Source: Carya illinoinensis (taxonomy: Eukaryota > Streptophyta > Magnoliopsida > Fagales > Juglandaceae). From it: a stretch of 64,000 nucleotides of DNA. Each line of letters starts with the position of its first letter. The stretch's first letter is position 1. The notes under the pieces are model-generated. The model searched no databases. It was not told the origin of the DNA and saw nothing but the letters and a program-made list of their open reading frames with translations. Location of the stretch: assembly GCF_018687715.1 (NCBI RefSeq), contig NC_056764.1:7764501-7828500 (forward strand), written 5' to 3'. Positions 1 through 64,000 of the stretch are shown here, one piece after another. Made by a program: the position numbers and the translations under genes.

Positions 1-1729
1 GATTTTATGCTCTTTTATTCTTAATTTTATTTTTTGTCAAGTATTTTAATTTAATTTAGATAGTAGAATTTTTCCAATTTATCCTGTTTTCTAAATATTA
101 ATTAATTTAATCAATTTCAAACTCAGTAGCATAACTAATCTTTGTGGATTCGACATCAGTTTTCTTTAAAAAATTTTATTACTTGTTACGATTTTGTGCA
201 CTTGTAGATATTTTCACTTGAACAAGACATTCTGTAAAACATATAATATTTTTGCATATTTAGGACTACAAAAGTGCTTGACATTTCTAGATTAATAATT
301 AACTATTATATATTGAAAAAATAAAGCTAATGTATGGGCATTTTAATTCATGATGATTGCATTTATTATACATTTTTACGTAAAATGAGCCAGATATTTA
401 TATAATATTAAGGGATAATAATAAAGGAAGTCAAAATATCCTAATTTACCCAATGAGAGTTCATGTGAGAGAAACAAAGTGCGCACATCCAAAATATAAT
501 GAAAATACCACTTAAACATATCAATCTGCTACCATGTGGCTATTTGAATATCTCTTAAAAGAAATCATACGCCTAGGGTTCCATTCATTTTCACCCTCAA
601 AAGCTTGCTCATTTTCACTATGAAAGTTACGGACACTCAGGTTTTGCATTTGCAGTGAAGAATAGAGGGTCAGGAGAAATTCCTTAAAGGGCCTTAGATT
701 GCAAGTCATTCTCAACATTTGGCACCAGTTTTATTTGATTTCATCTTCAATGGAGAGATATCTAGGTAATATGGAGGTTTTTGTGTACGTTCGTGGATGG
801 GGGCTTTTGTGTAATCCATTAGCAAACAGTTAGGCTGCAAAGATTCTTTATCTATTGTTCCTGTGATTGTTTGTTGAACACGGGGGAAGGGATTTGGGCA
901 TACATGTTATTTTAGTGAGATTGTTGGGGGCTTTTGGCTGGACAGACTCAACACTTGCCCTAATCTGAGGGTGCAGTATGATCTAGATCGATTATAGGTA
1001 TTGGCTTTTTTGTGGAAATGATGCCTTGATTTGTGCATATAAAATCAGCTTATTTGCCTCATAAATTTTAAGTTACTATTCTTGTATCATTTCATAAATG
1101 GATCATATTGCACCACAAGGGAGGCATACTTTAGGGTTACTTTCTCTAGGGTTGAAAGACATTTAGCAATGTATTATATTTCATGGATTTAGTTTGAAGT
1201 TTACTTTCATTACTAACAAAGCCAAATACTATGTCATATTGAAAGCTTGTATGTTGGTTCTATGTCAAATAGCTCATAATTGCAGTCCATTATTAATATA
1301 TTAGTATCATGCAGCACAAAGCTACAATCATTAAATAATTTCAAGAGTCCAAATCACCACAACATAAACTAATATGATTGCATTGGAAACAAAAACAATC
1401 AGACATCTTGAAGACGCTAGACAAGACATAATATTCTTGGGGAGACGATTTACCATAACCTTTGGCAAATTTGAACCCTTTTCTACAAACTTCAATTTAT
1501 TTTGAAATTTGCAATAAAAAAAATAATCCCACAAGTCCTGTGAAGTCATTTGTTAGTGGTGTTGTGTTATTGCTAAATGAAAGGGTTAAATTAATAATGA
1601 TTCATGCTAGTAATATAAATTTCTCTAGATGTATGAGATTTGTGAGTTAATGTGTCTACTCTTGTAGGACAGTCTTCTAAAACAATAAAAACTATATTTA
1701 AGCATATAAAAGGTATGGTGGGCGAGAAT
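1..1729. other. AT-rich stretch without a recognisable gene
   Basis: I see only short uninformative open frames and no domain, tRNA or rRNA. Because a TNPA-like pseudogene follows on the plus strand and a CACTA 3' terminus lies at 5407, this stretch may be the interior of the same decayed CACTA element, whose 5' end would lie before the window. No TNP2-type transposase remnant was recognised here. Confidence 0.4.
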
Positions 1730-3560
1730 GCCAGTAGGGGAAGAAGTATGTTCCATCAAGAACAACTTCGGGTATGATGAAAGCCACAACGGAGACTTTA
1801 TGTTGTGCACCAGATTAGGAGGTCACATCCAATAAGAATAGGCACTGCAAGTGATGAGTCAAAAAATGTATCATCAGATGATGACTCAACAGAGCCACCT
1901 GATATAGTTTTTGAGAGTAGCTTAAATGATGCTCCTATTGTGAAGCTCCGACCACAAACCTCCTTGGTGAGCCCGGTTAGCACATTCAGTTAGTCATTCT
2001 TTAAAAATTCTTTCAAATGGAGCATGATGTACATATTACTAAACATCTGGATGTAGATATTGACATTGAGTATTATGTGAAGGACTTGTTTGTATTGTGT
2101 TCTTATATGTAGTGCAACCAACAAAAAAACAAGCATGTCGTGGCGTAGCGAGTGGGAGGTTGTTTACTTGTTCTATGGGGCCCCTTCCACTAGTGATTCT
2201 TGAGGGACATTTCTCACCCTCATGTGATAATGCAAAGATTTATAGCCGTCAAGTGACATGGATTGTGAAGCACCACGCAAACATGATGCAATCTAGTTGG
2301 AGGTATGTTCCAGATGAGGAGGAAGAGGAACTAATTCAGTGTGTCAGGGTGAGCATAGTCACACCTATTTCCAACATAATTCGATTGTGAGCATACTATT
2401 TTTGCTTACTCCCTCACAATAATTGCTTACATTACGTTATTAGGCAGACTTCATCCTAGATTGGGAGAACCCAAATCATAGAGAATGTTTCAAATTACAA
2501 CTACAAAATAGTTACAATGCCTTTTATTATCAATAGTATATGGAATATAAGAGAAGCACTACACATGTAGAGGCCTCGGCAAGAGGGTCAACAATGGTGG
2601 ATGCACCGTTGTGGGAAAGGTTGTGTGAACGATGGATATATCCTGCATTCTAGGTAAAACATTAGTCATATCGTGTTTAGGGTTACGACGTGATAAATTA
2701 GACAAGTGAGAATAATGTCCCAATTTTAGTTTGTATATACATATGTAGGGTTTTGTTTAGGACTAAAATTATAAGGAATACATGTTAAGGAAGAACATTG
2801 TATGATGGAAAACAATATACATTTTGATTTAGCATGGTAATTCATTTCCATAGTTTGGATGACCTAGAAATTATCGAGCCAAAATAAGATTAATAGGGAG
2901 AAGGCACGAACAAATCATGTAGCTGGGGGGAATCATTTGTCAGGTTGATTGCTAAGAATGTAAGGAATTTCTATTATGAATAGTATTTGTAGCTAGTAAA
3001 CATGCATATCATTAAAACCATAATGATCTAACTATAATTACTTTGTAGGGTGACAAAGTCTACAACTTAGTAGATTTTTATAAGTTATCTTGGTGGTCTA
3101 AGAAGAAAGGGAGATTTGTTACAGAGCATAGTGAAGAGAACTATGTAAGTAGCAACAATAACACTATAATGGATTTAGTTATGCAATCTTTAAAAGAATA
3201 TTTATTTATGTAAAGTATTTGTATTTTTTGTATAATAGAGTTAAATAATCTGCCTATTCAAAGAGAGAGATGCAAATTGCACATATCAAGATGTAGCAAA
3301 GGACGCCTTTAAAGAGGTGCTAGGGGACAGATCTAGGTGTGTCCGAGGTTTGGGCCCCTTTAGTTGTACCTGAACCTAAATAAAGCTCTCCTTTGGTCAC
3401 CAGTCTAGTAGAAAAATTTGTGAGCTATAAAGACAAGTGTGAGGAACTGACAAGGACCTTGGAATCAATTATGGAGAAATAGAGGCTCTATGAAGAACGC
3501 ATGAGCCTGAGGTTAGCTGAGATCGTGGAGTGTCAAAGAGAACCCAAAAGCGACGAGTAA
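1730..3560 (+). pseudogene. Decayed TNPA-like gene of a CACTA transposon
   Basis: Exon by exon this matches the intact TNPA-like gene at 25841-28368. An acidic Ser/Asp segment lies near 1845-1905. Near 2115-2350 is the block with KHHANMMQSSWRYVP, aligning to KQHCDMSYARWTDVP in the intact copy. Near 2445-2650 are ADFILDWENPNH and MVDAPLWERLCERW. Near 2880-2935 is the NREKARTNHVAGG block. Near 3050-3145 is LVDFYKLSWWSKKKGRFVT, and near 3305-3350 EVLGDRSRCVRGLG followed by a charged coiled-coil-like tail. In-frame stops (inside the third block, for instance) and shifts make it non-coding. In the family, such proteins bind subterminal repeats and help TNP2-type transposase. The divergence from the intact copy shows a different and older subfamily. 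Confidence 0.8.
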
Positions 3561-4485
3561 GCAATTTTGTAGAATATTTGAAAAAGACATGGAGCGAATC
3601 TTGGCCAAAGGTAAATATATACAAGTTCTGGAAACATATCAATTTTTTGCACATAGTTCATGATATAGTTTGGACACTTGTATAAGTTTTTGGTCATTGT
3701 CCCATGTTTGGCTACATGTTTACAGTGGATAGATGCATGAAAAGAAAGAGGGGATGAAGTTATTTTGTTAAGATTGGAAAATGATGTGGATATGTGGTTG
3801 ACAATGCCCAATGAAGAATATTTTGTAAAAACCTTACATTACTATATATAGTTGAATTAGGTGTTAGTCAGGTGATAAATGTTAGAATTAGTGTTGGAAG
3901 TTAGGTTAAGGCAAAAACTATATTTGCATGCAACCGCTTTTTGGAATATATATATAGGGCAGTAACATATTAATGTTTTTGTGCGGCCAGGCGTTAATGA
4001 TTTCCTTGATATTGTAATGGACATTAATGAAATGGTGTATGTGGAGTGCTTGTATGAAGGCTATCGTGCTATAAAATTAATGAAGTTGGCATGTACTTGT
4101 AAGCATCTGTGTGTAGAACATAGAGATGAAAATATTATTGTAATAAGTAATTAAGAATGTTCTTGTGCACTATATGTTTCAATTAGCAATGTTTGAATTT
4201 ATTAATGATATAACAGATCATGTGAGATGAGATTGTAACAGATCTGGTCAATCCAATTGTGCATTTCAGGTTGCAAATCATGACTAATTTTTTTTTTTTT
4301 TTGTTATAAGTCCATGATTTTATATGTTGTAGCTAGTTGTCTAGTGAGTTTAATTGCATTGTGAAATAATGGACAATAGGTATATGGAGGATTAGAAGAA
4401 AATTTTGGTCATTAATTTGGTACTCCTTTAACTTGCAATCCAATTCAGAACCCAACACTAATTAAATTACCAAAACCAAACAAAA
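3561..4485. other. 3' non-coding interior of the CACTA relic
   Basis: AT-rich sequence between the TNPA-like pseudogene and the subterminal repeat field. It holds only short frames without recognisable motifs, and a poly-T run near 4290-4302. Confidence 0.4.
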
Positions 4486-4489
4486 AGAA

Positions 4490-5407
4490 TTACAACGACA
4501 AATGTGACAAATTTCGTCTATTTGCAATGACACGCTTTCATTGCAATAAAAATTATCCAGTCGCAATATACTTTAGCAATGATTTTTATTCGTTGCATAT
4601 TCATAAATTGCAAGGGGAACAATTCATTGCAATAATGTTAAGTACATTTGCAACGAAAGTGTTTCATTATTGAAAAATATTTGCAAAGAATGGAAATCTT
4701 TGAAGATTTTGATTTGCAATGAAAATTATTGTTGCTATAGAACAATTGGAATGAATGTAAATAACCGGAAAACATCATTTTCCAACGAACTAGTCATTGC
4801 AGAAATACATTAGCAATGAATGCTTATCGTTGCAAATGTGGTATAGCAACGAATGCATACCCTTGAAAAATGAATATTTGTAACGATATTCATTCGTTGG
4901 TAATGTATTTATGCTATGAATGAATTTATTGCGAATCACATGTACCAACACTATAGTTTCTTTGCAAATGAGCATATTGTAATGAATTGAATACGTTGCC
5001 ATCGATTAATTGCAAGGAAAATAATGGTTGCAAGTTATATATTTGCAATGAAATGCATTTGCATAAAAATCGTTGCAAATTTGTTTGCAACCAAATTACT
5101 CGTTTCAGGATTGTGTTTGCAATGAATCAAGTTCGTTGCTACTGTTATTTAATAACAAATATAAATTGTTGCTAATATATATTTGCAACCGTTTTCGAAA
5201 TCCCCTCAATAGACTTTAGCAACGAGAATATAGACATTTGCAATGGAAGATTCTTGTTGCTAAAGTAGCTTTTAAGGTTGCAATGCCAATGCGGCATTTG
5301 CAAAAGTGGGGAGACGAAACTTTCGTTGTGAAAAGATGGGTTGCAATGAAAAAATGCTTTTAGCAAGGAAATTTTTTTCCTTGCAAAAACCCTCTTCTGT
5401 TGTAGTG
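4490..5407 (+). mobile_element. Subterminal repeat array and 3' terminus of the CACTA relic
   Basis: Dozens of short degenerate repeats with cores TTTGCAACGA, ATTCGTTGCA or TTGCAATGAA occur in both orientations, as expected for TNPA-binding subterminal repeats of CACTA elements. The array stops abruptly at TTCTGTTGTAGTG, ending at 5407. Its reverse complement begins CACTACAACAG, a standard CACTA terminus. The gene on the plus strand upstream puts this at the 3' end. The matching 5' terminus was not found and may lie outside the window. Confidence 0.8.
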
Positions 5408-5810
5408 GATCACTTTTTATTTTTATTTTTTGTTCTTTAATCAAGATTGCATACATAAGACGCCTTGATTAAACGTAGAAATTTGGTGTTAGGTTTGCAG
5501 CGAAAGAAATGAAGACCCAAAATCATCTTCTTGCAGCCGAAAAGAGTAGCAGCGGTATGGTTCAAAAAGTGACACAACTACTCCGTGATGCTTTTGTTTC
5601 ATCAATTGAAGTGAATGTCTGCATAAATAACGTGCATAACATGTCGTTTTGCACATTAAGAAAGCTTGTGTACCTTATCTTACGATATCACCAAAGCGTT
5701 ATGTTCTCTAAGGTCGACCTCTCTTTAGAAGAAAATATATAAGAAAAAAGAAGCTAAACAAGGTCAAATCCCTCTGTGCATACTGATGCCATACATTTCT
5801 ACCCGGATAA
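5408..5810. other. Spacer with one unrecognised 77-codon frame
   Basis: The only frame of any length is 5509-5742 (plus), which begins MKTQNHLLAAEKSSSG. I do not recognise a domain, signal peptide or conserved motif. It may be a chance frame. Confidence 0.3.
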
Positions 5811-6430
5811 AATTAGGGGTGGCAATATGTTATACGACCCGTTAACCCAACACGAACACGACACGATAATAACGGGTTAGGGTTTAGTCTTAACGGGTTC
5901 GGGTCAAAACTGGTTGACCCGTTAAGACATGATTAGTTAACGGGTCAACCCGTTTTGACATGTTATAACCCGTTATAACACGTTAAGAAAGTTAAAATTA
6001 CAATTATACCATTCTACCTAAAAGTAAAATTGTTAGAATTTTAATTTTGATATTTTTATTGTTTAGATTGTAATTTTAGACTTGTAGTTAGTTTTATAAT
6101 TTTTATAGATATTGTGATTTTAACATTTATAGAAAATTATGTTAAATTTAATGAAGTCAAACAAGTTAATTTCAGACATATTCAACTCATTTACATAAAC
6201 AGTTTGAAATGGGTTGTATTTTTCGTGTCAACTTATTTAATAATATTCACTAATGGATCAAAATGATTTGATACGACATGACACGTTATGTTAATGGGTC
6301 GTGTTAGGGTTTTGAGGTTTTGATACGATAAGCTTAACGGGTTGGGTTAGGGTTTACATATATAGTATAATATACATGCTTTGACACGACACGAACACGA
6401 CCCTTTAACACGATTTGATATTCCTAGATA
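5811..6430. repeat. Dispersed repeat rich in ACCCGTTAAC / AACGGGTT motifs
   Basis: The block begins with AGGGGTGGCAATATG and ends near TTTGATATTCCTAG. Its outer thirds carry many alternating copies of ACCCGTTAA, AACGGGTT and ACACGACACGAACACGAC around an AT-rich centre, so the halves are partly complementary. This resembles the common plant dispersed repeat that starts GGGGTGGCAA. It has no coding capacity. Whether it is a MITE or part of a larger element cannot be decided here. Confidence 0.6.
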
Positions 6431-7085
6431 AAACATTTTCTGTCCGACGGTTTTGAGTTCCAATCAGTAGCACTGAAATCACGAACTGCATGGAAAGTAT
6501 CAAAGATTGCAAGTAGAATGAAGAATTCAACACAGAAAGACTTCAGATTGGAAGATTCTCTGTACAATGACCTTTAAATGTTGATTCGAAATGCCATTTT
6601 TTCTGACCAACTTATTCGGCATGGATGATGATCAGTTTAACTCACGATATGAATGCGGATATACCAACGGATTATCTACATATAGAAATGATTCTTGTTC
6701 CACCCTATATATAAAGTGGCTCTTTTTCGTATTTTTTTTTTACACCAACTGTTGCGATACTTGTTAAAAGTCGGCAACATTTGGTAGATAGATGAGATAG
6801 AGATTTTAAAATTTTTTACAATTTCTTTCTTAAACAAATAAAAAACATTTTAGTTTCAAATATTCAATTTTTTTATTTAATCATTATAATTTTTATAAAC
6901 TTCAAAGTAAAACATAAAAATTAATACAATTTTTTTCAAACATCAAAACAAAAATAATTTTAAATAATTTCTTTCTCATTTTTCAAAAATAATTCTTAAT
7001 CATTGATCTCTCTTTTCCCAATTTTTTTTCTCTCATTTTATAAAATTTAATAAAATATCTTAACTTAAATTATTTTACTTTTATT
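6431..7085. other. AT-rich spacer, nothing recognised
   Basis: Short frames only. The right half (6780-7085) is extremely AT-rich and resembles the dispersed AT-rich repeat at 53990-54600 in composition, without clear collinearity by eye. Confidence 0.35.
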
Positions 7086-7340
7086 TATAAAATTTTGAGT
7101 TACTCTAAGGCTGCATTTGGATATTGAAATGATTTTAGATGATATCATGAATTGATATGTGAATAGTAATATTTTGTGAATTCCATTGAGATGTGTTTAA
7201 ATATAAATAGATTGCAATATGTGTTTAAATGCATAAAATAAGTTGAAATAGATTTAACATTTTTATGAAAAGTTGAAAGAGTAGTAGATTCCATCTTAAT
7301 TTAAAATGAATTAAGATGAGTTTGCGTCCAAACGGACTTT
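7086..7340. repeat. MITE-like element (hAT-type termini)
   Basis: The block runs from GGCTGCATTTGGATATTG to GTTTGCGTCCAAACGG. The ends share the inverted core GTTTGGA/TCCAAAC, and the interior is AT-rich with no coding capacity. This fits the abundant non-autonomous elements with ends like GGCTGTGTTTGG and CCAAACGAAGCC found in many woody dicots. Exact ends and target duplication could not be fixed. Confidence 0.45.
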
Positions 7341-7342
7341 TA

Positions 7343-7702
7343 ATTAATACATATGTGCTTAAAAACATTTTAAAGGCAGTAAAAACGAAGACTATAGGCC
7401 GTGATCATGGGCAACATGTTCTATACAAGTTGACATATAAATCTCCCGTAAATCGTTTAAAAAAAATATGGAACCTAGAAAGTTCTCTTCAATATTCATC
7501 TAGCTACAAAATCTGCTACGTACCTCTCATATGCAACAATCTTCCAATTCTTTAACGGTTAGATAAATTCTTCTGAAGCTACTAGTTAACCAACTTAAGA
7601 AGACGTTTGTACAAAGAGATATAAAATTTTTAAAATGTTTTATAATTTTATTTTTCAAATATTACTCAAATATAAAATACGTTTAATTTTCAAATTTTTA
7701 TC
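7343..7702. repeat. Left part of a dispersed AT-rich repeat, split by the Copia insertion
   Basis: The motif GGTTAGATAAATTCTTCTGAAG near 7556, then TAGTTAACC and ACTTAA blocks and a long AT-rich tail, match 53990-54180. The match resumes at 19523 on the far side of the Copia element. The copies at 53990-54600 and 49890-50250 are uninterrupted and serve as empty-site references. Confidence 0.6.
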
Positions 7703-9036
7703 TGTTAAACCTAAGGTTTTAAGTTTTGTGTGATTATATATCTACATATAGATTTTGATGATAACAAATGAATTCAAAGAATAAAGGAGTTTCAATTTCA
7801 AGTTGTCTACACAATGGAGTCAAGCACATCAAGGAAACAAGCATGAGCAATAAGGGAACAAGTTCACATTAAAATCATAGAGTAATGTTGTAAATCTTTT
7901 AAAAATTCGAAATTAGGATTAAGGCTCAAAATTAATATTTTATCATAAAGCATTAAAATACATTTTTTACATGTGCATGAATATTTTGAAAATTAACTTT
8001 GAAAATATTAAAGATGATTGATTGTCATATTTCAGATGTGCATATTTTATTTGAATATTTTTAAAAGTGATTGATGCTTTTTTTGACTTATGCAAAATGT
8101 AGATGATTTTGTTTGAAAATTTTGAAAAGTAAAGTGTGCTCCTTTTGTCATATACAAAAAGTAAAAGATTAGGTTTGAATTTTTTTGAAAAGTAAAATGT
8201 GCTCTTTTTGTCATATGCAAAAAGTAAAAGATTCGGTTTGAATTTTTTTGAAAAGTAAAGTGTGCTCTTTTTGTCATATGCAAAAAGTAAAATATTAGGT
8301 TTGAAATATTTGAAAAATAAAGTGTGCTCCTTTTGTCATATGCCAAAAGTAAAATATTAGGTCTGAATTTTTTGAAAAAGTGAATGATGTTGTCTGTGAC
8401 ATGTGAATGTTTTTAAATTTGAATATGAAGTCTTATATGCCTATAAATAGATCATTTGAGAGCTTCACATTTACAACATCCAGAGCATACAACATTCATT
8501 CAAAACTTTCATTCTCTCTTCTCTAAACATCAAGCCTTAATCCTTGTTCATTTTGAGAGAAATATAGTTTGCGTTGTATTGTTCTTATTTCACTCATTGA
8601 GGAGTGTTTTCTGATAATCTACCCACTATTAGCTCTTATATCAGTAAAAGGGTGTGTATAACCCTTGTACATGTAGAAAGTGTTCTACACAGGGAATACT
8701 TGAATCACCACGTGTAAGGTGATTACAAGTGTAGAGGGTGTTCTACACGGATCCTTTGTAGCGGTGTTGTTCAAAAGTGTAATAGGTTTCTATCTCCACC
8801 TGAAGGAGGTTGAATAGTGAATTTGGGGATCCTCAAGGGGTAGCTGAGGCGAGGACGTAAGCAGTGGGGCCGAACCTCATTAACATACTGAGTTTGCTTC
8901 TCTCTTACCTTTACTCTTTATATTTATTACTGTTTCGTATTTTGTTTATATTTTATATTGTATATTTGATTTATAATTATTATTATTTAAATACAACTCA
9001 ATTCACCCCCCTCTTATGTTAGTCATCTGGGCAACA
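7703..9036 (+). repeat. 5' LTR of the Copia element
   Basis: 1334 bp, starting TGTTAAACC and ending GGGCAACA. It matches 18187-19522 along its length with scattered substitutions and small indels, so the insertion is not recent. A likely promoter and transcript-start zone is near 8440-8530 (CCTATAAATAG followed by CATTCTCTCTTCTC). Confidence 0.92.
8129..8375 (+). repeat. About 63-bp tandem repeat inside the Copia 5' LTR
   Basis: Four units begin near 8129, 8192, 8255 and 8317. Each contains AAAGTGTGCTC, TTTTGTCATATGC and AAAAAGTAAAA. The 3' LTR has only about three units (starts near 18613, 18676 and 18738), so unit number changed after insertion. Confidence 0.8.
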
Positions 9037-9038
9037 AT

Positions 9039-9050
9039 TGGTATCAGAGC
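9039..9050 (+). other. Primer-binding site (initiator tRNA-Met)
   Basis: TGGTATCAGAGC, two bases after the 5' LTR end CA. This is the canonical plant retrotransposon primer site. Confidence 0.92.
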
Positions 9051-9095
9051 TAAGAGTTCTATTATAAGATTAACTATCTTTTGAGTTAAGATCTT

Positions 9096-10690
9096 ATGGC
9101 TAACATTGCAGCTTCATTTGGTAAAGGTCAATCTAGCAGTCGGCCTCAACTCTTTTGTGGAGACAATTACTCATTCTGGAAAGTTAGAATGAGAATATTC
9201 CTTCAGGCTCAAGGTCGAGAAATTTGGAAATGCATTGTAAATGGACCTTATATTCCAACAAAAGTAGTTGATGGAGTAAATGTCAAAAAGGAAGAAGAGT
9301 TTGATCGTGAAGACGATAGATTTTATACTTTGAATTTAATTGCTATGAATTTATTATTTAATGCTCTTAATGGAAATGAGTTTAAAAGAATAATGACTTG
9401 CGCTACGGCAAAAGAAATTTGGGATAACTTGGAAGTTACTTATCAAGGAACTTCGCAAGTCAAGGAATAAAAAATTTATATTCTTACTGATGAATATGAA
9501 ATGTTTAAGATGAATGATGATGAATCTATTTCTAGTATGCACACTCATTTTATTAACATCATAACAGCTTGACAGTTCTTCGCAAAATTTATTCCAAGGT
9601 AGAGATAGTAAGAAAAATTCTCAACTCTCTACCAAAATGCTGGGAATTAAAAGTGACAGCGATTCTTGAAGTTAGAGACATGAAGAAGCTCGAAATGAAT
9701 GAACTCATCGGGTCACTTATCACCCATGAGTACACATTGAAAATATGAGAAGAAGAAGAAAAGTCAAAGAAGAGCTTGACAATTAAAGCTGTTCCTCATG
9801 AAAGTGAAAGTGATGAAGATGAGAAAAATGATGACAAAGATGAAGAAGTTGCGATGATAACAAGAAGAATTCAAAGGTTCTTAAAGAAAAATAAAACTCC
9901 TCCAAGGAAATCCTTCAAAAAGTTTTCCAAGAAAGATTCAGATAAAAATGACACTTTAATTTATTATAAATGCAATAAGCCTGGTCATATCAAGCCAGAT
10001 TGTCCTCTGCTAAAGAAAGATCGAAACAAGGGCAAGAAAGCAATGAAAGCTACATGAGATGATGATTCAAGTAGCTCAGATAGTGAAACAAGCAATGGAG
10101 AGCCAGCAAATTTTTGTCTTATGGCTAAAGATGACATTAAGGTAACAAATCTTGATAATATTGAAAATCTTTCATATGGAGAATTGCAAAATATTTTAGA
10201 AGAGGTATATGAGGAATTTGAAAAATTGGGTATCAAGTATACAGCTTCGAAAAAGAAAAATTGTTCTTTAATAAACGAAATTGATATTTTAAGAAAAGAA
10301 AATATCATTTTGAAATATGAAAATCTTGAGTTGAAGAAGAAGAAAACTGATCTAGAAAATATTGTTGAAAACTTTACAAATGAAAAAAGAAATTTTGAAA
10401 AACTTCTTAGGAGTCAAAGATGTGTTTTTAACAAGGCAAACTTGGGATATATGCCAAAACAAAAATACAAATCTTATAAAAATTTCTTTAATAATCCTTC
10501 TACATCAAAATCTAATATTCAAAAATCTTTTCATAAAAATAATTTTGTCAAAAAAAGATACTATTATAATCATTCAAGTTCTTCATATATGCCACATGTT
10601 ATTTGCAATTTTTGTAATAGAAATGGTCATAATTATCATGCTTGTCCTATTAGAAGAAATCATACAATTACTATTAGGGTCATGTAGGTA
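9096..10690 (+). pseudogene. Copia gag (capsid and nucleocapsid part), disabled
   Basis: The likely start is ATG 9096, a short distance after the primer site. The first 124 residues have the UBN2-type gag fold signature (NYSFWKVRMRIFLQAQG near residue 27, EIWDNLEVTYQGTSQVKE at the end). The frame then hits a stop near 9468, a frameshift near 9570 and further stops near 9748 and 10056. Two CCHC zinc knuckles remain: CNKPGHIKPDCP near 9972-10010 and CNFCNRNGHNYHAC near 10605-10650. A Lys/Glu-rich coiled-coil-like stretch sits between them. Another stop near 10686 precedes the protease. Gag would form virus-like particles and package RNA. In this state no full-length product is possible. Confidence 0.88.
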
Positions 10691-10784
10691 CCTAAAAATC
10701 TTGTTTCTTCTAATACTAATAAATAATGAACCCAAAGAACTTGGGTACCAAGAAAAATCATTTTAATTGTTTTTATAGGTATGC

Positions 10785-11643
10785 ATGAAGTCATCCACAA
10801 GCAAAAACAAATGGTTTTTAGATAGTGGATGTTCAAAATACATGACGGGAGATAAGACTAAGTTCTTTGATCTTAGATCTAAAGAGGAAGGACACGTGAC
10901 ATTTGGAGATAACTTGAAAGGGAAGATCATGGGAATAGGTAAAATTGGTAATGAATCTTCTCTCATAATTGAAGATGTTCTACTTGTTGAAGGTCTAAAA
11001 CATAATCTTTTGAGCATAAGTCAATTATGTGATAAAGGATTTACAGTTACTTTCAAAATGGATAAGTGCATTATTTTGAATGATTATGATTGTAATATTT
11101 GGTTTATTACTTTTAGAAGCAACAACGTTTATACAATCGATTTTGAAGAAAATACCTCACAAGATGTTATTTAATTTTCTTAAAGACAAAATTTGTGATG
11201 CATGCCAATTTGGTAAACAAACAAAAACTTCTTTTAAAATCAAAAAATATATTTTCACTACTAGACCATTGCAACTGATACACATGGATCTTTTTGGACC
11301 AAATAGAGTTGCAAGTCTAGGAGGAAAATATTATGCATTTGTTATTATTGATGATTTCTCTAGATATACTTGGGTCATTTTTCTTACTCATAAAGATGAG
11401 GTATATAATGCTTTTACCAAGTTATGCAAGAGAATTCAAAATGAAAAGTGTTATACTATTTCAAGTATCCGAAGTGATAGGAGAAAAGAGTTTGTTAATA
11501 AAAATATTGAAACATTTTGTGATGAAAATGGTTTTGTGCATAATTTTTCTGCTCCTCGAACTTCTCAACAAAATGGGGTAGTAGAGAGGAAAAATAGATC
11601 TATTCAAGAGATGGCAAGAATAATGCTCAATGACAACAACTTG
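10785..11643 (+). pseudogene. Copia protease and integrase part, with internal deletion, cut by a solo LTR
   Basis: The aspartic protease signature KWFLDSGCSKYMTGD lies near 10812-10858. The pre-integrase segment (LLSISQLCDKGF) follows. The zinc-binding region is damaged: the CDACQFGKQ half is present near 11197, but the upstream His-His half expected between about 11150 and 11190 is missing, and the frame shifts there. The integrase core follows with HMDLFGP, YAFVIIDDFSRYTW and SAPRTSQQNGVVERKNR. The motif around the second catalytic Asp reads RSDRRKEF rather than the usual form with Gly before Glu. The gene stops at 11643, where a solo LTR is inserted, and resumes at 15045. Confidence 0.88.
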
Positions 11644-14600
11644 TGTGACACCTTAAATTCCGTTTGGGATCGGACGGACATTTAAAGCGTCGAGACATGC
11701 AACACAAGGTTACCTGCCCCCGTTCATGACATATAAGATGCAATATTCCTAACATGCATCTAACAATATGCAATATTCACAGCGGATAATTTTTTTTTCT
11801 TTAGCAATACTATGCACCAAATTGAAAATATCCCAAATGCTTAAAACATACTTCATACATAAAAATCCACTAAACAATTAGGATCACAACACTAGTCTAA
11901 AATGGTTATGATCCAAAAAGTACTAGATATGCAACTCAATCGTACAAATAGTAATTTACGTTAATTACTATATTAACATTTATGTCGCACCGTCGCTTAG
12001 TCAACTGTGTCTAGTTGATCAGTTCCTGATTCTCCTTCAGATCCTGTAACAAGATCTACCATTCGGGGGGAATGGTAGTTGGGACTACCAAAGTGAGATT
12101 TGATTACAAATCTCAGTAAGTTAACAAAAAGCTTCAACACAAGCTAATAATGCATGTATGACAGTAAAAGCATAAATGTATAATCAAATTCATAAGTAAT
12201 TAAAGCATAACTTGGCGTACAACATAGCATAATTGACATAACTTAAATTGAAACATGAACTGAACTTGATCTGAAACTTGACTTAGCATGAACTTGCTTT
12301 GAAACTTGAATTAACATGAAAAATACATACTCCACAGTTGTTGTGGCCCTATGTATTCTACGTGTAAATACATACTCCACAGTTGTTGTGGCCCCATGTA
12401 TTCTACACAAACTTGACTTAACATGAAAAATACATACTCCACAGTTGTTGTGGCCCCATGTATTCTACATGTAAATACATACTCCACAGTTGTTGTGGCC
12501 CCATGTATTCTACATGTAAATACATACTCCACAGTTGTTGTGGCCCCATGTATTCTACGTGTCACAATTGCTGTGTCTCACGTAATGTATGCGCCACAAT
12601 TGTTGTGACCCCATACATAAGTAATCAAGATGAAACGTGACTGGAATACGAAATGACTGAAGTCCTGACGTAACATAACGTGACTTGAACATAACTTGAA
12701 ATACATGACCAACTTGAGATAGAAACATTTCGTAACATGACATAACATATAATAGACAACATATTTAACATGACATACTTGCAACAGTGAATATTACATG
12801 ACTTGACATACATGTAATAGATGGCATACTTAGCATGACGTACTTGTAAGGTACAGTAATACATGACAGAATATATTATGTAACAGATAAAAATTGATGA
12901 CAGAATAAATTCTGTATAATAGACAATTACGTGATAACTTGGCATGGCATGACATACATGATAACACACATACATACACTGCAGTTCCTTTACTTAGCAC
13001 ACATACACAATAGACTGCTAGTAAGTTAAAAGCTAACTTACCTCGATCTCCGCGTTTTTTATAAAACCTTAAGCGTGACCACGAGGAACTGTAATTAGTG
13101 ATTCTAAAAGTTAGCACTAAATCACTAATAAATTGAAATATGGAAAATACTAACTTAAAGAGTAAAATTTCTATTTTACTCTCTGCATGTAGGAAAATGA
13201 CCATTTTACCCATAACTTAAGGATTTTGCATACTAACTCCAAAAGTCACCAAAATTTACATGCCTCATGTAAATTTTATCCTCAATTCATATATCAATTT
13301 AGAAAAATTTAAAACCAATCACAACTATGGAAGATACACTATGGCCGAAACATCCATAGGCCATTTCTCTTGATTTTTGTTGCAATTCCTTCCAATTTCA
13401 AAACTTATGCTTAAACCAAAGTTTTGCAACAAACATCTTCCAATCCTAAGTTCAAAACCATACTTAAAACATGCATTTAGAAAAAGCTAATAATCAATAC
13501 CAAACATTTTTTTTGTAAAAAAATCCAAGCACTTGAATCACAAGTTTTGACCTTAAATCAAAACATCTTCAAGAATTTCAAAAATCAAATCTTACTTCTA
13601 ACATATTCACAATATCATCCTAATATCAACCATGCTTTAAATCATCAAACTAAAGTCACCAAAATCGCAAAATAACATTTGAAGTTTTTGGTTTTACACT
13701 TAGTCTAAAAACAGAAACGTTTTCCTCAACTAGTTTTGATAAATCTCTTGATCAATGGCTTAAGAAGGTGAGATCTTCGAAATAAAGCATCACATGGTTT
13801 AATGATGTGTCTTAAATAGGATCCAACCATCAAACTTAAAATCACATAGCTAGAAAAAAAATAAACATGAATCTAATCCAAAAACATCAAATCTTAGGCC
13901 TAACCGAAATCCTCTTGCATAGAAAAATCATATATTTGAAACTAATACTAAATATCTCCAAAATAACATTCTAACATGAAAATAAGAGACTTAGGATCAT
14001 CATTTAAAAATATCAAAGCCTTTAGAGTAAGATCAAACCTCGAAATATTCAAACTTTCTCCAAATAAAAACTGTTTTGCCACTTCCAGTTTTTAAGTTTC
14101 TAGATCTAAGAAAATCTATCATCAAAAGCTTTAGTCATGTAACAAAAACTCAATGAAAACTCTTAAACACATGCTAAGAACACTCCATAAAATTTTCAGA
14201 CCAAGATATGTCCATTAGATTGGTCAAAAACTCCAAAACATAACATACTCTCCAGATTCACGCCCAGAATGACCTTTCCATGGTTAAAAATACTTTTGAC
14301 TAACCAAATGACTATGGAATGATACGAAAAATATATCTACGGAAACTAGACTCAAAGAGGAACAACTTTTATGAAGGATAATTTATGATAAAATACTTAC
14401 AAAAGCTTCGAAATGGGTGTGCAAAAGACCTCCTAAAAGCTGTCCGAGAGAGAGTGTTTGATATTCTTTCAATGGAAAGTGTAAATAAAGATAATTTCGT
14501 GGGGAGAGGTGGCTGGAGATACTTATGGATGAGATATGGAAGAGATGAGGCTGGAGTTGAGAGTTGAGTGTAGTTTTCTCCTACCCAAAATATCTATAAA

Positions 14601-15044
14601 AGATTATCTCATAATATTCTATCCAATAATATCTACAAAAAATCAACTTAAGATATTTTTATCTAATAATATCTATAAAAATCAACTCAAAATATTTTTA
14701 CCCAATAATATTCATGAAAATTATCTCAAGATATTTCTTTTTATCCAATAATATCTACAGTTTTGAACAGACGTTTTGTCCGAAAATATGAAAAAATGTT
14801 ATTGCGCCATAAGACTTTAAATAACCCTCGGAGTCTAATGGCACAAACCATAATACATTTTGACACTTCTAACTATCTCCAATAACCAAAAACACACTTC
14901 TGATACCATAGTAAATAAGAACACTAACTATGTAGTTAGACAAAAACCTATACGATTAATGGATTCGTGAAAACTTATGGGGTCTTCACGAGATTCGTAA
15001 AGTTAATAGAAATTTCACAATTAAATTTCTAGCGGGCTGTTACA
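11644..15044. mobile_element. 3.4 kb solo LTR (Gypsy-type guess) nested in the Copia integrase region
   Basis: The element starts TGTGACACCTTAAATTCC and ends GCGGGCTGTTACA. It is flanked by perfect 5-bp direct repeats ACTTG (11639-11643 and 15045-15049). Removing it and one ACTTG brings the two halves of the Copia frame back together (DNN before, LPSYFWAEV after). There is no gag or pol sequence inside, so it is most simply a solo LTR, or a large non-coding derivative. The inverted end bases TGT..ACA support an LTR. Orientation is uncertain. On the minus strand it begins TGTAACAGCCCG, and TGGTATCAGAAG occurs 134 bp in. A minisatellite lies at 12321-12620. Confidence 0.85.
12321..12620. repeat. 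45-bp minisatellite within the solo LTR
   Basis: Units beginning AAATACATACTCCACAG start at 12321, 12366, 12428, 12473 and 12518, each with TTGTTGTGGCCCCATG and ATTCTAC. A 17-bp interruption separates units two and three, and degenerate units run to about 12620. Frames read through it on both strands are repeat artefacts. Confidence 0.9.
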
Positions 15045-17152
15045 ACTTGCCTAGTTATTTTTGGGCCGAAGTGGTAAGTACTACATATTACATTATAAAT
15101 ATAGTTATACTAAGGTCTAAGTTAGATAAAACCTCCTATGAACTTTGGAATGAGAAAAAGCCCAACATTGGTTACTTTCATATATTTGGATGCAAATGTT
15201 TTATTTTGAATGACATAGATAATTTAGGTAAGTTTGATGCAAAATTTGATAAATGTATCTTTTTTGGGTATTCTACTAATAGTAAATCTTATAAAGTATT
15301 CAATAAAAAAACTTTGACTGTACAAGAATCTATGCATATAGTATTTGATGAATCTAATTCTCCACTCTCCAAGAAATCTATTGATGAAGAAACATGAGGT
15401 ATAAATAATACGGAAAGTTTCAATCTCAACAAAGAGAACACAATAGAGGAAGTTCAACATGGAGCCACCAGGAAAGATCATCAAAATTTAATACAAGATG
15501 CAACCAAATAGTGAAAATTTGTAAAAGATCATCCAGTGGAACAAATTTTTGGAGAACTTTCACGAGGTGTAAGTACTCGATCATCTCTTAGAAATATTTG
15601 CAATCATACTGCTTTTCTATCTTAGATTGAACCCAAAAATATTGATGAAATACTTCTTGATGAATCTTGGATTCTAGCTATGCAAGAAGAGTTGAATCAA
15701 TTTGAAAGAAATGATGTTTGGACACTTATTCCTAGACCCAAAAATCATACTATTATTGGAACAAAATGGGGTTTTAGAAACAAGAAAGATGAGTCCGAAA
15801 TCATTACTAAAAATAAGGCTCGACTTGTAGCCCAAGGTTTTAATCAAGAAGAAGGAATCGATTATGATGAAACATATGCACCAGTCGCAAGATTAGAAGC
15901 TATTCGAATGCTACTTGCATATGCTTGTTATAAAGATTTCAAACTTTTTCAAATGGATGTTAAAGTTGCTTTTATAAATGAAGAGGTATATGTTGAGCAA
16001 CCTCCAGGTTTTAAAAATCATATTTCTCCAAATCATGTTTTCAAACTTACAAAAGCACTATATGGACTCAAACAAGCTCCTAGAGCTTGGTACGATAAAC
16101 TCAGTGGTTTCTTGATTGAAAAAGGTTTTTCAAGAGGAAAAATCGACACAACTCTTTTCATTAAATATGAAAATGATGATATTCTTTTGATTCAGATTTA
16201 TGTTGATGATATAATATTCGATGCTACTAATGAAAATATGTGTCAAGTTTTTGCTAAAACTATGCAGGAAGAATTTGAGATTAGTATGATGGGAGAACTT
16301 AAATTTTTTCTCGGATTGCAAATTAAGCAAGCAAAAAGTGGGACATTCATCAATCAATCAAAATATATTAAGGAATTATTGAAAAAGTTTGGGATGGAAG
16401 GTGCTAAGGAAATTGGAACACCAATGAGCCCATTAACTAAACTTGATAAAGATGAATCTAGTAAGTCAGTTGACTCGAAGATATATCGAGGTATGATTGG
16501 TAGCTTATTATATTTAACAGCCAGTAGACCAGATATTATGTCTAGTGTGTGCTTATGTGCAAGCTTTCAATCCTCTCCAAAAGAATCACATTTAATTGCA
16601 GTTAAGTGCATTCTTAGATATCTTAGTGGTACAATTAACATAGGGTTATGGTACCTTAAGCACACATCTTTCGATCTAATCAGTTACACAGATGTAGATT
16701 ATGCTGGCTGTAAAATAGATCGAAAAAACACTAGTGGAATATGCCATTTCTTAGGTCATGCACTAGTTTCCTGGTTTAGTAAAAAATAAAATTCTGTTGC
16801 ACTATCTACTGCTGAGGTAGAATATGTTGCTGCGAGTAGTTGTTGTGCTTAAGTTCTCTAAATGAAGCAACAATTCAAAGATTTTAGACTCATGTATAAT
16901 CACATTCCAATCAAATGTGATAATACAAGTGTTATAAATCTTTCAAAGAACCTAATACAACATTCTAGAACTAAGTATATTGAAATAAGATATTGTTTTC
17001 TTCGAGATCATGTGCAGAAAGGCGATATAGTACTAGAGTTCACAAACACACACGATCAGTTAGCAGATATTTTCACAAAACCTTTACCAGAAGATAGATT
17101 ATGTATGATCAAAAGAGAAATAGGTATGATGCATGCTATGAATATATCTTAA
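15045..17152 (+). pseudogene. Copia reverse transcriptase and RNase H part
   Basis: After the solo LTR the integrase C-terminal region resumes (LPSYFWAEV, then IFGCKCFI and FFGYSTNSKSYKVFN), with stops near 15395 and 15510 and a further break before 15680. From 15680 to 16789 there is a clean 369-codon RT segment: [43 protein letters not shown] and the catalytic YVDDIIF near 16200, followed by FFLGLQIKQ. The RNase H part begins with [11 protein letters not shown] and shows STAEVEYVAASS after an in-frame stop at 16787. Two more stops near 16850 separate it from the final segment (CDNTSVINLSKNLIQHSRTK, then DIFTKPL). The polymerase core is the best-preserved part of the element, but it cannot be made as part of a polyprotein. 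Confidence 0.9.
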
Positions 17153-17316
17153 AAGATAGACTATAATCAATAAAAATAGAGAGAGATTTTTTAAATACTT
17201 TTACATAAACTTGAGATTTTTAGCCTCATGTTTGAGACGCTCATTCTCTTCATACAATATCATGTCATTCTTATCCATGAGAACCGGCAATCGGAATGAA
17301 GAATCTAATAAAAATT

Positions 17317-17787
17317 TCAACTGTCTATTCTTATGCCGAATGATTCCTTTCCTTGTGTGAGACTCTTGAACAATTCGTTGAAGTACAATAATTTGTTCTT
17401 TAAACTTTTCAACTTCATGATTTCTGACTTATAGCCGCTGAGAAAAAACCACAATATAGGAGGAGTAGCGAGTCTCAAGTCGTAGATAGCATCGGAATCT
17501 GACTTATTAGCCAAATTATTATTTTCTTGCTGCAACATGGCACCAATGTCAGCTGCAGAAAGGACAGGAAGTTGAGGTGCAGAATGTCTCATGGATGGAT
17601 CTAGAGAAATGTTAGAAGAATGAGCCATTGAGAAAAGAATTGAAAGCTTAAAACGAGAATGTTGAAGGAATGCAGATGAGTTATAGAGATGAGAAGAAAA
17701 CTTGATGTAGATTGGATGAACTTTAAGACTGATTTTATAGAGATAGTATAAAGAACAAGACGAGCTATCATCCAAGTCAAAGATCAA
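17317..17787 (-). CDS. Antisense open frame downstream of Copia RNase H, function unknown
   Basis: 156 codons read opposite to gag-pol, in the normally non-coding zone between RNase H and the 3' LTR. An internal Met (MAHSSNISLDPSMRH) near 17625 would give about 102 residues with SAADIGAMLQQENNNLANKS. I recognise no domain. The first third looks like hydrophobic noise, while the later part is acidic and polar and more protein-like. Some plant Copia lineages carry extra frames between pol and the 3' LTR, in sense or antisense. Conservation in related copies would decide whether this is real. Confidence 0.35.
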   Translation of the reverse strand: MIFDLDDSSSCSLYYLYKISLKVHPIYIKFSSHLYNSSAFLQHSRFKLSILFSMAHSSNISLDPSMRHSAPQLPVLSAADIGAMLQQENNNLANKSDSDAIYDLRLATPPILWFFLSGYKSEIMKLKSLKNKLLYFNELFKSLTQGKESFGIRIDS

Positions 17788-18003
17788 TGTGATTTTTTTT
17801 AAGGATCGGTGAAAATTACATTTTTTTTAGAAACTCAGAGCCTTCAAACTCGTTTGTCAACAACATCAAGCAATTTTTTTCAAATCTCCAGCCACACTTG
17901 TCGGGTCACTGACGGATCCATTTTTTCAAATATCTACAGTTTCTACTAATACACCGTTTTCTTCCATCTATTTACTTGCTGCGGATCATTTTTAATGATG
18001 TCA

Positions 18004-18017
18004 AAAGGGGGAGAAGT
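18004..18017 (+). other. Upstream purine-tract-like repeat
   Basis: AAAAGGGGGAGAAG occurs about 170 bp before the 3' LTR, and CAAGGGGAGC lies near 18115. Sireviruses are known for extra purine-tract-like motifs upstream of the 3' LTR, which fits the lineage inferred for this element. Confidence 0.55.
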
Positions 18018-18171
18018 GTTAGACTAGAACATTAACATTGTTTTAATTGCTAAACTTGTTATATATGTTTGGAATTATATTCATACTTTTGCTTGAAAAA
18101 CTAACACACATTCTCAAGGGGAGCTTAAGTATTAATACAAGTTTCAGGTTCTATCAAATATTTGTCATCAT

Positions 18172-18186
18172 AAAAAATGGGGAGAT
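18172..18186 (+). other. Polypurine tract of the Copia element
   Basis: AAAAAATGGGGAGAT lies immediately before the TGTTGAACC start of the 3' LTR. This is the plus-strand priming site. Confidence 0.8.
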
Positions 18187-19522
18187 TGTTGAACCCAAGA
18201 TTTCAAGCTTTGTGTAATTATATATCTACACATGGATTTTGATGATAACAAATGAATTCAAAGAATAAAGGAGTTTCGAACTCAAGTTGTTTACACAATG
18301 GAGTCAAGCACATCAAGGAAACAAGTATGAGCAAGAATGGAACAAGTTCACATTAAACTCATAGAGTAATGTTGTAAATCTCTTAAAAATTCGAAATTAG
18401 GATTAAGGCTCAAAATTAATATTTTATCATAAAGCATTAAAATACATTTTTCACATGTGCATGAATATTTTAAAAATTAACTTTGAAAGTATTAAAAATG
18501 ATTGATTGTCATATTTCACATGTGCATATTTTATTTGAATATTTTCAAAAGTGATTGATACTTTTCTTGATTTATGCAAAAGGTAGATGATTTTGTTTGA
18601 AAATTTTGAAAAGTAAAGTGTGCTCCTTTTGTCATATGCAAAAAGTAAAAGATTAGATTTAAATTTTTTTGAAAAGTAAAGTGTGCTCCTTTTGTCATAT
18701 GCAAAAAGTAAAAGGTTAGGTTTGAAATATTTGAAAAGTAAAGTGTACTCTTTTTGTCATATGCCAAAAGTAAAAGATTAGGTTTGAAGTTTTTGAAAAA
18801 GAATGATGTTGTCTTTGATAATTGACAAATAATAACTTTTTATTTGAATTTTTTGAAAAAGTGAATGATGTTGTCTTTGACATGTAAATTTTTTTAAATT
18901 TGAATATGAAGTTTCATATGCTTATAAATAAATCATTTGAGAGCTTCGCATTTACAACATCCAGAGCATACAACATTCATTCAAAACTTTCATTCTCTCT
19001 TCTCTAAGCATTGAGCTTAATCCTTGTTCATTTGAGAGAAATATAGTTTGCACTGTATTGTTCTTATTTCACTCATTGGGGAGTGTTTTCTGATAATCTA
19101 CCCACTATCAGCTCTTGTATCAGTAAAAGGGTGTGTATAACCCTTGTGCATGTAGAAAGTGTTCTACACAGGGAATAGTTGAATCACCACGTGTAACGTG
19201 ATTGCAAGTGTAGAGGGTGTTCTACACGGATCTTTTGTAGCGGTGTTGTTCAAAAGTGTAATAGGTTTCTATCTCCATCTGAATGAGGTTGAATAGTAAA
19301 TTTTGGGATTTTCAAGGGGTAGCTTGAGGCGAGGACGTAGGCAGTGGGGCCGAACCTCGTTAACATACTGAGTTTGCTTCTCTCTTACCCTTACTCTTTA
19401 TATTTATTACTGTTTCGTATTTTTTTTTATATTTTTATATTGTATATTTGATTTATAATTATTATTATTTTTTAAATACAACTCAATTCACTCTCCCTCT
19501 TGTGTTAGTCATCTGGGCAACA
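18187..19522 (+). repeat. 3' LTR of the Copia element
   Basis: 1336 bp, starting TGTTGAACC and ending GGGCAACA. It is homologous to 7703-9036 with many small differences. It has one fewer 63-bp unit than the 5' LTR but an extra duplicated GAATGATGTTGTCTTTGA segment near 18795-18875. Confidence 0.92.
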
Positions 19523-19810
19523 TCATCTAATCATTATCTAAACATAAAAATCAATATAACTTTTACAAAAATCAATGCAATCTTTTAAAGTTTCAAAATA
19601 AAAGTAATATTAAAAAATTAGATTCAAATAATTTTTTTTAACTTTATAATATTTTTATTCAATATTTTCTTTCTATTTTTTCAAAATCTAATAAAATATT
19701 TTAACTCAAATTATTTCATTATTATTTATAAAATTTTGAGATATTTTAAGTGTCAAATGAGCTTTTGATACGTGTTTCAAAACATTTCAAAGTCCTTTTA
19801 CTATAAGTGA
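19523..19810. repeat. Right part of the dispersed AT-rich repeat
   Basis: It continues the repeat interrupted at 7702. TCATCTAATCATTATCTAAACA, AAAATCAATA and CCTTTTACTATAAGTG correspond to 54170-54450 and to 49890-50110. It is cut by the CACTA terminus at 19811. Confidence 0.65.
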
Positions 19811-21199
19811 CACTACAAGGTTTTAGGCCTTTTGCAGCGTTTTTTATTTTGTTGCAATTAAAATCGCTGCAATAGATATACTTTTGCAGTGAAATATTTT
19901 CCCTTGCAAACTTTTCACATCGACATACGCTTTAATGAAGCGGGGAGCTTCATTAAAGTTGTTGCAGCGAAATAATAATCTATAGCAGCGAAGAGTTGCC
20001 TTGGAAGAATTAAAAACTTGTTGCAGCAGAGTAATATTGTTGCAATAGGCTCTGGGCGCCAAATCCCACTGACCAGTTTTTATTTTCCCCCCGAAATCAC
20101 TCTGTTACCATGCGAGTACCATCTCCACTTCGAGCCTCTTGCCCATTTCTCCTACCTTCAGTGCCCAGGTGACCGATTAACAGAAATACACTGGGGTCGA
20201 AATCTAGCTCCATCGTCGACTACGACAACGGGACCCTAGAACGTGCACCACTTCATTTCCCTTCCACGGCAGCTACGGTTCCTGTTTCCTCCCCATCCCG
20301 CTCTGTGTGTGTCTGATTCTATGGTCGGAGTGATTTGGGACACCGATTTCTGTTTGAATCGGTAGTTGACATTGTCGAACCAGTTACTTGGGTATACCTT
20401 TCGGCACCACAGGTATTGATTCTACTCATTGCTCTCTCTCTCCCCCTTCATCCGAGCTCGTTGCTTAACAAAAATGGGAGCTTTTTCTGGCCTGATCTAT
20501 TGCTAGATATTTGCATATGAAAGCAGCAATTTTCTTTCAGCATTTTTTACTAGTTCTTCTACATTTTTGCTACGTGTAGAAATTGGTTTAGTAACTGCAT
20601 AATGGTTGGGTGATATATAGTTTGTATTTGCTGCGTATCCTCTGATTGAGTGGTTTTTTTCTTGAAATCCCTAATTACACCTCTAATTATGCAATATGAA
20701 GTTAGGTTGTGAATAGCCTACAAAAGGCCAGAAGAACGTGTATATCAAAAAGCATTAGATAACGGTTTTTACTCTTTCTTCCAATGTGAATGACATGAGC
20801 ATGAAAGAAAAAAGATTGCTTTTGCAGGGGATCTTTTTTTTCCTTTTAGAAACCAAACATCTATTTTATTTTACATATTTACCATATCATAAAAGTGATA
20901 GAGAGCGGAGAGACTCACGTGGTTACACTGGATATAGTCTGAAATAGGAGACAGACACTCCACAGCTAGCTTATGTCCCTAAATTGTTGCAAATAATTAT
21001 AGAAGATAGAAATAGTAAATAATCATATCCACATTGTATTTGTGTGTGTGTTTTAGGGGGAGATCGAGTGGGAAGTGTGTCACGGTAATACACGGTAATA
21101 TATGTTTGCTAAAAGCTTAAACAGATCTCAACCTCTTGACTTGAAGTATTAATGATCTGGTCCAACTTGATGAGTCTTTGCTGGTAGTTTTGTTTGAAG
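19811..21199 (+). repeat. Left arm of the CACTA long inverted repeat
   Basis: The reverse complement is at 36744-38131. Coordinates pair with a constant sum of 57942 over the outer part and 57943 at the inner edge, so about one indel is present. One T/C substitution was seen near 20112, and no other difference in the stretches compared. The arm contains subterminal GCAGCG motifs (19811-20045), a GC-rich promoter-like part (20050-20420) with an E2F-type site, and a possible leader exon ending CACCACAG before GTATTG near 20412. As the inner edge is followed directly by GGATTTAGGCC, it abuts a second terminus-like sequence. Confidence 0.92.
20056..20063 (-). promoter_or_regulatory. E2F-type motif in the left CACTA arm
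   Basis: TTTGGCGC on the minus strand, within GGGCGCCAAA. It matches the plant E2F consensus TTTSSCGC. The same site occurs in the right arm at 37879-37886. Confidence 0.5.
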
Positions 21200-21955
21200 G
21201 ATTTAGGCCTTTTGCAGCGCCGAAAATCCTTGCAAATACCTCATAAAAACGCTGCAATACATCAGTTGCAGCGTACCAACCTTCCTTGCATGGTCGCCGC
21301 TATTAACTTTTCATTTTTGACCAATTGCAGCGCAACATGAAAAACGCTGCTATTAATTTCTTTTGCAGCGTTTTCTCATCGCTGCAGATACCAAAATACC
21401 ACGCTGCGAAAACCATCTGACCGGTAGGTCATAAACGCTGCAAAAGCTTAATAGCAGCGTTTTTTTTTCCTTGCTTTTATAAAAGTTTTCGCTGTAATAA
21501 TATTAGTAGACAGCAGCGTTATATTGTTGTCGTTGCTTTTGTTAGTTTTTACAACGCCTGTAAATCGCTGTAATAGCTCATTTAGCGTTGCAACTGGCCA
21601 ATCACAAATGCAACATTCACGTATGTGCGCTGCCTTTGAGATCAGTAGCAACGTATAAATATCGCTGCAAAATATAATACAACGCTGCAAATAGGCCTAA
21701 GGCTAAAGCAACAATATTTTTTCGTTGCTTTAAAAATTTATTGCAACGTCAGTACATCGCTGCAAATAGATAATATGCGCTGCAAAAGCATGTAGTCTAC
21801 AATATCCTGATACTTTATCAAAGCGTTTTAAGATATCGCAACATAACAAAAACCGCTGCAATTGGATTATCTCAGCGTTTTACATATCTTTTGCAACGTT
21901 TTGAAAAGTTTGATGTGTGATTTTGCAGCAATAAATAAAACGCTGCAATTATCAG
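21200..21955 (+). repeat. CACTA subterminal repeat field
   Basis: About thirty copies of GCAGCG or CGCTGC(A), often as AACGCTGCAA or TTGCAGCG, in both orientations. The field starts GGATTTAGGCCTTTTGCAGCG, which matches the element's terminal sequence apart from the first bases. It ends near AACGCTGCAATTATCAG. By analogy to En/Spm these are binding sites of the TNPA-like protein. This looks like the original 3' subterminal region, now buried behind the inverted arm. Confidence 0.85.
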
Positions 21956-24900
21956 AGTGGTGAATTTTTTTTTTTTGTCCCCTCTTTTCCGCTTCTGCTT
22001 ACGGCGTGGGGGTATACATATATATATAAGTCACTAAATTATTTAGAAGTCTAATTTAGTGACTAATTAATTTAAAATCTAATGCTTTTTATGCCCAAGC
22101 AACCTGATGATACTATGTTATTAATTTAGCATCAATACAAAAAAATACTGCACTTAATTAATAGTCCAGTTTGGGACAAATCTTTTTCACCTACATGCCA
22201 ATGACCACAACGTTGGTTTCTAGAGTTCCAAAAGCAACTGCTTAGCCGTTAGTCTAAAGAATAGAAAATCCTGAAACATGATCCATCCAAATGCACTCAT
22301 TATTATAAAATATTAATAAGAAAAAGCACATTAAATTATACACATCCATTCCTTGCAACATTTTTTAAGCTATCACACTCATTCATTCATCTAAATCCAA
22401 AAGAGTAATTCACATTAATGTAGTTCATGGGCTATACATGGGGTGGTATATTGGAACCAAGAAGTTACAACTTACAAACTACTAAATAAACTGAACACAT
22501 TTAAGCTTCTAAACATTAGATCAAAACGTCACTACATTCTCTTATATATTTCAAGCTGTCCTGCTCTTCATATAGTGTATATAATAATCATACCATGTGC
22601 ACCTGGGCATTGTAGATCAGGCCAGAACAACTTCAATACAACTGCAGCAATGTGTGGGGAATTCATGGCAGCACTCTCTTCCAAGAAACTGAAAGGAGCC
22701 AACCAAACCTGCCCATGATTAATAAATTCTAGTCATACAAGGAAGCAAATACTTATTTATAGCGATTTGTCCTAAATGACGCAATTTCTTTTTTGTGAAG
22801 TTCACTCCACAGTAGTATTTGGAGTTGCTAAAAAATATATATTGGGTGTTGATTAAAGATATTTACCCAAGAAACAAAAAACTGATCAATTTGAAACATT
22901 ATACTTAGAATAATGTTGCGGTAGTATATTAAACATAATTTCTAACTACTTTAGAAATTATTTAAAACCAAGCATATGATAGAAGAAAAAAGCAAAGAGC
23001 TTATCTGTTTCATAATCCTAGTCAGCATTGACTCATGAGTTGATGGGGATAATGTTTTTATGCCCCAGGTTAGTGACTTAGATGAAACTGAGCTGTACAG
23101 CCATAAAAGCTGTAAAATTTCCTATATGTTGAGTGGATATTCTTGTTTATACTTAGGTTGGTTCTGCTCTTAAGATGTGAAAGATTCCTAATTTTCTTTT
23201 TGAAGGAAAATTAAAAGCCTGGATATAAGAAATGTGGTATATAATCCAAAGCTACTTTTAAATGGAGCATCTAACCCAAAACTCCAATATTCATTTCTGC
23301 CATAACTCCTGATATTCTTATCAAAAGCAAACTGTTTGATTCAGTCATGGGTTGCAACAGAGACACATAATGGAATTCTAGTGTCTTCAAGTGTAAAAGC
23401 TAGTAAAGCAGAGCATCAGCATTAAAATTAGAGCAGTACGTAAGGTCCCTCAAACAGAATTTACTATTGTCTTCTCATCTCACTAAATAAACAGGTTCAA
23501 GTCATTCAACCAGATTGGGTATTTGTGTACCTGTTGATTACTCTTCACAATTCCCTCCATGGAATCAACAAGTTTCTGCTACCATCAGCACAACAGTTTT
23601 TAACATCTTCGAACTTCACATGTTGGAATGTACAATCTGCAGGGAGTAGCTTATAGTAGTGACTTTGAGGATAATATAATCCTGGGGCACATAATTAAAG
23701 AACAATTTTGTGCCCCAGCAGTAGTACATCTTTTTGTTTTGGTTCTATAGTCATGCATTCTCTCATTGGTGGCCATTGCATAATGCATTAAAATATTTTA
23801 TAAAATGCTCATGTCATTTATATAAAAGTCTGATTTTGGACCAGTATCAGAATTAATGTACTTCAAATCATGATTAAAATTCCTCTAAAGAAGCAGTCAG
23901 ATATGCATTTAGTGGCACACATGCTTCGAGTTCAATCACGTCATGCAATCTCTCATGCCATTAGTAATGACATGTTGCACATTAAATTCGTGCAACATTT
24001 TTCACACCCCATATAACATGATTGCTATCTGCAGCAATCATGTTAGTAAGCCTTTATGATTTTTGTGCTCTGCATCACCTATCCCAGACCTCTCTCAGAA
24101 TTTAGCTCTTTCTATATAAGTTAAGTTTTGTAGGTATGTAATTCAGTATTAAGAAATCCTTACTATGTTCCAAAAAATCTACCTTGCTCAAATCTATACT
24201 AATATAACAAGCTGCTATGTAAAACTGTTTTGCCATGTTCTATCAGGTCATGACAAATACTACTTCACTATCCTCTCTCTCTGCTTGATAATATTAGTTA
24301 TTGTCCAAATAACTAGACAATCATAGATTTTACCAAGTTATTATTCCAGTTAGCATAGATATCCAAACACTAGATTATCTTCCCAAGACTTTGAGCTCTT
24401 ATTCAAGACCTCCAGCTGAGAAACACTCATTATTATATACATTCACCATCTCCAATCAGAACCATTTAATTAGCATGGAACCATAACAACCATAGGACTG
24501 CACCATGCAAGACCCAGTAGTCTGGATTTTGTATCTATGAGATTAAGATACTGCAAAGTCTGGGTAAGAGAGGGAGAGGGAGAGAGAGCAAGAAGAGCAT
24601 TCTTTAAAAATCCTTTAGATCTATCAGCATACAACATTTCAGCCCACTTTTAGCATCTACATGGGATCTTATTCACCATCTGTTGTAGTAAAAATTTTCA
24701 ACTTAAGGCTCTTCTTTTATACATTCCAAAAGCCTTTAAGGCTCAAAACACTATATAAAAGAATGTTTTCATAAGTTTTCACACAGCTGGACACGGGATT
24801 AGTGGATATAGTGACAATGTACAAACCAAAGACATAATGGAGTTATGTCCAACTTCCTTTATGTAACAAGTACACTATACCAGACCATATATTGTAGGAT

Positions 24901-25540
24901 GGTGTACGAATGTGACAACACATGACGATGTTTCCCACCCTTACTCCCCCAAACCCAAACACATTAAGAAAATAAAAGTGGACTAATATATACATTACAG
25001 TCTTATTACTATTTTCCATTTACCTTCTCCGCAAGAGATATGAGACCCCGGTCACTCCTAGTGATATGGATGGAAGATTAATGTCGAACTGCAGCCAGCA
25101 AAAGCATCATCTTTCCTATTCAGATGTAAGATGGAAATGATGTTAAGATAAGCCTCAACCTCGCTACTATAAATATTCCTGAAAAAATAACTTCACAATG
25201 CAGCATATTCCACAACCACAATTATGTATAATATCACATACCATACACAGAAATGCTCCAACATATACATTGAAGAAACTTGACTTAGATCAATTATAGG
25301 CAGCCTTCATGAAGCATAGCATATCTAAGTTAAGCATGTAGACTCAAGCAAATACTGTTTAGTCAAGTTATACAACGGGATCTATATCTTGCATATTTAT
25401 AACTTCTGCATATTAGACTATTATGTTGCCTTAATTATCACCACCGTTCATATGGTGTACAGATTTAATGTATGACAAGGAATCATATGCTTACTTAACT
25501 TCCGGTCGTTTTTCTGAACACTGCACTGACCATTAAGGAA
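21956..25540. other. CACTA interior, no gene recognised
   Basis: AT-rich, with short frames only. A small inverted repeat, AGTCACTAAATTAT..AATTTAGTGACT, lies near 22030-22062. A run of AGAGAGAGAG-type sequence lies near 24570-24590. No captured host exon could be recognised by eye. Confidence 0.4.
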
Positions 25541-25699
25541 GTAAGAAATATTGAATGCTCTCACGCACTCAACACTCTGTTTCGCCCCGGCTTTCAATCC
25601 TCATCCAACAGTAGACTTTCATACAAGAAGGCGTACAACTTATCCCAGGTTGAACGTCCAGCTCCCTGGATGTGGATTCCAAAATGTTTTCAACCTTCC

Positions 25700-25760
25700 T
25701 CTTTATATATATATATATATATATCTACCATTGTCAATATATATATATTAATTTATATAT
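25700..25760. repeat. (TA)n microsatellites
   Basis: Two TA dinucleotide runs near 25702-25725 and 25737-25760, downstream of the TNPA-like stop codon. Confidence 0.85.
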
Positions 25761-25840
25761 AGGCCACCCACCATCTCCCAATACCAAAAATAGCCCAAAC
25801 TACCCAAAAAATCCCAGCCCATTATTTATTAACAGCACCA

Positions 25841-28368
25841 TCACGGAGTCTCTCCACGAGACTGCTGAGACTCTGTGTGTGTATGGAAATTCTGGAAGAA
25901 TGCCCTCATCAACAAATCTGTTTCATTTTGCCTCTCACGAAGTCTCAGTACTTCCTCCTGAATTGCATCAAATTGTGTCTTGTACTTGTCAGCATCTTTC
26001 CGGTAATTCTCAGCATCCTTCTTGTAATTGTCTGCGTCTTGCTTATGCCTTTCAATCAAGGCATTCAACTCTTTTTCTCTTTGGCTGTCCCGTTGGTGTG
26101 TCGAGTCCGGGATGACCATCTCTCCTAGTCCCCTTGAATATCCTGGTCTAGAGCCAAGGACCTCCCTAAAAACACTTGCTGCTGCATCATTGGTTCGTTG
26201 TTCAGGATCGAGCCCATCCAGCTTCCCAACCATCTCCTTCTGCACATGGAATTTTTGAATGGTTATTGTTAAGTCTTGTAGTGACAAGAAAAAATCAGTA
26301 AACATGTCATCCTAATTATATAATACTTTTATTCGCAATATATAACCTAATTTAATTATCATACTCACATAACTGGCCTCAGTTGCGGTGGTGACAAATT
26401 TTTCGGTCTTTTTTGACCAATGAGTCTCCTTATAGAACTCCACCAAATCCGCATTTGCAGCCCGCTACAAGTGTGTAATTTTGTCAGATTTATGTTAAAT
26501 GATTTATATTGATTCATCCGGAAAACATATACCCATGTATTCTCAACCACAAAACAACCAATTGAGTATGACACCCCATGCACAAACAACATGTTTCGCG
26601 TTCTCCCGCAATATAAGTTAGAAGTAACCAACATTGGAAATTATTTTGGTGAATCTAGACATATAATATAATAATGGAATTCGTAGAGCACATTTTTAGG
26701 AATTATTTGTTATTGAAAAATTATCACAGAATGGGTTGTGACATCATACGAGGCTGAAATCTGGAAATTACTTACATACCTTCTCCTCCAAAATCCTAAC
26801 AAAGGATTTCCTGCCAGCTGTGTGGTTGATGGTTTGTGCCTTTCTATTCTCCCGATTTCGCCTTGACATTGTCTGCCATTAATACCTAAAGTCAGCTTAC
26901 CCAAACCCACATAGTAAACAAACTATGTATGTAGTACCATTTTTAAAAAATAACAGTTTCGTATTTTGTATAACCAAAATATACCTTGAATTCCTCACTT
27001 CCCCACCTCCGACACAAGGTAATCCAAACATTCACGTCGACCATTGGACAACCAGAAGCCAATGCTTCTTCGTGGCTTCCGTATGATTCATATTTTCTGT
27101 GTAATTGGTGATGGACTGCATTAAACCTCTTACGCAGCTGCTTCAAGACGGTCAACTTGTGATTCTCCCGATCCCAATCCAACACAAAGTCAGCCTACAT
27201 GGATGAACATCACAAAAATTTAGTCATTCTCTATTGTAAATAAACTCCAATGTGTCAATATTAATGGCAATAATCTTACCCTCACACGGTCGATCAACTC
27301 GTCCTTTTGTGCCTGCGGCACATCGGTCCATCTCGCATAGCTCATGTCGCAATGTTGTTTGATGATTTGCGTTACCCGTGCAGTGAACATGGATGAGTTA
27401 CTACAGCAGGGTGCAGTTTCACCCTCATTTATCTTCAGAAACACTTTTCCTTGCTTTCTCAACATCTCGAACGCAATACACTTGGCTGGCCCACGTTTCC
27501 GTTTGGGCTGCTCCATGTTCGAGGCAGGCATTGTGGGGGCAGTCGCATCTGTATTAGAAGATAACGTTCAATCAAGTCAGTCTTCAAAAATTAAATGATT
27601 AAAACCACATGCACTGGGGGTTTCGTAATAAACATAGAACATAAACGACAAGCGTACCGATATTTTCTCCGTTGGGTGGGGTCACAACCATACCAATATT
27701 ATCTCCGTTCGGTGGGGTCACAACCAGAGCAATATTGTCCCCGTTAGGTGGGGGTTCTCTTACAGGTGAAGGTTCTCTACTCGGCTCGGGTGGGGGCATC
27801 GGAATGGGACATGGTGGCTCCCATGGATGACTCGGAGGCTGAGTTGAGTCATCCGATCCTGACTCATGATCTTCATTTGGAGGGCTATGGTATTCAGCGA
27901 TACGAACTCCTCGTGGTCGGCGTGCTCTAGTACCGTATGGTACAAATCGCCGGCCACGGAAACCTCGCCGGCCTCCTCTTCCGCGGGAAGGTCCTGCCAT
28001 CGTGTCACCTGTATTTATTTAGAAAACCCCATTTAAGTTAGAAGTAATTCCAAGTATGGCCTTCTAAGCACATACATTGTATCCACATGTATATGTGGAT
28101 AAAAGCCCTCTAATGCCACCTTGTATTTTAGACTAAAATCTACTGCAGATATTAGTATTGCTTTTTTCAGTGTCATACACGTATATAGCAATCAATCAAT
28201 AATATACTTTCATTAGTTCGGAAGATGATGCATGAATGCCCATCTTTTTAACAATTGTACCCACCAAGAATTGGCTTCGAACTATTTGCATGAAAAAGTC
28301 AATGATTGTTTACCGAGTACAAGGAAGTACTTAATGTGAACATATTTACCTCCAGGGTTGTTCGTCAT
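25841..28368 (-). CDS. TNPA-like CACTA accessory DNA-binding protein (Ptta/En/Spm family)
   Basis: Six exons join in frame on the minus strand: 28000-27658, 27548-27280, 27194-26985, 26872-26780, 26464-26369 and 26239-25841. All have GT..AG junctions, and the total is 1410 nt (469 aa). Exon 1 is Gly/Arg- then Pro-rich, with a PNGDNI triplication. Exon 2 carries KRKRGPAK and QIIKQHCDMSYARWTDVP. Exon 3 has WITLCRRWGSEEF. Exon 4 has NRENRKAQTINHTAGRKSF, the hallmark of the plant Ptta/En/Spm transposase family. Exon 6 has an imperfect KDADNYKKDAENYRKDAD repeat forming a coiled coil. A further leader exon, 28368-28350, splices in phase to 28008 and would add MTNNPGGDT before the ATG at 28000. In En/Spm the equivalent protein binds subterminal repeats, brings the ends together and relieves promoter methylation. 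No broken codon was found. Confidence 0.88.
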
Positions 28369-28822
28369 TTCTTGCAGGGCGATGTAATTTATAGTCAAAC
28401 TTTCTTCTATTTGCGCCTGTGTGTTTGTCGCTGACCTGGTTACTTGGAATAGAACAACAATAATCACGCTCAAGTCATTAACAAACTGTCAAACAAAAAA
28501 TACATATGTAGTAATCTCGACTTTATATATGCTTTCTCTATGGAGTTGGAGCTAGCTAAAAAACAGTACAGCAAAGAAATGACCTACATGATTTAAACTG
28601 TAAATGCATAGTGTGGGCATTCGGTAGTAAATGCATGAACATAATACATGTAATGAACTCATACATTACATTACCCAAATCGTGAAACAAAACTAACGGG
28701 ATAATTATAACTATAATGAAAGTCATTGATTGTATTTCTTGATACCTTATATTGTCCATTTACAGCAAAACAATAAAGGTAAAGTCAAAATATGGAAGTT
28801 ATCAACGATTTTAGCTGGTTTT

Positions 28823-31800
28823 CTACGCTGATATAGACTCCTCGTCTGTGTAAAGGTCCTCCTCATCTGAATATTCCCCATCAGCAGAAGCATCTCCTGA
28901 ACCAGAATCAATTATGCCATCGTCAATAAATTCTACCGAATTCCAATTTTGACCAGCCATACTTGTAGCTTCTCGTGCATCAATCAAGATAGGTTCTATA
29001 TCATTCCTACTCAGTGGAGTTGACATTGGACATGCATCGCACTGCAATGGTGCATAATCATATGACTCCTCAGTTTCTTGATATGCATCATCATCACTTG
29101 ATGAGTCATCAATATCTTCTAACACCGTTGGCCCCGATGGAATGTCATATACATTCCTGTTCGTGTACGTTTGCACCACAAACCATCGCCCTTTTGCCCT
29201 TATATCTCTGACGTAAAAACACTGGGAAGCCTGGCATGCCAACACAAACGGTTCATCCTTATACCAAGTCCTATCCATGTTGATACTGGTCATATGGTTA
29301 TCAACTCGTACCCCTCGTCTTGGATCACCAACATCAAACCAATCACACATGAACAAGTACACCCGACGCCAACCCATGTAGTGTAACTCCACGATCTCAT
29401 TTATAACACCGTAGAAGTCTACATTATTAGTATTTTCGTCCCCAGTTACCAACACCCCTGAATTCTGTGTTCGCCATCGAAGTTCACGTTCTTTCGTATG
29501 GAACCTTTTGCCATTTATAATGCAAGCAGTATAGGATGTAACCCACCGTTCAGGACCGCAAGCTAATGCATATAGATCATCGGTCACATCAAGTGGGTTG
29601 TTGATACGCTGGTCCTTAACCTACAAGAATAGTTTGTATGAAGGTCATCACTTATAGTATTTTCATTTTAATCATAAAGGATCGGGTTCATCAATCTAGG
29701 TTGTATTCAATCAAACTTACACGTTTCTTCAACCACGTTGGAAATTCAGATTTATGTGTTCGATCAATAAAATTTGGCCTGTCCACCTTACACTTCTCAT
29801 AATGCTCCCTGCATTTGGGGAACACATAACCCATGCCGCAATATATGTAAGTTTTGCCATCAGTCAAACGACAGAAAATGATTGATGGAAAAGACATAAA
29901 ATCTCCTTGAAGTTGGAGTTGACGGATAACGGATGCTTACTCTAGGTAGGGTCCAATCTCAGCGCAGTTGTTGAGGACGTACCATGTTGATTCCGTAAGG
30001 AGTTTATCTGATAATTGCCTGTTCGAAGCAGTACCAATGGGCCTCAGTTTTTGGTTGAAAATTTTGATTCCATCTATATCCTCTGATTCACCATCAATGT
30101 TGCGGTCCACTCGAGTAAACTTCGTCTCAACGTCTTGGAGATACAATGAGCAAAATGTCAGGCATTCAATGTGAATGTGGGCTTCGGCTATTGAGCCTTC
30201 TGGTCGGGCTTTATTCTTAACATACCGCTTGAACTTGCCAAGATATCTCTCAAATGGATACATCCACCTGTATTGTACTGGACCCCCAAGTATGGCCTCG
30301 CGGGGTAAGTGGATAGCTAAGTGAACCATGATATCGAAAAAAGATGGGGGAAATATCATCTCCAACTTGCATAGAATTGTGGCAATATCAGTTTCAAATT
30401 GGGATATTTGATTAACATCCAGGGTTCGGGCACACAACCCCTTGAAGAAACTGCACAGTTCAATCATGGCCAATGCAATATCATTTCTAAAAAACCCCCC
30501 AACAGCAATAGGAAGTAGTCTTTGCATGAAAACATGACAGTCATGACTTTTCAACCCGGAGATTCTACAATCTCGTACAGATACACAATGCGCGATGTTC
30601 GAAGCGAAGCCATCTGGAAATTTCACATCGACTAGCCATTCACAAAATTTTTTCTTTTCATCACCGTGTAATGTATACAATGCTTGTGGCATTGTAACAC
30701 GTTCACCGTCATACTTCAAATGCAATTCTTTTCTGAATCCCAAAATCTCCAAGTCACGTCGAGAATTAATATTATCTTTCGTTTTACCAGGAATGTTCAT
30801 TAATGTGCACAATATGTTATCAAAAATATTCTTTTCAATATGCATGACATCTAAATTATGTCGAAGACGCAGGGTTACCCAATACGGTAGCTTGAAGAAA
30901 ATGCTATGTTTGGTCCAGTTCAGCTCTTCAACAGTGCGTTTTCTCTTTCGATGAGATTTACCAAATTGCACATCCCCAAGCATCAGCAGTTGACCCAAAA
31001 TATCAAAGCCTTCTACAACCCTTGGTGGTCTGCGATGATCTTCTTTACCATTGAATAAATGCTTTCTCTTTCGCCAGGGGTGATCGGCAGGCAAAAAACG
31101 CCGATGTCCCATATAACAATGTTTTCTCCCATACTTCAACCAATTGGAGTCTGTGCCCTCATTACAAGATGGACAAGCCAATTTTCCTTTTGTTGACCAC
31201 CCAGAAAGAATCCCATATGCTGGAAAGTCATTGATTGTCCACATTAAAGCAGCGTGCAACATAAACGTTTCCTTCGTGGAGGCATCATACGTACGTACCC
31301 CATGTTCCCAAAATTCAAGCAGTTCATCTACCAACGGTTGCAAGTAAACATCAATGTCATTAGACGTAGATTTTGGCCCAGGAATAATGAGGGATGTAAT
31401 GAAGAATTGGTCCTTCATGCACAACCACGGCGGCAAGTTATACGGGACCAGGATTACAGGCCAAATGCTATATGGTTTTGCCATATTGTTGAAGGGATTG
31501 AAACCGTCACTTGCTAGACCAAGCCTAACATTGCGAGCATCCTGTGCGAACCAACTATGGTCGTCATCAAATCTCTTCCAGGACTCAGCATCTGCAGGAT
31601 GTCTCATACTAGACTCGTCGGATGGTCGTTGCATTTTATGCCATCTCATATCACGTGCTATATTTGCTGTCATGAAAAGACGTTGCAATCTTGGCTTCAA
31701 AGGAAAATGCCTCAACACTTTTTGAGGGATAAGACGAGCCCTGTGTGTATTAGGCACCCACCTTGAAGCCTTACAGATAGGGCATTCATTAAGATTAGCA

Positions 31801-32495
31801 TTTTCCTTCCAGAATAAAATGCAGTCATTGGGACATGCATGAATTTTGTTATAATTCATACCCAAACCCCGCTCCAATGATCTTGACTCCTCATATGAAT
31901 GTGGCAATTCAGCATCAGGGAAGGCGGCCCGCAACAATTTAAGTAGCATATCAAACGACTTTATTGACCACCCACCAAGTGTCTTAATGTGTAACAACTT
32001 CACAATGAATGATAGTTTTGAGAATTTGGTACAGCCAGAAAAAAGTGGACGTCGGGCATCCTCTAATAGCTGCTCAAAAGATTGGCTTGGGGAGGGATCT
32101 GGAATAGATCCACCAGTTGCTAGTGGAGTATCATAACCTTGGGGAACATCAACAAATTGGCCTGCCCGAATGTCATCTAACATATGGTCCATATCATCAA
32201 TGTAGTCATCGGCATAATCAGCAACACTGTCATCATCGTCGTCATTGAAACTTTGTGTTTCCTCTTCCCCATGAAAGATCCACTGGGTATAATTTGGATT
32301 GATCCCTTTCATGTACAAGTGAGTCTCCACATCAAAGATAGGCAAGAAGAGAGTATTGCAACATGAACGGCATGGACATCGAATGCGATCACTTCCTCGA
32401 GAATGGTTTCGTGCCAGGTTGAGGAAAGTGTTAACCCCTTCGGCGTATGCAGGCGATCGAAGTCTATTGGTCAAGTTCATCCAGCTTTTGTCCAT
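28823..32495 (-). CDS. TNP2-type CACTA transposase, apparently intact
   Basis: Three exons: 32495-29941, 29808-29721 and 29620-28823. They use GT..AG introns and give 3441 nt, 1146 aa, without a break. ATG 32495 begins MDKSWMNLTNRL, the usual start of the transposase-associated N-terminal domain, whose Cys/His cluster CPCRSCCN is near residue 40. The TNP2 catalytic domain follows (VLRHFPLKPRLQRLF near 260, FPAYGILSGWSTKGKLACP near 430, LRHNLDVMHIEKNIFDN near 550). Then come a DUF4218-type region (LKSHDCHVFMQRLLPIA, PVQYRWMYPFERYLG) and, in exon 3, a DUF4216-type region (VYLFMCDWFDVGDPRRGV). The C-terminus is acidic. The product should cut and join the element's CACTA ends in the nucleus. The gene lies upstream of the TNPA-like gene on the same strand and was probably transcribed from the 38131 end. 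Confidence 0.93.
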
Positions 32496-35400
32496 CTAAA
32501 ATGGTTGAAATCCGCATATTAGTTACTCGGATAGTATTTAGGGTTCAATTTAGCTATACGAAAGATGGAATCTTAATTAGAGAAACTAACATGGTTGGCT
32601 TTGAATATTGTCTATTTATTCAAAGCCATATCTTGTAGATCATAAGAGAAGATGGAGGTGATGATACTAACCGGAGATGTCATGAAGATCGTTGTGGAAT
32701 GATAAAAGTTGTGTTGAACAGTTTGGTGTGTCTATGCCAGGAGTATTGAAGGGCTGCAGAATATGCCATCATGTTAAACATGGTACAAGAAGGCCATTGT
32801 TGGTGAATGGCACTTTAATGTTAATAACGAAGCATGTAGAAGTGGAACTAGTTTGGAGGTTAGGTTGGCGTGTAGTTTGAAAACTTCAGTAAATTAAGTA
32901 TTTATAACTTCCAGCTACTTTCTAGATGTTTAATTGCAATTCATGCGATTATGAAAGGCAAGTGTAAATGAAAGTACTTGGCCAAGATATATGAATCTTG
33001 TGATCAAGGAAGTACGTGTCAGGAGATGTGGATGACATTTTAATGACGAATTCTTGTTTGACTTGTAGATCTAAATATTAAACCTCACATGTATAACACT
33101 AGCAATTTTCTCTAAATTGATTAACCAATTGGTATATGGCTGAGTGTAGGCATAAAGTCAAACAAGGTTAGAATTTTGAAAGGAAGCGATTTGGTGAATG
33201 GATGGTCATACATATGTTGATCAACTAATAAGCATATGTATTCAAATGTAATTATAACTCGTCCAGAAGCCTTGCAACGATTTTAGCCGGATGTCCAAAT
33301 AATATGACATGCACGTTACAATCTAGCAATGGTCACACAGCCAGGAAAAAGGTGAATGTCATTGCTACCTAGCATGTTTTAAATTAAAACAACTGGCGTA
33401 TGCAAACTGAAAAACCGTACAGTAGAAAACAGGTTTACACTGCATAATACCAATTGGTGTGTAAACATATAACACAGGCATCAAACCACAAATCACACAA
33501 ATGGCCATAATAAATTCCATAATGCAGCTTGGATAATATTCAGCAATATGCTTGGAGATCTTCATTTGAATATCTCATAAGAATTCAAATAATTATGAGA
33601 TATTTAACCAACAATTCCTATTCAGGACTTTAAAGCTCACCGAGATGCGAGTAAGCATACTTGTGCTGGAAGAAAGTTCAGCACAAGTATGGAACTATAA
33701 ATATCGATGTTAGGTGGGAAATAATATATGCAAGATAAGTAGTAAAGGAGATTTAAAATTATCCTCTACTTATTTACTATTCAGCGATTTTAATGCCAAT
33801 GACAAATACTAAATGAAATCCCCCCCCCCCAACAAAAAGACCTCCAAAAAAACTGATAATAGTACTTATTTGTAAGCATAGCAAAGAAGAATGAATATCC
33901 CAAAGATGGCACTCAGATATGCAGATATTAAGTCGAAATCCATCTCAGTGTAATATTTTAACAATATTTTATATCATTTTCCACTTTCATCCTAGCTCAA
34001 CTCAACATCCAAACATAACCTTAATCCAAAGCTATATATTCAAGTATAAATCCACATTAGACTAGGTATATTTAGAGCAAAAATGATAATATAACCCTAA
34101 TACAGTTTTTAAGCATATTTATAAATTCAAACTGTCCAGAGTCCACAAGCCAAATACGAAACAAGGTCACAAATTATATTCCAACAGTACACCATCAACC
34201 CCACGATTCAAATACAAAATCATATCTGAAATTAAAAGCAAACTGTCCAGCCAATCGCCCACAATCCAAATACAAAAGAAGTTTGGAAATCAATCCAAAC
34301 CATACACCAACAGCCCCACAAGGTAAATACAAAAAAAGGTATGAAATTAAATCCAAACCATATATCATCCATTTCCAACTGCCAAACTGGTTTAACATTT
34401 ACAAAAAATCAATGTTAAACCAAACACTAGATCTCATAGTTGCTGCCCAGCCACAGATATCTCCAAACTACCCAGACTTGAGCATGTACACTTGTTAAAA
34501 ATAATTCTCCAGCCATAAACACATACACAAGTATAATCTTTAAGTCATGAGCATATAATATTTTGGGCAGTTGGTTTCTAGAATTGTTTCCTATAATCTT
34601 TAAGTCTTACTATAATATTTAATTTCAAATATTAGCTTCAACAAACGGTCGTTAGAAATCGTTGTAAACGGTTGGTTTGGCAAACAATTATCAAGGGGAG
34701 TTGTAGTATTTCCATACAAGAGGAGATATTAAAAAAACAAATCTCACATCATTAATCAACATGTTACATATATAAGACCAATTAATGTTTTAAGATAGCA
34801 TTCTGCCCCAATTACTGCATTGTTTTGCCAAGAAGAGCAACTGGCCATCGGCTTTCCCAAGTTAAAACAATCCAATGAAGTTTATATTTTTATAAACTTC
34901 CTCATAAACATCATCCTTGTATTCTAATTACCAGAACTTAATCTAAAAAATTAGATATATGATTTTTGCAACTAAACCCACAGTTTCACAAAACTGTTCT
35001 AAGGTAGATGAAACATGCATTAAACTAAATAGACTTTTAAAACAGAATTGTAATAATTCTGATAATTTACTTTACAATCCTCAACTCAGACTACACACAA
35101 TATTCATTCATTTAGCATAGCCAACCTACTTATCCAAAGAACAATGTAATATATCATAGCCAACCCACGAAGACAATTAACCACCCAAACCATTCTTCAC
35201 TATCAGTTTAGCATATTGACAAAATATTCCATACTTTTCCGACCAAACCATACTTGCCAACTATCCAATCAAATAAGCCTAGCAACTAGAAATAACCCAT
35301 TCAAAGTGTGTTAGGAAGCAACATTAGATCAATTTACAAACGAATATTTCCAAAGAAAGCACATATCAAACCACAAAGCAAGCACCAATTTAAACACTAT

Positions 35401-36653
35401 GCATCGAAAGCACCATAGATCAAATGCCCTTAAAAAAAAATCATTAATGTGTTTAGGTACAGCTACATGTATTATTTGTCTTATCTAAAATAAGAGAGTT
35501 AGCATGCCAGGGAGTCCCCATGTCAAAAAAAGGTTATTGCCAAAGATGTTGCACATCTCTAAGCAGGTTGAATGTTTATTAAATTATGACCCTATATGAG
35601 TTTGGACTTAATATAGGGTTTTCAAGAAAAATATCTATGAGGACATGCTGCCAGAAGTTTTGAATAGCTAGCCTACAAATCACCCATAATAATACATCTG
35701 GCCAAGCAATGTAGTGTCATGAACAGATTGCATTAAAGTTAAAATTAATGAGCTTTAGATTCACATATGCATAATGAATCTAAACCTCTTAAGGGTGCAG
35801 TTAGCATAACAAGAAATACCTCCTAAATGAGTACAACACCTATTTGTAATGAAATACCATATAATAAGTGGTATTCCAACCTCAGCTCATGTACTTAAAA
35901 GCACAACTCATTCCACGCATAGAGATTATGTATAAGTATTTGCCCAACACATCCTCTAGTAGCAACAAAACAGAGAACAAATAAAAGGATAGTCTCTGTA
36001 TTATTTTTGTCTTACTAATAGTAGTACAAGCTGCCAATGTCTTGAATGTACAGTAAAGCAGAGCATCACGCCCAGTTAAAACAAAGCAAGTGGAAAAAGC
36101 TATCCACTTCCTTTGTAAGAAGATCTAGTCCTTGTGAAAGTTTCTCAGCTCTCCTCCTAGAATCTGAAACAGAATAATGAATGCTTACACTTCAACAGGG
36201 TCGACACCATTAATCAACAAAATGTGTACTAATAGTTGACACTTGTATCAACTGCTTCAAGTTCAATATCTATGGGACATCGTCCACGAGGGAATATGGT
36301 TATATTCCCCAAAGATAATACTAGTCTGCAGGGCAATAAAAGCTTGTGCCCATCATAATTTGGTATACAACCAGAATGTAGCAACTTTAAAATCTAACCA
36401 GAGAAACGCTGCAGCCAAGATGACAACCATTCTTCCAACTAGCTTACAGAAGACGACGCTTTCTTATAACAATTATTGTACCAAAAAACTTAGGTTGGTT
36501 TGAAAGATCTATAACCCCAAACAAACTCCTAATTTTTGTTGAACCATCATCTAAGGTAACTATCTAATGAATAAGATCCTCAAGGAGGAAACAGTTAGAA
36601 CTACATTTAAATTGGCTTAGATACCCAGCCATATATATATATATATATATAGC

Positions 36654-36717
<64 letters not shown>

Positions 36718-36743
36718 AGTAATAGCAATTACACAATAAATAC
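32496..36743. other. CACTA 5' interior (probable long first intron), no gene recognised
   Basis: This lies between the promoter-bearing right arm and the transposase ATG, as does the long leader intron of En/Spm. Degenerate repeats of about 70-90 bp (AACTGTCCAG, AATCCAAATACAAAA, CCAAACCATA) occur at 34130-34390. A C10-11 run lies at 33820-33830. No coding motif was recognised. Confidence 0.45.
36631..36718. repeat. Compound (TA)n(CA)n(TA)n microsatellite
   Basis: Runs of AT, then CA with one ATA break, then AT again. It sits just inside the inner edge of the right CACTA arm (36744), where the inverted duplication ends. Confidence 0.9.
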
Positions 36744-38131
36744 TTCAAACAAAACTACCAGCAAAGACTCATCAAGTTGGACCGGATCATTAATACTTCA
36801 AGTCAAGAGGTTGAGATCTGTTTAAGCTTTTAGCAAACATATATTACCGTGTATTACCGTGACACACTTCCCACTCGATCTCCCCCTAAAACACACACAC
36901 AAATACAATGTGGATATGATTATTTACTATTTCTATCTTCTATAATTATTTGCAACAATTTAGGGACATAAGCTAGCTGTGGAGTGTCTGTCTCCTATTT
37001 CAGACTATATCCAGTGTAACCACGTGAGTCTCTCCGCTCTCTATCACTTTTATGATATGGTAAATATGTAAAATAAAATAGATGTTTGGTTTCTAAAAGG
37101 AAAAAAAAGATCCCCTGCAAAAGCAATCTTTTTTCTTTCATGCTCATGTCATTCACATTGGAAGAAAGAGTAAAAACCGTTATCTAATGCTTTTTGATAT
37201 ACACGTTCTTCTGGCCTTTTGTAGGCTATTCACAACCTAACTTCATATTGCATAATTAGAGGTGTAATTAGGGATTTCAAGAAAAAAACCACTCAATCAG
37301 AGGATACGCAGCAAATACAAACTATATATCACCCAACCATTATGCAGTTACTAAACCAATTTCTACACGTAGCAAAAATGTAGAAGAACTAGTAAAAAAT
37401 GCTGAAAGAAAATTGCTGCTTTCATATGCAAATATCTAGCAATAGATCAGGCCAGAAAAAGCTCCCATTTTTGTTAAGCAACGAGCTCGGATGAAGGGGG
37501 AGAGAGAGAGCAATGAGTAGAATCAATACCTGTGGTGCCGAAAGGTATACCCAAGTAACTGGTTCGACAATGTCAACTACCGATTCAAACAGAAATCGGT
37601 GTCCCAAATCACTCCGACCATAGAATCAGACACACACAGAGCGGGATGGGGAGGAAACAGGAACCGTAGCTGCCGTGGAAGGGAAATGAAGTGGTGCACG
37701 TTCTAGGGTCCCGTTGTCGTAGTCGACGATGGAGCTAGATTTCGACCCCAGTGTATTTCTGTTAATCGGTCACCTGGGCACTGAAGGTAGGAGAAATGGG
37801 CAAGAGGCTCGAAGTGGAGATGGTACTCGCGTGGTAACAGAGTGATTTCGGGGGGAAAATAAAAACTGGTCAGTGGGATTTGGCGCCCAGAGCCTATTGC
37901 AACAATATTACTCTGCTGCAACAAGTTTTTAATTCTTCCAAGGCAACTCTTCGCTGCTATAGATTATTATTTCGCTGCAACAACTTTAATGAAGCTCCCC
38001 GCTTCATTAAAGCGTATGTCGATGTGAAAAGTTTGCAAGGGAAAATATTTCACTGCAAAAGTATATCTATTGCAGCGATTTTAATTGCAACAAAATAAAA
38101 AACGCTGCAAAAGGCCTAAAACCTTGTAGTG
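36744..38131 (-). repeat. Right arm of the CACTA long inverted repeat (element 5' end)
   Basis: Near-perfect inverted copy of 19811-21199. Because the transposase genes point away from this end, this is the true 5' end, with promoter and leader. On the minus strand are the terminus CACTACAAGG, a few GCAGCG motifs, a GC-rich zone at 37890-37530, and a splice-donor-like CACCACAG|GTATTG near 37530. The unexpected copy is the one at the other end. Confidence 0.92.
37879..37886 (+). promoter_or_regulatory. E2F-type motif in the right CACTA arm
   Basis: TTTGGCGC on the plus strand, about 245 bp from the terminus. It is the mirror copy of 20056-20063. Confidence 0.5.
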
Positions 38132-38712
38132 CTTTTTACCTTGTTGGATTTTTAATTTCGGGTGGACTTTGTTCTAGTGGGTTTTCCTTTGTTTTTAGGC
38201 CAAATTCTTTCAATTTTCAGGCCCAGCTCACTTGCCTTAAGCCCAACCCCCTTTCTCTCCCAAAATGGCGCCGTTTGCTTCCTAGCCCTTAGGGCTTTGT
38301 TTCTTCTTTATTTCCTACTGTTGGCGCCGTTTCTTCTTCTTCTTATCTTGTCTCCCTTCTCATCGACCCAGTTGAGCAAATCAGATTCAAGTAAAACCCA
38401 TATGATAAGCTGGGATAAATTCACGAGAATTGGGAATGGGTCAAGTTCTTTGCTTTGCGTCAAGTATGAAACGAGCTTGGATTGGTGGATTCGATGAGAA
38501 GGGAGAGATGGAATGCGGTGGGATTCGGGGCTTGTGGTTTTGCAAAGCAGAAATGAATCTTGGGGTTAGTGATTTTTTGAGGATGTGCTTTTCTGATTAG
38601 GGGGATGGAATCGCATTCATTTCGTTGTTGCTGCTTCTTCTTCCTCTTTCCATTTCCATTTCTATGCATCCAGACCAAGAGGCTAAGAATTCAAAGAGGA
38701 AAAGGAACTGAC
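38132..38712 (-). other. Partial intron 1 of the ACR-like gene
   Basis: It runs from the splice donor (GT at 38712-38711, minus strand) to the CACTA end at 38131. It contains two GGCGCCGTTT motifs (near 38267 and 38325) and GCCCA boxes, common in plant promoters and first introns. No second exon occurs before the transposon. Confidence 0.55.
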
Positions 38713-38783
38713 CTGGGAGTGTTAATTCGAATCACAAGCTTCTTGTATTCGTCCACATAAGCAGGCCTCTCAATCTCTATCAT
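38713..38783 (-). CDS. First exon of an ACT-domain-repeat (ACR-like) protein gene, orphaned
   Basis: ATG at 38783 reads MIEIERPAYVDEYKKLVIRI and then NTP plus a split Arg codon (AG before GT at 38712). The pattern DEY.KLV.R.N.PR at the extreme N-terminus, with an intron right after it, is typical of plant ACR proteins, which have three or four ACT domains and are thought to sense amino acids. Upstream, on the minus strand, is a pyrimidine-rich leader (CTTTGTTTGTTTTTCTTTCG). The downstream exons should lie at lower coordinates, but after 581 bp the CACTA element begins. The sequence beyond its far end is an unrelated repeat, so the gene is separated from its remainder here. The call rests on 24 residues. 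Confidence 0.6.
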
Positions 38784-39229
38784 TGTCTTCAATTACAAAG
38801 TGAAAACGAAAGAAAAACAAACAAAGCACTGGAAGATCAAAAGCCCTTAAAAAGTTTAGCACTGTTTTTCTTGCATATTTTAAGTTATTAGGAAATGGAA
38901 TTCAATCGGACAACACAAATGGCCACAAACGGTGGCTTAACTGCCACTTAATGAGGAACAATAAAACTAATGGTAAAATAAGATTTTCTGTTAAAACAAC
39001 AAATTCCGTTTTATAGGCACTTTTTATATATAGAAGATGAGAAATGATATTTGCAGTCGTGGTTGTGCAAGCGGCGTGCAGTCGTTTTAAAAAAAGAAAA
39101 TTAATATGGGACCCACATGAAAAAAAAATTATTTTTATAACTTTTTTTTATTCATTCCGTACAACCGTTTACATCCCGTTTACATGTGCCGACTGCATCT
39201 AGCAGTTCTGATAGAAGATATATGATTTT
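38784..39229. repeat. Upstream flank of the ACR-like exon with a MITE-like block
   Basis: 38784-39030 holds the leader and likely promoter of the ACR-like exon. About 39035-39225 is a short repeat with inverted ends: GAGAAATGATATTTGCAGTCG on one side and CGACTGCATCTAGCAGTTCTG on the other. It has no coding capacity. Confidence 0.45.
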
Positions 39230-39640
39230 TTTGATATTTTTTTTATGTGATTCCATTAATTCTCTGCTGATAATTAGATTTTATAAATTATTTATCTTTG
39301 ATATTTAACGTTCCACACCAATCAAGCAACATATATACCTATATGTTCCTTTTATAATATATATATATATATATATATATCATATGATGATGCTTGCTTA
39401 GCAGAAAAAAAAAAAAGAAGAAGAAGAAGAAGGTGTTTCAACATTTATTTATTCAGAGTTAAGAATCTGGTTGTTGTACTGTTAGTGAGAATGATTTCTA
39501 GGACGTTGAACAAGCAAACACAAGTTGGTAACTGGTGTAACTGACTGCATTTATTAGTAATATTATTGCATTTACGGTACGTATGCGTGCAGTTTAATTT
39601 AAACTTTGAACGATGATCTTGATGAGCAGTCGGACGTATA
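39230..39640. repeat. Duplicated flank, copy 1 (homologous to 54990-55600)
   Basis: ATGTGATTCCATTAATTCTC, TTATTTATCTTTGATATT, GTTGGTAACTGGTGT and TTTGAACGATGATCTTGA match 54990-55600 in order. So the NLR-cluster duplications reach at least this far. A (TA)n run lies near 39353-39381. The copy is interrupted by a solo LTR at 39641. Confidence 0.7.
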
Positions 39641-41450
39641 TGTCAAAACCCCAAGGCAGGAGGCCACGGGCTATGCCTTGACCAGCACCAGCCCATGCCA
39701 GGACAACATGCCAGCAGCACTGTTGGTGTCGCTTGATTGCCCACAGACCGAGCCCTTGGTGAATGCTAGACCACGGTCACCCTCCATCAGGTAGCAAACA
39801 GTCGGCGCGCGCACGCAAGCGAGGTTGTCACACCACACTCAGCGCACGGCTAGACTGCATGCACGCCTAGTGCGCGTGCGCAGCGGGCACGCATGGGCTA
39901 TGCGCACACACCGCGTGCATGCATGGGCCGTGCATAGGCACAAAGCCCATGCATGGCCTAGGCACCCGCGCAGCGCACACTTGCACACCCACCTTGGAAT
40001 TGACGGTGCGGCTGCCCAGCAGGCCCACGCATGCTGGCATGCCACTCAACGCCCTGGTCTTGACCAGGGCCATGCTGATCAACGCCCTGGCCTTGGCCAG
40101 GGCCTTGCTGCTCAACGCCTTGGCCTTGACCAGGGCCATGCTGATCAACACCCTGGCTTTGGCCAGGGTCTTGCTGACCAACGCCCAGGCACCACAGCCT
40201 AGGCCATGCAGACCAACGCCCAAGCCCCACTAGCCTGGGCCATGCAGCAGCCTGCCATGCTTAAGCCAACCACGGTCCAACCCAGCGACTCATCAATGGT
40301 GCCTAGCCCACACAACCTGGGCCACACATGCAAGGACCATGGACCAGCCAAGGCTAGCCCGGCAGGCCAATCTGAAGACCCATGTGTGCAAGCATGAAGC
40401 CTATGCTGTGAGTCATCCTGGCCACCCATGGGCCACTGACAGCATGAGGCCTTAACCAGGAGGGGTGTGCCGGGAACCATTTTCCCTTTGTAATCATTTT
40501 AATTGCTTTCTAATATAAGTGAGGCAATAGGCTATCACTTAGTTTTTATCTTGGAACATTTGGACGAATTTGGCTTGTAAGCCCCCATAGACACATTGGT
40601 GCTTTGTCACTTAGGCTCCATTGGGTGCAATCCATGAATCCCAAAGGAGAAGGCTCACCCTGTGCAATTCATGAATCAGGGTAACCCATTCATTCCATTG
40701 TTTTTCTTTGATTAATGCATTGTTGAGGTATTTCAACATTTTGGATTGTGTCTATTGCATTACATTCGCATTTGCTTGCTGATTATTTTGAACCGTTCGA
40801 GTGGGGCATCGCTTAAGGCAGCCACGAGTTGCCATTGAAGGGCATCTGGTCTGCACCAGGCCACCCTGGTCGAATCTAGAGCAAGGTTAAGGACAAGCTA
40901 ACAGTTACCAACCACCAGCCAAGCCACACGCCCAGCCCTTGCCACCTGTCTAGCCACAACCGCTCCCCTACTTTGTAGGGAGTAACCAACCATCCCTTAA
41001 ACCGCTCAGCCATCACCCACTCGGCCAACCCACTTAAACCACCCTTAGCCACATGTGCCTAATCATCAGAAGACACCTGTGTGAGACTTGGTCAGCCCCC
41101 CAAGCGAGTGACACTTGTGCTTGACTTGGTCAGCCACCATCAGGAGACACCTGGTGCCTGACTGGGTCAGCCCACCAGCAAGAGCCACGTGTGCCTGACT
41201 TGGTCAGCCAGCCACTTAACCACCTGATCCCATTCACAACCGTTTTTGACGATTCAGCTCCTGCACATGTATGCATGCACGCCCAGTCACTAGAATCTCG
41301 CCCACCATCAGCCACTGATCAACCATACGAACTCAGCCAACACCACCCATAACCATCACGGTCAAGCAAGTGGCAGCCCACATCGATCATTGAGGAGCAA
41401 GAAGGGGCGCGGCAGCTTGGTGTCTAGGATCTCAACCGAGGACCCTATCA
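39641..41450. mobile_element. 1.8 kb solo LTR with target duplication GTATA
   Basis: It starts TGTCAAAACCCCAAGG and ends GGACCCTATCA. Perfect 5-bp repeats GTATA flank it (39636-39640 and 41451-41455). The paralogous empty site near 55590 (GAGCAGTCG followed by TTTTACGCTGATGAG) confirms both edges. It is much more GC-rich than its surroundings. It contains a TATA-like TATAAGTG near 40516 and a minisatellite at 40047-40230. No internal coding region or second LTR is present, so recombination to a solo LTR is the simplest reading. Confidence 0.85.
40047..40230. repeat. 33-bp GC-rich minisatellite in the solo LTR
   Basis: Units beginning CAACGCCCTGG or close variants start at 40047, 40080, 40113, 40146 and 40179, with a degenerate one at 40213. 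Each has a small CTGGYCTTGRCCAGG dyad. As 33 is divisible by 3, several frames stay open on both strands. These are not genes. Confidence 0.88.
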
Positions 41451-41989
41451 GTATATTTTACGCTGATGATGAGAATAATTTGAACGGGTCTTCCTATTTA
41501 GATTCAACCCCATCCCCTACGCACCGCATTAGTTCACTCTCAATAGAGTCTCACACGGTTCGTGCGAGAGGTCCGAAATAGCCAATCCGTTTATGCCCTC
41601 TGCAGCACTAATCAAACTTCTTCGCCGCACTGTACGTACGCAGAGCTCTCATTAGAAAACCGATATAATAATTGAAAATGATTAAAAAAGCTATTATTTC
41701 TTAATCTTAGATTATGGCAATATTATTGAGTCTCATCATTTTATATTCTCAAAATTATCATTTATATAATTGTACTTTTTTTGTTGTTTTATAATTTTTT
41801 TTAACATATTTAAATATTAAAAAAATAAAAATATATAAATTCACCAATAATCAATTCTTTCATTATTAAAATAAAATAATTATAATAAAGTAAAATAAAT
41901 GAGCTATCAAAATGAGAACAAAATAATAGACTAGTAGTCATTTAGTATTTCTCATTAAAAAAAAATCAAATCAATTTATAAGATGCCTT
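41451..41989. other. Remainder of duplicated flank, then AT-rich DNA
   Basis: 41456-41500 (TTTTACGCTGATGATGAGAATAATTTGAACG) continues the flank broken at 39640. The rest is AT-rich with nothing recognised. Confidence 0.5.
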
Positions 41990-42245
41990 CATGGCAAACA
42001 GTTTGTAAATAAATTTGTTCATTGAAATTGTTTTGTAGAGGAGGAGGCCGGTTCAATGGTCATTTACAGTGAAAAGAAAAAGAAAATGATGGAAGACGAT
42101 ACGATGCAGGACACTCCTGTTACGAAGCGTACAAGACACAGACCTCATAATCGGCGGATTTTCCAGGACTACGACGGGCTCGATTCTTTTCTGTCCTATA
42201 TAGAACGTAACACATGAAGTACTCTTGCTCTTTTCCACTCTCGGG
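41990..42245. repeat. Duplicated segment, copy 1 (homologous to 49335-49600)
   Basis: AAATTTGTTCATTGAAATTG, GGCCGGTTCAATGGT, GAAAAGAAAAAGAAAATGATGG and GACACTCCTGTTACGAAGC occur in the same order at 49335-49600. In this order each copy is followed by TATGTCC and AAGGCGATTACC blocks (42465-42560; 49600-49690). The segment has no clear coding frame. Confidence 0.75.
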
Positions 42246-42445
42246 TAATTATATAGAGAAATGCTACACATCATCCCACATCACACACTTTATATATTAA
42301 AATATTATTTTTTATTTTATTTTATTCTTATTAAACTAATTAAATTATTCTATTTATTATCCACACACTACATATTTATTATAGAAAAATAAAAAAAATT
42401 AAAATAAATATAATGTGTGAAGTGTGAGGATGACAAGAAGATTTT
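42246..42445. repeat. MITE-like insertion in duplicated segment copy 1
   Basis: GAGAAATGCTACACATCATC at the left pairs with a GTGTGAGGATGACAAGAAG right end. The interior is AT-rich and partly palindromic (ACACACTT / AAGTGTG). It is absent from the paralogous place near 49600, so it was inserted after the duplication. Confidence 0.55.
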
Positions 42446-42952
42446 TCCGATTATAGATGTAATATGTCCCATAGTAAATAGTGATTGGGCTTGGACTTTA
42501 TATTGGGCCTGCTGTTACTCTATGATGAAAAGCTTTTAAGGCGATTACCCTCTTCTGCTCTTACATTTTTGCAAGATGAAAATCAAACACTCGAAAGTAA
42601 ATCAGCCACTACTTGATTTTAGTCAGGTATTACTATGTATGAGCACTATGTCATGTAAGCACAATATTTGAAAGTAAATCCTTAAAATTGAAACTGGCTT
42701 ACCTTTAGGGTAATTTATACCCTTATGGTTGACGGACTTCACTGGAAGCAAGAATTTGTCAGAATAATTGCTAATTGCTATATGCGATTTTGGGAATGAG
42801 AATAGCTTGAACACATACGTAGTCCCCTTTTGATCCTTGTAGGAGTGAGAATATTTACTATGCTTTTATCCTTGTTAATATCGGCTGTTCGCTTGAATAG
42901 AGGGTAGGAAATACCATTCCATTGATGGGTTTTGAATTGGAGTAGATAAAAA
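42446..42952. other. Continuation of duplicated flank, no gene
   Basis: The segment 42465-42600 (GGACTTTAT, GCTGTTACTCTATGA, TTTTGCAAGATGAAAATC) matches 49600-49860. The remainder shows only short frames. Confidence 0.5.
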
Positions 42953-43395
42953 CACTAATAGAAACGGTGTTTCTCCTAAAAGGTTTCATACAACAAATAT
43001 GCAGAGGAGATTGTTTGCAAGGAATGTAGTTTTGTTGGTAATGATAACAGTTTTTTAATTAGTATTTTCTGTTTCACTTGTGCATTGAAATTATCACGTT
43101 GCTAATTTGTAAAATTCTTGCAAGGAGGTTACTTTCGTTGGTAATGTATAATACTTTTCTCATTTGCAACGAAATAACTATCATTGGTGATAGTTAATTT
43201 GGTATTTTCCGATATATTTTGCATTTTCATGTCAAGAGTATTTGCAAAGAAAATACATCGTTAGTAATATGTATTTGTTATTTGTAACGGATTGCAAATT
43301 GTTGCTAATTGAGAATTTATTTTTTGCAACAAAAAATGACTCGTTGGTAATATATTTTGTTTTCGCAACGCATATATCTATCGCTAATCAGATAC
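42953..43395 (+). mobile_element. Small non-autonomous CACTA-like remnant
   Basis: It begins CACTAATAGAAACGGTG and is filled with short motifs such as TTTGCAACGAA, TTCGTTGGTAAT and ATCGTTAGTAAT, like a CACTA subterminal field. The right edge is near 43395, where collinearity with 50866 and 55800 (AGATACTTC..AATTTGTATATAAT) starts. A clear right terminus ending TAGTG was not found, so it is truncated or end-eroded. Confidence 0.5.
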
Positions 43396-43640
43396 TTCTT
43401 AATTTGTATATAATTAGATCATCTAGAACAAGGGAAAGAGAATCTTTAATTTCCATCATTGAACCACCAGAAAATTAGGAGTCCTACTGAATTAAACACG
43501 TTAAGAATTGACCTCCGTGTAAAAAAACTACATCGTTCGAAGAATATATGCTTCCAAATGGGACCTTAGACTCTTGAGAAAACAGACCTAGTGCTGATCT
43601 ACCCTTTCAGCCCTATATAGCCCGCGCGCACACACACACA
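43396..43640. repeat. NLR upstream duplicate, copy A
   Basis: TATAAT-AGATCATCTAGAAC, AATCTTTAATTTCCATC, CACCAGAAAATTAGGAGT and TTAAGAATTGACC match 50866-51060 (B) and 55800-56000 (C). This defines the start of each of three related NLR units. A (CA)n/(TA)n run follows at 43624-43690. Confidence 0.8.
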
Positions 43641-43823
43641 CACACATATATATATATGTATGTATAAATATATGTGTGTGTATATATGTACTGGTTCAAA
43701 CCCAAAAACTAAGCCTTTATTCTATCTACATTTTCTCTTTGTTTACCAAAATTGCTATGATTTCTGGCCCTTGCTAATCCCAACATCTTTACCTTTCTGC
43801 CACTAATCTAACTACCCAATCAT

Positions 43824-43944
43824 ATGGAGGGCCAAACCGCCATTATGAAAGGAAGCAGTTGTAAGCGTAAACTGGATACAGGATTCCTAGGCCAAAACAA
43901 CCATTGAAAGGTTCTTGTTGTTGGAGACCATACGAGTAAAGACG
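43824..43944 (+). pseudogene. Unit A: first exon of a TIR-NLR, with nonsense codon
   Basis: 121 nt, identical in length to the unit C exon at 56186-56306 and ending at the same GT donor position. It begins MEGQTAIMKGSSCKRKLD. Codon 28 is TGA (43905-43907), where unit C has CGA, so one C-to-T change stops the product. A Lys/Arg cluster (CKRK) resembles a nuclear localisation signal. The downstream TIR and NB-ARC exons are missing. Confidence 0.75.
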
Positions 43945-44310
43945 GTATCATTTTCCCCGCTCTCTCTAGCACATGATCACAATAGATACGATGTTGCGTC
44001 TATTACTACTTTTATTTTTGTGATTTATAGTTTCGAGAATCATAAGCTTTCTTTAATTTATGTTATTCCTCTAATAATATGATTTTACAATGATTTATCT
44101 TTGGGCAATTTACATGCAATTTCTATGTGCAAAACCATGATATACGTGTTATGTAGGTATGCATTGGAGCTTAGTCATTTTGCAAGCATGCATCATGTGA
44201 CCCAATCAAGCTTGCATCATTGGCCTAGTCCATTCCAAAGGTGTTATATTCTTTTGAAAAAAAAAATGATTAAATACATTCCTAATTGAACAGTTTTATT
44301 TTGTTAAGCA

Positions 44311-44515
44311 TCGGAAGTAGTGGAGGGTCTTAGCCTAAATCCACCCATACATGATCAAGACCAAGTCATATCTTTGGAATTGAAGCATTTGCAAACATGA
44401 AGAATTTGAGATTGCTTCAAATCAAGGGTGTAAAAAATTTAAAACTCGAAAGATGCGCATCTTTCCAAAGAGCTAAGATGGATTTGTTGGCATAGCTGTC
44501 CCTTGAGATTCTTTT
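44311..44515 (+). pseudogene. Unit A: start of the LRR region, frameshifted and interrupted
   Basis: EVVEGLSLNPPIHDQDQVI aligns to the same start in unit B (51140 onward). A one-base deletion near 44375 shifts the frame. The text then follows unit B (LRLLQIKGVKNLKLE) in another frame until a LINE insertion at about 44525. No TIR or NB-ARC sequence lies between the first exon and this point, only about 370 bp of intron-like DNA. Confidence 0.8.
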
Positions 44516-44626
44516 ATGTCCCCCTTTTTTTTTTATATAGAAATAAACATCTTCATTTGAGATAAACAATTACACACATTTATCAAACCATAAGGTTTGA
44601 GAAAGAAAGTCTAGAATACAATCTCA

Positions 44627-47020
44627 TCACATCTCAATATTTCCAACTCTCCAAGAATTATGGGCAAGCTGATTGGCTGCCTTATTACTCTCTCTATACA
44701 CATGAGTAAAGGAACAACTACCAAAACAACTACACAATCTCTGCAATTCAGTAAACAAGTTACCAAGAATGGAATCCATCATATTATTTTGCTGCAGACA
44801 TGTAACTAACAACAAGCAATCACTTTCTATTTCTATATGCGAAATACCCATAGTGGAACACAATTGCAGACCTCTAAAAACTGCCAATGGCTTAATTGCT
44901 TCTAGCTCTTCAACCTCTTATTCAAGTTTGGATGCCGCCATTACCACTTTTCCTGATGAGTCTCATAGTATAACTCCAACACCTGCCTTTTGTAGATTTG
45001 AAGACATAGCTCCATTAGTGTTTAGCTTAAGCACATTAGGAGGAGAAGGCTTCCAACTAAACTGATCTTTAAGCTAAACCTGGGATTTCACAAAAATACC
45101 TTTGAAATTATACATAAGACCCAATGAATGATTAGTTACATGGCTGGGACTCAATCTGATTTTTCCAAACTCCAACTTATTTCTCCTATACCAAAAGCCC
45201 CATGCAAGACAGAAACATAGAGCCAAATTATTGAATTCCTTTCCCTCAACAAATTGCATTACCAAATTAGTAATATTAACAAACATATGATTAGCCAAAG
45301 AAGGAAAGAACTGAATCCATAAGTCACAAATTTGACTGCAACTAAAAACTGCCTGTAAAATGTCCTCTACTAGTTGCAAGCAGAACCTACAAGTTGCTTC
45401 TGTAATCACATATTGTTTTATCAATTTATCCTTTGAAGTAGACTATCTTTACAAGCATGCCATGCAAACACTTTGATCTTGTTAGGGACTTGCATCCGCC
45501 ACAACACTTTCCATAATCTCTTATGTCTCCCCATTGAAGAAGACTCTGCTATATCAGAACCATTTTGAGACATAATGAACTTGTAACAGCTTTTCACTAA
45601 AAACTGGTCACTTCTTTCATGGCTCCACATCAATTTATCAACTGTGCCTTCTAGAAAAATCATGACTTTCATAATATATGCCACTATCATTGGATTGAAG
45701 AGTGTTCTAAGCTTTTGAAGATCCTCATCAATAACAGAAGCCACAACATCATCCCTATTCTGCAGTTGTAATCCGAGCTCTTGATCCAAGGTCTTATGTC
45801 TTGGAATCCATTGTTCATTCCATAAGTGTGTAGTCTTCCAATCTCCAATCCTCCATCTACATCCCTCCCTTAACCATTTCTTAGCCTCCCAAATACCCCT
45901 CCACGTGTATGATGGACAATTTCCCAGTCTAGACTCCAAAAAATTAGTCTTAGAAAAATATATAGCCTTGAGTAGTTAATGCAAAATAGAATTCGCATTT
46001 TGCACTAATCTCCAACCTTGTTTTGCAAGAAGAGCAAGGTTAAAAGTTCTAAGATTCTTGAAACCCATACCTCTTCTAGACTTCCCTTCACACATATTAC
46101 TCCAACTAATCCAATGAATCATTCTTTCCTCCTTCTTTTGCCCCCACCAAAACTTTGACATTAAACCCTCCAACTCTGAACAAAAACTAGTAGGCAGTAG
46201 GAAACAACTCATGGAATAAGTTGGGATGGATAATGCAATAGCTTTTAATAAAATCTCCTTGCCCCCTTGAGATAATAGTTTTTCCTTCCAACTTTTTAGC
46301 TTTTACCATACTCTTTGCTTGATAGATTGAAAGGCCCTAGACTTTGATCTACCAACTATAGGAGGTAACTCAAGATATTTCTCAAACTGTTGAATTTCAC
46401 CATTACCCCATAGCAACCGAATCTCTTCCCTTCCATCCATCCCCACATTACTACTAAAAACCATTGAAGTTTTCTCCTTGTTTATTTTCTGCCCTAACAC
46501 ACTCTCATAAATATCTAACACAGCTTGGACTCTCCTATTTTTCTTCATCTCAGCCTTACAAAAAATAACACTATCATCCACAAATAGCAAATGATTAATG
46601 TTGGGAGCACCCCTACAAATTTTAACCCTAGAAATTTCCTTCCTTATACCTGTTGCATTCAACAATGAGGTGAGCCCTTCAATACAAAGTAGAAAGAGAT
46701 AAGAGGACAAATGGTCCCTTTGTCTCAAGTCCCTACTAGAAATAATTGGCACTTTCGATTCTCCATTAATCAACACAGAAAAAGAGATTGTTTGAACACA
46801 TAGCATCACCAAAGAAATGAAACCAGCCTGAAACCCCATCACCTCCATCACCTTTTTGAGAAAACGCAACTATACTCTATCGTAAGCCTTACTCATATCC
46901 AACTTCAATGACATATACCCTTGTTTCCCCTTCTTTTTTTGCTCTAAAAAATGCACCAACTCTTAAGCTATAAGCACATTATATGTAATTAAACGTCCAG
47001 GAACAAAAACACTCTGATGC
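44627..47020 (-). pseudogene. LINE reverse transcriptase, zf-RVT and RNase H-like region
   Basis: Reading down the minus strand: VFVPGRLITYNVLIA near 46985; LKLDMSKAYDRVE near 46900, holding the first catalytic Asp; the core with GFQAGFISLVMLCVQTISFS; then the catalytic box HLLFVDDSVIFC near 46590. WRLGVQNANSILH-like and SKFWWGQKKEERMIHWISW segments follow (46212-45976), with a zf-RVT region (45939-45074, LWKVLWRMQVPNKIKVFAWHA). An RNase H-like tail ends at 44627 (HIEIESDCLLLVTCLQ, VYRESNKAANQLAH). Order and motifs are typical of plant L1-type LINEs. Several frame breaks separate the pieces. Confidence 0.88.
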
Positions 47021-47059
47021 TCCCCACTTCTTTCCCCTTTTGACAAAAGAGTTTTTTAC

Positions 47060-47365
47060 CTTTTTTTCTCTCAACGTGAGCACATAGGGTTTCTTCATGC
47101 ATGGCTGCTGCTGATGGCCTCCAGGCCAATTTGGTCACTGCTCCACGCCTCAGATCATTCGCAGATATGGTTTTGGAATCTCCTCAGCCCATTCCTGAGG
47201 TCGTGGTTCCCTTGAGATCCCATAAAACTGTTGACGGTAAGGTATGTGTGGTTTTTTCGAAGAACGAACTGGATAGATCGGCTATTCCTTTTCAGTTCTC
47301 TCTGGTTTTAAACTTTCTATGGCAAAGACCTTGCTTGGATTCCATCAGATCATTTATCATAGCTA
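47060..47365 (+). pseudogene. Inverted LINE ORF1 5' fragment
   Basis: Starting at ATG 47101: MAAADGLQANLVTAPRLRSF, then ADMVLESPQ and FSKNELDRSAIPFQFSLVL. This is the start of a DUF4283-type LINE ORF1. It reads against the surrounding LINE and belongs to a different-looking ORF1 from the one starting at 47914. Past about 47365 the text becomes minus-strand ORF1 again. Confidence 0.65.
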
Positions 47366-47914
47366 GATGGTTAAACCCCTTAACAAAGTTTTCAAAACAT
47401 CAAGGGAGACCTATACTCTCAGAAACTCCCCCTTATCCAAATCCACCTCTTCAATCTGCCCTATTTTCTTACTAATATGCCCCCCCTCCCCCATATTCAT
47501 TTTGAGCCCCCAAAGGGAGATCATGAATCTGTACCCAAAAAGTAGCTTCCTGGATCTTTATTTGATGCACCTACTTATTACCATCAACCTCCTGCAACAA
47601 CACTAAGTGCTTATCAAAAGACCAAGGGCCCTTTCTCAACACCCTTTCCTTATCATGCAAATCCTTAAATTCAGCAAGAAAGATATTTGCATTAAGATCA
47701 TGAAAGCGCACCCCTCGCACCTGATGCCATGCTCTCTATATTGTCAGCTTAAACGCTTCGCGATTGTAATGTTTTAAAAAAAAAGAGTTATAACCAAACC
47801 CCTTCCTTTACACAAAGAAATATCTTTCAACTCACTAGATTCCACAACCATTTCTGCCTCCTCTTGTTCAGTCAAAGATAAACATTTATAAAACCAATCT
47901 AAATCATTAGCCAT
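47366..47914 (-). pseudogene. LINE ORF1 (DUF4283-type) 5' part
   Basis: The start is MANDLDWFYKCLSLTEQEEA at 47914. Frame-broken segments follow that match the usual plant LINE ORF1 text: ANIFL-like near 47680, GPWSFDKH-like near 47620, and EFLRV/VSLDV near 47410. Such ORF1 proteins bind the element RNA. Confidence 0.7.
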
Positions 47915-47990
47915 GTTGCCTTCAACACTAGAGAAATACCGAGAATCGAATGAAAAAAGAAGCTGCACTAAGGCAAAGAAAAGACCTCTA

Positions 47991-49296
47991 CTCAGACCTT
48001 AATCTCAGTTTTTGCGAAAGTCTCACCAAATCACCGAACTTCTTACGAGTCCCAAATCTAGAGGAACTAATACTTGAAGGTTGCACAGGCTTGGTAGAGC
48101 TGCACGAGTCTATTGGATATCTTAAAGGACTTTTTTTGCTTAATTTGAATGGGTGCAAGAGCCTTATGAGTCTTCTGAAAAGCATTTCTAACTTAAAATC
48201 TCTTAAAATTGTTCACATGCGTCGCTGCTTCAATATACAGAACTTTGTAGGCAAAAATACTATTAACCTACCAAATATATCATGGAATCCCAGAAATTTC
48301 CTAAGGGCTTCCCTTCATGTTTTTCGATCTTTGGTAAAACTAGGTCTCCGTAACAGCAATTTATTGGAAGGTGACTTTCCCATTGATTTTGGGGCCTTAT
48401 CTTCCCTCAAAGATTTGGATTTATCTATCAACAATTTTCGTGAACTCCCTCATGGCATCTGTCACCTTCCCAAATTAGCCCGTTTAAATTTAGTTGAGTC
48501 TAGATGCATTTGCTCAATTTCAAATGTTCCTACAAATTTACAGATCTTACTTGCATTTAGCTGCGAATCATTGGAAAGAATCTCAATTTCGAAGTCACGA
48601 TTGGATGCACTTGTACTTACGGATTGCTACAAACTAGTTGACATTCAAGGCTTTGAGAATTTGGCATTTACAATAGTGGTTAGCCTGGAAGGGTGCCTGG
48701 AACAAGAAGAAGATATTGATTTTGTGAAGAGTCTCCTCGAGCCCAAGGTACTCTCTTTCTTTCTATGTCTCTCTTTATCACTCACTCTCATTTATTCTCT
48801 GATCTAATCTGAACATTTTTGCAAATGGCAAAAGTGGAAGTGGCCGTCGATGATAGAGAGGCGTCAGATATCCTTGTACGGTGATGAGATTCCAAATTGG
48901 TTCAGTCATAAGAGAAAAGGGTCATCCATATCCTTTTATATACCTTCATTTTCAGATCAAGATGGCTGGGTGATTGATGGATTATTATTTGGAGTTGTTT
49001 GTAGAAGTACATACAGTCTGCTTACATGGCATGGTGAAATAAGCGTGGTATTCCATAATAAAACAAAAGGCGACATACAAGTTATTGATCGAATATTCTA
49101 TCACACAATAAGGTCTATGGATGTTCTACTTTTGCTTCAAGTGGGAGTGGGTGGAGGTAGTAAAATCCCATATCGTCAAGAGATGACAAATGGGGAGGAA
49201 ATCGAGGTGTCTTTCGAGTTTGACTGTTCACAGGTGCTAGAGTACGTTGGAGTGAAGGAGTGTGGAGTTCATCTCCTGATCATTCAGCGTGGTAAT
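47991..49296 (+). pseudogene. Unit A: LRR and C-JID (post-LRR) region of a TIR-NLR
   Basis: LRRs run from LNLSFCESLTKSPNFLRVPN through LEELILEGCTGLVELHESIG, LNGCKSLMSLLKSISNLKSL and LKDLDLSINNFRELPHGI to about 48745. An intron begins at AAG|GTACTC (48749). The C-JID follows at 48850-49296 with ISLYGDEIPNWFSH, SISFYIPSF and VSFEFDCSQVLEYVGVKECG, the carboxy-terminal domain of TIR-NLRs that helps recognise effectors. The expected splice acceptor is changed: unit B has CGTAG at 52412-52416, while here the aligned text is GGCAA. Locally the frame is open, but exon 1 has a stop, TIR and NB-ARC are absent and a LINE interrupts it. Confidence 0.85.
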
Positions 49297-49300
49297 TAAT

Positions 49301-49889
49301 ATTGTGTACTGGCTAATTAATATTACCTAAGTATTGTGGCAAACTGTAAATAAATTTGTTCATTGAAATTGTTTTGTTGAGGAGGCCGGTTCAATGGTGT
49401 ACAGTGAAAAGAAAAAGAAAATGATGGAAGACAATATGATGTAGGACACTCCTGTTACGAAGCTTACAAGACACAGACCTCATAATCGGCGGATTGTCCG
49501 GGAATACGATGGGATCATTACACTTGCTTTTGTGTCCTATATGGAACGTAACACTGGTAGTACTCTTGCTCTTCCCCACTCTCTCGGGTAATTATATATG
49601 TCCTATAGTAGATAGAGAATGGATTGGACTTTATTTGGCCGGCTGTTACTCTATGACGGAAATTAGCTTTTAAGGCGATTACCGTCATCTAGGGGTCTTG
49701 CGAAGGTAGCTTCATTTAACTAACATTTTATTCAATTTTTAAAGATATTTAACTATTTTCTTCATAAAAAGGTGCGGGTATCCGCTCTTTTAATGAACTC
49801 CGCATGCATTTCACTATCAGGTACTTCTGCTCTTACATTTTTGCAAGATGAAAATCAAACATTTCAAGAAAAGATTATAAGGCTAGCCA
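49301..49889. repeat. Duplicated segment, copy 2 (homologous to 41990-42600)
   Basis: It carries the same ordered motifs as 41990-42245 and 42465-42600, without the MITE-like insert found in copy 1. It lies directly downstream of unit A's C-JID, so it marks the 3' boundary of an NLR unit. Confidence 0.7.
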
Positions 49890-50250
49890 AGAAGCTTATT
49901 GTTTAAAAAAATATTAAAAATTAGATTCAAACAATTTTTTTAACTTTGTAATATTTTTATTTAATATTCTCTCTTATTTTTCAAAATCCAATAAAATATT
50001 TTAACTCAAATTATTTTATTAGTATTTATAAAATTTAGAAATACTTCAAGTGCCAAAACGAGCTTTTAATATGTGCTTAAAAACATTTCAAAGGCCTTTT
50101 ACTATAGGTGAGAAGTGATATTGATACAAGTTTAGGACATATAAGTCTCTTATAAACCATTTTAAAAATGGTGAAACTTTTGTCAAATTGCTCTTGGTTT
50201 TTTATCAAAAAATTTGCACGAAACTTACATGTAAAAGAAATGAGTGTTGT
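49890..50250. repeat. Dispersed AT-rich repeat copy
   Basis: TTAGATTCAAACAATTTTTT, ATAAAATATTTTAACTC, CCTTTTACTATAGGTGAGAAG and TTACATGTAAAAGAAATGAG match 54230-54590 and 19600-19810. Confidence 0.6.
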
Positions 50251-50865
50251 GCGTGTTAACTTCGTGTTTCGTATACCCTTGGGTTGGGCTCTAGTGACTT
50301 GGATCTTTGGTCATTCACCTGCACACTTAGAGGAAGCACAGAGAGCTGGGAGCCTTGGTGGAGGTCAGGAAGTATCCGATGCTTAAGTTAGTATTACCTT
50401 AGTAATTCTTACGAGAGTGTAGAGGAAACAGTTAGAATTCTTCGTACCTAGGGATTGACTTTTATATTAGAGTTTTTTTTTTTTTTTGGGTGGGGGAGAG
50501 ATCGCCCATGATATTAGGTCTTGAGGTTCATTTTAATTTATTCTTTTGTTAATTTCTTCTTTGATCATGATATGAATCCACTGTCAAGTTTTTTACAACT
50601 ACGTATGTACGGACCCATCTATTGAAATCCCAAATTTGTAGTAATCATTAACAATAGTGTCAATGTTGAAAAATCAACTACGAACGACTACAGCTTCCAT
50701 ATTATTCTTAAAGATCAGATTAGAATATATAGAAAACTAAAACGCATTGAATTATTTTCTAATTTTTCTTGCCTTTTGACTTCATGTATTCTCTGCTGAG
50801 ATCATAGCTAGAATTAAAAGGCCGGCCCCTGCCCTCTTAAGTAAATATTATAGCTAGATACTTCA
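50251..50865. other. Spacer, nothing recognised
   Basis: Includes a T-run with GGTGGGGGAG near 50470-50500 and otherwise short frames only. Confidence 0.4.
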
Positions 50866-52800
50866 TAATTTGTATATAATCAGATCATCTAGAACGAGAG
50901 CAAGAGGATCTTTAATTTCCATCGTTCAACCACCAGAAAATTAGGAGTTGTACGTACTGAATTAAACAGTTAAGAATTGACCTATGTGGAAAAAAACTAA
51001 CAACTTACGAAGAACATATGCTTTGAAACGTCTCTTGAGAAAACAGGCATGCTGATCTACCCTTTTACGTGATCTTTTGAAAAAAAAAAGAATGATTAAA
51101 TACATTCCTAATCAAATATTTTTATTCTACTTAAGATTGGAAGTAGTGGAGGGTCTCAGCCTAAATCTGCCCATAAATGATCAAGACCAAGTCATATATT
51201 TGAAATCGGAAGCATTTGCAAACATGAACAATTTGAGATTGCTTCAAATCAAGGGTGTAAAAAATTTAAAACTAGAAGGATGCACTAAGCATCTTTCCAA
51301 AGAGCTAAGATATCTTCTGCCAACACTAAGATATCTTCCGCCATCAATGGATTTGCTGGCATAGCTATCTCTGAGATTTCCTCTGCCAAGACTTCATCTT
51401 AGCAATCTTGTTGTGCTTGACATGCAGTATAGCAAAATCAAACAAGCCTGAAGTTGGAGAATAATGTATTCAAAATCTTACCATGCCTAGCTTTTTATGT
51501 CTTTTATTCGATAGTACTTGATGTTAAACGTAGAACTCATGAGATTTTTAACTCATTTTCCGAATCTTGTTTTGGTGGATACTCAACAAGTTGAAAGTTC
51601 TTAATCTCAGTTTTTGAGAAAATCTCACTGGTACCTAATCACCGAACTTCTTACAAGTCCCAAATCTAGAGGAACTAATACTTGAAGGTTGCACAAGCTT
51701 GGTAGAGCTGCATGAGTCTATTGGATATATGAAAGGACTTGTTTTGCCTAATGAGTCTTCCGAAAAGCATTTCTAACTTAAAATCTCTCAAAAAATTTCA
51801 CATGGGTCACTGCTTCTATATGCAAAACTTCACCGACAGAACTACTATTAACCTACCAAATAGATCATGGATTCCCAGAAATTTCCTAAGGGTGTCCCTT
51901 CATGTTTTTGGGTGTTTGGCAAAACTAGGTCTCCGTAACATCAATTTATTGGAAGGTGACTTCCCCATTGATTTTGGGGGCTTATCTTCACTCCAAGATT
52001 TAAATTTATCTGTCAACAACTTTCGTGATCTCCCTCATGGCATCTATCACCTTCCTAAATTAACCTGTTTAAATTTAGCTGAGTCTGGATCCATTCACTC
52101 AATTTCAACTCTCCCTACAAATTTACAGATCGTATTTGCATTTAGCTGTGAATCACTGGAAAGTATCTCAATTTCAGAGTCACGATTGGATGCACTTGTA
52201 CCTAGGGACTGCCACAAGCTAGTTGACATCCAAGGCTTTGAGAATTTGGCATTTACAATAGCGGTTAGCCTGGAAGGTTGCCTGGAACAAGAAGATATTG
52301 ATTTTTGTGAAGAGTCTTCTCGAGCTCCAGGTACTTTTTCTTTCTTTCTGGGTCTCTCTTTATCACTCACTCTCTTTTATTCTCTGATCTGATCTGAACA
52401 TTTCTGCAAATCGTAGAAGTGGAAGTGGTCGTCTATGATTGAGAGGCATCAGATATCCTTGTATGGTGACGAGATTCCAAATTGGTTCAGCCATAAGAAA
52501 AAAGGGTCTTCCATATCCTTTTCTATGCCTTCACTTTTAGATCAAGACGGAGTGATTAATGGATTAGTATTTGGAGTTTCTCGTAGAAATAAGAACAAAG
52601 TCCGTGCATGGCATGGTGCAATGAGCGTGGTATTCCATAATAAAACAAGAGGCCACAAATAAGTTATTGATCGAATATTCTATTACACGATAGGGTCTTT
52701 GGATTATTTACTTTTGCTTTAGGTGGGAGTGGGTGGAGGTAGTAAAATCCGGCCATATGATCAGGAGATGATAAATGGGGAGGAACGTCACTAGAGATAG
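50866..52800 (+). pseudogene. Unit B: truncated TIR-NLR paralogue (LRR and C-JID only)
   Basis: 50866-51060 is the shared upstream segment. The LRR region starts directly at about 51135 (LEVVEGLSLNLPINDQDQVI), with no first exon, TIR or NB-ARC. It breaks at a stop near 51362 and resumes with LRRs at 51739-52310 (LQDLNLSVNNFRDLPHGI). An intron follows CAG|GTACTT (donor near 52331) to an acceptor at 52416. The C-JID then reads ISLYGDEIPNWFSHKKKGSS. A TAA near 52661 and a TAG near 52721 interrupt it, and sequence homology ends near 52800, before the C-JID end. It is closer in LRR text to unit A than chance allows and shares A's missing TIR/NB-ARC block, so both likely descend from one truncated copy. 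Confidence 0.85.
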
Positions 52801-53429
52801 ATCGAGCTACATTATTTACAATCTTGACTTGATGTAACACATCAATTTTTGTAGAGCTTATAATTATATTAGTTTGTAACAAAATTCAAACTAACAATTT
52901 ATTTTTAATTATGATCCCACTTATCGTATTCATAAAAATAAAATAAACATGAGTACTGAATACAATCCCATAATATCCCGCAATACTAAGAACCGATCAA
53001 TTAGGACCAAAAGGCCATGTTTTGGTTAGTAAAAAAATTATTATCTAAATATACTCTTGTTTCATTATAATGGGGCGATATTGTCAAGCAATCTATTTTT
53101 ATTTCAGAGATGATCCAAAAAAAATGGAGAGTGCAATATTTAGAAAATAAAATGAAATTAACTAGCCTAATTAGGATAGTGATGTAGTATATAACATTGG
53201 TTATAAGATTGATATGAAAAGGTTAAACATAAAATGTAATATGGTGCATCAAATGATCATCTTCTATCATTAAAAGAAAGAAGACAATTATTTGGGGACG
53301 TAAATTCTAAAAAGATTCTCTCATGTTCTTGTCCAAACTTAAAAGTCTCAATTGGGAGAAACACAATTAGTGAGTCATATAACACTTATTATCATCCGTA
53401 TAAATATTCCAAACAACATTAAACGAACA
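52801..53429. other. Spacer, nothing recognised
   Basis: AT-rich sequence downstream of unit B. It precedes the leader of the signal-peptide exon, whose promoter may lie here. No clear TATA box was selected. Confidence 0.4.
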
Positions 53430-53453
53430 ATGAACATTAAATCTGAGCAATGA
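53430..53453 (+). promoter_or_regulatory. Upstream ORF overlapping the start of the signal-peptide exon
   Basis: ATG 53430 opens a seven-codon frame (MNIKSEQ). Its TGA at 53451-53453 overlaps the next ATG (53450-53452) as ATGA. Such an overlap could allow reinitiation or dampen translation if the exon is expressed. Confidence 0.35.
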
Positions 53454-53525
53454 ACAAAATTTTCTTCCGTCTCTTGTTAGCTTTCGTGATAACTTTTTCT
53501 GCTCAAAACTCCATTCCAATTTCAG
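53450..53525 (+). CDS. Orphan first exon encoding a signal peptide
   Basis: ATG 53450 gives MNKIFFRLLLAFVITFSAQN and then SIPIS plus one base of a split codon, ending TTTCAG before GTATAT. There is a basic n-region, a 12-residue hydrophobic core and a polar c-region with possible cleavage after FSA, as in small secreted proteins with a first intron after the signal peptide. The next 450 bp show no cysteine-rich or other second exon. The first acceptor-like CCTTAG at 53556 is followed by an early stop. I cannot name the family. It is probably a gene fragment. Confidence 0.4.
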
Positions 53526-53989
53526 GTATATACATATATGTGTTTCTGTTTCCTTAGGTTTATGAACTCCTTAATTAATCTTTCATATTAACTTACACGA
53601 TCGAAAGAAACATCATGTATTTATACATGCTTGCATACTGGAAATTAAATGCTTGTAAGATGAAGTTCTCGTTCTCAATCTCACCCACCACTCTTTTTTA
53701 TGTGGAAAGGAAAATATATATGATATTAATGTTTGGTGTAATTATTAACTAACAAGGATTATTGAGCTCAAACCCACGTACAGTATTGCACCCTCATCAG
53801 TATCTGAGTTTTGAAAGGAAGTTTCGGTATTCTTATGTCCATCGTTTAGCCAGTTTACAAATATATATGGCGGGCTAGAACTAGAAGAACTGATCAAAAG
53901 CCAAGCGAGCCAGCACCGATCGAGCTAAGATCAGATGGTCTTCCTTTGCGTTTGAAACAAATTAAACTATGGCCCCTTGTGGTCATGTT
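53526..53989. other. Spacer, nothing recognised
   Basis: Short frames only. No continuation of the signal-peptide exon was found. Confidence 0.4.
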
Positions 53990-54600
53990 AACGGTTAGAT
54001 AAGTTCTCTTGAAGTTCCTAGTTAACCGACTTAAAAGGACATGATTTGGACAAAAAGATAGAGATATAAAATTCTAAAAAAATTTCATTATTTTTTTTTT
54101 CAAATATCATTGAAATACAAAATACTTTTCAATTTCAGATTTTCAAATTTTCAAAATTTTCATTTAATCATCATCCAAGCATAAAAATCAATACAACTTT
54201 TAAAAAAATCAATACAATATTTTCAAGTTTTAAAATAAAAATAATATTAAAAAAATTAAATTCAAACAATTTTTAATTTTATAATATTTTTATTCAATAT
54301 TTTCTCTCTCTTTTTCAAAAATTCAATAACATACTTTAATCCAAATTATTTCATTACTATTTATAGAATTTTGAAATATTTCAAGTATTAAACGAGCTTT
54401 TAGTATGTGCCTAAAAACATTACAAAGGCCTTTTACCATATGGGTGAGAAGCAACATATTCGATACAACTTTAGGACATATAATCTCTAATAAATCATTT
54501 TAAAAAAAAGGTGAAATTTTTCTTGAATTGTTGATCTTGTTTTTTGTTAAAAAAAAAATTACACGAAACTTACATGTAGAAGAAATGAGTGTTCTGCATA
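53990..54600. repeat. Dispersed AT-rich repeat, uninterrupted copy
   Basis: It begins GGTTAGATAAGTTCTC and runs collinear with 7555-7702 and then 19523-19810, with no Copia between them. This provides the pre-insertion structure of the Copia target. It also matches 49890-50250. Confidence 0.65.
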
Positions 54601-54989
54601 TAAAAGTTTAATTGTGTTTTTACATGAATCATGTCTTGATTAAGTATGGTTGTAAGTTTATCAATTTTGTAATTAATGTTTTTAAATATTATAATGCATT
54701 TTGTGATTGGGACCGGGCAAAGGCATTGAAAACGCTTCTCTGCATTGGCCTCTGCGGAATTCCATGTCTCGAAAAAAATAAAAACAAAAAATTTCGCAAA
54801 TATTGCTTTGAAACGTCTTCAAAATTGGTGGCCGAAATGAGCAATATTATATATCTGATCAAGGTTATTGTGAGATGAGAAAAAAAGGCGTACCTGCATT
54901 TTTGCCGCTCTCTATAAACGCACATCAAAATAGATACGATTATATATGCGTCTATTATTTTAATTTTGTTTTCATGATTTTAATCGAGT
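54601..54989. other. Spacer with an 88-codon unrecognised frame
   Basis: The frame 54612-54878 (plus) begins MCFYMNHVLIKYGC. No domain was recognised, and it is probably a chance frame. Confidence 0.3.
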
Positions 54990-55640
54990 TTATATATATA
55001 TATATATGCATGGTTTCTTTGATAATTTTTTTTTTTTATGTGATTCCATTAATTTTCCACTTATAATTGGATTTTATAGATTATTTATCTTTGATATTAA
55101 TGTTCCAAACCAATCGAGCGCGATCAATAAAGTAAGTGTTTCAACGTTTAGTTTCCTAGGACGTTGGATATCCTGATCTCATCCTTTGAAAATTGGGAGT
55201 TAGTTATCTCTATTTTTATAGATTGTTATATTTTCAGACAAATCGAGATTAATAATTCTATTTTTACAGAGTCTCATATCTTATAAGATTTTATAATTGA
55301 AGAGTTTATAGAAATTAAGACAATATCCGTCATAAAGAAATTTTTATATAAAAAAACTCTACACAAATTAGTAATTTGATTTATAATTTGAGTTTTCGTT
55401 TATATTTATAGTCACATCTATAATTTTAATTTTATTAAATGAAATAAAATCTATTTCTCATTTTAAAAACGGGGTTTTCTAGAACGTTGGAAAAGAAAAA
55501 CAAAGTTGGTAACTGGTGTGACTCCAGTTTTGCGTGCCAGCCAAGGCATGCATGCAGTACTTTAGACTTTGAACGATCTTGAGCAGTCGTAAATTTTACG
55601 CTGATGAGAATTATAATTTGAACGCGTCTTGAGGTTCATT
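54990..55640. repeat. Duplicated flank, copy 2 (homologous to 39230-39640 and 41451-41500)
   Basis: Same ordered blocks as copy 1. The segment around 55585-55600 is continuous where copy 1 carries the 1.8 kb solo LTR, so it serves as the empty-site reference. Confidence 0.7.
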
Positions 55641-56185
55641 TTATTCTTTGATCGTGCCAAGTCAAGTACTGCCAAGTCAACTACGTACTTACCCATCCAT
55701 TGAATTATTATTTTCTTGCTTTTCGACTTCATGTATTCTCTGAGATCTTGGGTAGAATTAAAAGACCGGCCCCTGGCCTCAAGTAAATATTATAGCTAGA
55801 TACTTCTTAATTTCATGTATATAATCAAATCATCTAGAACGAGGGAAAGAGGATCGTTAATATCTATCGTTGAACGACCGGAAAATTAGGAGTTGTATGA
55901 ATTAAATGGTTAAGAATTGACCTCCGTGGATAAAAAAAATACAACTTAGAAGACTATATGCTTTGAAACGCCTCTTAAGAAAATTAACAGGAGTGTTGTT
56001 CTACCCACTTCCCCCTCACCCCGCACACACACACATACATATGTATGTATATATTGGTTCAAACTCAAAACTGAGCCTTCATTCGATCTACATATTTTCT
56101 CTTTGATTACCAAAATTACTACAATTTCTGGCCCTTGCTAATCCCAACATCTCTCCCTTTCTATCATTGATCTAACTTCCCAACC
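55641..56185. repeat. NLR upstream duplicate, copy C
   Basis: It matches 43396-43823 and, for 55790-56000, also 50850-51060. It is the putative promoter of unit C. Pyrimidine-rich leader text (CATATTTTCTCTTTGATTACC) precedes the ATG at 56186. Confidence 0.65.
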
Positions 56186-59100
56186 ATGGAAGGTGCCCAA
56201 ACTACCCCTGCGAGAGGAAGCTTGAAGCGTAAGCTGGATCCAGGATTCCAAGGCCAAAACAAACATCGAAAGGTTCTCGTTGTCGGAGACCAAATGAGCA
56301 AAGAAGGTACCATTTTCCCCACTCTTTCTGGCACATGATCACAATAGATACGATGTTGCGTCTATTACGACTTTTATTTTCATGATTTATGGACTTTATT
56401 ATTAAAAATACTAGATCAAAGTAAACAGCAGAAACGATATTACCTTGTCGGAAATATCTTGGATTGAGTGCAATTGTTCTACAAATTCTCGATTGTCGTC
56501 GTTGTTAATCCAAAATCTCTCGTATCAATGGTGGAGTGTGTTATGTGGTAATATACCAGAATAACACCTACATATTTCACAGACTAGATGTTGGGACTAG
56601 AAAGAACTATTTGATATAGAGAATTTGTTTTCGATGCAAGTTCCTCATCCACAAAGAGGAGGGGCAATAACCCCTCTAAATGTACCCCCCGACTGGCCAT
56701 TAAGGCCAGCCAACAAGGCTCATGAAGTGGTTTAAGAACCACTTCATAACCCTTAAAAGAAAGAGTTCCGTGCCACCCTTCAAGCTCAAGGCATAGTCGT
56801 GAAGCTTGTTGTGCTCCTCTGCGTGCACTCACAGCACCACCATGGTGCTGCGCTGCTCTGTGCATAGCAAAGGATAGTGCTTTTGTTGAGAAATGCGCGA
56901 CTCTACTTGCAACAAAGCGTGTTGATTTCCATGGGTTGAGTTTTGCTCAAGTTCACTGTTGCACGAGACTCGATCGATGATCATGGGTTGAGATTCACTT
57001 GAGTTCACTGTCGAGCACAGCTTGAGCGAACGCACATGTTGATTTGAGACAATTTTGTGCACTTCTCGGAATTTTGGCCATAACTTTAGCTATAGTTATC
57101 GGAAACATGCATATGACATTAATTCGGAAAACTCTTTTCGAAACACACGCCATAATCACTAGCTGTACTCAATTTGCATATTTTCAAGGTCAAAATCTAC
57201 CGTTTTCCCCTCCAAATCCCCAATTTTAGATTTTTTTTTTTAGTTATTTCACATTTTTTTAAACATCTTTAAATATTTATTTAAAAAAAAATTATAATTT
57301 ACTAGTACTCACTTCCTAAATCATTAAGTTAAAAAAAGAAATAAAAAAATTAAATGCACGAGCGGTCAAAATGACGAGAACAAAATTAGGGCGTGCCCCC
57401 TTATACTAAACCCCATTTTTTATTTTCTTTTTCTTTTCCTTTTTCATATTTTTTAAACATCTTATATTATTTTTAAAAAATAAAAATAATACCAAACTAA
57501 TTAAAAAATTAAAATTAAAAAATACTTAAATAGTCAAAATGAAGGAGATAAAATGAGGGACCTAGTGGCATTTTCCTACTAACTAAACATATTTTACTTC
57601 CAATTTATATAACATGGCACGTGGGGATTGCTGCCAAAATATCAACTTTGTTGTGATGGGTGGGATAATTTCGCACCGAGGAAAAAGTTGGGATCACTGT
57701 GGTGTTATTTACGGATTCCATCTAATCAAGTGCTACAACTAGATCTCTTCATATCAGAAACAAAGAACACGGAGGTCCCAAACCCAGTGTGTGCGAGGCT
57801 TGCTAGTCCATTCCAAACCCTTGGTTGGCCAAAATTCACTGATCAGCCACTGCTCAAAGGAACGAAAAAGCTTCTTCGTGTGGCCGACATCAAGCTTTTA
57901 GGACCTTTCTTAGATACACGAGAGGTATTATTCACAATCCCTATTCGGTACCCATTATTTTTTCCAAACATGCATGAACGAAGAAGATGATGGAGGGCGG
58001 TTCCTTGGATTGTTAGATGACATGCACAAATCTCACAATGGTTTTAGTTTTGTATTTTTTTTCTCCCGATGTTGTGCGTGCGTATTGTAGATTCATGGGT
58101 TAATTTTGAATCTTGTTAGTTGTTATTGTTGAATATTCAACCGCAAAAATACTTTACTTTTGTTGAAAATTTGGACCTCCCAAATTCACCTTCCTAGGAT
58201 CAACAATTTGCAGGCATAATAAGATAAATAGAGAAATAATAACAACACAAGATATTTACGTGGAAACTCCAAAACAGGAAAAAAACCACCAGACCCAGAG
58301 AAGAAAATCTACTATGTAAAAAATTGTTACAATCACACAATTTTTCTTCTCACCCCAAACACATCCACAAACCTTTCCCCACTAGCAAAAATTTAACTCA
58401 CATCTTCCCATTTTACAAAAATGGACAACAGAGTAATTTAACTAGAGTCAAAAGTTACTAGATAAGCATTTGACTGGTGTACTTAAACTAAGAGGCTTAG
58501 CCTCTTATTTATAACCTTCAAGGATTTGCTCCTCCTTATTTCCCACCGGTGTGGGACTATAAAAAGAAGCAAAAAGTCAACAACTTTCACTGATCGAAGC
58601 AAACGTGCTACTTAAGCACTTTCTGTTCTCATGCAATTTTTTTTAGTTTTAGAGAAAGATTTAGGTGATAAAAAACCTACTTGTCCAACATTGTCCATAT
58701 AGGCTTAAAAAAAATATGTTGTTTGAGATGAGTGTTCTTTGCAAAAATCATCATGCTTGTTAATTTCAAAAATCGTATGCTTGGTTGCTTAAAATGATTG
58801 TTCTTTTCAAAAATCATTATGCTAATGTTTATTTATTCAAAAGGCTATCTTTTTAAGGATACTTTTTTTTTTTAGAAGAGCTGGTAGCCACCCACATAGC
58901 AGCCCCGTCCCAAGTTTATTAATAAGCCCTCACTTGTGGTGGAGGAATACCGTGGTTACAACCCTTGGCCTGGGGGCTACAAATAAAAACCAAAACCTAG
59001 GCCTAAAAAAACCATAAAAAAACCACAACCACAAAGCACTAAAAAAACATAAAAAAAAGACGCAGAACCACAACCTGCAAGAAACAACTTGCACAGACAA

Positions 59101-62100
59101 AAAGTAAGAATAGAATAAATTGAGTGTAAAGAAAAAGACATACCTGAAGATAAAACCATCGACTGAAACCCATTAACATCGTCTTCGGATTTTCTGAATG
59201 TAGGGAAGACCCCCTTTGTCCAGCCAAATATTGCCTCTTATAGTAGCAGGTAGATCGGGTAAAGAAAACCATGAGAGGGTATGGCCCTTAGCACCCATTT
59301 TAGCAATCCCATCCACAACCAAGTTACATTCTCTATAGCAGTGAACAAGAGAAACATTAAGCCTGGCTAGACGACTCTGGATCTCATCCTAATAATCTTC
59401 CATTTACCACAGGCCATATCTCTAAGTCCTCAACCAGTTAAGTACAAGCATGGAGTCAAGTTCGATTTCCACAGATGAAACACCCAACAGGCCTATATGA
59501 CGAAGCCCATGAAGTAAACCCATCAGTTCTGCATAGTTGTTTGAGTTATGCCTAGTGGCAGCTACAAACCCGCAAAGAAAATTGTCGTTATCATCACGAA
59601 TGATGCCTCCTGCACCCAAAGGGCCTGGATTGCCTAGAGAAGAGCCATCAACATTCAATTTGACCCAACCTGGCTTAGGAAGCTTCCACTTGACTGGAAT
59701 AATAAACTCTTTCCTCGTAACATTTAAAGGCATATTAAAGCAATGTAAGACACCTTCGTCATGTTAAGAGAGCAAGTTGACATCCTTAAGCTTTAATGCG
59801 ATCTAAGAGACCCAATATTTAAAAGAACACCAAACTTGTTGGACCGATTCCATCAAGCCTTCCATTCTAGCTTTACAGCGACGTCTCCATAAACGCCAAG
59901 TAATGATAGCCGGAAGAAGACCCAGTAATTGACTCGGGCGATTAGAATTTTTTATTTGCCTATACTAGCACTCCACCCTCTGTTTCCAAGAACTACCTTC
60001 CATCCAAAGAATTCCAAGAACAACAGAACAAATACGCCAAATCTTTTTAGAAAAATCTCCTCTCGCAAGACAATGATTGAGATCTTCATACTTGGAATTA
60101 GAGCAGCAATCGCAACGGAAAACAATAGAAATACCAAGATTATGGATTCTGTCATCCACAAGAAGACAATTATGAATGGCCTTCCACATAGTAATCAAAA
60201 TATTATTGGGAAGAGCGGAATGCCAGACCCAATTAGCCCAAGGGAAAATAGGAGCTCTTATACGAATACAATTCCACGCGCTTTTAATAGAGAAAAGCCT
60301 GTCTGCTTTAGGAAGCCAAATCAACAAATCCTTCCCATTTTTAATCCGACCCAGTTGCAAAATAAGATCCTCTACTTTGTGATGACCAACCAATCGAGTA
60401 AACAAATCCATATTCCAACCCAACCCAGCTTTACAATCCTCCAATTTAAGATTTGGCATATCAGAAATCAGAATATTATCACAAAGAGGAGCATCATCAG
60501 CCCAATGATCATGCCAAAAAAGAACATTGCCCTCCCGAACTTTCCATTTAGAATTAGCTTGCATTAAAGGAATATTGTTCAATATCATCTTCCAAAAATA
60601 CCTTTCTTATGATCCACCATAGAAATATGTCTATCACCAATATATTTAGCATGAAAAAACTTGGACCAGAGAGAAGTACCTTGCAGAAGGTTCCAGGCTA
60701 ACTTCATGTGAAGAGAAGCCTGGACGTCTTGAAGGTTACGAAGACCCAGATCGCCTTCCGAGACAGGCTTACAAATATCCACCCAAGAGCGCCATTTTTT
60801 CTTAGGTTTACCATCTTTAACAGTACCCCAGAAGAAGGTACTGATGATTCTATGAATTTTCTCAATCACGGCTTTAGGAGTTCTTAAGATAGAAAGGCTG
60901 TGCAAGGGAATACTTTGAAGAACATGTTTAATGAGAGTCAAACACACCCCACTGGATAACAATCTGGCATGCCAACCCTCCAAATATAATAATTATGCTA
61001 ATATTTATCTAAACCCACTATTAGATTTGCCGATAAAACTTGGTCACAGTAGACAATTAGCGCACATGACAATATGTAGACAAATTAGCTTTGCTCTTAG
61101 TGTTATTATAGGTAGATGAAGACGTATTTTTTTCATTAATTAAATTGAACACTTGGAGTTAAGTTGAGTTGAAAATATCAAAGTAGGCAATAAGTTAAAC
61201 ACTGCCTACATATGGTGTATTTGGGTGGGAAAGCTCCATCAAAAATTGAAAACTGAATAGACAATAGAGGAGCTCAAAGCTTTTTTTTTTTTTTTTTAAG
61301 TACTGTCTTCCTTTGGACAACCTCTATAGACTCTAGTGGACTAACTTTTCATGATGTTTTCATATATAGATAAGTGATTCTATACATGATCATGTGTACT
61401 TCAATGTGCTTTTCAATGATTATAACTGAGATGAACCTATGTTTATCTGAGAAGGTACTTCTTTGAGATGCAATATGCTTGGAAATTAACAATTTATGCC
61501 CCCTGTTACGTTGCTCAACAGACTGACCTAGCATTCTCAACACAATTATCAATGCAAAGTCTCTGTATACAACATATGCAAGTCTTTGAAGAACACAAAA
61601 GAAAAGACATACAAAGAATTTTCACTGTCGCGTGAGACTCGAACAAAATCAAGGGCTGAGTTTTGCTCGAGCCCATTGTTGCACGAGACTCAATCAATGA
61701 TCATGGGTTGAGATTCACTCAAGCCCATTGTCAAGCGCAGCTCGAGCAAATGCACATTTTGATTTGGGGCAATTTTGTGCACTTGTTGATATTTTGGCCA
61801 TAACTTTGGCATGGCAGTGCTACCCCACGCAGCATAGTGTGCAACGATACTCCTCCTTAGACTATGCTATGGACTGCGGTGCTAGCAGTGTCTTCATGGT
61901 TGTGCATGCAACTGAGCTAGTCACATTGAGGTGTTCATCGCACCTCTAGGTGAAGCCGTCATGGGCTACGGTCCTCCATGACAAAAACCACTACTATCCC
62001 TGGTGTCTGACAATGATTGCCGCAGCACCCTGGGCAAGCGCAATGTCGTTGGCTACATTGCTCTCATGCGCAGCACTATGCATGACAATGCTAGTTGCTG

Positions 62101-64000
62101 CACCACCCTTCAAGGAGAGATGCGGCCGAGACGTGCACAGCATCTTTGGAAAGCACTTCAGCCACCGTGATTTCTTGTCCTACTATAGTGCCACCATTTG
62201 CAACAGAGTATGTATCTCTGCATGCGGCCATGCAAATGGATCTCCCCCCAATAGATCAACCTGCTGCACCATCACAATGCATGGCTCTACACGAGGGGCT
62301 CGCAGCAGCATCGTCGTACTCTCGAGGGTGCACCTTGCCCAGCAGCAATTCCCTCGCTGCAACACACCATTTTGTGGCATCACGACACTAGTGAGTGACG
62401 TTTTACCTTCTGCAAATCTGCATTGTAGCATGTAGTACACAATAGAAACAATATTACCACATCAAAAATATCTTGGATCTAGTGCAATTATTCCATAGAT
62501 TCTCCATCATTGTTGTTGTTCATCCGAAATCTCTCGTATATGTGGTGAAGTGTGCAACGTGGTAATATACCAAAGCAATAGCCACATATTCTATAGCCTA
62601 AATTTCGGGACTAGAAAAAACCATTTGAGAGAGAGAACTTGTTTGCGATGCAAGTGCCTCATCCACAAAGGAGAGGGGCAATGTAAATGGCCTCTCTAAA
62701 TGTAACCCTGGCTGGCCATTAAGGGCTGGCCATCAAGGCTCATGTGGTTTAAGAACCACTTCATAACCCCCATGAAAAAGGGAAAGGGTGCCCACTATGG
62801 GTGCCCCTTCCTTACATTTATGTTAGGTTCAAGAATCATAAGCTTTCTTTAATTCATGTTATTCCTCTAATAATATGATTTTACAAATGATTTATCTTTG
62901 GGCAATTTGTGTGCAATTTCTATGAGTGTCGTGAGTAATATACTTAATTACAACTATTTTGTAACTCATTTTTATAATTAATCAAGGTAATTTTACAACT
63001 TCATTAAAAATAATTCTAATCTTATATAATGGTTTTATAATTAATCAATATTGTAATTGTACAACTTTGTTTTATAGTCGTGACTTTATTATTTTCCTAT
63101 AAATAGTAGACATGCTGGTGATTTTATATCGAGACATATGTATGCACTTCATTAATTACAGTGATTCTCATTAAGAAAAATTATACTCATTATCTTTACC
63201 CTACACATAAATTTTTTAATTTTTTATTTATTCTCTTACTAAATGTGTGATGTATGAATGATGAATAAAAAAACTCAATTAGTTTAGGAAGAATAAAATA
63301 AAATAGAAAAATAAAAATAAGTATAATGTGTGGGAATAATGAATAACGAAGCTCTTTTGAGTTTAACTCTAGCTCTTTTAAATATTAATGTGTCCATCTC
63401 ATCACATCTATCATGTTTTAGTGTGAAATTATAATTTGGCTCAAAATATGTTTTTTTTTTTTCATCATTTCCCTATTTACTTTGAGGTTTTATGTAAATT
63501 TTCAGTCCAATCATCTACCAAACCTTGTTCGAACCATTGGGATTACGAAGTTTTCCTAAGTTTTAGAGGTGCAGACACCCGTAAGAATTTTACTGATCAC
63601 CTCTATTCTGCCTTGATGCGAACCGGAATTCGGACATTTTGCGATGATAATGAACTTCCAAGAGGGGAGAATATATCCAAGGAACTAATCAATGCAATCC
63701 ATGGGTCAAGGACTTCCCTTGTAATTTTCTCCAAAGATTATGCCTCTTCTAGTTGGTGCCTTGATGAGCTTGTTCAGATCCTTCATTGCAAAAGTACCAT
63801 GAACCACATATTTATCCCAATATTTTACCACGTGAATCCCTCTGATATGCGAAAGCAGACTGGGAATTTTGCGGAAACATTTGATAGACTTGAAGGGAGA
63901 TTTCAGGAAGATATGGAAAGGGTGCAACGATGGAGAGCGGCTTTCACTGAAGCTGCGGATTGTTCTGGCTTCGACCTCCAGAGTGACGCAAATGGGTATA
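56186..64000 (+). CDS. Unit C: TIR-NLR resistance gene, 5' part (continues past the window)
   Basis: Exon 1 is 56186-56306 (40 codons plus one base): MEGAQTTPARGSLKRKLDPG, ending before GTACC. Intron 1 ends at TTTTCAG (63505), and exon 2 begins at 63506 in the matching phase. Exon 2 encodes a TIR domain: HWDYEVFLSFRGADTRKNFT near 63530, TFCDDNELPRGENIS, then YASSSWCLDEL near 63740 with the Glu expected to be catalytic for NAD+ cleavage, and IPIFYHVNPSDMRKQTGNF. The frame is open to the last base. NB-ARC, LRR and C-JID should follow outside the window. TIR-NLRs detect pathogen effectors and trigger EDS1-dependent immunity. The basic LKRK segment in exon 1 may be nuclear-targeting. Intron 1 is 7.2 kb because of insertions. 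Confidence 0.8.
57610..57990 (+). CDS. Unrecognised open frame in the intron insertion
   Basis: An open frame of 120 codons from ATG 57628 (MLPKYQLCCDGWDNFAPRKK) has relatively balanced composition against AT-rich surroundings. Possible host-gene fragment. No domain was recognised, and splice sites are unclear. The segment near 57780-57900 (ARLASPFQTLGWPKFTDQPL) looks the most protein-like. Confidence 0.2.
58127..58690. repeat. LTR-like block
   Basis: It begins TGTTGAATATTC and ends TTGTCCAACA, giving the inverted end pair TGTTG..CAACA, with TATTTATAACC and GGGACTATAAAAAG inside. The neighbouring pentamers (GTTAT and TTGTC) do not match, so a solo LTR is only a suggestion. Confidence 0.3.
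58863..60990 (-). mobile_element. 5'-truncated LINE
   Basis: The minus-strand LINE has its A-tail at the left (T-run 58863-58873). The 5' break is near 60990, inside the reverse transcriptase gene, after the YADD-type box would have occurred. Candidate long target repeats ATTATGCTAATGTTTATTTA (58816-58835) and ATTATGCTAATATTTATCTA (60992-61011) agree at 18 of 20 positions. The left one is 27 bp away from the A-tail. Confidence 0.85.
59422..60983 (-). pseudogene. LINE pol 3' fragment: RT tail, zf-RVT and RNase H
   Basis: 60983-60585 carries the RT thumb and tail (LIKHVLQSIPLHSLSILRTP, FFWGTVKDGKPKKKWRSW). 60588-59965 carries the zf-RVT region (HSALPNNILITMWKAIHNCL, IVFRCDCCSNSKYEDLNHCL). After a break, 59733-59422 carries an RNase H domain with WVKLNVDGSSLGNPG, NNYAELMGLLHGL and VEIELDSMLVLNWL, keeping the D-E-D acidic residues. 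The 5' part of pol and all of ORF1 are missing. Confidence 0.88.
61620..62435. repeat. Right-hand repeat and GC-richer segment of the intron insertion
   Basis: 61620-61810 is the B repeat. 61815-62430 is a GC-richer stretch with open frames on both strands (61950-62435 plus; 62183-62440 minus). No known domain was recognised. The paired open frames in GC-rich text are most simply low stop density. Confidence 0.35.
62826..63505 (+). other. 3' part of intron 1 of unit C
   Basis: 62826-62925 (AGAATCATAAGCTTTCTTTA, TTATCTTTGGGCAATTT) matches unit A at 44036-44130. It ends with the acceptor TTTTCAG at 63505. A T-run near 63451 may serve as the polypyrimidine context. Confidence 0.65.

Follow-up and report, generated by a model that had tools for sequence, protein, structure and literature searches.

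How does a transposon come to carry the same end on both of its sides? The question is raised by a locus of Carya illinoinensis that lies within a stretch of 64,000 nucleotides, referred to here as the window (C13:7764501-7828500 of a 674-Mb assembly of 17 contigs). On one side of an 18.3-kb unit is a left arm (19811-21199, plus strand), an extra inverted copy of the 5' end of a CACTA element that points inward, and on the other is a right arm (36743-38131, minus strand), the native 5' end of the element and the apparent donor of the left arm. When one arm is aligned with the reverse complement of the other, they agree over 1389 bp with 2 mismatches (window positions 20111 and 21158) and 0 gaps, and similarity by chance is excluded. 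An earlier sequence-only reading had rightly recognized the arms as inverted copies; the one substitution and one indel that it counted are in fact two substitutions and no indel, and its coordinates are correct for the left arm and one base off for the right, which starts at 36743 and not at 36744. The self-comparison of the window that it had proposed recovers the arms, and in a repeat search (seed 20, minimum 60 bp) they are the single inverted pair in the whole window. With BLAST, the arm alignment reaches 1395 bp and takes in a third mismatch, since microhomology makes the sequence just beyond the arm's inner junction similar. The sequence CACTACAAGG stands at 19811 and, reversed, at 38131, which places an inverted CACTA motif at both outer ends. 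The left arm comprises the CACTA terminus, 5' subterminal motifs and, as judged by eye, a putative first exon with part of the first intron; the longest frame inside the arms does not exceed 86 aa.

Read on the minus strand, the inner element is a CACTA transposon, an identity first proposed from the letters alone and now confirmed by the inverted CACTA termini, a Tnp2-type transposase and subterminal repeats in both orientations. Between the arms lie 15.5 kb that include an open transposase frame of 852 aa (29937-32495, minus strand) with Transpos_assoc, Transposase_21 and DUF4218 domains; its Pfam matches are Transposase_21 (PF02992, E 1.8e-96), PF13960 and PF13963. A separate minus-strand ORF (28823-29620) has a Pfam match to DUF4216, a domain that is fused to Tnp2 in many relatives from the protein list. 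With regard to a TnpA-like second protein, four stop-to-stop minus-strand ORFs at 25841-28018 are without a Pfam match at E 0.001. Counted on both strands, the TGCAGCG core occurs 3 times in each arm, 13 times in 21200-22000 and once in the remaining 14.7 kb of the interior. An AT/CA microsatellite (36631-36717) is situated 25 bp inboard of the right-arm end, and one other TA-rich dinucleotide array is listed in the native element at 25704-25761. An older, diverged duplication within the element, spotted by eye from short common words, was left unconfirmed at E 1e-3 and was set aside.

The normal anatomy of the family is provided by relatives in the same assembly. The closest full relatives are found at C1:43964621-43977997 (arm 99% identical) and C11:29905590-29921444 (arm 96%). 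Both resemble the window element in the 5' arm, the 3' subterminal region, the CACTA termini and Tnp2, and the AT/CA microsatellite is present in both as well. Each carries the arm at its 5' end alone, followed by a different 3' end that is intact and starts CACTACAAGGATTT, and each is flanked by TAG/TAG as a 3-bp target-site duplication. The unlike ends that the sequence-only reading expected of a CACTA element are precisely what these two relatives display. In the window element, by comparison, there are two 5' arms and no duplication, and the 3' end is clipped and now internal. The C1 copy is without the segment matching 27872-31447, such that its transposase is partly deleted; in the C11 copy the transposase frame is open across all 852 aa and is 98.8% identical to the frame in the window. 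More broadly, both window arms match one single place per relative in 10 of 10 relatives (20 kb fetched for each; matches above 100 bp). A further family member at C2:8087893-8090077 is internally deleted to 2.2 kb with its 5' and 3' ends normally arranged; its 3' terminus is mutated (CTCTACAAGG) and its flanking triplets do not match.

With these relatives as a guide, the native 3' end of the window element can be located. Its subterminal region and terminus occupy 21197-21960 on the plus strand with the first six bases, CACTAC, absent, and the junction with the left arm reads AAG|GATTTAGG. Across the junction the window has TTTGAAGGATTTAGGCC, where the C1 relative has CACTACAAGGATTTAGGCC; the right arm, for its part, runs on as TTTGAAGTATTTATTG. 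The certain loss from the native 3' end is CACTAC alone, with AAG being common to both sides. As the native terminus has lost CACTAC, the CACTA motif at the left outer end must be part of the added arm. The junction microhomology consists of AAG, and 8 of 9 positions agree in the pattern AAGxATTTA. When the 5' third of the element is tested against that 3'-end stretch, 2 of 5627 positions, one of them the junction itself, reach 8/9, and the same test over twelve 3'-end offsets gives 24/67524. Allowing up to 2 mismatches, the 29-base internal junction has one occurrence in the 674-Mb assembly. Since the native 3' end survives directly inside the left arm, the arm was added outside of it. The proposal that the 5' end had been copied "over" the 3' end does not hold, given that the native 3' subterminal region is retained at 21197-21960 with the arm on its outer side.

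The flanks are equally informative. The left flank (19523-19810, plus strand) ends ...AAGTGA and belongs to a local repeat, and the right flank (38132-39221, plus strand) begins CTTTTTACC; with TGA on the left and CTT on the right, the 18.3-kb unit is without a 3-bp target-site duplication. Uninterrupted copies of the left-flank repeat are present in the window at 49905-50259 and 53988-54604. Both continue past the insertion point with sequence that is absent at 38132, and similarity to the second copy resumes at 39222. The neighborhood holds other features of its own. A Ty1/copia-type LTR retrotransposon (7703-19522; RVT_2 E 3.5e-72, rve), whose two LTRs are about 92% identical and each contain 62-63-bp repeats, has inserted into the very repeat that borders the CACTA left arm. 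A 33-bp tandem repeat array of GC-rich units is found at 40007-40204. Leucine-rich-repeat and C-JID ORFs at 47932-49299 and 51733-52392 are tandem copies about 86% alike, and they may be pieces of putative TIR-NBS-LRR-type disease-resistance genes.

An element-free duplicate of the locus, L030, lies about 0.25 Mb away at C13:8035564-8039652. Its first 717 bases correspond to window 19093-19812 and its bases 1501-3756 to window 38132-40403, a right flank of 2.3 kb, both at 97% identity. Between both flanks L030 holds 785 bp that are absent from the window (783 if the CA common with the element start is counted as flank). The coordinates bear this out: left-flank matches are displaced by 251968 and right-flank matches by 234432, and the two displacements differ by 18321 minus 785. 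Since L030 has the 785 bp between matching flanks, two sites 785 bp apart have evidently been fused in the window with loss of the host segment. The segment looks to be the ancestral state from a comparison of seven loci with the 783 bases of the missing stretch. Of that stretch, L036 (the 53988-54604 copy of the window) covers bases 5-542, L037 covers 5-548 and L031 covers 443-783, at 81-82% identity; L038 covers 7-142, L035 matches in pieces alone, L032 has no match to the 783 bases, and L034 is the same place as L030. On a larger scale, six paired left-flank repeat matches link C13:7744386-7832537 with C13:7981583-8072479 at shifts of 237-252 kb, and a large local duplication around the window is suggested.

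Taken with the junction, the flanks speak against one simple origin. In-place gene conversion of the 3' end by the 5' end was rejected, as it would not leave a native 3' end inside the arm, mismatched flanks or a loss of 785 bp. Among the mechanisms offered by the sequence-only reading, gene conversion fails on the flanks and the lost DNA, and aberrant repair is retained in a modified form. The missing duplication, the origin of the flanks from two sites and the loss of host DNA had all escaped that reading.

Which copy of the 5' end supplied the left arm can be read from substitutions. Both window arms share four derived substitutions relative to the C1 and C11 relatives (arm positions 80, 151, 707 and 968); at four more positions C1 differs and C11 agrees with the window. 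Six rows at arm position 1389 represent alignment ends and were left out of this count. The two differences between the arms, at 20111 and 21158, are both C-to-T changes at CpG with the derived state in the left arm, and the right arm has none. In a tree of 11 arms, computed from roughly their first 776 bp, the two arms of the window group together with a support of 0.90. The shared derived substitutions, together with differences that are derived in the left arm, point to the right arm, or to a nearly identical copy of it, as the donor, in agreement with the earlier proposal that the right (5') end was the source. The CpG changes offer a hint from a sample of two that the left arm may have been methylated in the past. 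As for age, 1808 aligned columns of the window and L030 flanks contain 41 mismatches, with 4 further columns being gaps, as against 2/1389 between the arms. Since divergence of the flanks far exceeds that of the arms, the arm was copied long after the locus was duplicated; the recency that had been suggested from arm identity alone is upheld in this relative sense.

Within the thresholds of the searches, the two-armed structure is a one-off in the assembly. The genome search that had been proposed for other two-armed copies found no opposite-strand arm pair within 50 kb at 38 other places, these being what remains of 40 scored candidates (of 259; first 1001 bp of the arm) once the window's own 2 are excluded. 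Likewise, the 42-base near-terminal 5' sequence occurs at 21 places with up to 3 mismatches, 2 of them the window's own, and no such pair exists among the 19 others. The idea of a whole family of elements with long terminal repeats was dropped, with no second inverted pair among the scored places. In the literature, a narrow search of titles and abstract openings, which is weak evidence of absence, found no description of a CACTA element that bears an additional inverted 5' end, and one narrow search found no paper on CACTA and sister chromatid transposition.

Any account of this locus must supply a second precise 5' CACTA terminus 785 bp away, remove the host DNA, clip six bases from the 3' end and make the join by short homology. 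The best reading, with slightly better than an even chance of being correct, is an aborted transposition of the alternative type followed by microhomology repair. The process would start from a normal CACTA element, B, at the right-hand CTT site with its 5' end to the right and its 3' end to the left. A single transposition that was aborted, probably one involving sister chromatids, would have put a 5' CACTA end of B into another target (TGA), 785 bp leftward. Transposase would also have cut at B's own 3' end, from which six bases would then have been eroded. The strand with the inserted 5' end may have broken, or its copying may have stopped, after 1389 bp, just before the AT/CA microsatellite. 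This end would have been joined to the eroded 3' end of B via annealing at AAG(x)ATTTA, and the host DNA separating TGA from CTT, 785 bp, would have been lost in the process. The sequence itself establishes the structure, the donor, both flanks, the microhomology and the loss of CACTAC and of host DNA; from these we infer a single event, the use of a sister chromatid, cutting by transposase and the order of the steps. The microsatellite is a possible pause or break site; since a second TA-rich array exists in the element, the closeness of the arm end to it could be chance. Recombination between the inverted arms may also have flipped the interior and exchanged the roles of the flanks, which makes the original flank of B uncertain. 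There is no sign that the 18.3-kb unit has moved since it was formed.

More than one path leads to the final structure: two independent insertions and a deletion would give an identical product. Cut-and-paste elements often make local hops, and a sister copy of B could have hopped 785 bp away in the opposite orientation, such that the 3' ends of the two copies faced one another. A microhomology-mediated deletion would then have left 1389 bp of the second copy and removed the 785 bp along with six bases of B. This course explains why a precise CACTA terminus stands at each of two targets, why no duplication is present and why host DNA is gone, and the junction homology fits it just as well; in effect, an element end at a second nearby target and joining by microhomology are both present and suit alternative transposition and two insertions plus deletion equally. 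Its costs are an extra insertion, a deletion endpoint that falls by chance within six bases of the B terminus, and a second copy nearly equal to B (4 of 4 derived substitutions shared and none private to the right arm), on which grounds it is regarded as possible but rather unlikely. Aborted transposition would supply every required feature in a single event.

Two other origins are less likely. A two-headed element could have formed elsewhere, or as an excised intermediate, by extending the eroded 3' end with a copy of the 5' end, and then inserted with its ends at different points so as to delete the 785 bp. Copying that ran off at the cut terminus would explain the precise CACTA ends on both outer sides and the absence of copied donor flank, and an uncoupled insertion, itself an additional assumption, would fit the missing duplication. 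Set against this proposal, the junction is without a second match in the assembly and the places with the near-terminal 5' sequence hold no other inverted pair, making it improbable. An assembly artefact deserves consideration since long inverted arms are prone to misassembly, and the second arm might have been produced by a misjoin or by a haplotype that was inverted or collapsed. A misjoin would have had to hit a CACTA terminus exactly at one of its edges and, at the other, a microhomology located six bases inward of the 3' terminus. Also speaking for a genuine structure are two substitutions private to the left arm, the colinearity of the flanks with the element-free duplicate, and an internal junction peculiar to the locus, with one occurrence in the assembly. 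An artefact is regarded as very improbable indeed.

Aborted transposition with microhomology repair can be set beside systems in which element ends are known to rearrange. According to work ascribed to Rubin and Levy in 1997, abortive gap repair reportedly yields Ds from Ac when incomplete copies of the ends are joined at short homologies, and the products are said to be internal deletions that keep both native ends. The window unit, in contrast to Ds made in this manner, has an inverted extra end and has lost flanking host DNA. Alternative transposition itself is an established process in Ac/Ds, and a proposal of it, with loss of the spacer, exists for VANDAL21 of Arabidopsis; the part of that study concerned with other head-to-head class II elements reports a check with no further cases (PMC12312487). 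A closer likeness in process is offered by the Composite Insertions of maize, which combine a transposon end at a second target, aborted re-replication and joining of broken ends by microhomology (PMC4270019). The internal junctions described there have 3-bp and 9-bp microhomology, and at least one has none. Composite Insertions involve Ac/Ds, with two nearby elements whose ends are reversed, and were obtained in genetic screens; the present case involves one CACTA element with about 1.4 kb copied and is deduced from sequence alone (PMC4270019).

In form, the nearest counterpart is Mu killer, a MuDR derivative of maize. In Mu killer the 5' terminal region is duplicated in inverted orientation, with each half running from the terminal repeat 1.298 kb into mudrA; the locus is internally deleted and silences MuDR in trans (PMC3440606). 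In both units the outer ends come from the same element end, and the duplicated length is similar (~1.3 kb in Mu killer, 1389 bp here). Mu killer belongs to a different superfamily and its duplicated part covers transposase gene sequence, whereas the window unit has an open transposase frame between its arms. Among Mu killer-type traits, the window unit has the inverted 5'-end duplication and is without a deleted center or transposase sequence in the arms. The window unit appears to share its process with Composite Insertions and its form with Mu killer.

What the arms could do in the cell depends upon what they encode. They are the region expected to hold the first exon of the gene, and the unit may possess two inward-facing 5' ends. 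A splice-donor-like CACCACAG|GTATTG is visible by eye at arm position 602; the arm yielded no TATA-like match, which weakens its reading as a promoter. If the left arm is a promoter, it should fire antisense to the transposase genes. It is a long shot that CACTA elements undergo alternative (sister-chromatid) transposition as Ac/Ds do, with the two-headed locus a natural product that could be a source of family-directed double-stranded RNA in the manner of Mu killer or could move by means of its two 5' ends.

The evidence for the anatomy of the two-armed unit is unusually complete. The locus presents a transposon that has rearranged both itself and its neighborhood, and the changes can be read by way of the element-free duplicate and the normal relatives. 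If the reading as an aborted transposition holds, alternative transposition, as established for Ac/Ds, would extend to CACTA elements. The locus also shows a simple route to an inverted 5'-end duplication of the kind that silences a transposon family in Mu killer.
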